64,000 nt of DNA, taken from the NCBI GenBank assembly GCA_947561715.1, contig OX387202.1:17125001-17189000 (forward strand), written 5' to 3'. The translations under genes were made by a program, and so were the position numbers. Under the pieces are notes generated by a model. The model did no database searches. It was not told the origin of the DNA and saw nothing but the letters and a program-made list of their open reading frames with translations. The DNA comes from Ascidia mentula. Its lineage: Eukaryota > Chordata > Ascidiacea > Phlebobranchia > Ascidiidae. Position 1 is the first letter of the stretch. The number at the start of each line of letters is the position of its first letter. Of this stretch, positions 1 through 64,000 are shown one piece after another.

Positions 1-641
1 GTCCAAAAGTAATAGCAAACTAAATAATGCATTTGTTTTGAGTCACGCTCTGTACTTGATTGATTTATTGATTTTAAAGTTAAACGTTAACAACAATTTG
101 TCCTATCAACGATTTTACGACACAGAGGGTCAAGGTTTTTTAAATCGCACTTAGTGTATGAACCCCGCTGTCGCTTCAGACGGTGCGCGAAAAATCCGCA
201 GACAACCCCGTCTGTTGTGCAGAAGAGGGTGTTCCAAAACATATTTTTTCGTGCAGTGATGCAATCAAAACACATTCCCGTGGTTAGGATAAGTATGCTT
301 TATAGAGCGACCATATCTGGCCACGTATGGTGATGACCCCTATGGAATATTATGCGAATTTAAAATCTTGGACTTTAGTCATCTCTCCCAGACCCATCTT
401 CAACACCATTGCATTCTGGTTGCGGTAAACAAAAAAACATAACATCCTGCATGCGAAAATGTCTTTGCTTGTACGCTGTATCCAAATACTAAAATTGTGT
501 CAGATTGATTTCAGTTCGTATTCCGTTTCGTTTTAAGTCTATGTATTCTAATTATTGCATTTTTGCATGTTTTCGGGGGTTCGACGAATCCTTGCAGAGA
601 ATCGAAGGAGTTCGATGAGGTTGAAAGGTTAATAACCACTA
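1..641 (+). mobile_element. hAT-type insertion H, right part (cut by the window start)
   Basis: Right portion of the element seen complete at 28090-29381, ending in TAACCACTA and followed by the 8-mer ATTAAGGT. No transposase is encoded; short open frames here recur in each copy but show no domain. Confidence 0.7.
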
Positions 642-3071
642 ATTAAGGTTCTGATACTCAGACAAGAAAGCAACGAAGCGGGATGTTTTCAGAGGGAAAT
701 TTGGGAAAAAGGAACATTGACTTCTTTCTGCGTCTCTCTCGTATTTTAACTGCATGTCTTGCTCTTTTTCGGTGCGAGCTTGGAAGTATGCGTAATGTGT
801 AGTCACAGACTAAACTCACTGCACAACTGTATGATTGGCTCAAATGTTCGCAAATAAAAAGGTAACAAATACTAACAAAATAATGGAATTTAAATATTTT
901 AATTATTAGTTTTTTCTCCTATTTCTTTTAATCGAATGTTCAAGGCTTGGCACCCAAGCTTGAACAGCCACTGTGGCCCCTATAGGCGCAATAGGTCTTT
1001 TGGGGCCAAATGCCTGTTGGCTAATAATTGCCTGAATGTATCTCTGTAGAATTTACAATGGCAAACACTTGAATCCGAATAACAGTTTATTATCAGGCTT
1101 TTGGGAATAAATTCCAATCCCCGGCGAATAGCTTATAGAGTCCCAGTGATGGTTTGCTTGTCACAATGATAATAGAGAATGCAATTGAACAGTAACAGAC
1201 TGATCTTAACTCAACTTGTAATGCTAAGCACTGCGATTTGAAACGTAAGATCACATGACTATGCTAGGGCAACAGCGACACATAGTGGAAGAGGAAAAAG
1301 GGAATGTCACGAAATGACTGTTAAAACTTGTCATTGTCCGCTGCAATATCCACATCGCTATATGACTTACACCTTGTTTACGAATATGTTTAAGATTTTC
1401 CCCGAAAATTTACGCTCAATATTTTGTAAAGTAGATATGTTCACATTTTTCACAGCAACGGACAATACACATGGAAATATTTTTTGGAAACCGTCTCGCA
1501 TTTGTGGAAATATTGCTGGGAATCTTTGGGTTCATTAGCAAAGCCATAAGAAGTTTCTCTCAGGAGCTATAGAGAAGGTCAAACCTTGGTAAGTAATATG
1601 TTTGTGCAAGCGAAGCAACAGATTCGTCAAAACCACTTGTAGCGGATGCAATCAGGACTGGTATCGGCACTCAAATCTCGGAAATAATGTGAAAGACATC
1701 GGCAAAAGGCGCAATGTGATTCCATCGAACCAACGTTCTTTCGTGTCAATGCAATGGATAAACACGGGAAACTGCATAATGGTCACTGAATTTAACGCCT
1801 CACAAAAAATAAAACAACATTTTGGTTTGGTACATATGGCGATGCATCAACACAAAAACACTTCCGCTGTCTCCACGGGGGAAATTCCCTCTTACTTGCA
1901 AGTTTCATGTAATTTCGTTTACCTAAGAAAGGGCGCACAAAAACAGAAGAGAATATACCGGAATAGTGACATTGCCATATTGATGTGAATTATCAAACAC
2001 ATCAATCAATTTATTTGAACTTGGGCATTGCGTAAGAATGAAAGTTGCACAAAAATTATTTTCGTAAATATTGTTGCTGATTGCTACATAATAAACCGTG
2101 CACATGAAAGCATTGGTATGAGTTCGACTTCCGATCGTAGACAAAACTTGCCTGGAGTTTTTATATTGAAAGAGGAAGCTGGACGTTATCTGCAAGAACG
2201 CTGAGAAAAAAGAACGTTGACTTCTTTCTACGTCTCTCTCTTTTATTTTAGCTGGATTTCTTGCTCTTTTTCAGTGCGAGCTTGGAAATACGGCACAACT
2301 ATATGATTGACTCAAATGTTCGCAAATAAATGAAAACAAAATAAAGAATTTTACTTACTCAAATTTAAGTTTTTAGTTATTTCTTTAAATCGAATGTTCA
2401 CTGGCATTGCAGCCAAGGCTTTGCACCACAGCTTGATCAGCCACTGTGACCCCTATAGGCACAATGACCCTTTTGGAGGCGAAAGGCCTGTTGGCTAACA
2501 ATTGCCCGAATGTCTCTTTGTAGAATTAACAATGGCAAACACTTTAATTCGAATAACAGTTTATTATCAGACTTTTGGGAATAAATTCCAATCCCCGGCG
2601 AATAGCTTATAGAGTCCCAGTGATGATTTGCTTGTTACAGTGACAATAGAGAATGCAATTGAACACGTCACAGACTGATCTTAACTCTACTTGTCAGCCA
2701 TGCACTGCGATTTGAAACGTAAGATCACGTGACATTGCTAGAGCAGCAGCGACACATAGTAGAAGAGGAAAAAGAGAATGTCTAGCAATGACTGTTAAAA
2801 CTTGACATTGTCCGCTGCAATATCCACATCGCTACATGACTTATACCTTGGTTTCGTATATGTGCAAGATTTTCCCCGAAAGGTTACGCTGTATATTTTT
2901 GAAGCAAATGTGTTCACAATTTGCACAGCAACACAGAATAAGAAGTATTTTGGGGAACCGTCAGGCATTCGTGGAAGTATTGCTAGGAACCATTGTGTTC
3001 ATTAGCAAAGCCATAAGAAGTTTCTCGCAGGAGCTATACAGAATTATACAAAATTTCCCAAATATTGAGGT
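642..3071 (+). repeat. Unit A array, two units
   Basis: Two tandem copies of a ~1.5 kb repeat. Landmarks recur in order: TTCTTTCTGCGTCTCTCTC, CTTGCTCTTTTTC, a CCACTGTGGCCCCTATAGGC stretch, GCGATTTGAAACGTAAGATC, TTGTCCGCTGCAATATCCAC, and a stretch beginning AAGCGAAGCAACAGAT. Short open frames on both strands recur between units, but none matches a protein family I know. Confidence 0.85.
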
Positions 3072-4449
3072 AAGTGGTTCTTAACCTGGGTTCGATCAAA
3101 CCCCCCCGGGAGTTCGATTTCGACGTTTCAAGGGTTCTACGAAGGTCCAATGATTTACAAATACCATGGGACATTTCAGTCACGTTTTTCTCTTTAACAA
3201 ATTGCAGAAACAAAATTATTTAATTTGTGTAGCTGCAAACAGATGGCCACTGTTTCGACCTAAAAGGGTCTCATCAGTGCAGCTGGTGTTTTAAAATATT
3301 TAATTTCGCAAGTTAAGTTGGCACGGGGAGGTTGGATTGTAACCATTGAATACTTTCACTCGCATGAGTTAAGATGGTAATTGCTGTGCACTTGCGTGAA
3401 TTTGAAAATCGTTCGTAGTCATGGCTGACGTAAACATTCATCACACACGTACAACATTAGTGGCTGGCGGTGCGGTTTTCGATATCGCGGCAAACTGCCG
3501 GACGTTCATACGAGCCGGCGCCATGCCGTGAAGGCGTGATTTTCTCGCTTGCAACGACTGACGGCGGAGTTAAATCTGCTTTTCCATCAACATCAGTGAT
3601 CAGAAGATTGTTTTCGCGTGGTATTTGGTTTGTTATGATGAATTTTAGGTGGTTTCGAATACTTTTATTTATACATTGGGTGTTTGGTTAAAAAATCCCA
3701 GAAATAAATTAATAGATTATTATTGTTGGCAATGACGCAATAATTACTTTTTTGTGATATTGAAAACGTTTGTTTAAATAAATCTTGTAGATCAGTACCA
3801 CAAATCTGGTCATTTTCTGATCCAAAAGTAATAGCAAACTAAATAATGCATTTGTTTTGAGTCACGATCTGTAGTCTACATGATTATTTCATTGATTTTA
3901 AAGTTAGACGTTAACAACAATTTGTCCTATCAACGATTTTACGATACAGAGGTTCAAGGGGTTTTGGTTATTTAAACCGTACTTCGGGTATGAATCCCGC
4001 TGTCGCTTCAGACGGTGCGAAAATAATCCGCGAACAACCGCGTCTGTTGTGCAGAAAAGGGCGTTCCAAAACATATTTTTTCGTGCTGTGATGCAATCAA
4101 AACACATTCCCGTGGCTAGGTCAGATATGCTTTATAGAGCGACCATATCTGACCACGTATGCGAATTCAAAGTCTCGGGCTTTAGTCATATCTCCCCGAC
4201 CCATCTTCAACACCATTGCATTCTGGTTTCGGTAAACAAAAAAACATAACATCCTGCATGTGAAAATGTCTTTGCTTGTACGCAGTATCCAAATACTAAA
4301 ATTGTGTCAGATTGATTTCAGTTCGTATTCCGTTTCGTTTTAAGTCTATATTTTCTAATTATTGCTATTTTTGCATGTTTTCGGGGGTTCGACGAATCCT
4401 TGCAGAGAATCCAAGGGCTTCGATGAGGTTGAAAGGTTAAGAACCACTA
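3072..4449 (+). mobile_element. Non-autonomous hAT-type insertion H
   Basis: The 1,378-bp element has ends AAGTGGTTCTTAACC and GGTTAAGAACCACTA. It is flanked by ATTGAGGT and ATTAAGGT (7 of 8 matching). It carries an extra segment at about 3196-3300, including TTTCGACCTAAAAGGGTCTC, that the other copies lack. No transposase frame was seen. Confidence 0.78.
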
Positions 4450-4893
4450 ATTAAGGTTCTGATACTCAGACAAGAAAGCAACGAAGCGGGAAGTTTTCTG
4501 GGGGAATTTTGGGAAAAAGGAACATTGACTTCTTTCTGCGTCTCTCTCGTATTATAACTACATGTCTTGCTCTTTTTCAGTGCGAGCTTGGAAGTATGTG
4601 TAATGTGTAGTCACAGACTAAACTCACTGCATAACTATATGATTGACTCAAATGTTGCCAAATCAAAGGTAACAAAAGGCGCAATGTTTCCATCGAACCA
4701 ATGTTCTTTCGTATCAATGCAATGGATAAACACGGAAAACTGCATAATGGTAACTGAATTTAATGCCTCTCAAAAAATAAAACAACATTTTGGTTTGGTA
4801 CATATGACGATCATCAGCACAAAAAACACTTCCGGTGTCTCCACGGGGGAAATTCCCTCATACGTGCAAGTTTCATGTATTTTCCTTTACCCA
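4450..4893 (+). repeat. Unit A, internally deleted and interrupted
   Basis: The unit begins normally after insertion H, then jumps near 4668 from the CAAATCAAAGGTAACA segment to the AAAGGCGCAATG segment, a loss of roughly 0.9 kb. At 4893, after CCTTTACC, it is broken by the 21.5 kb block and resumes at 26413. Confidence 0.8.
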
Positions 4894-5060
4894 TGTAACG
4901 GTTCGGAACGGGATTTTTTTCTTGTAACATGATTTTCGTTAGCATAGGTAACGGTTCCTAACGACCATTTGGTGTTACAATTTTTGTTCGGAACATAATC
5001 TTTTAAGTCGAGTCTCAACATTGCAAAAACCGTTAGAGGGAGGTAGAGGTCCATATATTT
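4894..5060. repeat. Left end of the block, degenerate minisatellite-like sequence
   Basis: Repeated GTAACGGTTC, TTGTAACATGATTTTCGTTAGC and TTGTTCGGAAC motifs resemble diverged units of the 32-bp minisatellite found 10 kb further right. Confidence 0.5.
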
Positions 5061-6530
5061 TGGCGTTGAAAATCCCACACTTGAATTGATTTGATATGTT
5101 AATTAGTTTGGAATTCTCAAGTCTGCATTTAAGCAATAAATTTACATATAGTGAAGAGATTTATTGAATATGAAGTTACATAGAAAAGAAATAAACTACA
5201 GTGATGAACAACGTTGTTGCAACAAGGCACAGCTGTTAGAGCATACAGTGATGAAAATAAATGAATATTATTTACAAAAATAATGGAAGTGAACACTGAA
5301 CACTGAAAACATTGCGTGTAGCTTCTATGAGTCTCTTATAAAGTATCAAGGTTGCGTAAGTTCTTCCGAGGTCTAGTGTAAGTCCGACCATCAGTAACAA
5401 CAAATTGTCTATTAAACTTATAGCTTTTTGTTTTGACGTCTCTATGTTTGAACACTGAATGCATAGCTGGTGGTACTGCAGGTCGTGTGATGTAAACCGC
5501 CTTTGAAGTTTTGGTAACTGTTTTGAGGGAGTGACAATGTGCCCGCAATTGCTTTACAAAGCCGCATGTGTAAAGACGTTTTGATAAGACTTTTTCCCGT
5601 GTTCCATCATAGGGGGGAGTTTTTGTTTGACAGCGACACTCTATCTTAAATAATGCCCTCCCTAGAGACTTATACACTTATCAAATATCCACATGGTATT
5701 TACGAAAACACTGCCTTTTTCTCACTGCAACGCACGTTACGTGGCTTCCAGTTTGTACGATAACGCTTTCGTCTTTCTGTGACCATTCTATTCTATTTGA
5801 TTCAATTCTATTCCATGCTATGCTATTTTGAACAAGACTCGATTCGATCAACAAACCATATTTGGAATTATTCTGCCTGTCTGCATCTCGGCCGAGAGCA
5901 CAGGTGAATCGACAATTTAGTGGCAACTAGCCAACAGGTCAGCCGACCTTCATATTGCGGTAGCATCACCGACTCAAATTGTCAGGGAAGCCGAGTACTT
6001 TGCGGTAGTAAATTTTTCAATATCAGATTGTTTGTCAACTTGCTTCTTCATACAATAAAGATAAACAGGTCAAAAGGCCACAAAGTAATACACGCGACGA
6101 AAGAAAGTGTGAATTTAATCAATCAAACTCCGCGGCAAATGGGAGATTACAAAAACTGTATAACTTCCAATGTTTGTGGTGAAATGAGCTAATACTTTAC
6201 AACTATGCTTCATATGATACGTAACTTTTCGCTACAAATGTGAACTACAGCTACATTAATTTTGAACATCACAGCTTAGTCGGTTCGAAAAATGCATACT
6301 ATCAACCTTACAACAACAAGAATATTACAAAAATCTATCGCACATAAAGAAATTGTCGCGTAAAATTGTATAACTTCCAATATGAGATGTAGGCTTACTA
6401 TACACGTGACTATAAAGTAACTACCCGTATGTCAAGAAACTACATGCAACTACAAGGAATAATAGAGCACAAAGAAATCGTCACAAAAAAACGCATCAAG
6501 CTGAAATTTAAAAGTAAAATTGCACGACCA
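5061..6530. other. Low-repeat stretch inside the block, no recognised gene
   Basis: The longest frames are on the minus strand: 113 codons at 5336-5677 (very basic, ending VVTDGRTYTRPRKNLRNL) and 81 codons at 5681-5926. I recognise no domain in either. The second runs over a simple ATTCTATTCTATTTGATTC-like repeat at about 5785-5822, so it is probably chance. The remainder shows nothing I can name. Confidence 0.3.
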
Positions 6531-6536
6531 AATATG

Positions 6537-6620
6537 ACAAAATTTTGTTCCAACTCACACTTTCCGTAACAAAATTTTGTTCCAACTAACACTTTTCGTG
6601 ACAAAATTTTGTTCCTATGT
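6537..6620. repeat. Three isolated copies of the 32-bp minisatellite
   Basis: Three ACAAAATTTTGTTCCAACT-like units separated from the main array by the whole 190-bp satellite. They tie both sides of the satellite to one block. Confidence 0.75.
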
Positions 6621-7094
6621 AATAGTGGGAAACAAAGTTGAAATTTCTGACCAAATTTCTCAGCCAAATATTCGACACCAGGTAGGGGTTAAGAGTTATG
6701 AGTAAAGTTACACACCACGATACTTCGCTGCGCTACGAAAGTATCATTACAAGTCATTGAGATTTTGAAAACATCAACATGGAATGACTTTCTCAAAAAA
6801 GTAACAATGTGGATCGAAGCAAAGTGTTAAGGGTGAAAGGTCGAGACAAAACTGCAACGGATTTGGAATTCGTTTACAGCGACTGCACCATACGGAATCC
6901 AGTTTATAAATTTATACTGATCAATCACCAACCATTAATCTATTTGTTTCCTTACTATCAATGCAGTAATATTTCATGCAATGGCATGATTGGCAGGATC
7001 ACCTCACTATCACTGCATTAGTAGCCTATGTTTAAATATACAGATATGAGTGACGATTGGTTGATGCTATGGCGGCCGTATAAGATGCGGCGGT
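6621..7094. other. Stretch between the minisatellite seed and the satellite
   Basis: No gene seen. A short hairpin lies at about 6719-6745 (GATACTTCG, loop, CGAAAGTATC), with one unpaired base in the stem. Confidence 0.3.
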
Positions 7095-10000
7095 ATTACC
7101 AAAGAGTTGCCTACCTTCAATATCAACAGTTTTGAATTAATCGACTTATCATTTTGCAAACAAATATAAGATGCCAGTACAAAACGAGCAGTGAAAACCA
7201 AATTGGCGTATGTCTTATAGAATTTGATTGTTTGACGAAAACGCATGTTTGAAACCATGGTGGCTAAGGTACGGCGAAATGAACTAAATTTGAGAGTTGT
7301 CCGCCTGTGATTCCGACATTTTTATATCAAGCGACTTGAAATTTTGCACACAAATATTAGATGCCAGTACAAAACAGGCAATGAAAACCAAATTGGCGTA
7401 TGTCTCATAGAATTTGATTGTTTGCCGAAAACGCATGTTTGAAACCATGGTGGCTAAGGTACGGCGAAATGAAATAAATTTGACAGTTGTCCGCCTGTGA
7501 TTCCGACATTTTTATATCAAGCGACTTGAAATTTTGCACACAAATATTAGATGCCAGTACAAAACGAGCAATGAAAACCAAATTGGCGTATGTCTTATAG
7601 AATTTGATTGTTTGCCGAAAACGCATGTTTGAAACCATGGTGGCTGAGGTACGGCGAAATGAACTAAATTTGACAGTTGTCCGCCTGTGATTTCGACATT
7701 TTTACATCAAGTGACTTGAAATTTTGCACACAAATATTAGATGCCAGTACAAAACGAGCAATGAAAACCATGTTGGCGTATGTCTCATAGAATTTGATTG
7801 TTTGCCGAAAACGCATGTTTAAAACCATGGTGGCAAAGGTTCGGCGAAATGAACTAAATTTGACAGTTGTCCGCCTGTGATTTCAACATTTTTACATCAA
7901 GTGACTTGAAATTTTGCACACAAATATTAGATGCCAGTACAAAACGAGCAATGAAAACCATGTTGGCGTATGTCTCATAGAATTTGATTGTTTGCCGAAA
8001 ACGCATGTTTGAAACCATGGTGGCTAAGGTACGGCGAAATGAAATAAATTTGACAGTTGTCCGCCTGTGATTCCGACATTTTTATATCAAGCGACTTGAA
8101 ATTTTGCACACAAATATTAGATGCCAGTACAAAACGAGCAATGAAAACCAAATTGGCGTATGTCTTATAGAATTTGATTGTTTGCCGAAAACGCATGTTT
8201 GAAACCATGGTGGCTGAGGTACGGCGAAATGAACTAAATTTGACAGTTGTCCGCCTGTGATTTCGACATTTTTATATCAAGCGACTTGAAATTTTGCACA
8301 CAAATATTAGATGCCAGTACAAAACGAGCAATGAAAACCAAATTGGCGTATGTCCTTTAGTTTTTTTTTCGTAAACGAAAACGTATGTTTGAAACTATGG
8401 TGGCTAAGGTTCGGCGAAATGAACTAAATTTGACAGTTGTCCGTCCGTGATTTCAACATTTTTATATCAAGCGACTTGAAATTTTGCACACAAATATTAG
8501 ATGCCAGTACAAAACGAGCAATGAAATCCAAATTGGCGTATGTCCTACAGAATTTGATTGTTTGCCGAAAACGCATGTTTAAAACCATGGTGGCTAAGGT
8601 TCGGTGAAATGAACTAAATTTGACAGTTGTCCGCCTGTGATTTTAACATTTTTACATCAAGTGACTCGAAATTTTGCACACAAACATAAGATGCCAGTAC
8701 AAAACGAGCAATGAAAACCATGTTGGCGTATGTCTTATAGAATTTGATTGTTTGCCGAAAACGCATGTTTGAAACCATGGTGGCTGAGGTACGGCGAAAT
8801 GAACTAAATTTGACAGTTGTCCGCCTGTGATTTCGACATTTTTATATCAAGCGACTTGAAATTTTGCACACAAATATTAGATGCCAGTACAAAACGAGCA
8901 ATGAAAACCAAATTGGCGTATGTCCTATAGAATTTGATTGTTTGCCGAAAACGCATTTTTGAAACCATGATGGCTAAGGTTCGGTGAAATGAACTAAATT
9001 TGACAGTTGTCCGCCTGTGATTTTAACATTTTTACATCAAGTGACTCGAAATTTTGCACACAAATATAAGGTGCCAGTACAAAACGAGCAATGAAAACCA
9101 TGTTGGCGTATGTATTATAGAATTTGATTGTTTGCCGAAAACGCATGTTTGAAACCATGGTGGCTGAGGTACGGAGAAATGAACTAAATTTGACAGTTGT
9201 CCGCCTGTGATTTCAACATTTTTTTGACAAGCGACTCGAAATTTTGCACACAAATATAAGATGTCAGTACAAAACGAGCAATGAAAACCAAATTGGCGTA
9301 AGTCCTATAGAATTTGATTGTTTGCCGAAAACGCATTTTTGAAACCATGATGGCTAAGGTTCGGTGAAATGAACTAAATTTGACAGTTGTCCGCCTGTGA
9401 TTTTAACATTTTTACATCAAGTGACTCGAAATTTTGCACACAAATATAAGGTGCCAGTACAAAACGAGCAATGAAAACCATGTTGGCGTATGTATTATAG
9501 AATTTGATTGTTTGCCGAAAACGCATGTTTGAAACCATGGTGGCTGAGGTACGGCGAAATGAACTAAATTTGACAGTTGTCCGCCTGTGATTTTAACATT
9601 TTTACATCAAGCGACTTGAAATTTTGCACACAAATATTAGATGCCAGTACAAAACGAGCAATGAAATCCAAATTGGCGTATGTCCTTTAGTTTTTTTTTC
9701 GTAAACGAAAACGTATGTTTGAAACTATGGTGGCTAAGGTTCGGCGAAATGAACTAAATTTGACAGTTGTCCGCCTGTGATTTCAACATTTTTATATCAA
9801 GCGACTCGACATTTTGCACACAAATATAAGATGTCAGTACAAAACGAGCAATGAAAACCAAATTGGCGTATGTCTTATAGAATTTGATTGTTTGCCGAAA
9901 ACGAATGTTTGAAACCATGGTGGCTAAGGTACGGCGAAATGAACTAAATTTGACAGTTGTCCGCCTGTGATTTCGACATTTTTTTTCAAGCGACTTGAAA

Positions 10001-13000
10001 TTTTGCACACAAATATTAGATGCCAGTACAAAACGAGCAATGAAAACCAAATTGGCGTATGTCCTTTAGTTTTTTTTTCGTAAACGAAAACGTATGTTTG
10101 AAACTATGGTGGCTAAGGTTCGGCGAAATGAACTAAATTTGACAGTGGTCCGCCTGTGATTTCAACATTTTTATATCAAGCGACTTGAAATTTTGCACAC
10201 AAATATAAGATGTCAGCACAAAACGGGCAATGAAAACCAAATTGGCGTATGTCCAAAAAATTTGATTGTTTGCCGAAAACGCATGTTTGAAACCATGGTG
10301 GCTGAGGTAAGGCGAAATGAACTAAATTTGACAGTTGTCCGCCTGTGATTTCGACATTTTTATATCAAGCGACTTGAAATTTTGCACACAAATATTAGAT
10401 GCCAGTACTAAACGAGCAATGATAACCAAATTGGCGTATGTCCTTTAGTTTTTTTTTCGTAAACGAAAACGTATGTTTGAAACTATGGTGGCTAAGGTTC
10501 GGCGAAATGAACTAAAGTTGACAGTTGTCCGCCCGTGATTTCAACATTTTTATATCAAGCGACTTGAAATTTTGCACACAAATATAAGATGTCAGTACAA
10601 AACGAGCAATGAAAACCAAATTAGCGTATGTCCTACAGAATTTGATTGTTTGCCGAAAACGCATGTTTGAAACCATGGTGGCTAAGGTAAGGCGAAATGA
10701 ACTAAATTTGAGAGTTGTCCGCCTGTGATTTCGACATTTTTATATCAAGCGACTTGAAATTTTGCACACAAATATTAGATGCCAGTACAAAACGAGCAAT
10801 GAAAACCAAATTGGCGTATGTCCTTTAGTTTTTTTTTCGTAAACGAAAACGTATGTTTGAAACTATGGTGGCTAAGGTTCGGCGAAATGAACTAAAGTTG
10901 ACAGTTGTCCGCCCGTGATTTCAACATTTTTATATCAAGCGACTTGAAATTTTGCACACAAATATTAGATGCCAGTACAAAACGAGCAATGAAAACCAAA
11001 TTGGCGTATGTCCTATAGAATTTGATTGTTTGCCGAAAACGCATTTTTGAAACCATGGTGGCTAAGGTTCGGTGAAATGAACTAAATTTGACAGTTGTCC
11101 GCCTGTGATTTTAACATTTTTACATCAAGTGACTCGAAATTTTGCACACAAATATAAGGTGCCAGTACAAAACGAGCAATGAAAACCATGTTGGCGTATG
11201 TATTATAGAATTTGATTGTTTGCCGAAAACGCATGTTTGAAACCATGGTGGCTGAGGTACGGCGAAATGAACTAAATTTGACAGTTGTCCGCCTGTGATT
11301 TTAACATTTTTACATCAAGCGACTTGAAATTTTGCACACAAATATTAGATGCCAGTACAAAACGAGCAATGAAAACCAAATTGGCGTATGTCCTTAATTT
11401 TTTTTTCGTAAACGAAAACGTATGTTTGAAACTATGGTGGCTAAGGTTCGGCGAAATGAACTAAATTTGACAGTTGTCCGCCCGTGATTTCAACATTTTT
11501 ATATCAAGCGACTTGAAATTTTGCACACAAATATTAGATGCCAGTACAAAACGAGCAATGAAATCCAAATTGGCGTATGTCCTACAGAATTTGATTGTTT
11601 GCCGAAAACGCATGTTCAAAACAATGGTGGCTAAAGTTCGGCGAAATGAACTAAATTTGACATTTGTCCGCCTGTGATTTCAACATTTTTATATCAAGCG
11701 ACTCGAAATTTTGCACACAAATATAAGATGTCAGTACAAAACGAGCAATGAAAACCAAATTGGCGTATGTCTTATAGAATTTGATTGTTTGCCGAAAACG
11801 CATGTTTGAAACCATGGTGGCTAAGGTACGGCGAAATGAACTAAATTTGACAGTTGTCCGCCTGTGATTTCGACATTTTTTTTCAAGCGACTTGAAATTT
11901 TGCACACAAATATTAGATGACAGTACAAAACGAGCAATGAAAACCAAATTGGCGTATGTCCTTTAGTTTTTTTTTCGTAAACGAAAACGTATGTTTGAAA
12001 CTATGGTGGCTAAGGTTCGGCGAAATGAACTAAATTTGACAGTGGTTCGCCTGTGATTTCAACATTTTTATATCAAGCGACTTGAAATTTTGCACACAAA
12101 TATAAGATGTCAGCACAAAACGGGCAATGAAAACCAAATTGGCGTATGTCCAAAAAATTTGATTGTTTGCCGAAAACGCATGTTTGAAACCATGGTGGCT
12201 GAGGTAAGGCGAAATGAACTAAATTTGACAGTTGTCCCCCTGTGATTTCAACATTTTTATATCAAGCGACTTGAAATTTTGCACACAAATATTAGATGCC
12301 AGTACTAAACGAGCAATGATAACCAAATTGGCGTATGTCCTTTAGTTTTTTTTTCGTAAACGAAAACGTATGTTTGAAACTATGGTGGCTAAGGTTCGGC
12401 GAAATGAACTAAAGTTGACAGTTGTCCGCCCGTGATTTCAACATTTTTATATCAAGCGACTTGAAATTTTGCACACAAATATAAGATGTCAGTACAAAAC
12501 GAGCAATGAAAACCAAATTAGCGTATGTCCTACAGAATTTGATTGTTTGCCGAAAACGCATGTTTGAAACCATGGTGGCTAAGGTAAGGCGAAATGAACT
12601 AAATTTGAGAGTTGTCCGCCTGTGATTTCGACATTTTTATATCAAGCGACTTGAAATTTTGCACACAAATATTAGATGCCAGTACAAAACGAGCAATGAA
12701 AACCAAATTGGCGTATGTCCTTTAGTTTTTTTTTCGTAAACGAAAACGTATGTTTGAAACTATGGTGGCTAAGGTTCGGCGAAATGAACTAAAGTTGACA
12801 GTTGTCCGCCCGTGATTTCAACATTTTTATATCAAGCGACTTGAAATTTTGCACACAAATATAAGATGTCAGTACAAAACGAGCAATGAAAACCAAATTG
12901 GCGTATGTCCTTTAGTTTTTTTTTCGTAAACGAAAACGTATGTTTGAAACTATGGTGGCTAAGGTTCGGCGAAAGGAACTAAAGTTCACAGTTGTCCGCC

Positions 13001-14806
13001 CGTGATTTCAACATTTTTATATCAAGCGTCTTGAAATTTTGCACACAAATATAAGATGTCAGTACAAAACGAGCAATGAAAACCAAATTGGCGTATGTCC
13101 TTTAGTTTTTTTTTCGTAAACGAAAACGTATGTTTGAAACCATGGTGGCTAAGGTTCGGCGGATTTAACTAAATTTGACAGTTGTCCGCCTGTGATTTCA
13201 ACATTTTTATATCAAGCGACTCGAAATTTTGCACACAAATATAAGATGCCAGTACAAAACGAACAATGAAAACCAAATTGGCGTATGTCCTATAGAATTT
13301 GATTGTTTGCCGAAAACGCATGTTTGAAACCATGGTGGCTGAGGTAAGGCGAAATGAACTAAATTTGACAGTTGTCCGCCTGTGATTTCAACATTTTTAT
13401 ATCAAGCGACTCGAAATTTTGCACACAAATATAAGATGCCAGTACAAAACGAACAATGAAAACCAAATTGGCGTATGTCCAATAGAATTTGATTGCTTGC
13501 CGAAAACGCATGTTGGAAACTATGGTGGCTAAGGTTCGGCGGATTTAACTAAATTTGACAGTTGTCCGCCTGTGATTTCAACATTTTTATATCAAGCGAC
13601 TCGAAATTTTGCACACAAATATAAGATGCCAGTACAAAACGAGCAATGAAAACCAAATTGGCGTATGTCCTATAGAATTTGATTGTTTGCCGAAAACGCA
13701 TGTTTGAAACCATGGTGGCTAAAGTTCGGCGAAATGAACTAAATTTGACAGTTGTCCGCCTGTGATTTCAACATTTTTATATCAAGCGACTCGAAATTTT
13801 GCACACAAATATAAGATGCCAGTACAAAACGAACAATGAAAACCAAATTGGCGTATGTCTTATAGAATTTGATTGTTTGCCGAAAACGCATGTTTAAAAC
13901 CATGGTGGCAAAGGTTCGGCGAAATGAACTAAATTTGACAGTTGTCCGCCTGTGATTTCAACATTTTTACATCAAGTGACTCGAAATTTTGCACACAAAT
14001 ATAAGATGCCAGTACAAAACGAGCAATGAAAACCATGTTGGCGTATGTCTTATGGAATTTGATTGTTTGCCGAAAACGCATGTTTGAAACCATGGTGGCT
14101 GAGGTACGGCGAAATGAACTAAAGTTGACAGTTGTCCGCCTGTGATTTCGACATTTTTATATCAAGCGACTTGAAATTTTGCACACAAATATTAGATGCC
14201 AGTACAAAACGAGCAATGAAAACCAAATTGGCGTATGTCCTTTAGAATTTTATTCGTAAACGAAAACGTATGTTTGAAACTATGGTGGCTATAGTTCGGT
14301 GAAATGAACTAAATATGACACTTGTCCGCCTGTGATTTCAACATTTTTATATCAAGCGACTCGAAATTTTGCACACAAATATAAGATGCCAGTACAAAAC
14401 GAACAATGAAAACCAAATTGGCGTATGTCTTATAGAATTTGATTGTTTGCCGAAAACGCATGTTTGAAACCATGGTGGCTAAGGTACGGCGAAATGAACT
14501 AAATTTTAAAGTTGTCCGCCCGTGATTTCAACATTTTTATATCAAGCGACTTGAAACTTTGCACACAAATATAAGATGTCAGTACAAAACAAGCAATGAA
14601 AACCAAATTGGCGTATGTCCTATAGAATTTGATTGTTTGCCGAAAACGCATGTTTAAAACCATGGTGGCAAAGGTTCGACGAAATGAACTAAATTTGACA
14701 GTTGTCCGCCTGTGATTTCAACATTTTTACATCAAGTGACTCGAAATTTGCACACAAATATAAGATGCCAGAACAAAACGAGCAGTGAAAACCAAATTGG
14801 TGTAGG
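7095..14806. repeat. 190-bp satellite array, about 40 copies
   Basis: Each unit contains AAATTTTGCACACAAATAT, GCCAGTACAAAACGAGCAAT, ACGCATGTTTGAAACCATGG and ACAGTTGTCCGCCTGTGATT. Successive GAAACCATGG landmarks are 190 bases apart (for example 7251, 7441, 7631). Two unit types occur: one with AGAATTTGATTGTTTGCCG and one with a T-run and TTTTCGTAAACGAAAA, a 7-bp stem with an AA loop. The first unit is diverged; the last is cut at about 14806. Open frames within it (for example 7405-7638, 9754-10050) are translations of the repeat. Confidence 0.95.
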
Positions 14807-17800
14807 CTATGTTACAGGACCGTAACAAAATTTTGTTCCTGATAACACTTTCCGTAACAAGATTTTGCTCCAACAAATACTTTTTCTAACAAAATTTTAT
14901 TCCAACCAACACTTTTTCGTGACAAAATTGTATTACAATTTATTTAAATCCGATGACTTTTGCAACTTGAAGTATGTTCCTAGCAAACATATCGTGTCAC
15001 AAAATTTTGTTCCAACTAACACTTTTCCGTAACAAAATTTTGTTCCAGCTAACACTTTTCCGTAACAAAATTTTATTACAGCTATCGCTTTATGTGAGCT
15101 AAATTTATTTAAATCCGATTATTTTGGCAACTTAAAGTATCTTTCTAGTTAACACTTCGTGTAACAAAATTTTGTTCCTGCCAACATTTTTCGTAACAAA
15201 ATTTTGTTCCAACTAACGGTTTTCGTAACGAAATTTTGTTCCAGCTAACACTTTTTGTAACAAAATTTTGTTCCAGCTAACACTTTTCCGTAGCCAAATT
15301 TTATTACAGCTATCGCTTTATGTGAGCTAAATTTATTTGAAACCGATCATTTTGGCAACTTAAAGTATGCTCTTAGCCAACATTTCGCGTAACAAAATTT
15401 TGTACCAACTAACGCTTTTCGCAACAAAATTTTGTTTCAACTATCGCTTTTCGTAACGTAATTTTGATCCAGCTAACGCTTTTCGTAACGAAATTTTGTT
15501 CCAGCTAACGATTTTCGTAACGAAATTTTGTTCCAGCTAACGATTTTCGTAACGAAATTTTGTTCCAGCTAACGCTTTTCGTAACGAAATTTTGTTCCAG
15601 CTAACGCTTTTCGTAACGAAATTTTGTTCCAACTAACGCTTTCCGTAACAAAATTTTATTACAGCTATCGCTTTATGTGAGCTAAATTTAATAAAAAACC
15701 GATCATTTTGGCAACTTAAAGTATGCTCTTAGCCAACATTTCGCTTAACAGAATTTTGTTCCAACTAACGCTTTTCGAAACGAAATTTTGTTCCAACTAA
15801 CGCTTTTCGTAACGTAATTTTGTTCCAACTAACACTTTTCGTAACGTAATTTTGTTCCAGCTAACGCTTTTCGTAACGAAATTTTGTTCCAGCTAACGCT
15901 TTTCGTAACGAAATTTTGTTCCAGCTAACACTTTTCGTAACGAAATTTTGTTGCAACTAACACTTTTCGTAACAAAATTTTGTTGCAACTAACGCTTTTC
16001 GTAACGTAATTTTGTTCCAGCTAACGCTTTTCGTAACGAAATTTTGTTCCAGTTAACGCTTTTCGTAACGAAATTTTGTTCCAGATAACACTTTTCGTAA
16101 CAAAATTTTGTTGCAACTAACACTTTTCGTAACGAAATTTTGTTCTAGCTAACACTTTTCGTAACAAAATTTTGTTCCAACTAACGCTTTTCGTAACGAA
16201 ATTCTGTTCCAGCTAACGGTTTTTGTAACGAAATTTTGTTCCAGCTAACGCTTTTCGTAACGAAATTTTGTTCCAACTAACGCTTTTCGTAACGAAATTT
16301 TGTTCCAATTAACACTTTTTGTAACAAAATTTTGTTCCAGCTAACAGTTTTCCGTAACAAAATTTGCTTACTGCTGTCGCTTTTTGTGAGCTAAATTTAT
16401 TAAAAACCGATCATTTTGGCAACTTAAAGTATGCTCTTAGCCAACATTTCGCGTAACAAAATTTTGTACCAACTAACGCTTTTCGCAACAAAATTTTGTT
16501 TCAACTATCGCTTTTCGTAACGTAATTTTGATCCAGCTAACGCTTTTCGTAACGAAATTTTGTTCCAGCTAACGGTTTTCGAACGAAATTTTGTTCCAGC
16601 TAACACTTTTCGTGACGAAATTTTGTTCCAACTAACACTTTTTGTAACAAAAATTTGTTCCAGCTAACAGTTTTCCGTAACAAAAATTTCTTACAGCTGT
16701 CGCTTTTTCTGAGCTAAATTTATTTAAAACCGATCATTTTGGCAACTTAAAGTATGCTCTTAGCCAACATTTCCAGTAACAAAATTTTGTTCCTACTAAC
16801 AGTTTTCCGTAACCAAACTTTGTTCCAACTAACGCTTTTCGTAACGAAATTTTGTTCCAGCTAACGCTTTTCGTAACGAAATTTTGTTCCAGCTAACAGT
16901 TTTCCGTAACAAAATTTGCTTACTGCTGTCGCTTTTTGTGAGCTAAATTTATTTAAAACCGATCATTTTGGCAACTTAAAGTATGCTCTTAGCCAACATT
17001 TCGCGTAACAAAATTTTGTACCAACTAACGCTTTTCGTAACGAAATTTTGTTCCAACTAACGCTTTTCGTAGCGTAATTTTGTTCCAGCTAACGCTTTTC
17101 GTAACGAAATTTTGTTCCAGCTAACGGTTTTCGTAACGAAATTTTGTTCTAGCTAACACTTTTCGTAACGAAATTTTTTTTCCACCTAACGCTTTTCGTA
17201 ACGAAATTTTGTTCCAGCTAACGGTTTTCGTACGAAATTTTGTTCCAGCTCACACTTTTCGTAACGAAATTTTGTTCCAACTAACGCTTTTCGTAACAAA
17301 ATTTTATTCCAGCTGACGCTTTTCGTAACGTAATTTTGTTCCAGCTAACGCTTTTCGTAACGAAATTTTGTTCCAGCTAACGGTTTTCGTACGAAATTTT
17401 GTTCCAGCTAACACTTTTCGTAACGAAATTTTGTTCCAACTAACGCTTTTCGTAACGAAATTTTGTTCCAGCAAACAGTTTTCCGTAACAAAATTTGCTT
17501 ACTGCTGTCGCTTTTTGTGAGCTAAATTTATTTAAAACCGATCATTTTGGCAACTTAAAGTATGCTCTTAGCCAACATTTCGCGTAACAAAATTTTGTTC
17601 CAACTAACGCTTTTCGTAACGAAATTTTGTTCCAATTAACACTTTTTGTAACAAAAATTTGTTCCAGCTAACAGTTTTCCGTAACAAAAATTTCTTACAG
17701 CTGTCGCTTTTTCTGAGCTAAATTTATTTAAAACCGATCATTTTGGCAACTTAAAGTATGCTCTTAGCCAACATTTCCAGTAACAAAATTTTGTTCCTAC

Positions 17801-18719
17801 TAACAGTTTTCCGTAACCAAACTTTGTTCCAACTAACGCTTTTCGTAACGAAATTTTGTTCCAGCTAACGCTTTTCGTAACGAAATTTTGTTCCAGCTAA
17901 CAGTTTTCCGTAACAAAATTTGCTTACTGCTGTCGCTTTTTGTGAGCTAAATTTATTTAAAACCGATCATTTTGGCAACTTAAAGTATGCTCTTAGCCAA
18001 CATTTCGCGTAACAAAATTTTGTACCAACTAACGCTTTTCGTAACGAAATTTTGTTCCAACTAACGCTTTTCGTAGCGTAATTTTGTTCCAGCTAACGCT
18101 TTTCGTAACGAAATTTTGTTCCAGCTAACGGTTTTCGTAACGAAATTTTGTTCTAGCTAACACTTTTCGTAACGAAATTTTTTTTCCAACTAACGCTTTT
18201 CGTAACGAAATTTTGTTCCAGCTAACGGTTTTCGTACGAAATTTTGTTCCAGCTCACACTTTTCGTAACGAAATTTTGTTCCAACTAACGCTTTTCGTAA
18301 CAAAATTTTATTCCAGCTGACGCTTTTCGTAACGTAATTTTGTTCCAGCTAACGCTTTTCGTAACGAAATTTTGTTCCAGCTAACGGTTTTCGTACGAAA
18401 TTTTGTTCCAGCTAACACTTTTCGTAACGAAATTTTGTTCCAACTAACGCTTTTCGTAACGAAATTTTGTTCCAGCAAACAGTTTTCCGTAACAAAATTT
18501 GCTTACTGCTGTCGCTTTTTGTGAGCTAAATTTATTTAAAACCGATCATTTTGGCAACTTAAAGTATGCTCTTAGCCAACATTTCGCGTAACAAAATTTT
18601 GTTCCAACTAACGCTTTTCGTAACGAAATTTTGTTCCAATTAACACTTTTTGTAACAAAATTTTGTTCCAGCTAACAGTTTTCCGGAACAAAATTTTCTT
18701 ACAGCTGTCGCTTTTTGTG

Positions 18720-20880
18720 AGCTAAATTTATTTAAAACCGATCATTTTGGCAACTTAAAGTATGCTCTTAGCCAACATTTCGAGTAACAAAATTTTGTTC
18801 CTACTAACAGTTTTCCGTAACCAAACTTTGTTCCAACTAACGCTTTTCGCAACGAAATTTTGTTCCAGCTAACGCTTTTCGTAACGAAATTTTGTTCCAG
18901 CTAACAGTTTTCCGTAACAAAATTTGCTTACTGCTGTCGCTTTTTGTGAGCTAAATTTATTTAAAACCGATCATTTTGGCAACTTAAAGTATGCTCTTAG
19001 CCAACATTTCGCGTAACAAAATTTTGTACCAACTAACGCTTTTCGTAACGAAATTTTGTTCCAACTAACGCTTTTCGTAGCGTAATTTTGTTCCAGCTAA
19101 CGCTTTTCGTAACGAAATTTTGTTCCAGCTAACGGTTTTCGTAACGAAATTTTGTTCTAGCTAACACTTTTCGTAACGAAATTTTTTTTCCAACTAACGC
19201 TTTTCGTAACGAAATTTTGTTCCAGCTAACGGTTTTCGTACGAAATTTTGTTCCAGCTCACACTTTTCGTAACGAAATTTTGTTCCAACTAACGCTTTTC
19301 GTAACAAAATTTTATTCCAGCTGACGCTTTTCGTAACGTAATTTTGTTCCAGCTAACGCTTTTCGTAACGAAATTTTGTTCCAGCTAACGGTTTTCGTAC
19401 GAAATTTTGTTCCAGCTAACACTTTTCGTAACGAAATTTTGTTCCAACTAACGCTTTTCGTAACGAAATTTTGTTCCAGCAAACAGTTTTCCGTAACAAA
19501 ATTTGCTTACTGCTGTCGCTTTTTGTGAGCTAAATTTATTTAAAACCGATCATTTTGGCAACTTAAAATATGCTCTTAGCCAACATTTCGCGTAACAAAA
19601 TTTTGTTCCAACTAACGCTTTTCGTAACGAAATTTTGTTCCAATTAACACTTTTTGTAACAAAATTTTGTTCCAGCTAACAGTTTTCCGGAACAAAATTT
19701 TCTTACAGCTGTCGCTTTTTGTGAGCTAAATTTATTTAAAACCGATCATTTTGGCAACTTAAAGTATGCTCTTAGCCAACATTTCGAGTAACAAAATTTT
19801 GTTCCTACTAACAGTTTTCCGTAACCAAACTTTGTTCCAACTAACGCTTTTCGCAACGAAATTTTGTTCCAGCTAACGCTTTTCGTAACGAAATTTTGTT
19901 CCAGCTAACAGTTTTCCGTAAAAAAATTTGCTTACTGCTGTCGCTTTTTGTGAGCTAAATTTATTAAAAACCGATCATTTTGGCAACTTAAAGTATGCTC
20001 TTGGTCAACATTTCGCGTAACAAAATTTTGTTCCAACTAACGCTTTTCGTAACGAAATTTTGTTCCAATTAACACTTTTTGTAACAAAATTTTGTTCCAG
20101 CTAACAGTTTTCCGTAAGAAAATTTTCTTACAGCTGTTGCTTTTTGTGAGCTAAATTTATTAAAAAAACGATCATTTTGGCAACTTAAAGTATGCTCTTA
20201 GCCAACGTTTCGAGTAACAAAATATTGTTCCTTCTAACAGTTTTCCGTAACCAAACTTTGTTCCAACTAACGCTTTTCGTAACGAAATTTTGTTCCAACT
20301 AACGCTTTTCGTAACGAAATTTTGTTCCAGCCAACACTTTTCGTAACGAAATTTTGTTCCAACTAACACTTGTAACAAAATTTTGTTCCAGCTAACAGTT
20401 TTCCGTAACCAAATTTTCTTACAACCGACGGTTTTTGTGAGCTAAATTTATTAAAAACCGATCATTTTGGCAACTTAAAGTATGCTCCTGGCCAACATTT
20501 CGAGTAACAAAATTTTGTTCCTACTAACAGTTTTCCGTAACCAAACTCTGTTCCAACTAACGCTTTTCGCAACGAAATTTTGTTCCAGCTAACGCTTTTC
20601 GTAACGAAATTTTGTTCCAGCTAACAGTTTTCCGTAAAAAAATTTGCTTACTGCTGTCGCTTTTTGTGAGCTAAATTTATTAAAAACCGATCATTTTGGC
20701 AACTTAAAGTATGCTCTTGGTCAACATTTCGCGTAACAAAATTTTGTTCCAACTAACGCTTTTCGTAACGAAATTTTGTTCCAATTAACACTTTTTGTAA
20801 CAAAATTTTGTTCCAGCGAACAGTTTTCCGTAAGAAAATTTTCTTACAGCTGTTGCTTTTTGTAAGCTAAATTTATTAAA
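18720..20880. repeat. Large duplication within the minisatellite, left copy
   Basis: Recurs to the right: 18720-20120 matches 22681-24081 at offset 3,961, and 20160-20880 matches 24317-25037 at offset 4,157. The 196-base difference is one extra spacer-plus-units block near 24110-24310. Confidence 0.75.
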
Positions 20881-22680
20881 AAAACGATCATTTTGGCAAC
20901 TTAAAGTATGCTCTTAGCCAACGTTTCGAGTAACAAAATATTGTTCCTTCTAACAGTTTTCCGTAACCAAACTTTGTTCCAACTAACGCTTTTCGTAACG
21001 AAATTTTGTTCCAGCTCACACTTTTCGTAACGAAATTTTGTTCCAACTAACGCTTTTCGTAACAAAATTTTATTCCAGCTGACGCTTTTCGTAACGTAAT
21101 TTTGTTCCAGCTAACGCTTTTCGTAACAAAATTTTGTTCCAGCTAACGGTTTTCGTACGAAATTTTGTTCCAGCTAACACTTTTCGTAACGAAATTTTGT
21201 TCCAACTAACGCTTTTCGTAACGAAATTTTGTTCCAGCAAACAGTTTTCCGTAACAAAATTTGCTTACTGCTGTCGCTTTTTGTGAGCTAAATTTATTTA
21301 AAACCGATCATTTTGGCAACTTAAAGTATGCTCTTAGCCAACATTTCGCGTAACAAAATTTTGTTCCAACTAACGCTTTTCGTAACGAAATTTTGTTCCA
21401 ATTAACACTTTTTGTAACAAAAATTTGTTCCAGCTAACAGTTTTCCGTAACAAAAATTTCTTACAGCTGTCGCTTTTTCTGAGCTAAATTTATTTAAAAC
21501 CGATCATTTTGGCAACTTAAAGTATGCTCTTAGCCAACATTTCCAGTAACAAAATTTTGTTCCTACTAACAGTTTTCCGTAACCAAACTTTGTTCCAACT
21601 AACGCTTTTCGTAACGAAATTTTGTTCCAGCTAACGCTTTTCGTAACGAAATTTTGTTCCAGCTAACAGTTTTCCGTAACAAAATTTGCTTACTGCTGTC
21701 GCTTTTTGTGAGCTAAATTTATTTAAAACCGATCATTTTGGCAACTTAAAGTATGCTCTTAGCCAACATTTCGCGTAACAAAATTTTGTACCAACTAACG
21801 CTTTTCGTAACGAAATTTTGTTCCAACTAACGCTTTTCGTAGCGTAATTTTGTTCCAGCTAACGCTTTTCGTAACGAAATTTTGTTCCAGCTAACGGTTT
21901 TCGTAACGAAATTTTGTTCTAGCTAACACTTTTCGTAACGAAATTTTTTTTCCAACTAACGCTTTTCGTAACGAAATTTTGTTCCAGCTAACGGTTTTCG
22001 TACGAAATTTTGTTCCAGCTCACACTTTTCGTAACGAAATTTTGTTCCAACTAACGCTTTTCGTAACAAAATTTTATTCCAGCTGACGCTTTTCGTAACG
22101 TAATTTTGTTCCAGCTAACGCTTTTCGTAACGAAATTTTGTTCCAACTAACGCTTTTCGTAACGAAATTTTGTTCCAGCAAACAGTTTTCCGTAACAAAA
22201 TTTGCTTACTGCTGTCGCTTTTTGTGAGCTAAATTTATTTAAAACCGATCATTTTGGCAACTTAAAGTATGCTCTTAGCCAACATTTCGCGTAACAAAAT
22301 TTTGTTCCAACTAACGCTTTTCGTAACAAAATTTTATTCCAGCTGACGGTTTTCGTACGAATTTTGTTCCAGCTAACACTTTTCGTAACGAAATTTTGTT
22401 CCAACTAACGCTTTTCGTAACGAAATTTTGTTCCAGCAAACAGTTTTCCGTAACAAAATTTGCTTACTGCTGTCGCTTTTTGTGAGCTAAATTTATTTAA
22501 AACCGATCATTTTGGCAACTTAAAGTATGCTCTTAGCCAACATTTCGCGTAACAAAATTTTGTTCCAACTAACGCTTTTCGTAACGAAATTTTGTTCCAA
22601 TTAACACTTTTTGTAACAAAATTTTGTTCCAGCTAACAGTTTTCCGGAACAAAATTTTCTTACAGCTGTCGCTTTTTGTG

Positions 22681-25037
22681 AGCTAAATTTATTTAAAACC
22701 GATCATTTTGGCAACTTAAAGTATGCTCTTAGCCAACATTTCGAGTAACAAAATTTTGTTCCTACTAACAGTTTTCCGTAACCAAACTTTGTTCCAACTA
22801 ACGCTTTTCGCAACGAAATTTTGTTCCAGCTAACGCTTTTCGTAACGAAATTTTGTTCCAGCTAACAGTTTTCCGTAACAAAATTTGCTTACTGCTGTCG
22901 CTTTTTGTGAGCTAAATTTATTTAAAACCGATCATTTTGGCAACTTAAAGTATGCTCTTAGCCAACATTTCGCGTAACAAAATTTTGTACCAACTAACGC
23001 TTTTCGTAACGAAATTTTGTTCCAACTAACGCTTTTCGTAGCGTAATTTTGTTCCAGCTAACGCTTTTCGTAACGAAATTTTGTTCCAGCTAACGGTTTT
23101 CGTAACGAAATTTTGTTCTAGCTAACACTTTTCGTAACGAAATTTTTTTTCCAACTAACGCTTTTCGTAACGAAATTTTGTTCCAGCTAACGGTTTTCGT
23201 ACGAAATTTTGTTCCAGCTCACACTTTTCGTAACGAAATTTTGTTCCAACTAACGCTTTTCGTAACAAAATTTTATTCCAGCTGACGCTTTTCGTAACGT
23301 AATTTTGTTCCAGCTAACGCTTTTCGTAACGAAATTTTGTTCCAGCTAACGGTTTTCGTACGAAATTTTGTTCCAGCTAACACTTTTCGTAACGAAATTT
23401 TGTTCCAACTAACGCTTTTCGTAACGAAATTTTGTTCCAGCAAACAGTTTTCCGTAACAAAATTTGCTTACTGCTGTCGCTTTTTGTGAGCTAAATTTAT
23501 TTAAAACCGATCATTTTGGCAACTTAAAATATGCTCTTAGCCAACATTTCGCGTAACAAAATTTTGTTCCAACTAACGCTTTTCGTAACGAAATTTTGTT
23601 CCAATTAACACTTTTTGTAACAAAATTTTGTTCCAGCTAACAGTTTTCCGGAACAAAATTTTCTTACAGCTGTCGCTTTTTGTGAGCTAAATTTATTTAA
23701 AACCGATCATTTTGGCAACTTAAAGTATGCTCTTAGCCAACATTTCGAGTAACAAAATTTTGTTCCTACTAACAGTTTTCCGTAACCAAACTTTGTTCCA
23801 ACTAACGCTTTTCGCAACGAAATTTTGTTCCAGCTAACGCTTTTCGTAACGAAATTTTGTTCCAGCTAACAGTTTTCCGTAAAAAAATTTGCTTACTGCT
23901 GTCGCTTTTTGTGAGCTAAATTTATTAAAAACCGATCATTTTGGCAACTTAAAGTATGCTCTTGGTCAACATTTCGCGTAACAAAATTTTGTTCCAACTA
24001 ACGCTTTTCGTAACGAAATTTTGTTCCAATTAACACTTTTTGTAACAAAATTTTGTTCCAGCTAACAGTTTTCCGTAAGAAAATTTTCTTACAGCTGTTG
24101 CTTTTTGTGAGCTAAATTTATTTAAATCCGATCATTTTGGCAACTTAAAGTATGCTCTTGGTCAACATTTCGCGTAACAAAATTTTGTTCCAACTAACGC
24201 TTTTCGTAACGAAATTTTGTTCCAATTAACACTTTTTGTAACAAAATTTTGTTCCAGCTAACAGTTTTCCGTAAGAAAATTTTCTTACAGCTGTTGCTTT
24301 TTGTGAGCTAAATTTATTAAAAAAACGATCATTTTGGCAACTTAAAGTATGCTCTTAGCCAACGTTTCGAGTAACAAAATATTGTTCCTTCTAACAGTTT
24401 TCCGTAACCAAACTTTGTTCCAACTAACGCTTTTCGTAACGAAATTTTGTTCCAACTAACGCTTTTCGTAACGAAATTTTGTTCCAGCCAACACTTTTCG
24501 TAACGAAATTTTGTTCCAACTAACACTTGTAACAAAATTTTGTTCCAGCTAACAGTTTTCCGTAACCAAATTTTCTTACAACCGACGGTTTTTGTGAGCT
24601 AAATTTATTAAAAACCGATCATTTTGGCAACTTAAAGTATGCTCCTGGCCAACATTTCGAGTAACAAAATTTTGTTCCTACTAACAGTTTTCCGTAACCA
24701 AACTCTGTTCCAACTAACGCTTTTCGCAACGAAATTTTGTTCCAGCTAACGCTTTTCGTAACGAAATTTTGTTCCAGCTAACAGTTTTCCGTAAAAAAAT
24801 TTGCTTACTGCTGTCGCTTTTTGTGAGCTAAATTTATTAAAAACCGATCATTTTGGCAACTTAAAGTATGCTCTTGGTCAACATTTCGCGTAACAAAATT
24901 TTGTTCCAACTAACGCTTTTCGTAACGAAATTTTGTTCCAATTAACACTTTTTGTAACAAAATTTTGTTCCAGCGAACAGTTTTCCGTAAGAAAATTTTC
25001 TTACAGCTGTTGCTTTTTGTGAGCTAAATTTATTAAA
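22681..25037. repeat. Large duplication within the minisatellite, right copy
   Basis: Right copy of the segment at 18720-20880, with one additional 196-base sub-block. Agreement over the stretches I compared is essentially complete, so the event is recent or homogenised. Confidence 0.75.
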
Positions 25038-26100
25038 AAAACGATCATTTTGGCAACTTAAAGTATGCTCTTAGCCAACGTTTCGAGTAACAAAATATTG
25101 TTCCTTCTAACAGTTTTCCGTAACCAAACTTTGTTCCAACTAACGCTTTTCGTAACGAAATTTTGTTCCAACTAACGCTTTTCGTAACGAAATTTTGTTC
25201 CAGCCAACACTTTTCGTAACGAAATTTTGTTCCAACTAACACTTGTAACAAAATTTTGTTCCAGCTAACAGTTTTCCGTAACCAAATTTTCTTACAACCG
25301 ACGGTTTTTGTGAGCTAAATTTATTAAAAACCGATCATTTTGGCAACTTAAAGTATGCTCCTGGCCAACATTTCGAGTAACAAAATTTTGTTCCTACTAA
25401 CAGTTTTCCGTAACCAAACTCTGTTCCAACTAACGCTTTTCGCAACGAAATTTTGTTCCAGCTAACGCTTTTCGTAACGAAATTTTGTTCCAGCTAACAG
25501 TTTTCCGTAAAAAAATTTGCTTACTGCTGTCGCTTTTTGTGAGCTAAATTTATTAAAAACCGATCATTTTGGCAACTTAAAGTATGCTCCTGGCCAACAT
25601 TTCGAGTAACAAAATTTTGTACCAACTGACGCTTTTCGTAACGAAATTTTGTACCAACTAACGCTTTTCGTAACGAAATTTTGTTCCAGCGAACAGTTAT
25701 TGTAACAAAATTTTGTTCCAGCTATTCCGTAACAAAATTTTCTTACAGCTGTCCCTTTCTGTGAGCTAAATTTATTCAAAAACCGATGATTTTGGCAACT
25801 TAAAGTATGCTCCTAGCTAACACTTCGTGTAACAAAATTTTGTTCCAGCTAACACTTTTCGTAACAAAGTTTTCTGACAACTATCGCTTTTTGTGAGCTA
25901 ATATTGAAAACCGATGATTGTTGCAACTTAAAGTAGCTTGTGCTCCTAGCCAACATTTCGATTAACAAAATTTTGTTCCAGCTAATACTTTTCGTAACAA
26001 AATCTTGTTCCCAATAACATTTTTGTGACGTATTTTCTTCCAATTAACAGTTTTGCATCAAAATTGTGTTACAGCTAACACTTTTGGTAACGAGATCTAA

Positions 26101-26412
26101 TTCGTATGTTTTCAGCATCTATTTACGAATTTAACATTCAAAATCTTGAAAATATATCAAAAAAATTCTCTCTGTCGCCATCTAATGAAAAAAAAATATT
26201 GTAACAAAATTTTTTGTTACAGCCAATTTAACGATATTTTTCTGTTCAAAAAATTTTGTTACGACATACCAGAAATTTTTGTAACTTGTAACAAAATTCG
26301 GAACAAAATTTTTGTTCCGAAACGAAATTGTCCAATTTGGAACGAAATGTTGTTACTCGGAACGGTTTTGCTAACGGTATTTCAGAGTTAATGGAAAATT
26401 GCATTATGAACC
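26101..26412. repeat. Right end of the block, palindrome-rich
   Basis: Degenerate minisatellite units forming strong hairpins: GTAACAAAA/TTTTGTTAC at about 26200-26221 and CGGAACAAAA/TTTTGTTCCG with a single central base at about 26299-26319. It ends in GCATTATGAACCA next to TTACC. Confidence 0.6.
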
Positions 26413-28089
26413 ATTACCAAAGAGAGGGCGCACCAAAACACAAGGGAATATACCGGAATAATGACATTGCCATATTGATGTGAATCATCAAACAGATCAA
26501 TTTATTTGAACTTGGGCATTGCATAAGAATGGAAGTTCCACAAAAATTATTTCCGTAAATAATGTTGCTGATTGCTACATAATAAACCGTGCACATGAAA
26601 GCATTGGTTTGAGTTCGACTTCCGATCGTAGACAAAACTTGCCTGGAGTTTTTATATTGAAAGGGGAAGCTGGACGTTTTCTGCAAGAACACTGGGAAAA
26701 AAGAACGTTGACTTCTTTCTACGTCTCTCTCTTTTATTTTGGCTGCATGTCTTGCTCTTTTTCGGTGCGAGCTTGGAAGTATGTGTAATGTGTAGTCACA
26801 GACTAAATTCACTGCACAACTATATGATTAACTCAAATGTTCGCAAAATGAATGGAAAAAAATATAAACAAAATAATGGAATTTTAATGATTTAAATGGT
26901 AGAATTTAGTTATTTATTCAAATCAAATGTTTACTGGTATCGCAGCCAAGGCTTCGCACCCAAGCTTGATCAGCCACTGTGACCCCTATAGGCACAATGA
27001 CCCTTTTGGAGGCGAAAGGCCTGTTGGCTAACAATTGCCCGAATGTCTCTCTGTAGAATTAACCATGGCAAACACTTTAATTCGAATAACAGTTTATTAT
27101 CATACTTTTGGGAATAAATTCCAATCCCCGGCGAATAGCTTATAGAGTCCCAGTGATGGTTTGCTTGTTACAATGATAATAGAGAATGCAATTGAACACG
27201 TCACAGACTGATCTTAACTGAACTTGTAATGCCATGCGCTGCGATTTGAAACGTGAGATCACGTGACATTGCTAAAGCACCAGTGCCACATAGCGGAAGA
27301 GAAAAATGGAAATGTCACTCAATGACTGCTAAATCTTGTCATTGTCCGCTGCAATATCCACATCGCTATATGACTTAAACCTTGGTTTCGTATATGTGCA
27401 AGACTTTCCTCGAAAGGTTATGCTCAATATTTTGTAAAATAAATATGTTCACGATTTGCTCAGCAACAGACAACACACATGGAAAGATTTTTGGGAACCG
27501 TCATGCATTTGTGGAAATATTGCTGGGAACCTTTGAGTTCATTAGCAAAGACACAAGAAGTTTGTCATTGAAGTTATACAGAAGGTCAAACCTTGGTAGT
27601 TAATATGTTTGTGCAAGCGAAGCAACAGATACGTCAAAACCACTCATACAGGATGCAATCAGGACTGGTATCGGCACTCAAACCTCGGAAATAATGCGAA
27701 AGACATCGGCAAAAGGCGCAATGTGATTCTATCGAACCAACGTTCTTCGTATTGATACAATGAATAAACGCGGGAAACTGCATAACAGTTACTGAATTTA
27801 ATGCCTCTCAAAAATAAAACAACATTTTGGTTCGGTACACATATGACGATGCATCAACACAAAAAAGCCATCAACTAATTTTTTCGACGCCTCCACCAAG
27901 TATATTCCTTCTTACGTGCAAGTTTCATGCATTTTCCTTTACCAAAGAAAGGGCGCACAATACAGAAGGGAATATACTGGAATAGTGACATTGCCATATT
28001 TATGTGAATCATCAAAAAGGTCGATTTATTGGAACTTGGGCATTGCGTAAGATTGAAAGTTCCTGAAAAGATTTCCCAAATATTTAGGT
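26413..28089 (+). repeat. Unit A (resumption of the interrupted unit, plus one)
   Basis: Picks up at AAAGAGAGGGCGCACC the unit broken at 4893 and continues to the insertion site of H at 28090. It contains the longest unit A open frame (132 codons, minus strand, 26414-26812). Part of that frame recurs at 30765-31094 and 35242-35571, but it resembles no known protein. Confidence 0.82.
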
Positions 28090-29381
28090 CAGTGGTTCTT
28101 AATCTTGGTTAGATCAAACCCCAGGGGTTCGATTTCGACGTTTCAGGGGTTCGACGAAGCTCCAATGATTTACAAAAATCAGCGAACGTTTCAGTCACAT
28201 TTTTCTCTTAAATAGTTTCGCAAGTTAAGTTGGCACGAGGAGGTTGGATTGTAACCATTGAATACTTTCACTCGCATGAGTTAAGATGGTAATTGCTGGG
28301 CACTTGCGTGAATTTGAAAATCGTCCGTAGTCATGGCTGACGTAAACCTTCATCACACACGTACAACATTAGTGGCTGCCGGTGCAGTTTTCGATATCGC
28401 TGCAAACGACCGGGCGTTCATACGAGCCGGCGCCGTGCCTTAAAGGCGTGATTTTCTCGCTTGCACCGACTGACGGCGGATTTAAATCTGAATTGACTTT
28501 TCCGTCAACCGCAATGCTCGGAAGATTGTTTTCGCATGGTATTTGGTTTGTTATGATGAATTTTAGGTGGTTTAAAATACTTTTATTTATACATTGAGTG
28601 TTTGGTGAAAAATTACCAGAAATTAATTAATAGATGATGATTATTGTTGCCAATGACGCAATAATTATTTTTTGTTATTTTGAAAACGTTTGTTTAAATA
28701 AATCTGGTGCATCAGAGCCACAAACCTGGTCATTTTCTGATCCAAAAGTAATAGCGAACTAAATAATGCATTTGTTTTGAGTCACGCTCTGTACATGATT
28801 ATTTTATTGATTTTGAAGTTAAACGTTAACAACAATTTGTCCTATCAAAGATTTTACGACACAGAGGGTCAAGGTGTTTTAAATCGCACTTCGGGTATGA
28901 ATCCCGCTGTCGCTTCAGACGGTGCGCGAAAAATCCGCAGACAACCGCGTCTGTTGTGCAGAAAAGGGCATTCCAAAACATATTTTTTCGTGCTGTGATG
29001 CATTCAAAACACATTTCCGTGGTTAGGATAAATATGCTTTATAGAGCGACCATATCTGGCCACGTATGGTGATGACCCCTATGGAATATTATGCGAATTT
29101 AAAATCTTGGACTTTAGTCATCTCTCCCCGACCCATCTTCAACACCATTGCATTCTGGTTGCGGTAAACAAAAAAACATAACATACTGCATGCGAAAATG
29201 GCTTTGCTTGTACGCAGTATCCAAATACTAAAATTGTGTCAGATTGATTTCAATTCGTATTCCGTTTCGTTTTAAGTCTATATATTCTAATTATTGCTAT
29301 TTTTGCATGTTTTCGTGGGTTCGACGAATCCTTGCAGAGAATCCAAGGGCTTCGATGAGGTTGAAAGGTTAAGAATCACTA
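28090..29381 (+). mobile_element. Non-autonomous hAT-type insertion H
   Basis: The 1,292-bp copy starts CAGTGGTTCTTAATC and ends TTAAGAATCACTA. Flanking 8-mers are ATTTAGGT and ATTAAGGT. It sits at the same site of unit A as the other full copies. Confidence 0.82.
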
Positions 29382-32300
29382 ATTAAGGTTCTGATACTCA
29401 GACAAGAAAGCAACGAAGCGGAAAGTTTTCTGGGGGAATTTTGGGAAAAAGGAACATTGACTTCTTTCTGCGTCTCTCTCGTATTTTAACTGCATGTCTT
29501 GCTCTTTTTCGGTGGGAGCTTGGAAGTATGTGTAATGTGTAGTCACAGACTAAACTTGCTGCACAACTATATGATTGACTCAAATGTTGCCAAATCAAAG
29601 GTAACAAATATTAACAAAATAATGGAATTTAAGTATTTTAATTATTAGTTTTTTCTTCTATCTCTTTTAATCGAATGTTCACTGGCATCGCAGCCAAGGC
29701 TTGGTACCAAAGCTTGATCAGCCACTGTGGCTCCTATAGGCGCAATGGGTCTTTTGGGCCTGTTGGCTAATAATTGCCTGAATGTCTCTCTGTAGAATTC
29801 ACAATGGCAAATACATTAATTCGAATAACAGTTTGTTATCAGTGTTTCGGGAATAAAATCCAAGCCCCGGCGAATAGCTTATGGAGTCTCAGTATTGATG
29901 GCCTTGTCACAATGATAATAGAGAATGCAATAGAACATGTAACAGACTGATCTTAACTCAACTTGTATTGCCATGCACTGCGATTTGAAACGTAAGATCA
30001 CGTGACTATGCTAGAGCAACAGCGACCCATAGTGGAAGAGGAAAAAGGGAATGTCACGAAATGACTGTTAAAACTTGTCATTGTCCGCTGCAATACCCAC
30101 ATCGCCATATGACTTAAACCTTAGTTTCGTATATGTTTAAGATTTTACCCGAAAGGTTACGCTCTATATTTTGTAAAGTAGATATGTTCACATTTTACAC
30201 AGCAACAGACAACAGACAACACACATGGAAATATTTTTGGAAACCGTCACGCATTTGTGGAAATATTGCTGGGAACCTTTGGGTTCATTAGCAAAGCCAT
30301 AAGAAGTTTCTCTCAGGAGCTATAGAGAAGGTCAAACCTTGGTAAGTAATATGTTTGTGCAAGCGAAGCAACAGATTCGTCAAAACCACTCGTACAGGAT
30401 GCAATCAGGACTGGTATCGGCACTCAAACCTGGGAAATAATGTCAAAGACATCGGCAAAAGTCGCAATGTGTTTCCATCGAACCAACGTTCTTTCGTATC
30501 AATGCAATGGATAAACACGGAAAACTGCATAATGGTAACTGAATTTAATGCCTCACAAAAAATAAAACAACATTTTGGTTTGGCACATATAACGACCATC
30601 AGCACAAACAACACTTCCGGTGTCTCCACGGGGGAAATTCCCTCTTACGTGCAAGTTTCATGTAATTTCCTTTACCAAAGAAAGAGCGCACAAAAACAGA
30701 AGAGAATATACTGGAATAGTGACATTGCCATATTGATGTGAATCATCAAACAGATCAAGTTATTTCAACTTGGGCATTGCATAAGAATGGAAGTTCCACA
30801 AAAATTATTTCCGTAAATATTGTTGCTGATTGCTACATAATAAACCGTGCACATGAAAGCATTGGTTTGAGTTCGACATCCGATCGTAGACAAAACTTGC
30901 CTGGAGTTTTTATATTGAAAGGGGAAGCTGGACGTTTTCTGCAAGAACACTGGGAAAAAAGAACGTTGACTTCTTTCTGCGTCTCTCTCTTTTATTTTGG
31001 CTGCATGTCTTGCTCTTTTTCGGTGCGAGCTTGGAAGTATGTGTAATGTGTAGTCACAGACTAAACTCACTGCACAACTATATGATTGACTCAAATGTTC
31101 GCAAAATGAATGGAAAAAAATATATCCAAAATAAAGAATTTTAATGATTTAAATGGTAGATTTTAGTTATTTCTTCAAATCAAATGTTTACTGGTATCGC
31201 AGCCAAGGCTTCGCACCCAAGCTTGATCAGCCACTGTGACCCCTATAGGCACAATGACCCTTTTGGAGGCGAAAGGCCTGTTGGCTAACAATTGCCCGAA
31301 TGTCTCTCTGTAGAATTCACAATGGCAAACACTTTAATTCGAATAACAGTTTATTATCATACTTTTGGGAATAAATTCCAATCCCCGGCGAATAGCTTAT
31401 AGAGTCCCAGTGATGATTTGCTTGTTACAGTGGCAATAGAGAATGCAATTGAACACGTCACAGGCTGATCTTAACTCAACTTGTAATGCCATGCACTGCG
31501 ATTTGAAACGTAAGATCACGTGACATTGCTAGAGCAGCAGCGACACATAGTGGAAGAGGAAAAAGAGAATGTCTAGCAATGACTGTTAAAACTTATCATT
31601 GTCCGCTGCAATATCCACATCGCTATATGACTTATACCTTGCTTTCGTTTATGTTTAAGATTTTCCCCGAAAAGTTACGCTCAATATTTTGTAAAGTAAA
31701 TATGTTCACAATTTGCACAGCAACGGACAACACACAATTAGAAATATTTTTTGAAACCGTCTTGCATTTGTGGAAATGTTGCTGGGAACCATTGGGTTCA
31801 TTAGCAAAGCCATAAGAAGTTTTTCGCAGGAGCCATACAGAAGGTCAAGCCTTGGTAAGGAATATGTGTGTGCAAGCGAAGCAACAGATTCGTCAAAACC
31901 ACTCGTACAGGATGGAATCAGGAATGGTATCGGCATTCAAACCTGGGAAACAATGTCAAAGACATCCGCAAATGGCGCAAAGTGATTCCATCAACGTTCT
32001 TTAGTATCATTGCAATGGATAAACGCGGAAAACTGCATAATGGTTACTGAATTTAATGCCTCACAAAAATAAAACAACATTTTGGTTCGGTATATATATG
32101 ACGAGGCGAATAGCTCATAGAGTCTCAGTAATGATTTGCTTTTCACAATTATAATAGAGAATGCAATTGAACACGTAACAGACTAATCTTAAACTTGTAT
32201 TGCCAAGCACTGCGATTTGAAACGTAAGATCACGTGACAGAGCAACAGCGACACATAGTGGAGGAGGAAAAGTGGAATGTCACGAAATGACTGTTAAAAC

Positions 32301-32620
32301 TTGTCATTGTCCGCTGCAATATCGCTATATGACTTAAACCTTGGTTTCGTATATGTTTAAGATTTTCCCCGAAAAGTTACGTTCAATACTTTTAAAGTAA
32401 ATATGTTCACAATTTGCACAGCAACAGACAAACCGTCACGCATTTGTGGAAATATTGCTGGGAACCTTTGGGTCCATTAGCAAAGCCATAAGAAGTTTCT
32501 CTCAGGAGCTATAGAGCAGGTCAAACCTTGGTAAGTAATATGTTTGTGCAAACGAAGCAACAGATACGTCAAAACCACTCGTACAGGATGCAATCAGGAC
32601 TGATATCGGCACTCAAACCT

Positions 32621-32877
32621 GCCGTGAAAGCGTGATTTTCTCCCTTGCACCGACTGACGGCGGAGTTAAATCTGATTGAACTTTTCAGTCAACCGCAATG
32701 CTCGGAAGATTGTTTTCGCATGGTATGTGGTTTGTTATGATGAATTTTATGTGGTTTAAAATACTTTTATTCATTCATTGGGTGTTTGGTAAAAAAATAC
32801 CAGAAATTAATTAATAGATGATTATTATTGTTCGCAATGACGCAATAATTATTTTTTTGTTATTTTGAAAACGTTTG
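32621..32877 (+). mobile_element. Internal fragment of insertion H
   Basis: Matches an internal part of H (GTGATTTTCTCCCTTGCACC to TATTTTGAAAACGTTTG) but joins unit A sequence directly on both sides, without terminal repeats. It is a rearranged or deleted remnant. Confidence 0.65.
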
Positions 32878-35858
32878 CAACAAAGCGGGAAGTTTTCTGG
32901 GGGAATTTTGGGAAAAAGCAACATCGACATCTTTCTTCGTCTCTCTCGTATTTTAACTGCATGTCTTGCTCTTTTTCGGTGGGAGCTTGGAAGTATGTGT
33001 AATGTGTAGTCACAGACTAAACTCCCTGCACAACTATATGATTGACTCAAATGTTGCCAAATCAAAGGTAACAAATATTAACAAAATAATGGAATTTAAA
33101 TATTTTAATTATTAGTTTTTTCTTCTATCTCTTTTAATCGAATGTTCACTGGCATCGCAGCCAAGGCTTGGCTCCCAAGCTTGATCAGCCACTGTGGCCC
33201 CTATAGGCGCAATGGGTTTTTTGGGCCTGTTGGCTAATAATTGCCTGAATGTCTCTCTGTAGAATTCACAATGGCAAATACATTAATTCGAATAACAGTT
33301 TATTATCAGGGATTCGGGAATAAATTCCAAGCCCCGGCGAATAGCTTATGGAGTCTCAGTATTGATGGCCTTGTCACAATGATAATAGAGAATGCAATTG
33401 AACATGTAACAGACTGATCTTAACTCAACTTGTAATGCCATGCACTGCGATTTGAAACGTAAGATCACGTGACAATGCTACAGCAGCAGCGACATATAGT
33501 GGAAGAGGAAAAAGGGAATGTCACGAAATGACTGTAAAAAGTGGAATAGTGATATTGCCATGTTGATGTGAATCATCAAACAGATCAATTTATTTGAACT
33601 TGGGCATTGCGTTAGAATAAAAGTTCCACAAAAGATTTCCCAAATATTTAAGTTCTGATACTGCGAAATGAAACAAAGTTTGGAGTTTGTCTGGATGGCA
33701 AATTTATTGTGGCATGAGTCGTAACTGCGATTTGTTATGAGGTATATAGAAGGTTTCCTGGGCGTAGCACGTAATTGTAATTGCTGCAGATTGCTACATA
33801 ATAAACCGTGCAAATGAAAGCGTTGGTTTGAGTTCGATTTTGCATGGGGTTTTTATATTGGAAGACGAAGCTGGGCGTTTTCTGAATGAAGGTTGGGAAA
33901 AAAGAACGTTGGCTTCTTTCTACGTCTCTCTCTTTAATTTTAGCTGCATGTCTTACTCTTTTTCGGTGCGAGCTTGGAAGTATGTGTAATGTGTAGTCAC
34001 AGACTAAACTCCCTGCACAACTATTTGATTGACAGAAATGTTGCCAAATAAAAGGGTAACAAATGTTAACAAAATAATGGAATTTAAATATTTAATTAAT
34101 AGTTTTTTCTTCTATCTTTTTTTATCAAATATTCACTGCCATCGCAGCCAAGGCTTGGCACCTAAGCTTGATCATCCACTGTGGCCCCTATAGGCGCAAC
34201 AAATCCTGTGGAGGCGAAAGGCCTGTTGGCTAATAATTGCCCGAATGTCTATTCCATGCATCTGTCTGTTTGTAGAATTTACAATGACAAACACTTTAAT
34301 TCGAATAACAATTTTTTATCGGGCTTTGGGAAAAATTCTAATGACCGGCGAATGGCTTATAGAGACTCAGTGTTGATGTTGTTGTTACAATGATAATAGA
34401 AAATGCAATTGAACACGTAGCAGACTGATCTTAACTCAACTTGTATTGCCATGCACTGCGATTTGAAACGTAAGATCACGTGACAATGCTAGAGCAGCAG
34501 CGACATATAGTGGAAAAGGAAAAAGGGAATGTCACGAAATGACTGTTAAAACTTGTCATTGTCCGCTGCAATATCCACATCGCTATATGACTTCAACCTT
34601 GGTTTCGTATATGTTTAAGATTTTCCCCGAAAAGTTACGCTCAATATTTTGTAAAGTAAATATGTTCACATTTTACACAGCAACGGACAACAGACAACAC
34701 ACATGGAAATATTTTTGGAAACCGTCACGCATTTGTGGAAATATTGCTGGGAACCTTTGGGTTCATTAGCATAGCCACAAGAAGTTTCTCTCAGAAGCTA
34801 TAGAGAAGGACAAACCTTGGTAAGTAATATGTTTGTGCAAGCGAAGCAACAGATTCGTCAAAACCACTCGTACAGGATGCAATCAGACTGATATCGGCAC
34901 TCAAACCTCGGAAATAATGTGAAAGACATCGGCAAAAGGCGCAATGTGATTCCATCGAACCAACGTTCTTCGTATCAATGCAATGGATAAACACGGAAAA
35001 CTGCATAATGGTAACTGAATTTAATGCTTCACAAAAAATAAAACAACATTTTGGTTTGGTACATATGACGATGCATAAACACAAACAACACTTCCGGTGT
35101 CTCCACGGGGGAAATTCCCTCTTACGTGCAAGTTTCTTGTAATTTCCTTTACCAAAGAAAGAGCGCACAAAAACAGAAGAGAATATACTGGAATAGAGAC
35201 ATTGCCATATTTATGTGAATCATCAAACAGATCAAGTTATTTCAACTTGGACATTGCATAAGAATGGAAGTTCCACAAAAGTTATTTCCGTAAATATTGT
35301 TGCTGATTGCTACATAATAAACCGTGCACATGAAAGCATTGGTTTGAGTTCGACTTCCGATCGTAGACAAAACTTGCCTGGAGTTTTTATATTGAAAGGG
35401 GAAGCTGGACGTTTTCTGCAAGAACACTGGGAAAAAAGAACGTTGACTTCTTTCTGAGTCTCTCTCTTTTATTTTGGCTGCATGTCTTGCTCTTTTTCGG
35501 TGCGAGCTTGGAAGTATGTGTAATGTGTAGTCACAGACTAAACTCACTGCACAACAATATGAATGACTCAAATGCTCGCAAAATGAATGGAAAAAAATAT
35601 AACCAAAATAAAGAATTTTAATGATTTAAATGATAGATTTTAGTTATTTCTTCAAATCAAATGTTTACTGGTATCGCCGCCAAGGCTTCGCACCCAAGCT
35701 TGATCAGCCACTGTGACCCCTATAGGCACAATGACCCTTTTGGAGGCGAAAGGCCTGTTGGCTAATAATTGCCCGAATGTCTCTCTGTAGAATTAACAAT
35801 GGCAAACACTTTAATTCGAATAACAGTTTATTATCAGACTTTTGGGAATAAATTCCAA

Positions 35859-36854
35859 TCCCCGGCGAATAGCTTATAGAGTCCCAGTGATGATGTTTAA
35901 GATTTTCCCCGAAAAGTTACGCTCAGTATTTTGTAAAGTAAATATTTTCACAATTTGCACAGCAACAGACAACACACATGGAAATATTTTTGGAAACCGT
36001 CACGCATTTGTGGAAATATTGCTGGGAACCTTTGGGTTCATTAGCAAAGCCATAAGAAGTTTCTCTCATGAGCTATAGAGAAGGTCAAACCTTGGTAGTT
36101 AATATGTTTGTGCAAGCGAAGCAACAGTCAAAACCACTCGTACAGGAGTCTACTGGTATCGCAGCCAAGGCTTGGCACCCAAGATTGATCGGCCACTGTG
36201 GCCCCTATAGACGCAATTGACCCTTTGGAGGCGAAAGGCCTGTTGGCTAATTATGGCCGGAATGTCAATTACAACTGTCTCTTTGTAGAATTTACAATGG
36301 CAAACACTTTAATTCGAATAACAGTTTTTTATCAGGCTTTTGGGAATAAATTCTAATCCCCGGCGAATAGCTTATAGAGTCCCAGTGATGATGTTTAAGA
36401 TTTTCCCCGAAAAGTTACGCTCAGTATTTTGTAAAGTAAATATTTTCACAATTTGCACAGCAACAGACAACACACATGGAAATATTTTTGGAAACCGTCA
36501 CGCATTTGTGGAAATATTGCTGGGAACCTTTGGGTTCATTAGCAAAGCCATAAGAAGTTTCTCTCATGAGCTATAGAGAAGGTCAAACCTTGGTAGTTAA
36601 TATGTTTGTGCAAGCGAAGCAACAGTCAAAACCACTCGTACAGGAGTCTACTGGTATCGCAGCCAAGGCTTGGCACCCAAGATTGATCGGCCACTGTGGC
36701 CCCTATAGACGCAATTGACCCTTTGGAGGCGAAAGGCCTGTTGGCTAATTATGGCCGGAATGTCAATTACAACTGTCTCTTTGTAGAATTTACAATGGCA
36801 AACACTTTAATTCGAATAACAGTTTTTTATCAGGCTTTTGGGAATAAATTCTAA
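35859..36854 (+). repeat. 498-bp perfect tandem duplication
   Basis: Two adjacent 498-base copies (about 35859-36356 and 36357-36854) look identical along their whole length, including a shared junction between unit A segments at CAGGAGTCTACTGG. Each contains the same 78-codon frame. Confidence 0.85.
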
Positions 36855-37140
36855 TCCCCGGCGAATAGCTTATAGAGACTCAGAGTTGATAGTCTTGTTA
36901 CAGTGATAATAGAGAATGCAATTGAACACGTAACAGATTGATCTCAACTCAACTTGCAATGCCATACACTTCGATTTGAAACGTAAAATCACGAGATAAT
37001 TTTAGAGCAACAGCGACACATAGTGTAAGAGGAAAAAGGGAATGTCACGCAATGTCTGTTAAAACTTGTCATTGTCCGCTGCAATATCCACATCGCTATA
37101 TGACTTAAACCTTGGATTCGTATGTGACTAAGATTTTCCC

Positions 37141-38601
37141 CGAAACATTAGTATCGCAAATGTATTTGAACTCCCAGTAATAACGTAAGAATACAAAGCT
37201 ATTAAATCCATGCTTCTCATCGAACCTTTATGAAGAATTTGTCGTGTTGTTTGTTCACTGCAATAATATACCGTGTTAGAAACAGTTTTTAAGTTGTTTC
37301 GGTAACTTCACACACAACTGTGTCTAATATAGAGCATAATAGATGGCCGTGACAGCAACGCACTTGAACTGACGTAGTGTTTAATTGAAATTGCAACTCA
37401 ATGCACGTACCGCCGATTTGAAGCAACACAAAAATTGTACACGCACCAAACTTTAAGCTGTGTCTAACATGGAAAAAACATAAGCATATTTTACCGTGCA
37501 AAATAAGTTTGTCTTTAGCGCTACAGTGATGGAGCATGAATTATGGATCGTGGCAAAAGATATTACGGAAAAAAGGGCCCGATTTCTCTTTTTAGCTGCA
37601 GTATCTTTGTATTCGAAGACATAACAAAAATATTAGGAAAGTTATTTTTATAGCAAGCGATACGTTTTCGTATCGAGTCTCAAACAGTTTTTAAAGAAAC
37701 GTACGATCATGATATTTAATCTAAAAGAAACGACCGTTTGCAACTGTTCTGGTTACGCCGTGTGATTAGTATATTGTGCCACAATCAACCTGTGACTACC
37801 TGTGTGATAACTACCACCGTGCGGAATACTGATAGCAATTAACTGTCATATAAATGCGTTCTTTTTATCCAACGTTTTTGTTGATTGTTTAGCCTACAGT
37901 CATTTCGATACGAACATTTTAAAGAAACGCAACATCAATAGGGAAACAAAAATGTTTATCTTGTGTCAGTTTTCGTTCACTAATATCAATTCACTTATAA
38001 ATGTTTTGACAAATGCGTTAGCCAGGGGTTCACAAATGGATTCATCAGGCTTGTCCACAAGCATATGAACAATGCACAATGTTGCAGGACCTACGATGCG
38101 ATGCCTGTTTATGATGCTAAAATGTCATTGCGTAAACCACTAAGTGGCGACGGCAACGCTGGAGCGACGTCTGACTGAAATAGGAAGTCATTATTTTCGT
38201 ACAACTGACTTGGAGGTCCACAATACAACAGTACACACATAAATCTGCTTTGAGACCCGATATTATGCAGATTACTATTTGCTATTTTTGCAAGGGAAAT
38301 ATCTTGCGGTGCCAGATCCGTCACCCAGCACATAGAACACAACACGCAAATGGGAGACGCGACGGAAACACAAACACTACAAAAATTCCCATTTGTTTGA
38401 GCTTGATTTATTAATAGCGTCTCGAGGCTCACGCTTTTAGTGAAAAGAGCATGTTTTTCTTATAAATGTCTATTTACCTTCCGCAGAGTTATTAAAATAT
38501 GATAGGAATTCTATTTTATGAAAAGTCATTACATGAGCCACAAACAGTTTTTGAAAAAAAACGCATGTAATCATAGTCTAATCTTTTTTCATGTAAATGC
38601 T
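37141..38601. repeat. Repeat family X, copy 1
   Basis: Shares ordered segments with 51540-53600 and 55510-56500: a CGTGCAAAATAAGT stretch, AAGAAACGACCGTTTGCAAC, CTGTCATATAAATGCGTTCT, AGGGGTTCACAAAT, and a TAGAACACAACACGCAA stretch. A part near 37320-37475 matches 54075-54225. Short open frames occur (for example 37289-37537 minus, 38109-38432 minus), but no protein family is recognised. Confidence 0.75.
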
Positions 38602-39474
38602 TTAGGATGTTACGCAAACCCGTAAGCAATTTCACTGCCAGACAAAAAGTAGTTCTCTGACAAGATATCTGTGCTCCATACATCTTAGTTTTGTGGGTTT
38701 TTCTCGGCGGTCTTTGCCGGCGTTAACATTTGATTACCGGTACTTATCATTTGCCGGGATTAGACAAATCGACAGGGCTTCAATAAATACTAATTGACGC
38801 GATAAATAAACCAATAACGGTTCGTCTCCCTAACCCATCATTCACTTGTTGTACTTCTGTTTAGTGTAAAATTACCAAACCAGCAGTTTTACAATGTTTT
38901 CCATTTGTGCGCATAAGTTTGTGCGCAAAAGCGTCGCTGGCAGCTCCCGGACGAATGAATCGCCCTGCATGACGTCACGCAACAATAATCTCGCTTTCGC
39001 ACGATTGCGTTTGCAACGGTTTAAACGTAAGTGTGATCGGCTGTATCTTACAAACCTGTGACCGTATCAAGCTACATTTTTCACTAAAAATTGTGGGAAG
39101 TTCTGACTATTTCATATTTAAGTTATTTTTGATTTAAATTTTTTATATCATATGCACTTTAACGCTAAACCGTGACTCAAAGTTCTCTTACACTTTTCTA
39201 AAAACAATGACACAACAAGCAAAAGGATCCATGTTTTAAAGTTACATGTATATTTTTTCACATGTGATGATTTGTGAAGCAAAGTATTTACAAAATATTC
39301 ACAGCATCAAGCAAACACAATTCCAAATTCGATGCGATCGTGGTGGTAATAAGTATATGCGGGTAATATATTGTTACTTCTTCTGAATTTGCACAAGGAT
39401 ATAACAATTTCTTTTGTTTTTATTAAATCACGCAAATAATTCCATTTATTTGTTTTGTTTTTTCCTCCGTTTTA
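38602..39474. other. Ficolin 1 downstream flank, no gene seen
   Basis: Shared with 59560-60395. A perfect TGACGTCA octamer lies at 38970-38977 and is altered to AGACGTCA in the other copy. A stretch ending GGTTTAAAC|GTAAGT at about 39029 looks like a splice donor and is kept in both copies, but no convincing protein reads into it. Confidence 0.35.
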
Positions 39475-39476
39475 TT
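39471..39476 (-). terminator. Polyadenylation signal overlapping the stop codon, ficolin copy 1
   Basis: On the minus strand AATAAA overlaps the TAA stop of the ficolin (ATGTAATAAAAC). A second AATAAA lies about 26 bases further on at 39445-39450 and is the more usual candidate. Either would give a very short 3' UTR. Confidence 0.4.
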
Positions 39477-42175
39477 ACATCACAGGTCTTATTTTTATTT
39501 CCGAACGTTCACGTGATACCAGATTCCAACGGTTCGAATCGCCTGCTCCTGTCGCCTCCTTGTAATACTTTCCGTTCAGGTTGGAGTAATAACAACTCTT
39601 ATACCACCAAGCTCCATGGAAACTAACAGCACAGTTTCCACCACGTGAATCATGATCTCGGTCATGTGTGGAGAATGGCATCTGATTGTGATATTCCAGC
39701 CGATCAACTATTGGTGCAAATTTTTTTAAAGTTTAGTTTGCGGTTCAGATGTTAACCAGCCAATCACCTTGCATATAATTGAGAGCAGTGAATGTTTAAT
39801 ATATATAGATTTAACGCATTTTGTGAGTAACATAGACAAATGTGCCAATAACGCTATAATTGCGAAACACATTATTTTTTAATTCCAATTTTTAGTATTG
39901 CGTATTCAGACTTCGTAAAAATTTTAGTTCTTGGAGACATTTTTCCATTTATTTGATTCTTTCGGTTTTGGCGGCTAGCGATTTTCACAAATGATAAAAA
40001 AATGTTTATTAACCTCCACACAAGTGATTGGTTCGTATATTTACTTCAAAAGTATAAACGGTCAACAGATGAGGATCTAAAAAGTCTTGTCAGGAGGCAC
40101 GCGACCGGATAATACAAAATATTTTAGCACGCATCCTCATGTGAGTTTTGTAACTCACCCACGATTTAGAGCAGGGGTGCGCACACTGCGGCCGTAAACA
40201 TGCTTTATATTACATTTGTATTGTCGGCCGTGCATTGTAAAAAACCTAACAGGTTTTGCTTGGATGTTTGGCTTATTGAATTGTTCAGTTTTGGTTACAA
40301 AACAAAATAAAATCTTTCATTTTTGTGCAAGAAATATTGGTGAATGTAAAATTTCATTACACTATAAGGGATAAGTAAATGCGAAATTATTAGTTTGGAC
40401 TCACTGGCGACTGTTAGTAAAATAAAGTCTGTGTGATGCGGCCGGTATTAATAAAAAGGCTGTGCGCCCCTGAGTTAGAGACTTTATTAAACCTCCTTTG
40501 TATGAAGCTAATTAGATAAACATGTTTGCTCACTTACCTGCGTCACCAGTGTACCCACCAACAGTCAGACGGTAATTCTCCCCTGATGAACCGATGCTGA
40601 AGTTGCTGTCAAGATGGTACAAATAGGAACTCAAAAACTTGGCACTCAAACGCACGCATGTAGTTACCTGTACTTTGCATAATACTTTGTGTCATCGAAA
40701 TTTTGCAGGTCAACGCGGAGCTCTTGACGTTTCCAACTTGTCAGTTCGTGCATCAGCTCCAAGCCTTAATTAATTAACAAACGTGTTATTTGTTTATGCT
40801 TTTTACAAATGTTGTTGGTGTTTAGAGATGAAAAAGCTGTGCTTGCACTAATGCGCAGCCCAAGATATGACAATCGTGACGACGAGAAAATACTAACACA
40901 TTTACACACAAGCCTATCTACCATTGTTTGTGTTTGAAACTATCGCTGGAGGCACTAAAGAACGAAAACTAATTGGGAGTTGGTAAAATCTAAATCAACA
41001 AAATAAACAATTGATTTAAATGCGGGTAATGCCATTGTCGCAATACCTAACCAAAACTCTCCAGTCAAGGAACCAAATCCATTTTCATATTCTCTCCAGC
41101 CCCGATAAAAATTAGTTGAACCATCAAATCTTTTCTGTACAACCTGAAAATTTAAAAAGAAAAACAAAATTGACATTGTCTTGCGTGGATTTTCGCTTAA
41201 TATTTCCATCGAGCAATTACATGCATCCGTTATGTTGCAATGTTCTTTGCATGTTATAATTAAATTTGAAACGGATACTTTTACAGAAATCGTTTGTATT
41301 TCCTGCAGTAATTAATTAATGGCATCCCGTTCTATTACAGTATCGGTTGCATAACATTACCTTGTTTTTTAAAATAAAATTAATCATTATTTGTCAAACC
41401 ACTACAATTAACCAAATAAAAATATATTTTTTTTCTTAAAAGATAAACTCACTAGCCAACCACCGCCATCAGTTTGCATGTCGCAATATCCTTGGTAAGG
41501 CCGAGGAGAGAATAAATTGTAAACCCCGCTTTGCGTCATTCCGTTTTGCAACGCATCCTTGCAACTGGCGTAAACAAAACGATTCATATCTCCTGCAAAA
41601 TGAAACGTAAGCATTGGTTTTATAGGAATTATGTCCCTTTAACGCAGATACATCTTTACTGATATCGACAACATTGCAATAATAAAAAAAAAACTTTCAC
41701 CAAACCTGACATTACTGTAAGATTGTTCTCCAATTCATCCTGTTTTGATGCTAATTTCACGACAGAAACGTTTACGTCTGTTAAAAGAATAGAATATATT
41801 AAAAATAACCTTAAATCATTTGTGCTTAAGGTTTAAACCAAGTGCCACTAACGCAGTTCCAAAACAAAAGTAAATGTTTTAACTTTAGCAAAACTAAATA
41901 CGTTTAAGTTCAGTTTCCATTGCTTCCATCTTTGCTTCCAATCTCCTGAATTCATCTTCCCAGGTGTTATTGGCACCTGGTTCACCTTTCGGACCCTGGA
42001 CACCATGAGGCCCAACAGCTCCCTTTGGACCCCGTTTTCCAGGAGGACCCGCTGGTCCTGGTATCGGATCTTCGTTGCTTCCTCCACAAGTCAGGATGAC
42101 CTGATTGGCTCTTTGGCACAAGCTTAGAATTGGACAAGTTAGAAAAAGCAGCAGAATGCAGCTGATATTTGCCAT
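39475..42175 (-). CDS. Ficolin-like secreted lectin, copy 1 (7 exons)
   Basis: Predicted 326-residue secreted lectin; ficolins bind sugars or acetyl groups on microbes and feed the lectin complement pathway. Exons on the minus strand: 42175-41902, 41777-41706, 41592-41453, 41143-41047, 40764-40668, 40605-40538, 39707-39475. Every junction is GT-AG and all phases join. Order: hydrophobic signal peptide ([20 protein letters not shown]), about ten Gly-X-Y triplets from [10 protein letters not shown], a short charged neck, then a fibrinogen-related domain with [39 protein letters not shown], the calcium loop [26 protein letters not shown] and C-terminal KIRPVM. The length fits vertebrate ficolins. 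An in-frame TTG start further upstream was rejected because the ATG at 42175 directly precedes the signal peptide. The intron before the last exon holds a hAT-type insertion. The family call is firm; ligand and complement role are inferred. Confidence 0.9.
40172..40472. mobile_element. Non-autonomous hAT-type element in the last ficolin 1 intron
   Basis: The 301-bp element has inverted ends CAGGGGTGCGCACA and TGTGCGCCCCTG. The flanking 8-mers ATTTAGAG and AGTTAGAG match at 7 of 8 positions, as expected of a hAT target-site duplication. There is no transposase frame. It sits in the intron between exons 6 and 7. Confidence 0.85.
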
Positions 42176-42990
42176 CTGAATTTTGAAAGTAGGCCTACAG
42201 AAGTTAAACAAGAAACAACATGAAATGTTACATGCTGATTATTTCAAGTCGGATACAGAAGAATGCATTACAAAAGGAAACTACCCTTTTTATTACAATT
42301 TATCCGCTTGTTGTCCATTTGTGTTTAATTGAGTTGCGCATTTCATTTTTGTATCACTTTTTATTCATCGAAAATTTAGTGTATTTTTTACCCACGACAT
42401 ATGAATGTACAAAACTTAGTAACGTGCAGATAGTTTCACATCACCATCATTACATTGGGTTTTAAGAGTTTTGTTTTAGGTTAGCTGAATTGCGAAACTG
42501 CGTTTCTTCGTCGATTGTTGATTTGATAACTTGGTTGTTTGCAATTGAACTATCTTTTTAGTCGTGTGACCTAAAAACTTAATATTTAACATACAAAAAC
42601 AACTGCACTTCACCCAGATGATTTTAGCGTTTCATATCTTTCGTCACAAACTCCTCACACTACGCAAACATACAACCACCTTTACACAGAGCAAGTATGT
42701 CCCTCTGTCTTGATTTGCAACGAAAAATTAAACACTGTCTATTTTTCTGGCGAAGGCACTGTCAACATTAGCACGTAACCACTTGAGACTCGAGAATTTT
42801 CAACCGATGATGGCATAAGCACTTGCTTAAAAGTTCAAAATATATAAAACAGGGCAAAGTTTACGGACCAGACTCTATATTCTCAGAATCTTATCTAGAT
42901 CTGCAACAATATTTCAAGCTTTCAGACGCTTATATACTTGAGTGTTACATCAGTTTGTCGAAAAACAAAAAAGGCGGTTTGCTGGTAATA
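42176..42990. other. Ficolin 1 upstream region
   Basis: Conserved with 63020-63850. Just before the ATG, the minus strand reads a pyrimidine-rich TTTCTTGTTTAACTTCTGTAG and then 19 bases to the ATG. This resembles a splice acceptor, so an upstream 5' UTR exon or spliced-leader addition is possible. No other gene is visible here. Confidence 0.4.
42841..42848 (+). promoter_or_regulatory. TATATAAA motif upstream of ficolin 1
   Basis: A TATA-like octamer about 670 bases from the ficolin start codon, kept at 63702-63709 in the duplicate. As a plus-strand TATA box it would fire toward the minisatellite, away from the ficolin. Read on the minus strand (TTTATATA) it could also serve the ficolin. No function is shown. 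Confidence 0.25.
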
Positions 42991-42997
42991 TTTGGAT

Positions 42998-43490
42998 CTG
43001 GGAACCGTCAGGTACTTGTGGAAATATTGCTGGGAACCGTCATGTATTTGTGGATATATTGCAGGGAACCGTCAGGTATTTGTGGAAATATTGCTGGGAA
43101 CCGTCGGGTACTTGCGGAAATATTGCTGGGAACCGTCATTTAATTGGGAAATATTGCAGGGAACCGTCATTTAATTGTGGAAATATGGCTGGGAACCGTC
43201 CGGGTATTTGTGGAAATATTGCTGGGAACCGTTAGGTACTTGTGGAAATATTGCTGGGAACCGTCATTTAATTGGGAAATATTGCAGGGCACCGTCAGGT
43301 ACTTGTGGAAATATTGCTGGGAACCGTCATGTATTTGTGGATATATTGCAGGAAACCGTCAGATATTTTTGGAAATATTGCGGGGAACCGTCAGGTACTT
43401 GTGGAAATATTGCAGGGAACCGTCATGTAATTGTGAAAATATGGTTGGGAACCGTAATGTAATTTTGGAAATATTGCTGGAAACTTTTGG
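42998..43490. repeat. 32-bp minisatellite (about 15 copies) next to ficolin 1
   Basis: Unit approximately GGGAACCGTCAGGTACTTGT followed by GGAAATATTGCT, with variants such as GTCATTTAATTG. The unit is 32 bases, so open frames run through it in several frames (42823-43557) without being genes. The same motif occurs as 1 to 2 copies inside each unit A (CCGTCACGCATTTGTGGAAA), so the array probably expanded from there. Confidence 0.9.
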
Positions 43491-43876
43491 GTTCATTAGC
43501 AAAGCCATAAGAAGTTTCTCATTGGAGCTATACAAAAGGTCAAGCCTTGGTAATTAAAATGTGTGTGCAAGCAAAGCAACAGATACGTCAAAACCACTCG
43601 TACAGGATGCAATCAGGACTGGTATCGGCACTCAAACCTCGGAAATAATGTGAAAGACATCGGCAAAAGGCGCAATGTGATTCCATCGAACCAACGTTCT
43701 TCGTATTAATGCAATGGATAAACGGGGAAAACTGCATAATGGTCACTGAATTTAACGCCTCACAAAAAACAAAACAACAGTTTGGTTTGGTACATATGAC
43801 GATGCATAAACACAAAAAAGCCTTCCGGTGTCTCCACGGGGGAAATTACCTCTTACGTGCAAATTTCATGTATTTT
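43491..43876 (+). repeat. Unit A fragment after the minisatellite
   Basis: Begins as the unit A continuation of the minisatellite motif (TTTGGGTTCATTAGCAAAGC) and joins a truncated insertion H at 43877. Confidence 0.8.
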
Positions 43877-44989
43877 GTAACCATTGAATATTTTCACTCG
43901 CATGAGTTAAGATGGTAATTGCTGGGCACTTGCGTGAATTTGAAAATCGTTCGTAGTCATGGCTGACGTAAACATTCATCACACACGTACAACATTAGTG
44001 GCTGGCGGTGCGGTTTTCGATATCGCGGCAAACGGTCGGGTGTTCATACGAGCCGGCGCCATGCCGTGAAGGCGTGATTTTCTCCCTTGCCCCGACTGAT
44101 GGCGGAGTTAAATCTGATTTAACTTTTCCATCAACCTCAGTGATCAGAAGATTGTTTTCGCATGGTATTTGGTTTGTTATGATGAATTTTAGGTGGTTTA
44201 AAGTACTTTTATTTATACATTGAGTGTTTGGTAAATAAATACCAGAAATTAGTTAATAAATGATTATTATTGTTCGCAATGACGCAATAAATTTTTTTTT
44301 GTTATTTTGAAAACGTTTGTTTAAATAAATCTGGTGCATCAGAGCCACAAACCTGGTCATTTTCTGATCCAAAAGTAATAGCAAACTAAATAATGCATTT
44401 GTTTAGAGTCACGCTCTGTACTTGATTATTTTATTGATTTTGAAGTTAAACGTTAACAACAATTTGTCCTATCAACGATTTTACGATACAGAGGTCAAGG
44501 TGTTTTGGTTATTTAAACCGTACTTCGGGTATGAATCCCGCTGTCGCTTCAGACGGTGCGAAAATAATCCGCGAACAACCGCGTCTGTTGTGCAGAAGAG
44601 GGCGTTCCAAAACATATTTTTTCGTGCTGTGATGCAATCAAAACACATTCCCGTGGCTAGGTCAGATATTCTTTATAGAGCGACCATATCTGACCACGTT
44701 TGCGAATTCAAAGTCTCGGGCTTTAGTCATATCTCCCCGACCCATCTTCAACATCATTGCATATGGTTGCGGAAAACAAAAAAACATCACATCCTGCATG
44801 CGAAAATGTCTTTGCTTGTAAGCAGTATCCAAATACTAAAATTGTGTCAGATTGATTTCAATTCGTATTCCGTTTCGTTTTAAGTCTATATATTCTGATT
44901 ATTGCTATTTTTGCATGTTTTCGTGGGTTCGACGAATCCTTGCAGAGAATCCAAGGGCTTTGATGAGGTTGAAAGGTTAAGAACCACTA
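43877..44989 (+). mobile_element. Left-truncated insertion H
   Basis: Enters H internally at TGTAACCATTGAATA after unit A sequence and runs to the intact right end GGTTAAGAACCACTA, followed by ATTGAGGT. The left terminal repeat is missing. Confidence 0.72.
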
Positions 44990-46438
44990 ATTGAGGTTCT
45001 GATACTCAGACAAGAAAGCAATGAAGCGGGAAGTTTTCTGGGGGAATTTTGGGAAAAAGGAACATTGACTTCGTTCTGCGTCTCTCTCGTATTTTAACTG
45101 CATGTCTTGCTCATTTTCGGTCGGAGCTTGGAAGTATGTGTAATGTGTAGTCACAGACTAAACTCACTGCACAACTATATGATTGACTCAAATGTTGCCA
45201 AATCAAAGCTAACAAATATTAATAAAAGAATGGAATTTAAATATTTTAATTATTAGTTTTTTCTTCTATCTCTTTTAATCGAATGTTCACTGGCATCGCA
45301 GTCAAGGCTTGCCACCCAAGCTTGATCAGCCACTGTGGCCCCTATAGGCGCAATGGGTCTTTTGGTCCTGTTGGCTAATAATTGCCTGAATGTCTCTCTG
45401 TAGAATTCACAATGGCAAATACTTTAATTGGAATAACAGTTTATTATCAGGGATTCGGGAATAAATTCCAAGCCCCGGCGAATAGCTTATGGAGTCTCAG
45501 TATTGATGGCCTTGTCACAATGATAATAGAGAATGCAATTGAACATGTAACAGACTGATCTTAACTCAACTTGTAATGCCATGCACTGCGATTTGAAACG
45601 TAAGATCACGTGACATTGCTAGAGCAGCAGCGACACAAAGTGGAAGAGGAAAAAGGGAATGTCACGCAATGACTGTTAAAACTTGTCATTGTCCGCTGCA
45701 ATATTCACATCGCTATATGACTTAAACCTTGGTTTCGTATATGTTAAAGATTTTCCCCGAAAAGTTACGCTCAATATTTTGTAAAGTAGATATGTTCACA
45801 TTTTACACAGCAACAGACGACAGAAAACACACATGGAAATATTTTTGGAAACTGTCACGCATTTGTGGAAATATTGCTGGGAACCTTTGGGTTCATTAAC
45901 TAAGCCACAAGAAGTTTCTCCCAGGATCTATAGAGAAGGTCAAACCTTGGTAATATGTTTGTGCAAGCGAAGCAACAGATTCGCCAAAACCACTCGTACA
46001 GGATGCAATCAGGACTGGTATCGGCACTCAAACCTGGGAAATAATGTCAAAGACGTCGGCAAAAGGCGCAACGTGATTCCATCGAACCAACGTTCTTCGT
46101 ATCAATGCAATGAATAAACGCGGGAAACTGCATAACAGTTACTGAATTTAATGCCTCTCAAAAATAAAACAACATTTTGGTTCGTTACATATATGACGAT
46201 GCATCAACACAAAAAAGCCATCAACTAATTTTTTCGACGCCTCCACCAAGTATACTCCTTCTTACGTGCAAGTTTCATGCATTTTCCTTTACCAAAGAAA
46301 GGGCCCACAATACAGAAGGGAATATACTGGAATAGTGACATTGCTATATTTCTGTGAATCATCAAAAAGTCGATTTATTGGAACTTGGGCATTGCGTAAG
46401 AATGAAAGTTCCACAAAAGATTTCCCAAATATTTAGGT
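44990..46438 (+). repeat. Unit A
   Basis: A complete ~1.45 kb unit lying between two copies of insertion H. Confidence 0.85.
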
Positions 46439-47726
46439 CAGTGGTTCTTAATCTTGGTTAGATCAAACCCCAGGGGTTCGATTTCGACGTTTCAGGTGTT
46501 CGACGAACCTCCAATGATTAACAAAAATCAGCGAACGTTTCAGTCACATTTATCTCTTAAATAGTTTCGCAAGTTAAGTTGGCACGAGGAGGTTGGATTG
46601 TAACCATTGAATACTTTCACTCGCATGAGTAAAGATAGTAATTGCTGGGCACTTGCGTGAATTTGAAAATCGTTCGTAGTCACGACTGTCGTAAACATTC
46701 ATCACACACGTACAACATCAGTGGCTGGCGGTGCGGTTTTCGATATCGCGGCAAACTGCCGGACGTTCATACGTGTCGGCGCCTGCCGTGAAGACGTGAT
46801 TTTCTCCCTTGCAGCGACTGACGGCGGAGTTAAATCTGATTTAACTTTTCCGTCAACCGCAATGCTCGGAAGATTGTTTTCGCATGGTATTTGGTTTGTT
46901 ACGATGAATTTTAGGTGGTCTAAAATACTTTTATTTATACATTAAGTGTTTGGTAAAAAATTACCAGAAATTAATTAATAGATTATTATTGTTGCCAATG
47001 ACGAAATAATTATTTTTTTTTATTTTGAAAACGTTTGTTTAAATAAATCTTGTAGATCAGTACCACAAACCTGGTCATTTTCTGATCCAAAAGTAATAGC
47101 AAACTAAATAATGCATTTGTTTTGAGTCACGCTCTGTACATGATTATTTTATTGATTTTGAAGTTAAACGTTAACAACAATTTGTCCTATCAAACATTTT
47201 ACGACACAGAGGGACAAGGTGTTTTAAATCGCACTTCGGGCATGAATCCCGCTGTCGCTTCAGACGGTGCGCGAAAAATCCGCAGACAACCGCGTCTGTT
47301 GTGCAGAAAAGGGCGTTCCAAAACATATTTTTTCGTGCTGTGATGCAATCAAAACACATTCCCGTGGTTAGGATAAATATGCTTTATAGAGCGACCATAT
47401 CTGGCCACGTATGGTGATGACCCCTATGGAATATTATGCGAATTTAAAATCTGGGACTTTAGTCATCTCTCCCCGACCCATCTTCAACACCATTGCATTC
47501 TGGTTGCGGTAAACAAAAAAACATAACATCCTGCATGCGAAAATGTCTTTGCTTGTACGCAGTATCCAAATACTAAAATTGTGTCAGATTGATTTCAATT
47601 CGTATTCCGTTTCGTTTTAAGTCTATATATTCTAATTATTGCTATTTTTGCATGTTTTCGTGGGTTCGACGAATCCTTGCAGAGAATCCAAGGGCTTCGA
47701 TGAGGTTGAAAGGTTAAGAACCACTA
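46439..47726 (+). mobile_element. Non-autonomous hAT-type insertion H
   Basis: The 1,288-bp copy has ends CAGTGGTTCTTAATC and GGTTAAGAACCACTA. It is flanked by ATTTAGGT (46431-46438) and ATTAAGGT (47727-47734). Confidence 0.82.
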
Positions 47727-47734
47727 ATTAAGGT

Positions 47735-49099
47735 TCTGATACTCAGACAAGAAAGCAACGAAGCGGGAAGTTTTCTTTGGGAATTTTGGGAAAAAGGAAC
47801 ATTGACTTCGTTCTGCGTCTCTCTCGTATTTTAACTGCATGTCTTGCTCTTTTTCGGTGGGAGCTTGGAAGTATGTGTAATGTGTAGTCACAGACTAAAC
47901 TCACTGCACAACTATATGATTGACTCAAATGTTGCCAAATCAAAGGTAACAAATATTAAGAAAATAATGGAATTTAAATATTTTAAATATTAGTTTTTTC
48001 TTCTATCTCTTTTAATTGAATGTTTACTGGCATCGCAGCCAAGGTTTGGCACCCAAGCTTGATCAACCACTGTGGTCCCTGTAGGCGCAATGGGTCTTTT
48101 GGGCCTGTTGGCTAATAATGGCCTGAATGTCTCTCTGTAGAATTCACAATGGCAAATACATTAATTCGAATAACAGTTTATTATCAGGCTTTCGGGAATA
48201 AATTCCCAGCCCCGGCGAATAGCTTATGGAGTCTCAGTATTGATGGCCTTGCCACAATGATAATAGAGAATGCAATTGAACATGTAACAGACTGATCTTA
48301 ACTCAACTTGTAATGCCATGCACTGCGATTTGAAACGTAAAATCACGTGACATTGCTACAGCAGCAGCGACACAATGTTACGCAATGACTGTTAAAACTT
48401 GTCATTGTCCGCTGCAATATCCACATCGCTATATGACTTAAACCTTAGTTTCGTATATGTTTAAGATTTTCCCCGAAAAGTTACGCTCAATATTTTGTAA
48501 AAAAGATATGTTCACATTTTACACAGCAACAGACAATACACATGGAAATATTTTTGGAAACCGTCACGCATTTGTGGAAATATTGCTGGGAACCTTTGGG
48601 TTCATTAGCATAGCCACAAGAAGTTTCTCCCAGGAGCTATAGAGAAGGTCAAACCTTGGTAAGTAATATGTTTGTGCAAGCGAAGCAACAGATTCGCCAA
48701 AACCACTCGTACAGGATGCAATCGTCGGCAAAAGGCGCAATGTGATTCCATCGAACAGACGTTCTTCGTATCAATGCAATGGATAAACACGGAAAACTGC
48801 ATAATGGTAACTGAATTTAATGCCTCACAAAAATAAAACAACATTTTGGTTCGGTACATATATGACGATGCATCAACACAAAAAAGCAATTAACTAATTT
48901 TTTGGACGCCTCCACCAAGTAAATTCCTTCTTAAGTGCAAGTTCATGCATTTTCCTTTACCAAAGAAAGGGCGCACAAAACACAAGGGAATATACTGGAA
49001 TAGTGACATTGCCATATTCATGTAAATCATCAGACAGATCAAGTTATTTCAACTTGGGCATTGTGTAAGAATGAAAGTTCCACAAAAGATTTCCCAAAT
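47735..49099 (+). repeat. Unit A
   Basis: A unit of about 1.4 kb between two H copies. It lacks a short stretch around 48375 and another near 48724 compared with its neighbours. Confidence 0.85.
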
Positions 49100-49107
49100 A
49101 TTTAGGT

Positions 49108-50396
49108 CAGTGGTTCTTAATCTTGGTTAGATCAAACCCCAGTGGTTCGATTTCGACGTTTCAGGGGTTCGACGAAGTTCCAATGATTAACAAAAATCAG
49201 CGAACGTTTCAGTCACATTTTTCTCTTAAATAGTTTCGCAAGTTAAGTTGGCACGAGGAGGTTGGATTGTAACCATTGAATACTTTCACTCGCATGAGTT
49301 AAGATGGTAATTGCTGGGCACTTGCGTGAATTTGAAAATCGTTCGTAGTCATGGCTGACGTAAACATTCATCACACACGTACAACATAAGTGGCTGGCGG
49401 TGCGGTTTTCGATATCGCGGCAAACTGCCGGGCGTTCATACGAGCCGGCGCCATGCCGTGAAGACGTGATTTTCTCCCTTGCAGCGACTGACGGCGGAGT
49501 TAAATCTGCTTTTCCATCAACCTCAGTGACCGGAAGATTGTTTTCGCATGGTATTTGGTTTGATTATGATGAATTTTAGGTGGTTTAAAATACTTTTATT
49601 TATGCATTGAGTGTTTGGTAAAAAAAATACCAGAAATTAATTAATAGATGATTATTATTGTTCGCAATGACGCAATAATTATTTTTTTGTTATTTTGAAA
49701 ACGTTTGTTTAAATAAATCTGGTGCATCAGAGCCACAAACCTGGTCATTTTCTGATCCAAAAGTAACAGCGAACTAAATAATGCATTTGTTTTGAGTCAC
49801 GCTCTGTACATGATTATTTTATTGATTTTGAAGATAAACGTTAACAACAATTTGTCCTATCAAAAATTTTACGACACAGAGGGTCAAGGTGTTTTAAATC
49901 GCACTTAGTGTATGAATCCCGCTGTCGCTTCAGACGGTGCGCGAAAAATCCGCAGACAACCGCGTCTGTTGTGCAGAAGAGGGTGTTCCAAAACATATTT
50001 TTTCGTGCTGTGATGCAATCAAAACACATTCCCGTGGTTAGGATAAGTATGCTTTTTAGAGCGACCATATCTGGCCACGTATGGTGATGACCCCTATGGA
50101 ATATTATGCGAATTTAAAATCTTGGACTTTAGTCATCTCTCCCCGACCCATCTTCAACACCATTGTATTCTGGTTGCGGTAAACAAAAAAACATAACATC
50201 CTGCATGCGAAAATGTCTTTGCTTGTACGCAGTATCCAAATACTAAAATTGTGTCAGATTGATTTCAATTCGTATTCCGTTTCGTTTTAAGTCTATATAT
50301 TCTAATTATTGCTATTTTTGCATGTTTTCGTGGGTTCGACGAATCCTTGCAGAGAATCGAAGGAGTTCGATGAGGTTGAAAGGTTAAGAATCACTA
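49108..50396 (+). mobile_element. Non-autonomous hAT-type insertion H
   Basis: The 1,289-bp copy has ends CAGTGGTTCTTAATC and GGTTAAGAATCACTA. It is flanked by ATTTAGGT (49100-49107) and ATTAAAGT (50397-50404). Confidence 0.82.
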
Positions 50397-51165
50397 ATTA
50401 AAGTTCTGATACTCAGACAAAAAAGCAACGAAGCGGGAAGTTTTCTGGGGGAATTTTGGGAAAAAGGAACGTTGACTTCTTTCCACGTCTCTCTCGTATA
50501 TTAACTGCATGTCTTGCTCTTTTTCGGTGGGAGCTTGGAAGTATGTGTAATGTGTAGTCACAGACTAAACTCACTGCACAACTATATGATTGACTCAAAA
50601 AGGGTAACAAATATTAACAAAATAATGCAATTTAAATATTTTATATAATAGTTTTTTCTTATATATTTTTTTATCAAAATGTTCACTGGCATCGCAGCCA
50701 AGGCTTGGCACCTAAGCTTGATCAACCACTGTGGCTCCTATAGGCGCAACAAATCCTGTGGAGGCGAAAGGCCTGTTGGCCAATAATTGCCTGAATGTTT
50801 CTCTGTAGAATTTACAATGACAAACACTTTAATTCGAATAACATTTTTTTATCAGGCTTTGGGAATAAATTCCAATCCACGGCGAATAGCTCATAGAGAC
50901 TCAGTGTTGATAGTCTTGTTGCATTGATAATAGAGAATGCAATTGAACACGTAACAGACTAATCTTAACTCAACTGGTAATGCCATGCGCTGCGATTTGA
51001 AACGGAATATCACGTGACAATGCTAGTACAGCAGCGACACATAGTGGAAGAGGAAAAAGGGAATGTTAAGCAATGACTGCTAAAATTTGACATTGTCCGC
51101 TGCAATATCCACATCGCTATGTGACTTAAACCTTGGTTTCCTACATAAGTAAGATTTCCCCCGAA
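50397..51165 (+). repeat. Unit A, right-truncated
   Basis: The last unit of the second array. It stops near TTTCCCCCGAAATGTTCGCA, equivalent to the end of the first array at about 37140. Confidence 0.8.
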
Positions 51166-51189
51166 ATGTTCGCAAATGCGTTTGAACGC

Positions 51190-51440
51190 TCAGTATAAGG
51201 TAGGATTGTAGAACATGACCCACTCAAACAATGTAGGATTGACCACACGAATATAGGAGTTTGTTAACGACGGACGAAAGGTCTTCTTTTTAAATGGAAA
51301 ATTCTGCGCAAGTTTGAGTGGGTCATGTTCCACGCCCTATACAGTCTTACTGTCTCTGCAGCGGTAATCGAATCGTGTTGATCTCCGATGGACTCGGTGG
51401 TTGATACGGTTTGGGTATGACAACCTCATCACACGGAGTT
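51190..51440. repeat. Repeat Y, copy 1, with long inverted repeat
   Basis: Contains ATGTAGGATTGACCACACGA and GAGTTTGTTAACGACGGAC, also found at 54370-54620. Here a 22-base arm at 51208-51229 (GTAGAACATGACCCACTC...) pairs with 51312-51333 at all but one position, a MITE-like hairpin. Confidence 0.65.
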
Positions 51441-51539
51441 TTGCGTTTTTGTGTGTGGGTTTTGGAATGGCCACCTAATATTTTTTATTCATTACCGAAC
51501 TTACGCACATAGCAACGAACTTGTTTTGACCTATTTTTT

Positions 51540-53600
51540 TTCGAAATTATGTTTATTTTGTTAATATGTGTGCACTACGGTATATAAGCATATTTTACCG
51601 TGCAAAATAAGTGTAATTCTAGCGCTACATAGAAGGACCATGAATTATGGATCGTGGCAAAAGATATTACGGAAGAAAGGGCCCGATTTTGTAGCTGCAG
51701 TATCTTTGTATCCGAAGGCATAACAAAAATATTAGGAAAGCTATTTTTATAGCAAGCAATAGGTTTTCGTACACGAGTCACAAACCGTTGTCATTTGTAT
51801 TTAATCTAAAAGAAACGACCGTTTGCAACTGTTCTGGTTACGCCGTGTGATTAGTATAATGTGCCACAATCAATCTGTGACTCCCTGTGTGATTACTACC
51901 ACCGTGCGGAAAGCTGATAGCAATTAACTGTCATATAAATGCGTTCTTGTAATCCAGGGGTGCACAACCTTTTTACTATTGCCGACCGCATCACACACAC
52001 CACTGTGTGCTAACGGCCGCCACTGAATATACTATTTTTTCAACGATATACTCCTGATAATTACGACAAGTTGACGTGAGCATTATAAGAAAGGAATGGA
52101 AATGATTCCATACCTGAAAAAATGTGCACTATTTATTATTTACATTTGCCAAATTACGTATATTACAATGTAATGAAATGTCGAATTATTCAATGACTGC
52201 CTTGTTCTTGCACGCTAGGTTCACGTCTCCATCATAAAACAATCCACTTCCCATTTGGGATTAAATGCCCTTTTCTCTTGTTTTAACAGCCTTTTGCGTT
52301 TCAGCGACATGACTGAGCGATTCCACTGTTTAGCATTTCGACAACTGCACATGCGTACTTGACAATTCACCGATATGCTATTAATGTTTTATGACGTCAC
52401 CATCCCTATTGTTGCGCTTTGTCTTGGTTGCGGTGGCTGCACCAGTTACTACTCGCTACAGCGAACGTATGTGTATAACGCGGAAATGGAAATGGACCTA
52501 ATCAATAGCTTAACTCTTGAGACCGCTAGAAAAACAAGTTTCAGAAGCAACGACGGCCGCCAATTCATATTTTTTGATATAAATGTGCACGGCCGCAAAA
52601 AATAGCGTCCGCGGCCGCAGGTTGTGCACCGCTGTGTAATCGAACGTCTTCAGTTGTTGTTTAGCCTACAGTCATTTCGATACGAACAATTTAAAGAAAC
52701 TCAACATCAACAGGGAAACAAAAATGTTCATCTTGTGTTAGTTTTCGTTCACTTGTATCAACTCACTTATAAATGCTTTGACAAATACCTTACTCAGGGG
52801 TTCACAAATGGATTCATCAGGCTTGTCCACAAGCATATGAAAAATGCACAATGTTACAGGACCTACGGGTTTCGAGACATTAAAATTAGCGAAATACTTG
52901 GTTTACTGACTTTTCTGACTCCTCTTGCTTAAAGTTCCAGATGATTGATAGACCACGCTTTCGCGGTCTGTATTCATGATGAAAATCAAGTGAGCTTTTG
53001 CCCTTTTACTCTACGCAAGGTTTCCGTCCTCGCTGAGCTCACCTAAGGACACCTGTGTTATTCTTACGCAAATGTCATTGCGTAAACCACTGGCGACAGC
53101 AACTCTGGAGCGATGTCTGACTGAAATAGGAAGTCATTATGTTCGTACAACTGACTTGGAGGTCCACAATACAATAGCACACACAGAAATCTGGTTTGAG
53201 TCTAGATCTTATGCAGAAATATCTCGTCCACTATTTTGCAAGGGAAATATCTTGCGGTGCCAGATCCGCCACCCAGCACATAGAACACAACACGCAATTG
53301 TATTCAATGTTGAGCAGAATGGGGGCGCGACGGAAACACAAACACTACAAAAATTCCCATTTGTTTTGAGCTTGATTTATTAATAGCGGCTCGAGGCTCA
53401 CGCTTTTGGGGAAAAGAGAAAAAAGAGTGTTTTTCTTGTAAATGTGTATTTGCCTTCCGCAGAGTTATTAAAATATGATAGGAATTCCATTTTATGGAAA
53501 GTGATTACTTGACCCACAAACAGTTTTTCAAAAAAAAACGCATCTAATCCATAGTCTAATCTTTTTGCATGTAATTGCTTTAAGCGTAGTTCTTGTTGGT
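51540..53600. repeat. Repeat family X, copy 2
   Basis: Same order of landmarks as 37500-38600, interrupted at 51955-52634 by a hAT-type insertion. It also has an extra segment at about 52875-53070. A 103-codon frame at 53072-53383 is partly shared with the copy at 56089-56343 but is not recognised. Confidence 0.75.
51955..52634. mobile_element. Non-autonomous hAT-type element in repeat X
   Basis: The 680-bp element has ends CAGGGGTGCACAACCT and AGGTTGTGCACCGCTG. It is flanked by TGTAATC on both sides, with an eighth base that differs. Copies of X at about 37865 and 55835 have the empty site (TTCTTTTTATCCAACG and TTCTTGTTATCGAACG). An unrecognised 76-codon frame lies at 52375-52605; there is no transposase. 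Confidence 0.82.
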
Positions 53601-53739
53601 GTTGGCAAAAAGTTGTTGTGGAAATAATATAACATTTTCAATTTGCCGCTAGATGTCGCAAGTGGTAGCGTATTGACAATATATTTTTATGTGTCATGAT
53701 CAGTATACTGGGAAAATGTAAGCTGTCGGCTTAGTGTCC

Positions 53740-54225
53740 AACATCATATTTTGTGGCAAGTGGTTGGTTTCGAACACGATTCACAAACAGGTTTTGTGAT
53801 GACGATTACATGCTACTGTCACGTGATTTATAAAATCGGCCCAATCCATCTGTGACCACCTGTGTGATTATTATGTTTTTGTGTTGTGCTAATTGCAATT
53901 ATCTGTGTTTAATGTGTGCTTGGTATCTAACCTTTTCATTCATTGGTTTAAAATCATTTCAATACGAACAATCCAAAGAAAAACAGCATGAATTTTATCG
54001 CAAATCTAGTCCCAGCATTTAGCAGGTTTCGAGACATTGAAATTAGCGAAATACTTGGTTTACTAACTTTTATAGAACATGATAGATGGTCGCGACAACA
54101 ACGCACCGAAACTGAAGTAGTTTTTTTATTAAAATTGCAACTCAATGTACGTACCGCCGATTTGAAGCACCACAAAAATTGCACACGCACCAAACTTTAA
54201 GCTGTGTCTAACATAGAAAAACATT
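53740..54225. repeat. Repeat family X, partial diverged copy 3
   Basis: Shares TCTGTGACCACCTGTGTGAT, CAATACGAACAATCCAAAGA and CGTACCGCCGATTTGAAGCA-like segments with copies 1 and 2, in compressed order. Confidence 0.6.
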
Positions 54226-54359
54226 ACTTTCCACGTCTTTAATACAAATATTGAGCTCCAATTTTACACATAAACAAGGTTTACAAACAGTTGTTTGTAC
54301 AGAGAATCCATGAGCAGGAGACGATACATGTTTCTTTGCGGTCGCTGAACTCAACAAGT

Positions 54360-54620
54360 TTCTTGATATCTGTCCAATGTAGGATTGACCACATGAATAT
54401 GGGAGTTTGTTAACGACGGACTAGAGGAGAAAGGTCGTCTTTTTTTTTAATGGAAAATGCTGCGCAAATTTGTGTGGATCATGTTCCACGATCTATACAG
54501 TCTTCCTGTCTGTGCAGCGAATCGGGTTAATTCCTGTCGGAATCGGTGGTTGATACGGTATTCATCACCGAGCATACGCAGTTGGCAATGAACTTGTGTA
54601 GGTACCCATCCCTTTGCAGC
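54360..54620. repeat. Repeat Y, copy 2
   Basis: Matches 51230-51440 (AATGTAGGATTGACCACATG, GTTTGTTAACGACGGACTAG) but lacks the left hairpin arm. Confidence 0.6.
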
Positions 54621-55509
54621 AAGTATTTATGTCTTCGAATTCACTGTCGATGATTTTATACGTGCTGCTTATCTTGTAGGTACGTAGAAGGATGCAAGGA
54701 ACGCATAAGGTTAACCTCTTAATGACGCGGGACAAAGCTCTACTATTTGCTATAGAGATTGGGGCTGGCTATAGCCTCCTGAAGGTTGTGCTGAAGACCT
54801 TTCCGGGCGTGGCATTTTTGCCTGAAAATAATCGTTCATTCCTCAAGCCGTCTCAAATATGCTGAATTTACCATTGCCTCCACTTTAACCTCCAACAGCA
54901 ACGTGTTCGTCCAACCGTCGAGTTAACGTTTAGGGTAAAACGACCTCATAATCATCCAACCAGTTCTGTTGATCATTTGTTTCCACACTCCACTCATTTG
55001 GATGACCCTTGTGGGTTAAACGACCATTTCACTCTTTGCTGCCAGAAAATTTAAGCTAATTTCCTTTATTTCTCAATGAATTTAAATGTAATAAATTGAG
55101 TCTGACACAAATTGCGAAGTTTTTAATTAATATTTTGCACATTTTTTGTAATTGTTTTGATGTTATGGACTCAGTTATTTGCACCTACAGAAGTAATTCA
55201 TGCGTGTAAATGCTTTGCGAAAAGGTTATATGTTTCGATCGCAAGGGCTGGAGGAAATGATAAATACTGGATTGGTCAAAGGCGCTCGAGCCATATACCA
55301 AACAAAATGGTATTGGGGCAAACGTGTTCAATTTTCAGTAATGCTTTCTGCATCTCGATTTTAGTGTATATTTTTCACTGAAAGCATTCGCTTATGACTA
55401 TTTTGTCGTTAATATTTGTGCATGACTTTGTGACATACAATATTAATGCTTTCCTGTACTCTTTAACATGTAACATCCAGCCACATATTTTTTCCTAATT
55501 TTGGGTTGA
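54621..55509. other. Intergenic stretch, nothing recognised
   Basis: AT-rich, with only short chance frames (for example 74 codons at 55157-55381). I see no repeat family in common with the rest of the window. Confidence 0.3.
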
Positions 55510-56500
55510 TTTGTTCCCATTATATGTGTGCACTACGGTAAGCAGATAAGTTTGTTTCTAGCGCTGCAGTGATAGAGCATGAATTATGGATGGTAGCTCG
55601 AGGTGTCCAGGTTAAAAGCTGCAGGATCTTTGAGTTCGCAGAATCAAACAATATTTGGGAAGGTTTTATCACGATCATTATATTTATTATGAAAGAAACG
55701 ACCGTTTGCAACTGTTCTGGTCTCGCCTTGTGATTAGTATAATGTGCCACAATCAATCTGTAACTGCCTGTGTGATTACTACCACCGTGCGGAATACTGA
55801 TAGCGATTAACTGTCATATAAATGCGTTCTTGTTATCGAACGTTTTCAGTTGATGATTTAGCCTACAGTCATTTCGACACGAACAATTTAAAGAAACTCA
55901 ACATCAAGAGGGAAATAAAAATGTTCATCTCGTGTTAGTTTTCGTTCACTTATATCAATTCACTTATAAATGCTTTGACAAATGCCTTAGTCAGGGGTTC
56001 ACAAATAGATTCAACAATGCACAATGTTACAGGACCTACGATGCGATGCGTGTTTATGATGCTTGAATGTCATTGCGTCAACCACTAAGTGGCGACAGCA
56101 ACGCTGGAGCGATGTCTGACTGAAATAGGAAGTCATTATGTTCGTACAACTGACAGCAGACATAGAAATCTGTTAAATATCTTGCGGTGCCAGATCCGTC
56201 ACCCAGCACATAGAACACAACACGCAACTGTATTCAATGTTGAGCAGAATGGGAGACGCGACGGAAACACAAACACTACAAAAATTCCCATTCGTTTTGA
56301 GCTTGATTTATTAATAGCGGCTCGAGGCTCACGGTTTTGGTGAAAAGAGCCTATTTTTCTTGTAAATGTGTAATTCCCTTCCGCAGAGTTATTAAAATAT
56401 GATAGGAATTCTGTTTTGTGGCAAGTCATTACATGAGACACAAACAGTGTTTGAAAAACAAACGCATGTAACAATAGTCTAATCTTTTCCGTAGTTATCA
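55510..56500. repeat. Repeat family X, copy 4
   Basis: Matches copies 1 and 2 from GTGTGCACTACGGTA to GGAATTCTGTTTTGTG. It has the empty site for the hAT-type element at about 55835 and lacks a short segment near 56005 and another near 56155. Confidence 0.72.
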
Positions 56501-56853
56501 GCGTGATCTTAAATTATAAGTCAAAGGCTTCTCAGTGTGATCTTAAATAATAAAACAGGCTATGTAGCCTATATTACCATTTTAAGTGTTTTGTTTTATG
56601 TCGTATGAAATTGTAAAGTAAAACTGACCTTAAGGGATATCTTTCAAGCACGTTTCGTATACTTTGAATTCAAATCTAAAATACTGTAACTCACTGAAGC
56701 AAGTTTAAAATCAATCCAGGTGCAATTGTAGTTACCAACTTGATGGGTTCACATTAGAGCATTCCCTGTCTTTCATAAGAATTTTTTGATGAGTTTGACC
56801 ATGTCCGTTTTTAACTATAGTCTAAGTATTGTTACGTTTTAGGCCATTTCTAG
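56501..56853. other. Stretch upstream of the EF-hand exons
   Basis: AT-rich with no repeat recognised. It may contain introns or earlier exons of the EF-hand gene, but no start codon with a supported frame was found. Confidence 0.3.
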
Positions 56854-56881
56854 AATCAAATCGTTATTCCAAAACAGTGCT
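56854..56881 (+). other. Possible upstream mini-exon of the EF-hand gene
   Basis: A stretch bounded by an acceptor-like TTTCTAG and a donor GCT|GTAAGT stays open in phase 0 and ends in phase 1, as the next exon at 56932 requires. It would add NQIVIPKQC and a split Leu. The donor is good; the short length and absence of recognisable protein features make the exon doubtful. Confidence 0.25.
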
Positions 56882-56931
56882 GTAAGTTTTTTTTTATCGT
56901 TCCTTTCTCCAAATTCTGTGTTTTCGTACAG

Positions 56932-57726
56932 TGCAAAATACCGCGAGACAAATTGTTCCATTCGTACGAGCGACGTTCAATTTTCTTGACCGCAACGGCA
57001 ACGGGAAATTTGAGCGTTCAGAATCAGAGGCTGCAATCGCAGCACTGCATCTACCTGGAGGTAGGATACGCAGTCAGAGCAGGTTTAAGACAATTTTTAA
57101 GACAACAACCAGCATTTAATAACGCGTTGGTCTCTTATAAACTAAACTGGGTCGAGTTTTGCAACTTCTGTAACCCATTTATTGACTTTTTTGTGCAAAG
57201 AACATGAACAACGACAGAAGTTCGGTCTGTGCGATTCTGACAACAACGGCTACCTTGACAGGACCGAGTATGCAAGGTGTTCGGTAATATCTTACGGAGA
57301 AATTTTTGCGGTGAGTCTATTTTAACTTTTTGTACGCTACGGAATACCGGCAAAACAGCCAACAGTCACATATGATATATTCTAAAGTCGTCCGAGTTAC
57401 TGCGATGAACTCAACGCTCATATTTTATGAAATACTTTCTCAAAGATATACATTAACCTGCTTTGTTCCAGCACAATTTAATCATACAGTAATGATTCAA
57501 TCAGCGCGCAGATAGAGACCACGACGGACTGCTGTCAAAACAACAGATGATCAAACTCATCAAAGCCTTTGCCAAAGTCGTTTACACCGATGCGACTTCA
57601 GAGGATCAGCGTGCAGCCATCCACAAATTAAGAAAAGATCCTATGCAGTACGACCTGGTTGATGTCGTCAAAGTTGACACCAAGCTTTTCGAAAATTACC
57701 TCGGAAAACACAGAAATCAAATGTAG
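56932..57726 (+). CDS. EF-hand protein, 3' exons (5' end not resolved)
   Basis: Three exons join in phase: 56932-57060 (acceptor ...TTCGTACAG, donor GAG|GTAGG), 57201-57310 (donor GCG|GTGAGT) and 57505-57726, ending in TAG. Together they encode about 152 residues with three EF-hand calcium-binding loops: DRNGNGKFERSE, DSDNNGYLDRTE and DRDHDGLLSKQQ. The first two have canonical residues at positions 1, 3, 5, 6 and 12. The third has Gln at position 12 instead of Glu, which should weaken calcium binding. The C-terminus is basic (GKHRNQM). The first exon starts in phase 1, so at least one upstream exon is needed; a possible 28-nt exon lies at 56854-56881 but is weak. No start codon was found before repeat X material begins at about 56500. 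The exact EF-hand subfamily is not recognised. Confidence 0.72.
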
Positions 57727-57831
57727 CGGCCATTCATTGCTCTTTCGATGGCCTACACATACAATTCAAAATAATTTTTTTGTAATTATTTTGATAATTA
57801 TAAAAGGTGTTGGTGGTAAAATAATCCAGCA

Positions 57832-57837
57832 ATTAAA
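57832..57837 (+). terminator. Possible polyadenylation signal of the EF-hand gene
   Basis: ATTAAA, the common variant of AATAAA, lies about 105 bases after the stop codon of the EF-hand gene. No canonical AATAAA was seen nearer. Confidence 0.3.
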
Positions 57838-58319
57838 CGGTTTCAGTTGAACGTTTCTGTGCTAGATTCGCTCCAAAATGGATCACACCCAATTTAGCTT
57901 TGCAGACGGAGTAATATCCCAAGGCATACAAGCTTGTTTCCTTAACTATTGTCAGAGCAGCCAAAATGACTGAATGTAGTTGGAGGTAAACTTTTATTCA
58001 TAGCTCCGACATCATTTCTGACACCAGACTGGGCGACCCATACCCCGACAATTGATGATACACTGCTCTTTTCTGCTTTAGTGCTGTATTAAAAACTCAC
58101 CTAACAGTTTGATTCCCATCTTACGCCAAACTTGTATTTCGACTCAAACAAGTTTGTTTGCCGGAGTAAAAGGTATGGTAAAGAACACGCAACAGCACAA
58201 TAGAATTCAGGTTATCGCAGCCAACCGAAAATATACCAAAAAGAAAACCTAATCGGGATTTGCAAAAGCCGCAAAATTCCGCAAATAAATTGGATAGTTG
58301 GCATCCTAAATTCCAAATA
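57838..58319. other. Stretch after the EF-hand gene, no gene seen
   Basis: An 81-codon minus-strand frame at 58121-58366 overlaps the start of unit A remnants and has no recognised feature. Nothing else is evident. Confidence 0.3.
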
Positions 58320-59220
58320 TGTAGAAGGGAAGAAAGTAAAAAAAGAATTTTGACATCTTTTTGCATCTCACTCTATCAGTTTAGCTGCATGTCCTGCTCT
58401 TTCTCGTTGCGTGCTTGGAAGTATGTGCAATGTGTCGTCACAGACTGAAGGACGCATATTTTTATGAAAATAAGTTTCGGTGGCGGGAAATGCCCACCGT
58501 GTTGACCTTTGTCACAAAGGAAAGGGCCTCAATTTTTCGGTTGAATGGATGCACATGCGTGTGTTGTTGTCATGGCGAATTTGTGTGTTCGGGCAGTTTT
58601 AGCTATTTCAATCAGGTAGTTACTTGGTGGCGGGTGCTACTAAAAATTATTGTGAAATTGGAGCACAAAATTCAGGCTGTATTTGTAGAAAAATGAATCG
58701 TTTAAGTGGCCGATCATTCGTGATTTTATGAAAGATTCATCCCGGATCAACAAATTTTGATCAAAATTAGTCACTAGTAAAATGGTTTAGCCACACCCTG
58801 GGGGCATTTGCCTCTCTGGTTAGTCAATATTTTGATATGAATCGTTCAACTGCCCACTTATTTGCATTTTTGTGTAAGTTCATAATCTTCTCTATGCAAT
58901 GGCATCAAGGTCCTAAGAACAGTGCACAACTGCCTGACTCAACAGTGCAAAATAAAGAATTTAAATTATTTAAATTTTAGGTTTTTGTTATTTCTTTTAA
59001 TCGAATCTTTGCCCGCATCGCAACCAAGACTTGGCACCCAAGCTTGATCAGCCACTGTGGCCCCTATAGGCGCAACAAATCCCGTGGAGGCGAAAGGCCT
59101 GTTGGCTAACAATTGCCCGAATATCCATTCCAACTGTCTCTCTGTAAAATTCACTATGCCAAACACATTAATTCGAATAGCAGTTTATTGTTAGGCTTTC
59201 GGGCATAAATCTCAAGCCGG
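58320..59220 (+). repeat. Diverged unit A remnants
   Basis: Two parts are recognisable: 58340-58450 (CTGCATGTCCTGCTCTTTCTC, GCTTGGAAGTATGTGCAATG) and 58915-59220 (AAGCTTGATCAGCCACTGTG to CAGTTTATTG). The stretch between them differs from other units. On the minus strand a 66-codon frame (59166-58966) reads through the second part. Confidence 0.7.
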
Positions 59221-59312
59221 CAAACGTCACAAAAACATGGTATAGCAGCAACGTTACTACTCTTCACTTCAATAGACGTGGATGGTGCGTTGCTTCGCTC
59301 AGTGACATTACA

Positions 59313-59368
59313 TGACGTCATTTGGGGTTTGATGTCATAACTTTAACCTCACCTTTGTGGTGACGTAA
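59313..59368. promoter_or_regulatory. Cluster of three CRE-like octamers
   Basis: TGACGTCA (59313-59320), TGATGTCA (59330-59337) and TGACGTAA (59361-59368) lie within 56 bases. The first is a perfect palindromic CREB/ATF-type site. It lies between unit A remnants and the downstream flank of ficolin 2, in sequence with no counterpart next to ficolin 1. The role is unknown. Confidence 0.35.
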
Positions 59369-59559
59369 TCTGATGTTTGTAACATTTCTAGTTACAAACT
59401 GTATTGCGATAAGTGTTTTGTGGTTGATTGCGGCGAATTTAGTTGTGATAATAAACCTGAACAATCACCAGTGAAGTCCCTCATCGTTTAACTAAGTTGT
59501 GACCGAAACTGATTATTGAGCACCACGAATTTATTCGGATAAATTAATCGAATCATATA

Positions 59560-60395
59560 AGATGTTCCGCGAACCCGTAGGCAAAGATACTGCCAGACAA
59601 AAAGTAGTTCTACGAAAAGATATCTGTGTTCCATAAATTTTAGTTTTGTGGGTTTTACTCAGCGGTCTTTGCCGGCCTTAAAAAATTAATTACCGGTACT
59701 TATCATTTGCCGGGAGTGGACAAATCGACAAGGCTTCAATAAATACTAATTGACGCGATAAATAAACCAATAACGGTTCGTCTCCCTAGCTCATCATTCA
59801 CCTTTTGTGCTCCTGTTTATGGAAAATTACCAAACCAGCAGTTTTACAATGTTTTTCTTTTGCGCGCATAAGCTCCCGCACGAATGAATCGCCTTGTAAG
59901 ACGTCACGCAACAATGATCTCGCTTTCGCACGATTACGTTCGCAACGGTTTAAACGTAAGTGTGATCGGCTGTATCTTAGAAACTTGAGGCCATATCAAG
60001 CTACTTTTTTCACCAAAAATTGTAGAAAGTTCTGACCATTTTATGTTTAAGTTATTTTCCATGTCATATGAACTTTAACGCTAAACTGTGCCCAAAGGTC
60101 TCTTCCGCTTATCTGAATAATGACACAAAAAGCAAAAGCTTTCATGTTTTAAAGTTCCATGTATATTATTTTATAGGTGATGATTTGTGAAGCAACGTAT
60201 TTACAAAATATTAACAGCATCAAGAAAACACACTTGTAAATTCGATGCGATCGTGGTGGTAACGTGTATATGCGGTTAATAAATTGTTCATTTCTTCAAA
60301 GAATAAAGAATAAAAAATGTTTCCAGTAATTTCGACGATTTCTCGTTAATAACGCAAATAGTTTCATTTATTTGTTTTGTTTAACCTCAGTTTTA
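59560..60395. other. Ficolin 2 downstream flank, no gene seen
   Basis: Counterpart of 38602-39474. A 76-codon plus-strand frame at 59805-60035 is broken in the other copy, so it is unlikely to be a gene. Confidence 0.35.
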
Positions 60396-60397
60396 TT
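60392..60397 (-). terminator. Polyadenylation signal overlapping the stop codon, ficolin copy 2
   Basis: Same arrangement as in copy 1: AATAAA overlaps the TAA stop, with a second AATAAA at 60367-60372. Conservation in both copies supports a short 3' UTR. Confidence 0.4.
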
Positions 60398-63019
60398 ACA
60401 TCACAGGTCTTATTTTCATTTCCGAACGTTTACGTGATACCGGATCCCAACGGTTGGAATCGGATGCCCTTGTCTCCTCCTTGTAATACTTTCCGTTCAG
60501 GTTGGAGTGATAACAACTCTCATACCACCAAGCTCCATGGAAACCAACAGCACAGTTTCCACCAATTGAATCATGATCTCGGTCATGTGTGGAGAATGGC
60601 ATCTGATTGTGAAATTCCAGCCGATCAACTATTGGTGCAAATTTTCAAAAGTTTAGTTTGCGGTTCAGATGTTAACCAGCCAATCACCTGGCATACATTT
60701 GAAAGAAGTGAATGTTTAATATATATAGATTTAACGCATTTTGTGAGTAACATAGACAAATGTGCCAATAACGATATAATTGCGAAACACATTATTTTTT
60801 AATTCCGATTTTTTAGTATTGCGGATTCAGACTTCGTAAAAATTTTAGTTCTTGGAGACATTTTTTCGATTTATTTTAAACTTTCGATTTTGGCGGCAAG
60901 CGAATTTCACAAATGATAAAAAAATGTTTATTAACCGCCACACAAGTGACTGGCTCGTATATTTACTTCAAAAGTACGCAGACTTTTATGGAAAAAAGTC
61001 TTGCATAAAAAAATGGGCAAAACGAGTGAAATTCAGCACGTCATCAACTCACCTGCGGCCGTAAACATGCTTTATATTACATTTGTATTGTCGGCCGTGC
61101 ATTGTGAAAAACTTGGTTTACAGGTTTTGCTTGGATATTTGGCTTATGGAATTGGTCAATCTTTGTTATAAAACAGAATAAAATCAAGCATTTTTTACAA
61201 AATTTCATTACACTTTTAAAGGCATAATTAAATGCGTAATTGTCAGTTGGGACTCACTGGCGACTGTTGGTAAAATAAAGTCCGTGTGATGCGGCCGGTA
61301 TTAATCTAAAGGTTGTGCGCCCCTGAGTTGGAGACTTTATTAAACTACCTTTGTATCAAGACTAATTTATTTGAACGTGTTTGCTCACTTACCTGCGTCA
61401 CCAGTGTACCCAGCAACAGTCAGACGATAATTCTCCCCTGATGAACCGATGCTGAAGTTGCTGTCAAGATGGTATAAATAGGAACTCAAAAACTTGGCAC
61501 TCAAACGCACGCATGTAGTTACCTGTACTTTGCATAATACTTTGTGTTATCGAAATTTTGCAGGTCAACGCGGAGCTCTTGACGTTTCCAACTTGTCAGT
61601 TCGTGCATCAGCTCCAAGCCTTAATTAATTAACAAACGTTAAGTGTTATTTGTTTATGCTTTTTGCAAATGTTGTTGGTGTTTAGAGATGAAAAAGCTTT
61701 GCTTGCACTAATGCGCAGCCCAATATATGACAATCGTGACGACGAGAAAATACTAACACATTTACGCACAAGCCTATCTACCATTGTTTGTGTTTGAAAC
61801 TACCGCTGGAGGCACTAAAGAACGAAAACTAATTGGGAGTTGGTAAAATCTAAATAAACAAAATAAACAATTGATTTGAATGCGGGTATTGCTAATGTCG
61901 AATTACCTAACCAAAACTCTCCAGTCAAGGAACCAAATCCCTTTTCATATTCTCTCCAGCCCCGATAAAAATTAGTTGAACCATCATATCTTTTCTGTAC
62001 AACCTGAAAATTTAAAAAGAAAAACAAAATTGACATTGTCTTGCCTGGATTTTCGCTTAATATTTCCATCAAGCAATTACATGCATCCGTTATGTTTCAG
62101 TGTTCTATGCTTGTTATAATCAAAATTGAAACAGATACTTTTATAGAAAACGTTTGTATTTCCTGCTGTAATTAATTTAAGACATTCCGTTTTATTTGTA
62201 GTTTCGGTTGCATTGTTTGCATAACATTACCCTGCTTTTTTTCAAAAAATAAATCATTCTTTGTCAAACCTCTACAATTAACAAAAAAATGAAAAAAAAT
62301 ATGAACTCACTAGCCAACCACCACCATCAGTTTGCATGTCGCAATATCCTTGGTAAGGCCGAGGAGAGAATAAATTGTAAACCCCGCTTTGCGTCATTCC
62401 GTTTTGCAACGCATCCTTGCAACTGGCGTAAACTACACGATTCGTATCTCCTACAAAATAAAACGTAGGCATTTTTTCGAATATGAATTATGTCCCTTTA
62501 ACGCAGATACATCTTTACTGATATCGACAACATTGCAATAATAAAAAAGAACTTTCACCAAACCTGACGTTACTGTAAGATTTTTCTCCAATTCATCCTG
62601 TTTTGATGCTAACTTCGCGACGGAAACGTTTACGCCTGTTAAAAAAATACAAAACTATTAAAATAACCTTAAATCATTTTTGCTTGAGGTTTAAAACAAA
62701 TGCCACAAACGCAGTTTCAAAATAAAATTAAGCAAAACTAAATACGTTTGAGTTCAGTTTCCATTGCTTCCATCTTTGCTTCCAATCTTCTAAATTTGTC
62801 TTCCCAGGTGTTATTGGCACCTGGTTCTCCTTTCGGACCCTGGACACCATGAGGCCCAACAGCTCCCGGTGGACCTCGTTTTCCAGGAGGACCCGCTGGT
62901 CCTGGTATCGGATCTTCGTTGCTTCCTCCACAAGTCAGGATGACCTGATTGGCTCTTTGGCACAAGCTTAGAATTGGACAAGTTAGAAAAAGCAGGAGAA
63001 TGCAGTTAATATTTGCCAT
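60396..63019 (-). CDS. Ficolin-like secreted lectin, copy 2 (7 exons)
   Basis: Paralogue of the gene at 39475-42175 with identical exon lengths and phases: 63019-62746, 62635-62564, 62450-62311, 62003-61907, 61619-61523, 61460-61393, 60628-60396. It also predicts 326 residues: signal peptide, about ten collagen triplets ([13 protein letters not shown], so one triplet reads GPP where copy 1 has GPK), neck and fibrinogen-related domain. I count 25 residue differences from copy 1 by hand (about 92% identity), twelve of them in the last exon. The calcium loop reads DRDHDSIGGNCAV and keeps the aspartates. [13 protein letters not shown] and KIRPVM are retained. No break is visible, so both copies are probably functional. 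The two may differ in ligand preference; that is inference. Confidence 0.9.
61054..61325. mobile_element. Left-truncated copy of the same hAT-type element in ficolin 2
   Basis: It matches 40172-40472 from GCGGCCGTAAACATGC to the right end GTTGTGCGCCCCTG. The left terminal repeat and target duplication are gone. The shared intron position shows that insertion came before the gene duplication. Confidence 0.8.
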
Positions 63020-63854
63020 CTGAATTTTGAAAGTAGGCCTACAGAAGTTAAACAAGAAACAACATGAAATGTTACATGCTGATTATGTCAAGTCGGATAC
63101 AGAAGAATGCCTTAAACAAGGAAAAACCTTTTTTTGTTACAATTTATCCGTTTGTTGTTCATTTGTGTTTAATTGAATTCCGCATTTTATTTTTGTATCA
63201 CTTTTTATTCATGGAAAATTTAGTGTATTTTTTACCCACGACATATGAATACACAAAACTTAGTAACGTGCAGATAGTTTCACATCACAATCATTACATT
63301 GGGTTTTCTTTTATTTAAGAGTTCTCTTTTAGGTTACCTGAATTGCGAAACTGCGTTTTTTCGGCGATTGTTGATTTGATAACTTGGTTGTTTACAATTA
63401 AACTATCTTTTTAGTCGTGTGAACTCATTTAAAAACTTAATATTTAACATACAAAAACGACTGCAGTTCTTCCAGATGATTTTAGCGTTTCATATCTTTC
63501 GTCACAAACTCCTCACACTGTGCAAACATACAGACACCTCTGCACAGAGCAAGTATATCCCTCTGTCTTCATTTGCAACGATATAATTAAACACTCTGTC
63601 TCTTTTTTTGGCGAGGGCACTGCCAACATTCGCACGTAACCACTAAAGATTCGAGAGTTTTCAAATGATGATGGCATAAGCACTTGCCGAAACGTTCAAA
63701 ATATATAAAACAGAGCAAAGTTTACCGACCAAACTCTCAGAATCTTACCTAGATCTGCAACAATATCTCAAGCTTTCAGACGCTTATAAACTTGAATGTT
63801 ATTTCAGTTTGTCGAAAAACAAAAAAAGGCGGTTTGCTGGTATTATTTGAATCT

Positions 63855-64000
63855 GGGAACCGTCAGGTACTTGTGGAAATATTGCTGGGAACCGTCAGGT
63901 ACTTGTGGAAATATTGCTGGGAACCGTCATTTAATTGGGAAATATTGCAGGGAACCGTCATTTAATTGTGGAAATATGGCTGGGAACCGTCCGGGTATTT
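63855..64000. repeat. 32-bp minisatellite next to ficolin 2, cut by the window end
   Basis: Same unit and same position relative to the ficolin as the array at 42998-43490, including the GTCATTTAATTG variants. It continues past the end of the window. Confidence 0.88.

Follow-up and report, generated by a model that had tools for sequence, protein, structure and literature searches.

Clustered ficolin-like genes of the ascidian Ascidia mentula, whose hypervariable last exon is exchanged between genes and appears to be under diversifying selection

Introduction

Ficolins usually occur as a few genes per genome and recognise acetylated patterns. A stretch of 64,000 nucleotides of the Ascidia mentula genome, hereafter called the window, carries two ficolin-like genes (A and B) whose last exons differ mostly by residue-changing substitutions. 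An earlier sequence-only reading of the window had proposed, from a codon-by-codon comparison of the two genes, that this divergence is confined to the last exon and that it reflects selection for new binding specificity after duplication. The locus raises the question of what has shaped the last exon: selection on the ligand site, the copying of exons between genes, a mutational process or mere relaxation of constraint. Here, we describe the gene pair and the array to which it belongs, follow diversity and exchange along the genes, and consider selection, the position of the variable codons relative to known ligand contacts, and the reading that best accounts for the whole.

The gene pair

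Both genes lie on the reverse strand and are intact, with seven exons, AG/GT borders and 326 amino acids, and the last exon (exon 7) has 233 nt in each. In gene A, exon 1 (41902..42175) contains the start codon, a hydrophobic N-terminus that was judged by eye to be a putative secretion signal, and a short collagen-like Gly-X-Y stretch. It is followed by exon 2 (41706..41777), exon 3 (41453..41592), in which the fibrinogen-like domain begins, exon 4 (41047..41143), exon 5 (40668..40764) and exon 6 (40538..40605), all with AG/GT borders, and by exon 7 (39475..39707), which encodes the C-terminal fibrinogen-like part with the calcium loop, the S1 pocket and the hypervariable codons. The exons of gene B are placed at 62746..63019, 62564..62635, 62311..62450, 61907..62003, 61523..61619, 61393..61460 and, for exon 7, from which the earlier proposal arose, 60396..60628.

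The fibrinogen-like domain of gene A matches PF00147 at 208 bits, and the best match of the gene among solved chains in a single-sequence search is ficolin-2 (E=7e-57). The Gly-X-Y stretch is visible in exon 1 and scores 20.9 bits with the Pfam collagen model, under the cut-off of 27.2. Fibrinogen and collagen were the only Pfam matches to gene A at E up to 0.001, with no IgSF domain among them.

Direct alignment of the pair reproduces the reported counts exactly. The last exons differ at 16 bases over 13 codons, 12 of which replace the residue (15 substitutions) and one of which is silent. Exon 1 carries 12 substitutions; replacement codons account for 4 of them and silent codons for 8. Replacement and silent counts for the exons between, excluding codons split by a splice junction, are 3/2 (exon 2), 3/1 (exon 3), 2/0 (exon 4), 1/0 (exon 5) and 1/1 (exon 6). 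Confinement of the divergence to the last exon is not demonstrable from this single pair, because exons 2-6 together carry just 15 substitutions. By path-averaged NG86 counting, exon 7 has 14.0 nonsynonymous and 2.0 synonymous differences over 181 and 47 sites (Fisher p=0.54), and we rejected the dN/dS of the pair as stand-alone proof of selection. Exon 7 has also diverged no faster than the introns (16/233, or 6.9%, vs 118/1588, or 7.4%; p=0.89).

The window contains several repeats. A ten-kilobase array of a 32-bp unit occupies 15161-25724, with higher-order periods of 196, 229 and 425 bp, negative GC skew and some copies about 1 kb apart that match at 99%. This 32-bp unit recurs as a minisatellite upstream of each of the two ficolin genes (42998-43484 and 63853-63991), where it could aid misalignment and exchange among the array genes. 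A 190-bp unit is repeated in tandem about 40 times at 7123-14804 (90% matches), and a 498-bp unit 2.5 times at 35666-36877 (96% matches). The sole Rfam match in the window is a fragment of eukaryotic LSU rRNA at 52911-53102 on the reverse strand (115 bits).

The array

The Ascidia mentula genome contains at least 176 stretches that match the fibrinogen-like domain. The last exon of gene A has at least 66 matches, two of them partial (33 residues), in a 1.1-Mb array at C70:16.868-17.970 Mb; this number is a tally of match rows and a lower bound. Additional copies of exon 7 are found elsewhere on contig C70 and on other contigs. Exon-1 matches inside the array frequently show 95-100% protein identity, and others are lower. 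Elsewhere in the genome, fibrinogen-like domains are also clustered at C70:3.06-3.32 Mb, C67:9.16-9.45 Mb, C71:2.34-2.37 Mb, C72:15.81-15.84 Mb and C73:13.11 Mb. As judged by eye, dispersed copies and those at the array end (L069-L074) vary too at exon 7 positions of the variable set described below, within a similar frame.

Sixty of the 66 array matches were retrieved as whole genes, and L071 and L072 as the last-exon region only. The exon 7 set comprises 57 of the 60 loci (54 distinct sequences), leaving out L013, which is truncated, and L023 and L047, which lack the usual stop. The set for exons 4-6 comprises 56 loci (51 distinct), without L028 and L059 (no clear exon 4) and L056 and L062 (stop). 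Diversity along the gene was profiled in 57 loci and distance matrices between segments were compared in 55 genes. L028, L059 and L061 have an intact exon 7 frame and matches to exons 5-6 (exons 4-6 in L061), with no clear exons 1-3 in the stretch retrieved; they are possible pseudogenes or cassette donors.

Contig C79 bears an open frame that contains the mitochondrial COX1 and has 18 AGA/AGG codons, two of them ahead of the COX1-like part. Several of the 12 such codons displayed fall within motifs such as GGFGNW and GTGWTVYPP, and the glycines in motifs of this type are conserved. AGA/AGG stands for Gly in the ascidian mitochondrial code, and the codon use of this frame marks the organism as a tunicate.

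Diversity along the gene

Nucleotide diversity across the 57 loci is 0.043 in exon 4, 0.142 in intron 4, 0.025 in exon 5, 0.035 in intron 5, 0.032 in exon 6, 0.111 in intron 6, 0.115 in exon 7 and 0.169 in the 3' flank. The block from exon 5 through intron 5 to exon 6 appears to be homogenised or young, because low diversity extends to the intron. Taken as a whole, exon 7 has a diversity close to that of introns 4 and 6, and no greater.

Within exon 7, 12 codons carry 5-12 residues each among the 54 distinct sequences, and stand among near-invariant neighbours (HGAWWY, the cysteines, SNLNG and W). For 16 variable codons, which were picked after inspection, piN is 0.47 and piS 0.17, a ratio of 2.76 (bootstrap 1.73-5.17), whereas the remaining 68 alignment columns are constrained, with piN 0.037, piS 0.071 and a ratio of 0.53 (0.36-0.84). 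Exons 4-6 have piN 0.027 and piS 0.062 (ratio 0.43). The ratio for the whole of exon 7 is 1.37, with a codon-bootstrap interval (0.93-2.00) that includes 1.

The variation is concentrated at the first two codon positions: the 13 variable codons examined have a diversity of 0.60 at position 1 and 0.52 at position 2, compared with 0.22 at position 3. Third-position T/C differences occur in 5.8% of pairs at variable codons vs 3.2% at other codons. Columns in which all four bases occur are more frequent in exon 7 than in introns 4 and 6 plus the 3' flank (13/233 vs 6/1202, p=4e-7), and there is no significant excess of exon 7 columns with diversity above 0.5 (22/233 vs 78/1202, p=0.12). The variable codons are weakly associated with each other, most strongly when adjacent, and the residue sets at the 13 positions differ among all 54 distinct exon 7 sequences. 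A codon-wide mutation hotspot was considered and rejected, because a hotspot would raise silent changes too and the silent third positions are not hot.

Exchange of the last exon

Distances between genes in exon 7 show no relation to those in exon 1 (Spearman 0.00), exons 4-6 (-0.04), the 3' flank (0.02) or the first part of intron 6 (-0.05), and very little to those in the end of intron 6 (0.19; 55 genes throughout). Individual pairs reveal where the relationship breaks. L025 and L039 share an identical stretch of 1614 nt that begins with exon 3 and stops 266 bp short of exon 7, and have 3 mismatches between exon 1 and that point; downstream, mismatches number 21 in the final 266 bp of intron 6, 28 in exon 7 (25 in replacement codons and 3 silent) and 8 in the 190 bp past it. 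The converse is seen in L012 and L044, which differ upstream and agree at every base from 1131 bp before exon 7, through the exon, to the end of the 197 bp of flank compared.

Gene A (L026) is itself such a case. It matches L025 exactly throughout the final 295 bp of intron 6, exon 7 and the 197 bp of flank compared, and the two have 20 mismatches in intron 3 and 12 in intron 4. A last exon acquired by gene conversion, which the sequence-only reading had named as the result that would speak against it, is thus in part what gene A displays. Furthermore, the contrast between exon 1 and exon 7 of the pair, which that reading had offered as evidence of selection, is confounded and was set aside as proof, because the genealogies of the two exons are unrelated.

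PHI tests indicate recombination in exons 4-6 (p=0.007) and, with p=0.005, in the block as a whole; within exon 7 the test is uninformative (p=0.61). Taken from these comparisons, the genealogy of exon 7 is uncoupled from that of the rest of the gene, and the sharp breakpoints show that exon 7 cassettes have been exchanged between genes.

Selection on the variable codons

Site models were fitted with in-house code in which branch lengths were fixed up to a scale. For the 54 distinct exon 7 sequences, omega under M0 is 1.92, and M2a (lnL -3159.0) improves on M1a (lnL -3382.0) by 2ΔlnL 446, placing 18.5% of codons in a class with omega2 of 7.98. Twelve codons are assigned to this class at P>0.95 (columns 2, 25, 28, 33, 34, 43, 44, 47, 60, 62, 66 and 68). 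Exons 4-6 have an M0 omega of 0.52 and gain 3.3 lnL units under M2a (columns 57 and 68); these exons are alike and under constraint.

Recombination can mimic a site-model signal, and the exon 7 models were therefore refitted on deliberately wrong trees (a star tree, the tree of each half applied to the other half, and a tree from non-variable codons). The refits gave 2ΔlnL of 314-805, and the P>0.95 codons were found again in every fit (5/5 in the right half and 7/7 in the left half for the half-tree fits); in three of the four fits, the class proportions mismatch the count of sites recovered. Among 12 simulations that lacked positive selection (four on a single tree, four in which the genealogy changed after each 5 codons and four in which it changed at each codon), the highest values were 2ΔlnL 29.7 and omega2 1.83, against the observed 446 and 7.98.

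Tree-free comparisons of disjoint nearest pairs, in nested sets, gave exon 7 dN/dS of 1.24 (4 pairs, p=1), 1.07 (7 pairs, p=1), 1.70 (12 pairs, p=0.04), 1.64 (20 pairs, p=0.0045) and 1.32 (27 pairs, p=0.035), compared with 0.45 for exons 4-6 (25 pairs, p=3e-5). Among recent whole-gene duplicates, exon 7 has changed faster than the introns in L043/L064 (odds ratio 6.5, p=0.004) and L019/L031 (5.0, p=0.0007), and shows no acceleration in L036/L065 (2/233 vs 40/2160, p=0.43).

These observations argue for strong diversifying selection on about 12 codons of exon 7 at the level of the family, with site-model support that goes beyond what recombination produces. When paralogues are added, as the earlier reading had recommended, a dN/dS above 1 is seen site by site and in the larger disjoint-pair sets, and not securely over the whole exon. 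Of the 12 replaced codons in the A/B pair, 7 (columns 25, 33, 43, 47, 60, 62 and 68) fall in the family-wide hypervariable set.

The variable codons and the ligand site

A profile of eight domains was aligned to solved chains, with FIBCD1 (4m7f) as the best match, followed by ficolin-2. The residues around the FIBCD1 ligand are named in the structure paper (PMC3908420). FIBCD1 residues are numbered here by our own count along the chain, and columns were mapped by alignment rather than from coordinates, after the variable codons had been seen.

In gene B, the variable codons fall in three stretches on the reverse strand. The first (60540..60566; columns 25, 28, 33 and 34) runs from the calcium-loop segment as far as the column that aligns with FIBCD1 Tyr405. 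The second (60507..60521; columns 43, 44, 46 and 47) flanks an invariant cysteine and corresponds to FIBCD1 Arg412, Asn413, His415 and Thr416, and the third (60444..60470; columns 60, 62, 66 and 68) corresponds to the region of FIBCD1 430-438. Columns 34, 44 and 46 align without gaps to Tyr405, Asn413 and His415, column 27 to Glu398 and column 5 to Lys381, a position at which contact is made in tachylectin-5A rather than observed in FIBCD1 (PMC3908420). Column 62 aligns to Tyr431 in the single-sequence search or to Ala432 in the profile search, with one residue of doubt.

The contact list was taken from the structure paper (PMC3908420) and not from the variation. It excludes the invariant Cys414, which makes its contact through the main chain, and Trp443, to which no residue aligns; Tyr431/Ala432 was counted as one codon. 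The six resulting contact codons have 0.909 replacements (mean N) per pair vs 0.243 in the other 70 (p=6e-4). They rank 2, 5, 9, 13, 17 and 20 of 76 in replacements, with columns 27 and 5 being 17th and 20th. Three of the six (columns 34, 44 and 62) belong to the P>0.95 set; column 46 (His415), with five residues, varies less strongly and lies outside it.

The structural positions of the domain are largely retained. The two calcium aspartates are kept in 54/54 and 53/54 sequences, and both cysteines at the Cys401-Cys414 disulphide positions in 54/54, while side chains vary at the main-chain calcium ligand positions Ser397 and Asn399 (columns 25 and 28). All four canonical acetyl-binding S1 residues, as known from FIBCD1, tachylectin-5A and M-ficolin (Tyr405; Asn or Arg413; His415; Tyr or Phe431, taking column 62 as 431), are present together in 0/54 sequences: three are retained in 4 sequences, two in 19, one in 19 and none in 12. 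No counterpart of the FIBCD1 Trp443 loop was found in the alignment. The missing S1 residues speak to the ligand and not to descent, because L-ficolin binds acetyl groups at a site other than S1 (PMC3908420).

A probable germline-encoded lectin repertoire and its alternatives

We consider it probable that this clustered tunicate array, with a constant core and an exchanged last exon that appears to be under diversifying selection, is best read as a germline-encoded lectin repertoire. The core encoded by exons 4-6 is kept alike. Exon 7 retains the residues of the fold, the disulphide and the calcium site, varies at about a dozen codons and behaves as a cassette that moves between genes by gene conversion or unequal crossing over. 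Each gene may encode a secreted lectin, oligomeric through its short collagen-like stretch, with its own pocket. Exon 7 would set ligand specificity, and a varied set of pockets would be of benefit: the array would then provide a germline set of specificities for recognising a range of ligands (those of microbes, symbionts or non-self cells), and both cassette exchange and point changes in the codons of the pocket would renew it.

The alternatives each account for part of the pattern. If last exons were simply copied from diverged donors, with no selection on the pocket, then the uncoupled genealogy of exon 7 and the clear cassette exchanges would be expected, and the partial genes L028, L059 and L061 could be the donors. 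However, conversion carries silent and replacement differences alike, and the variable codons differ almost solely in replacements, so conversion explains the movement of exon 7 and not the pattern of its variation; the eight null simulations with shuffled genealogies also stay far below the observed likelihood gain. Conversion alone is therefore very unlikely to be sufficient. Nearly neutral drift, with exon 7 unconstrained after duplication, exon 1 conserved and no new specificity selected, would fit the intron-like diversity of exon 7, the intron-like rate and non-significant test in the A/B pair, the whole-exon ratio interval that includes 1 and the absence of an excess of highly diverse columns. 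Against it stand the constraint outside the 16 variable codons, the diversity of 0.60 and 0.52 at the first two positions of the variable codons, with third positions rarely differing by T/C, set against intron values of about 0.11-0.14, the excess of four-base columns, and the site models with their null simulations, and we regard drift as highly improbable.

Targeted mutagenesis of chosen codons, template-directed or deaminase-like, with selection secondary, would explain why variable codons adjoin near-invariant ones and why many have a near-fixed third base (NNT, NNC, NNG or NNA), an appearance that resembles diversity-generating retroelements. It is opposed by the occurrence of all four bases across the variable positions and by third positions that are not hot for silent change. 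Adenine-directed change is not favoured either, with the third-position A of column 28 kept in 51/53 sequences while positions 1 and 2 vary. A mutational origin of this kind seems extremely unlikely. A different extension of the repertoire reading holds that interchangeable exon 7 cassettes give each animal a private pocket set and that cassettes may be exchanged in body cells as well, which would make the repertoire partly somatic; this we think unlikely.

Both ideas raised by the sequence-only reading, diversifying selection and gene conversion, hold together in the preferred reading of a germline repertoire. Selection for new binding specificity finds support at the family level, in some 12 exon 7 codons and in the codons aligned with ligand contacts, and gains none from the gene pair on its own. 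If the germline reading is true, the array would be a chordate germline answer, in the sister group of the vertebrates, to a problem for which antibodies and lamprey receptors are the somatic answers. If the partly somatic version is true, an invertebrate chordate would have an expanded repertoire that uses ficolins rather than immunoglobulin or leucine-rich-repeat domains. The system is directly testable, as the analysis names the positions that vary, the borders of the cassettes and the pocket that is predicted.

Comparison with known systems

Among the titles and abstract openings listed in searches of the open-access literature, none described a hypervariable tunicate ficolin array. The closest known systems include the ficolins of tunicates (Halocynthia roretzi and Botryllus) and of vertebrates (human FCN1-3). 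Ascidian ficolin transcripts are known (PMC5465252, PMC2527998), and collagen-bearing ficolins have been found in vertebrates and urochordates in a survey of selected genomes (PMC11312191). The array genes share with ficolins the fibrinogen-like domain, preceded by a short collagen-like stretch that scores below the Pfam cut-off in gene A, with ficolin-2 and FIBCD1 as the best solved matches. By domain content the proteins are ficolin-like, and the array can be regarded as a multigene family of immune type that has diversified on the scaffold of a ficolin. It differs from ficolins in its varied pocket positions, which never retain the full canonical S1 set, and in its size, with four ficolin orthologues given in a paper on Botryllus allorejection (PMC2527998) against at least 66 exon 7 matches here. 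Ascidian ficolins come from phenoloxidase-containing haemocytes and are tied to the lectin pathway (PMC5465252), and ficolins are raised in Botryllus allorejection (PMC5465252; see also PMC2527998). Because of these two associations, microbial recognition and non-self recognition may both be possible roles for the array, by analogy.

Compared with FIBCD1 and tachylectin-5A, fibrinogen-like lectins that bind acetyl groups, the array keeps the calcium aspartates and the Cys401-Cys414 positions but varies at the positions of Tyr405, Asn413, His415 and Tyr431/Ala432, with 5-11 residues each. The FREPs of Biomphalaria are likewise fibrinogen-domain lectins, and gene conversion and point mutation generate their variants (PMC7588048). 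Variants among the cells of one snail have been reported for FREPs (PMC7588048). FREPs bear IgSF domains, of which none was found in gene A.

In the sea urchin Sp185/333 (SpTransformer) family, diversity involves sequence elements. Like the array, it is a tightly clustered and diverse multigene family, with estimates of about 50 members (PMC5491942). The protein family is unrelated, however, and its diversity also involves repeats (PMC5491942), whereas that of the ascidian array lies in point codons of a lectin-type domain.
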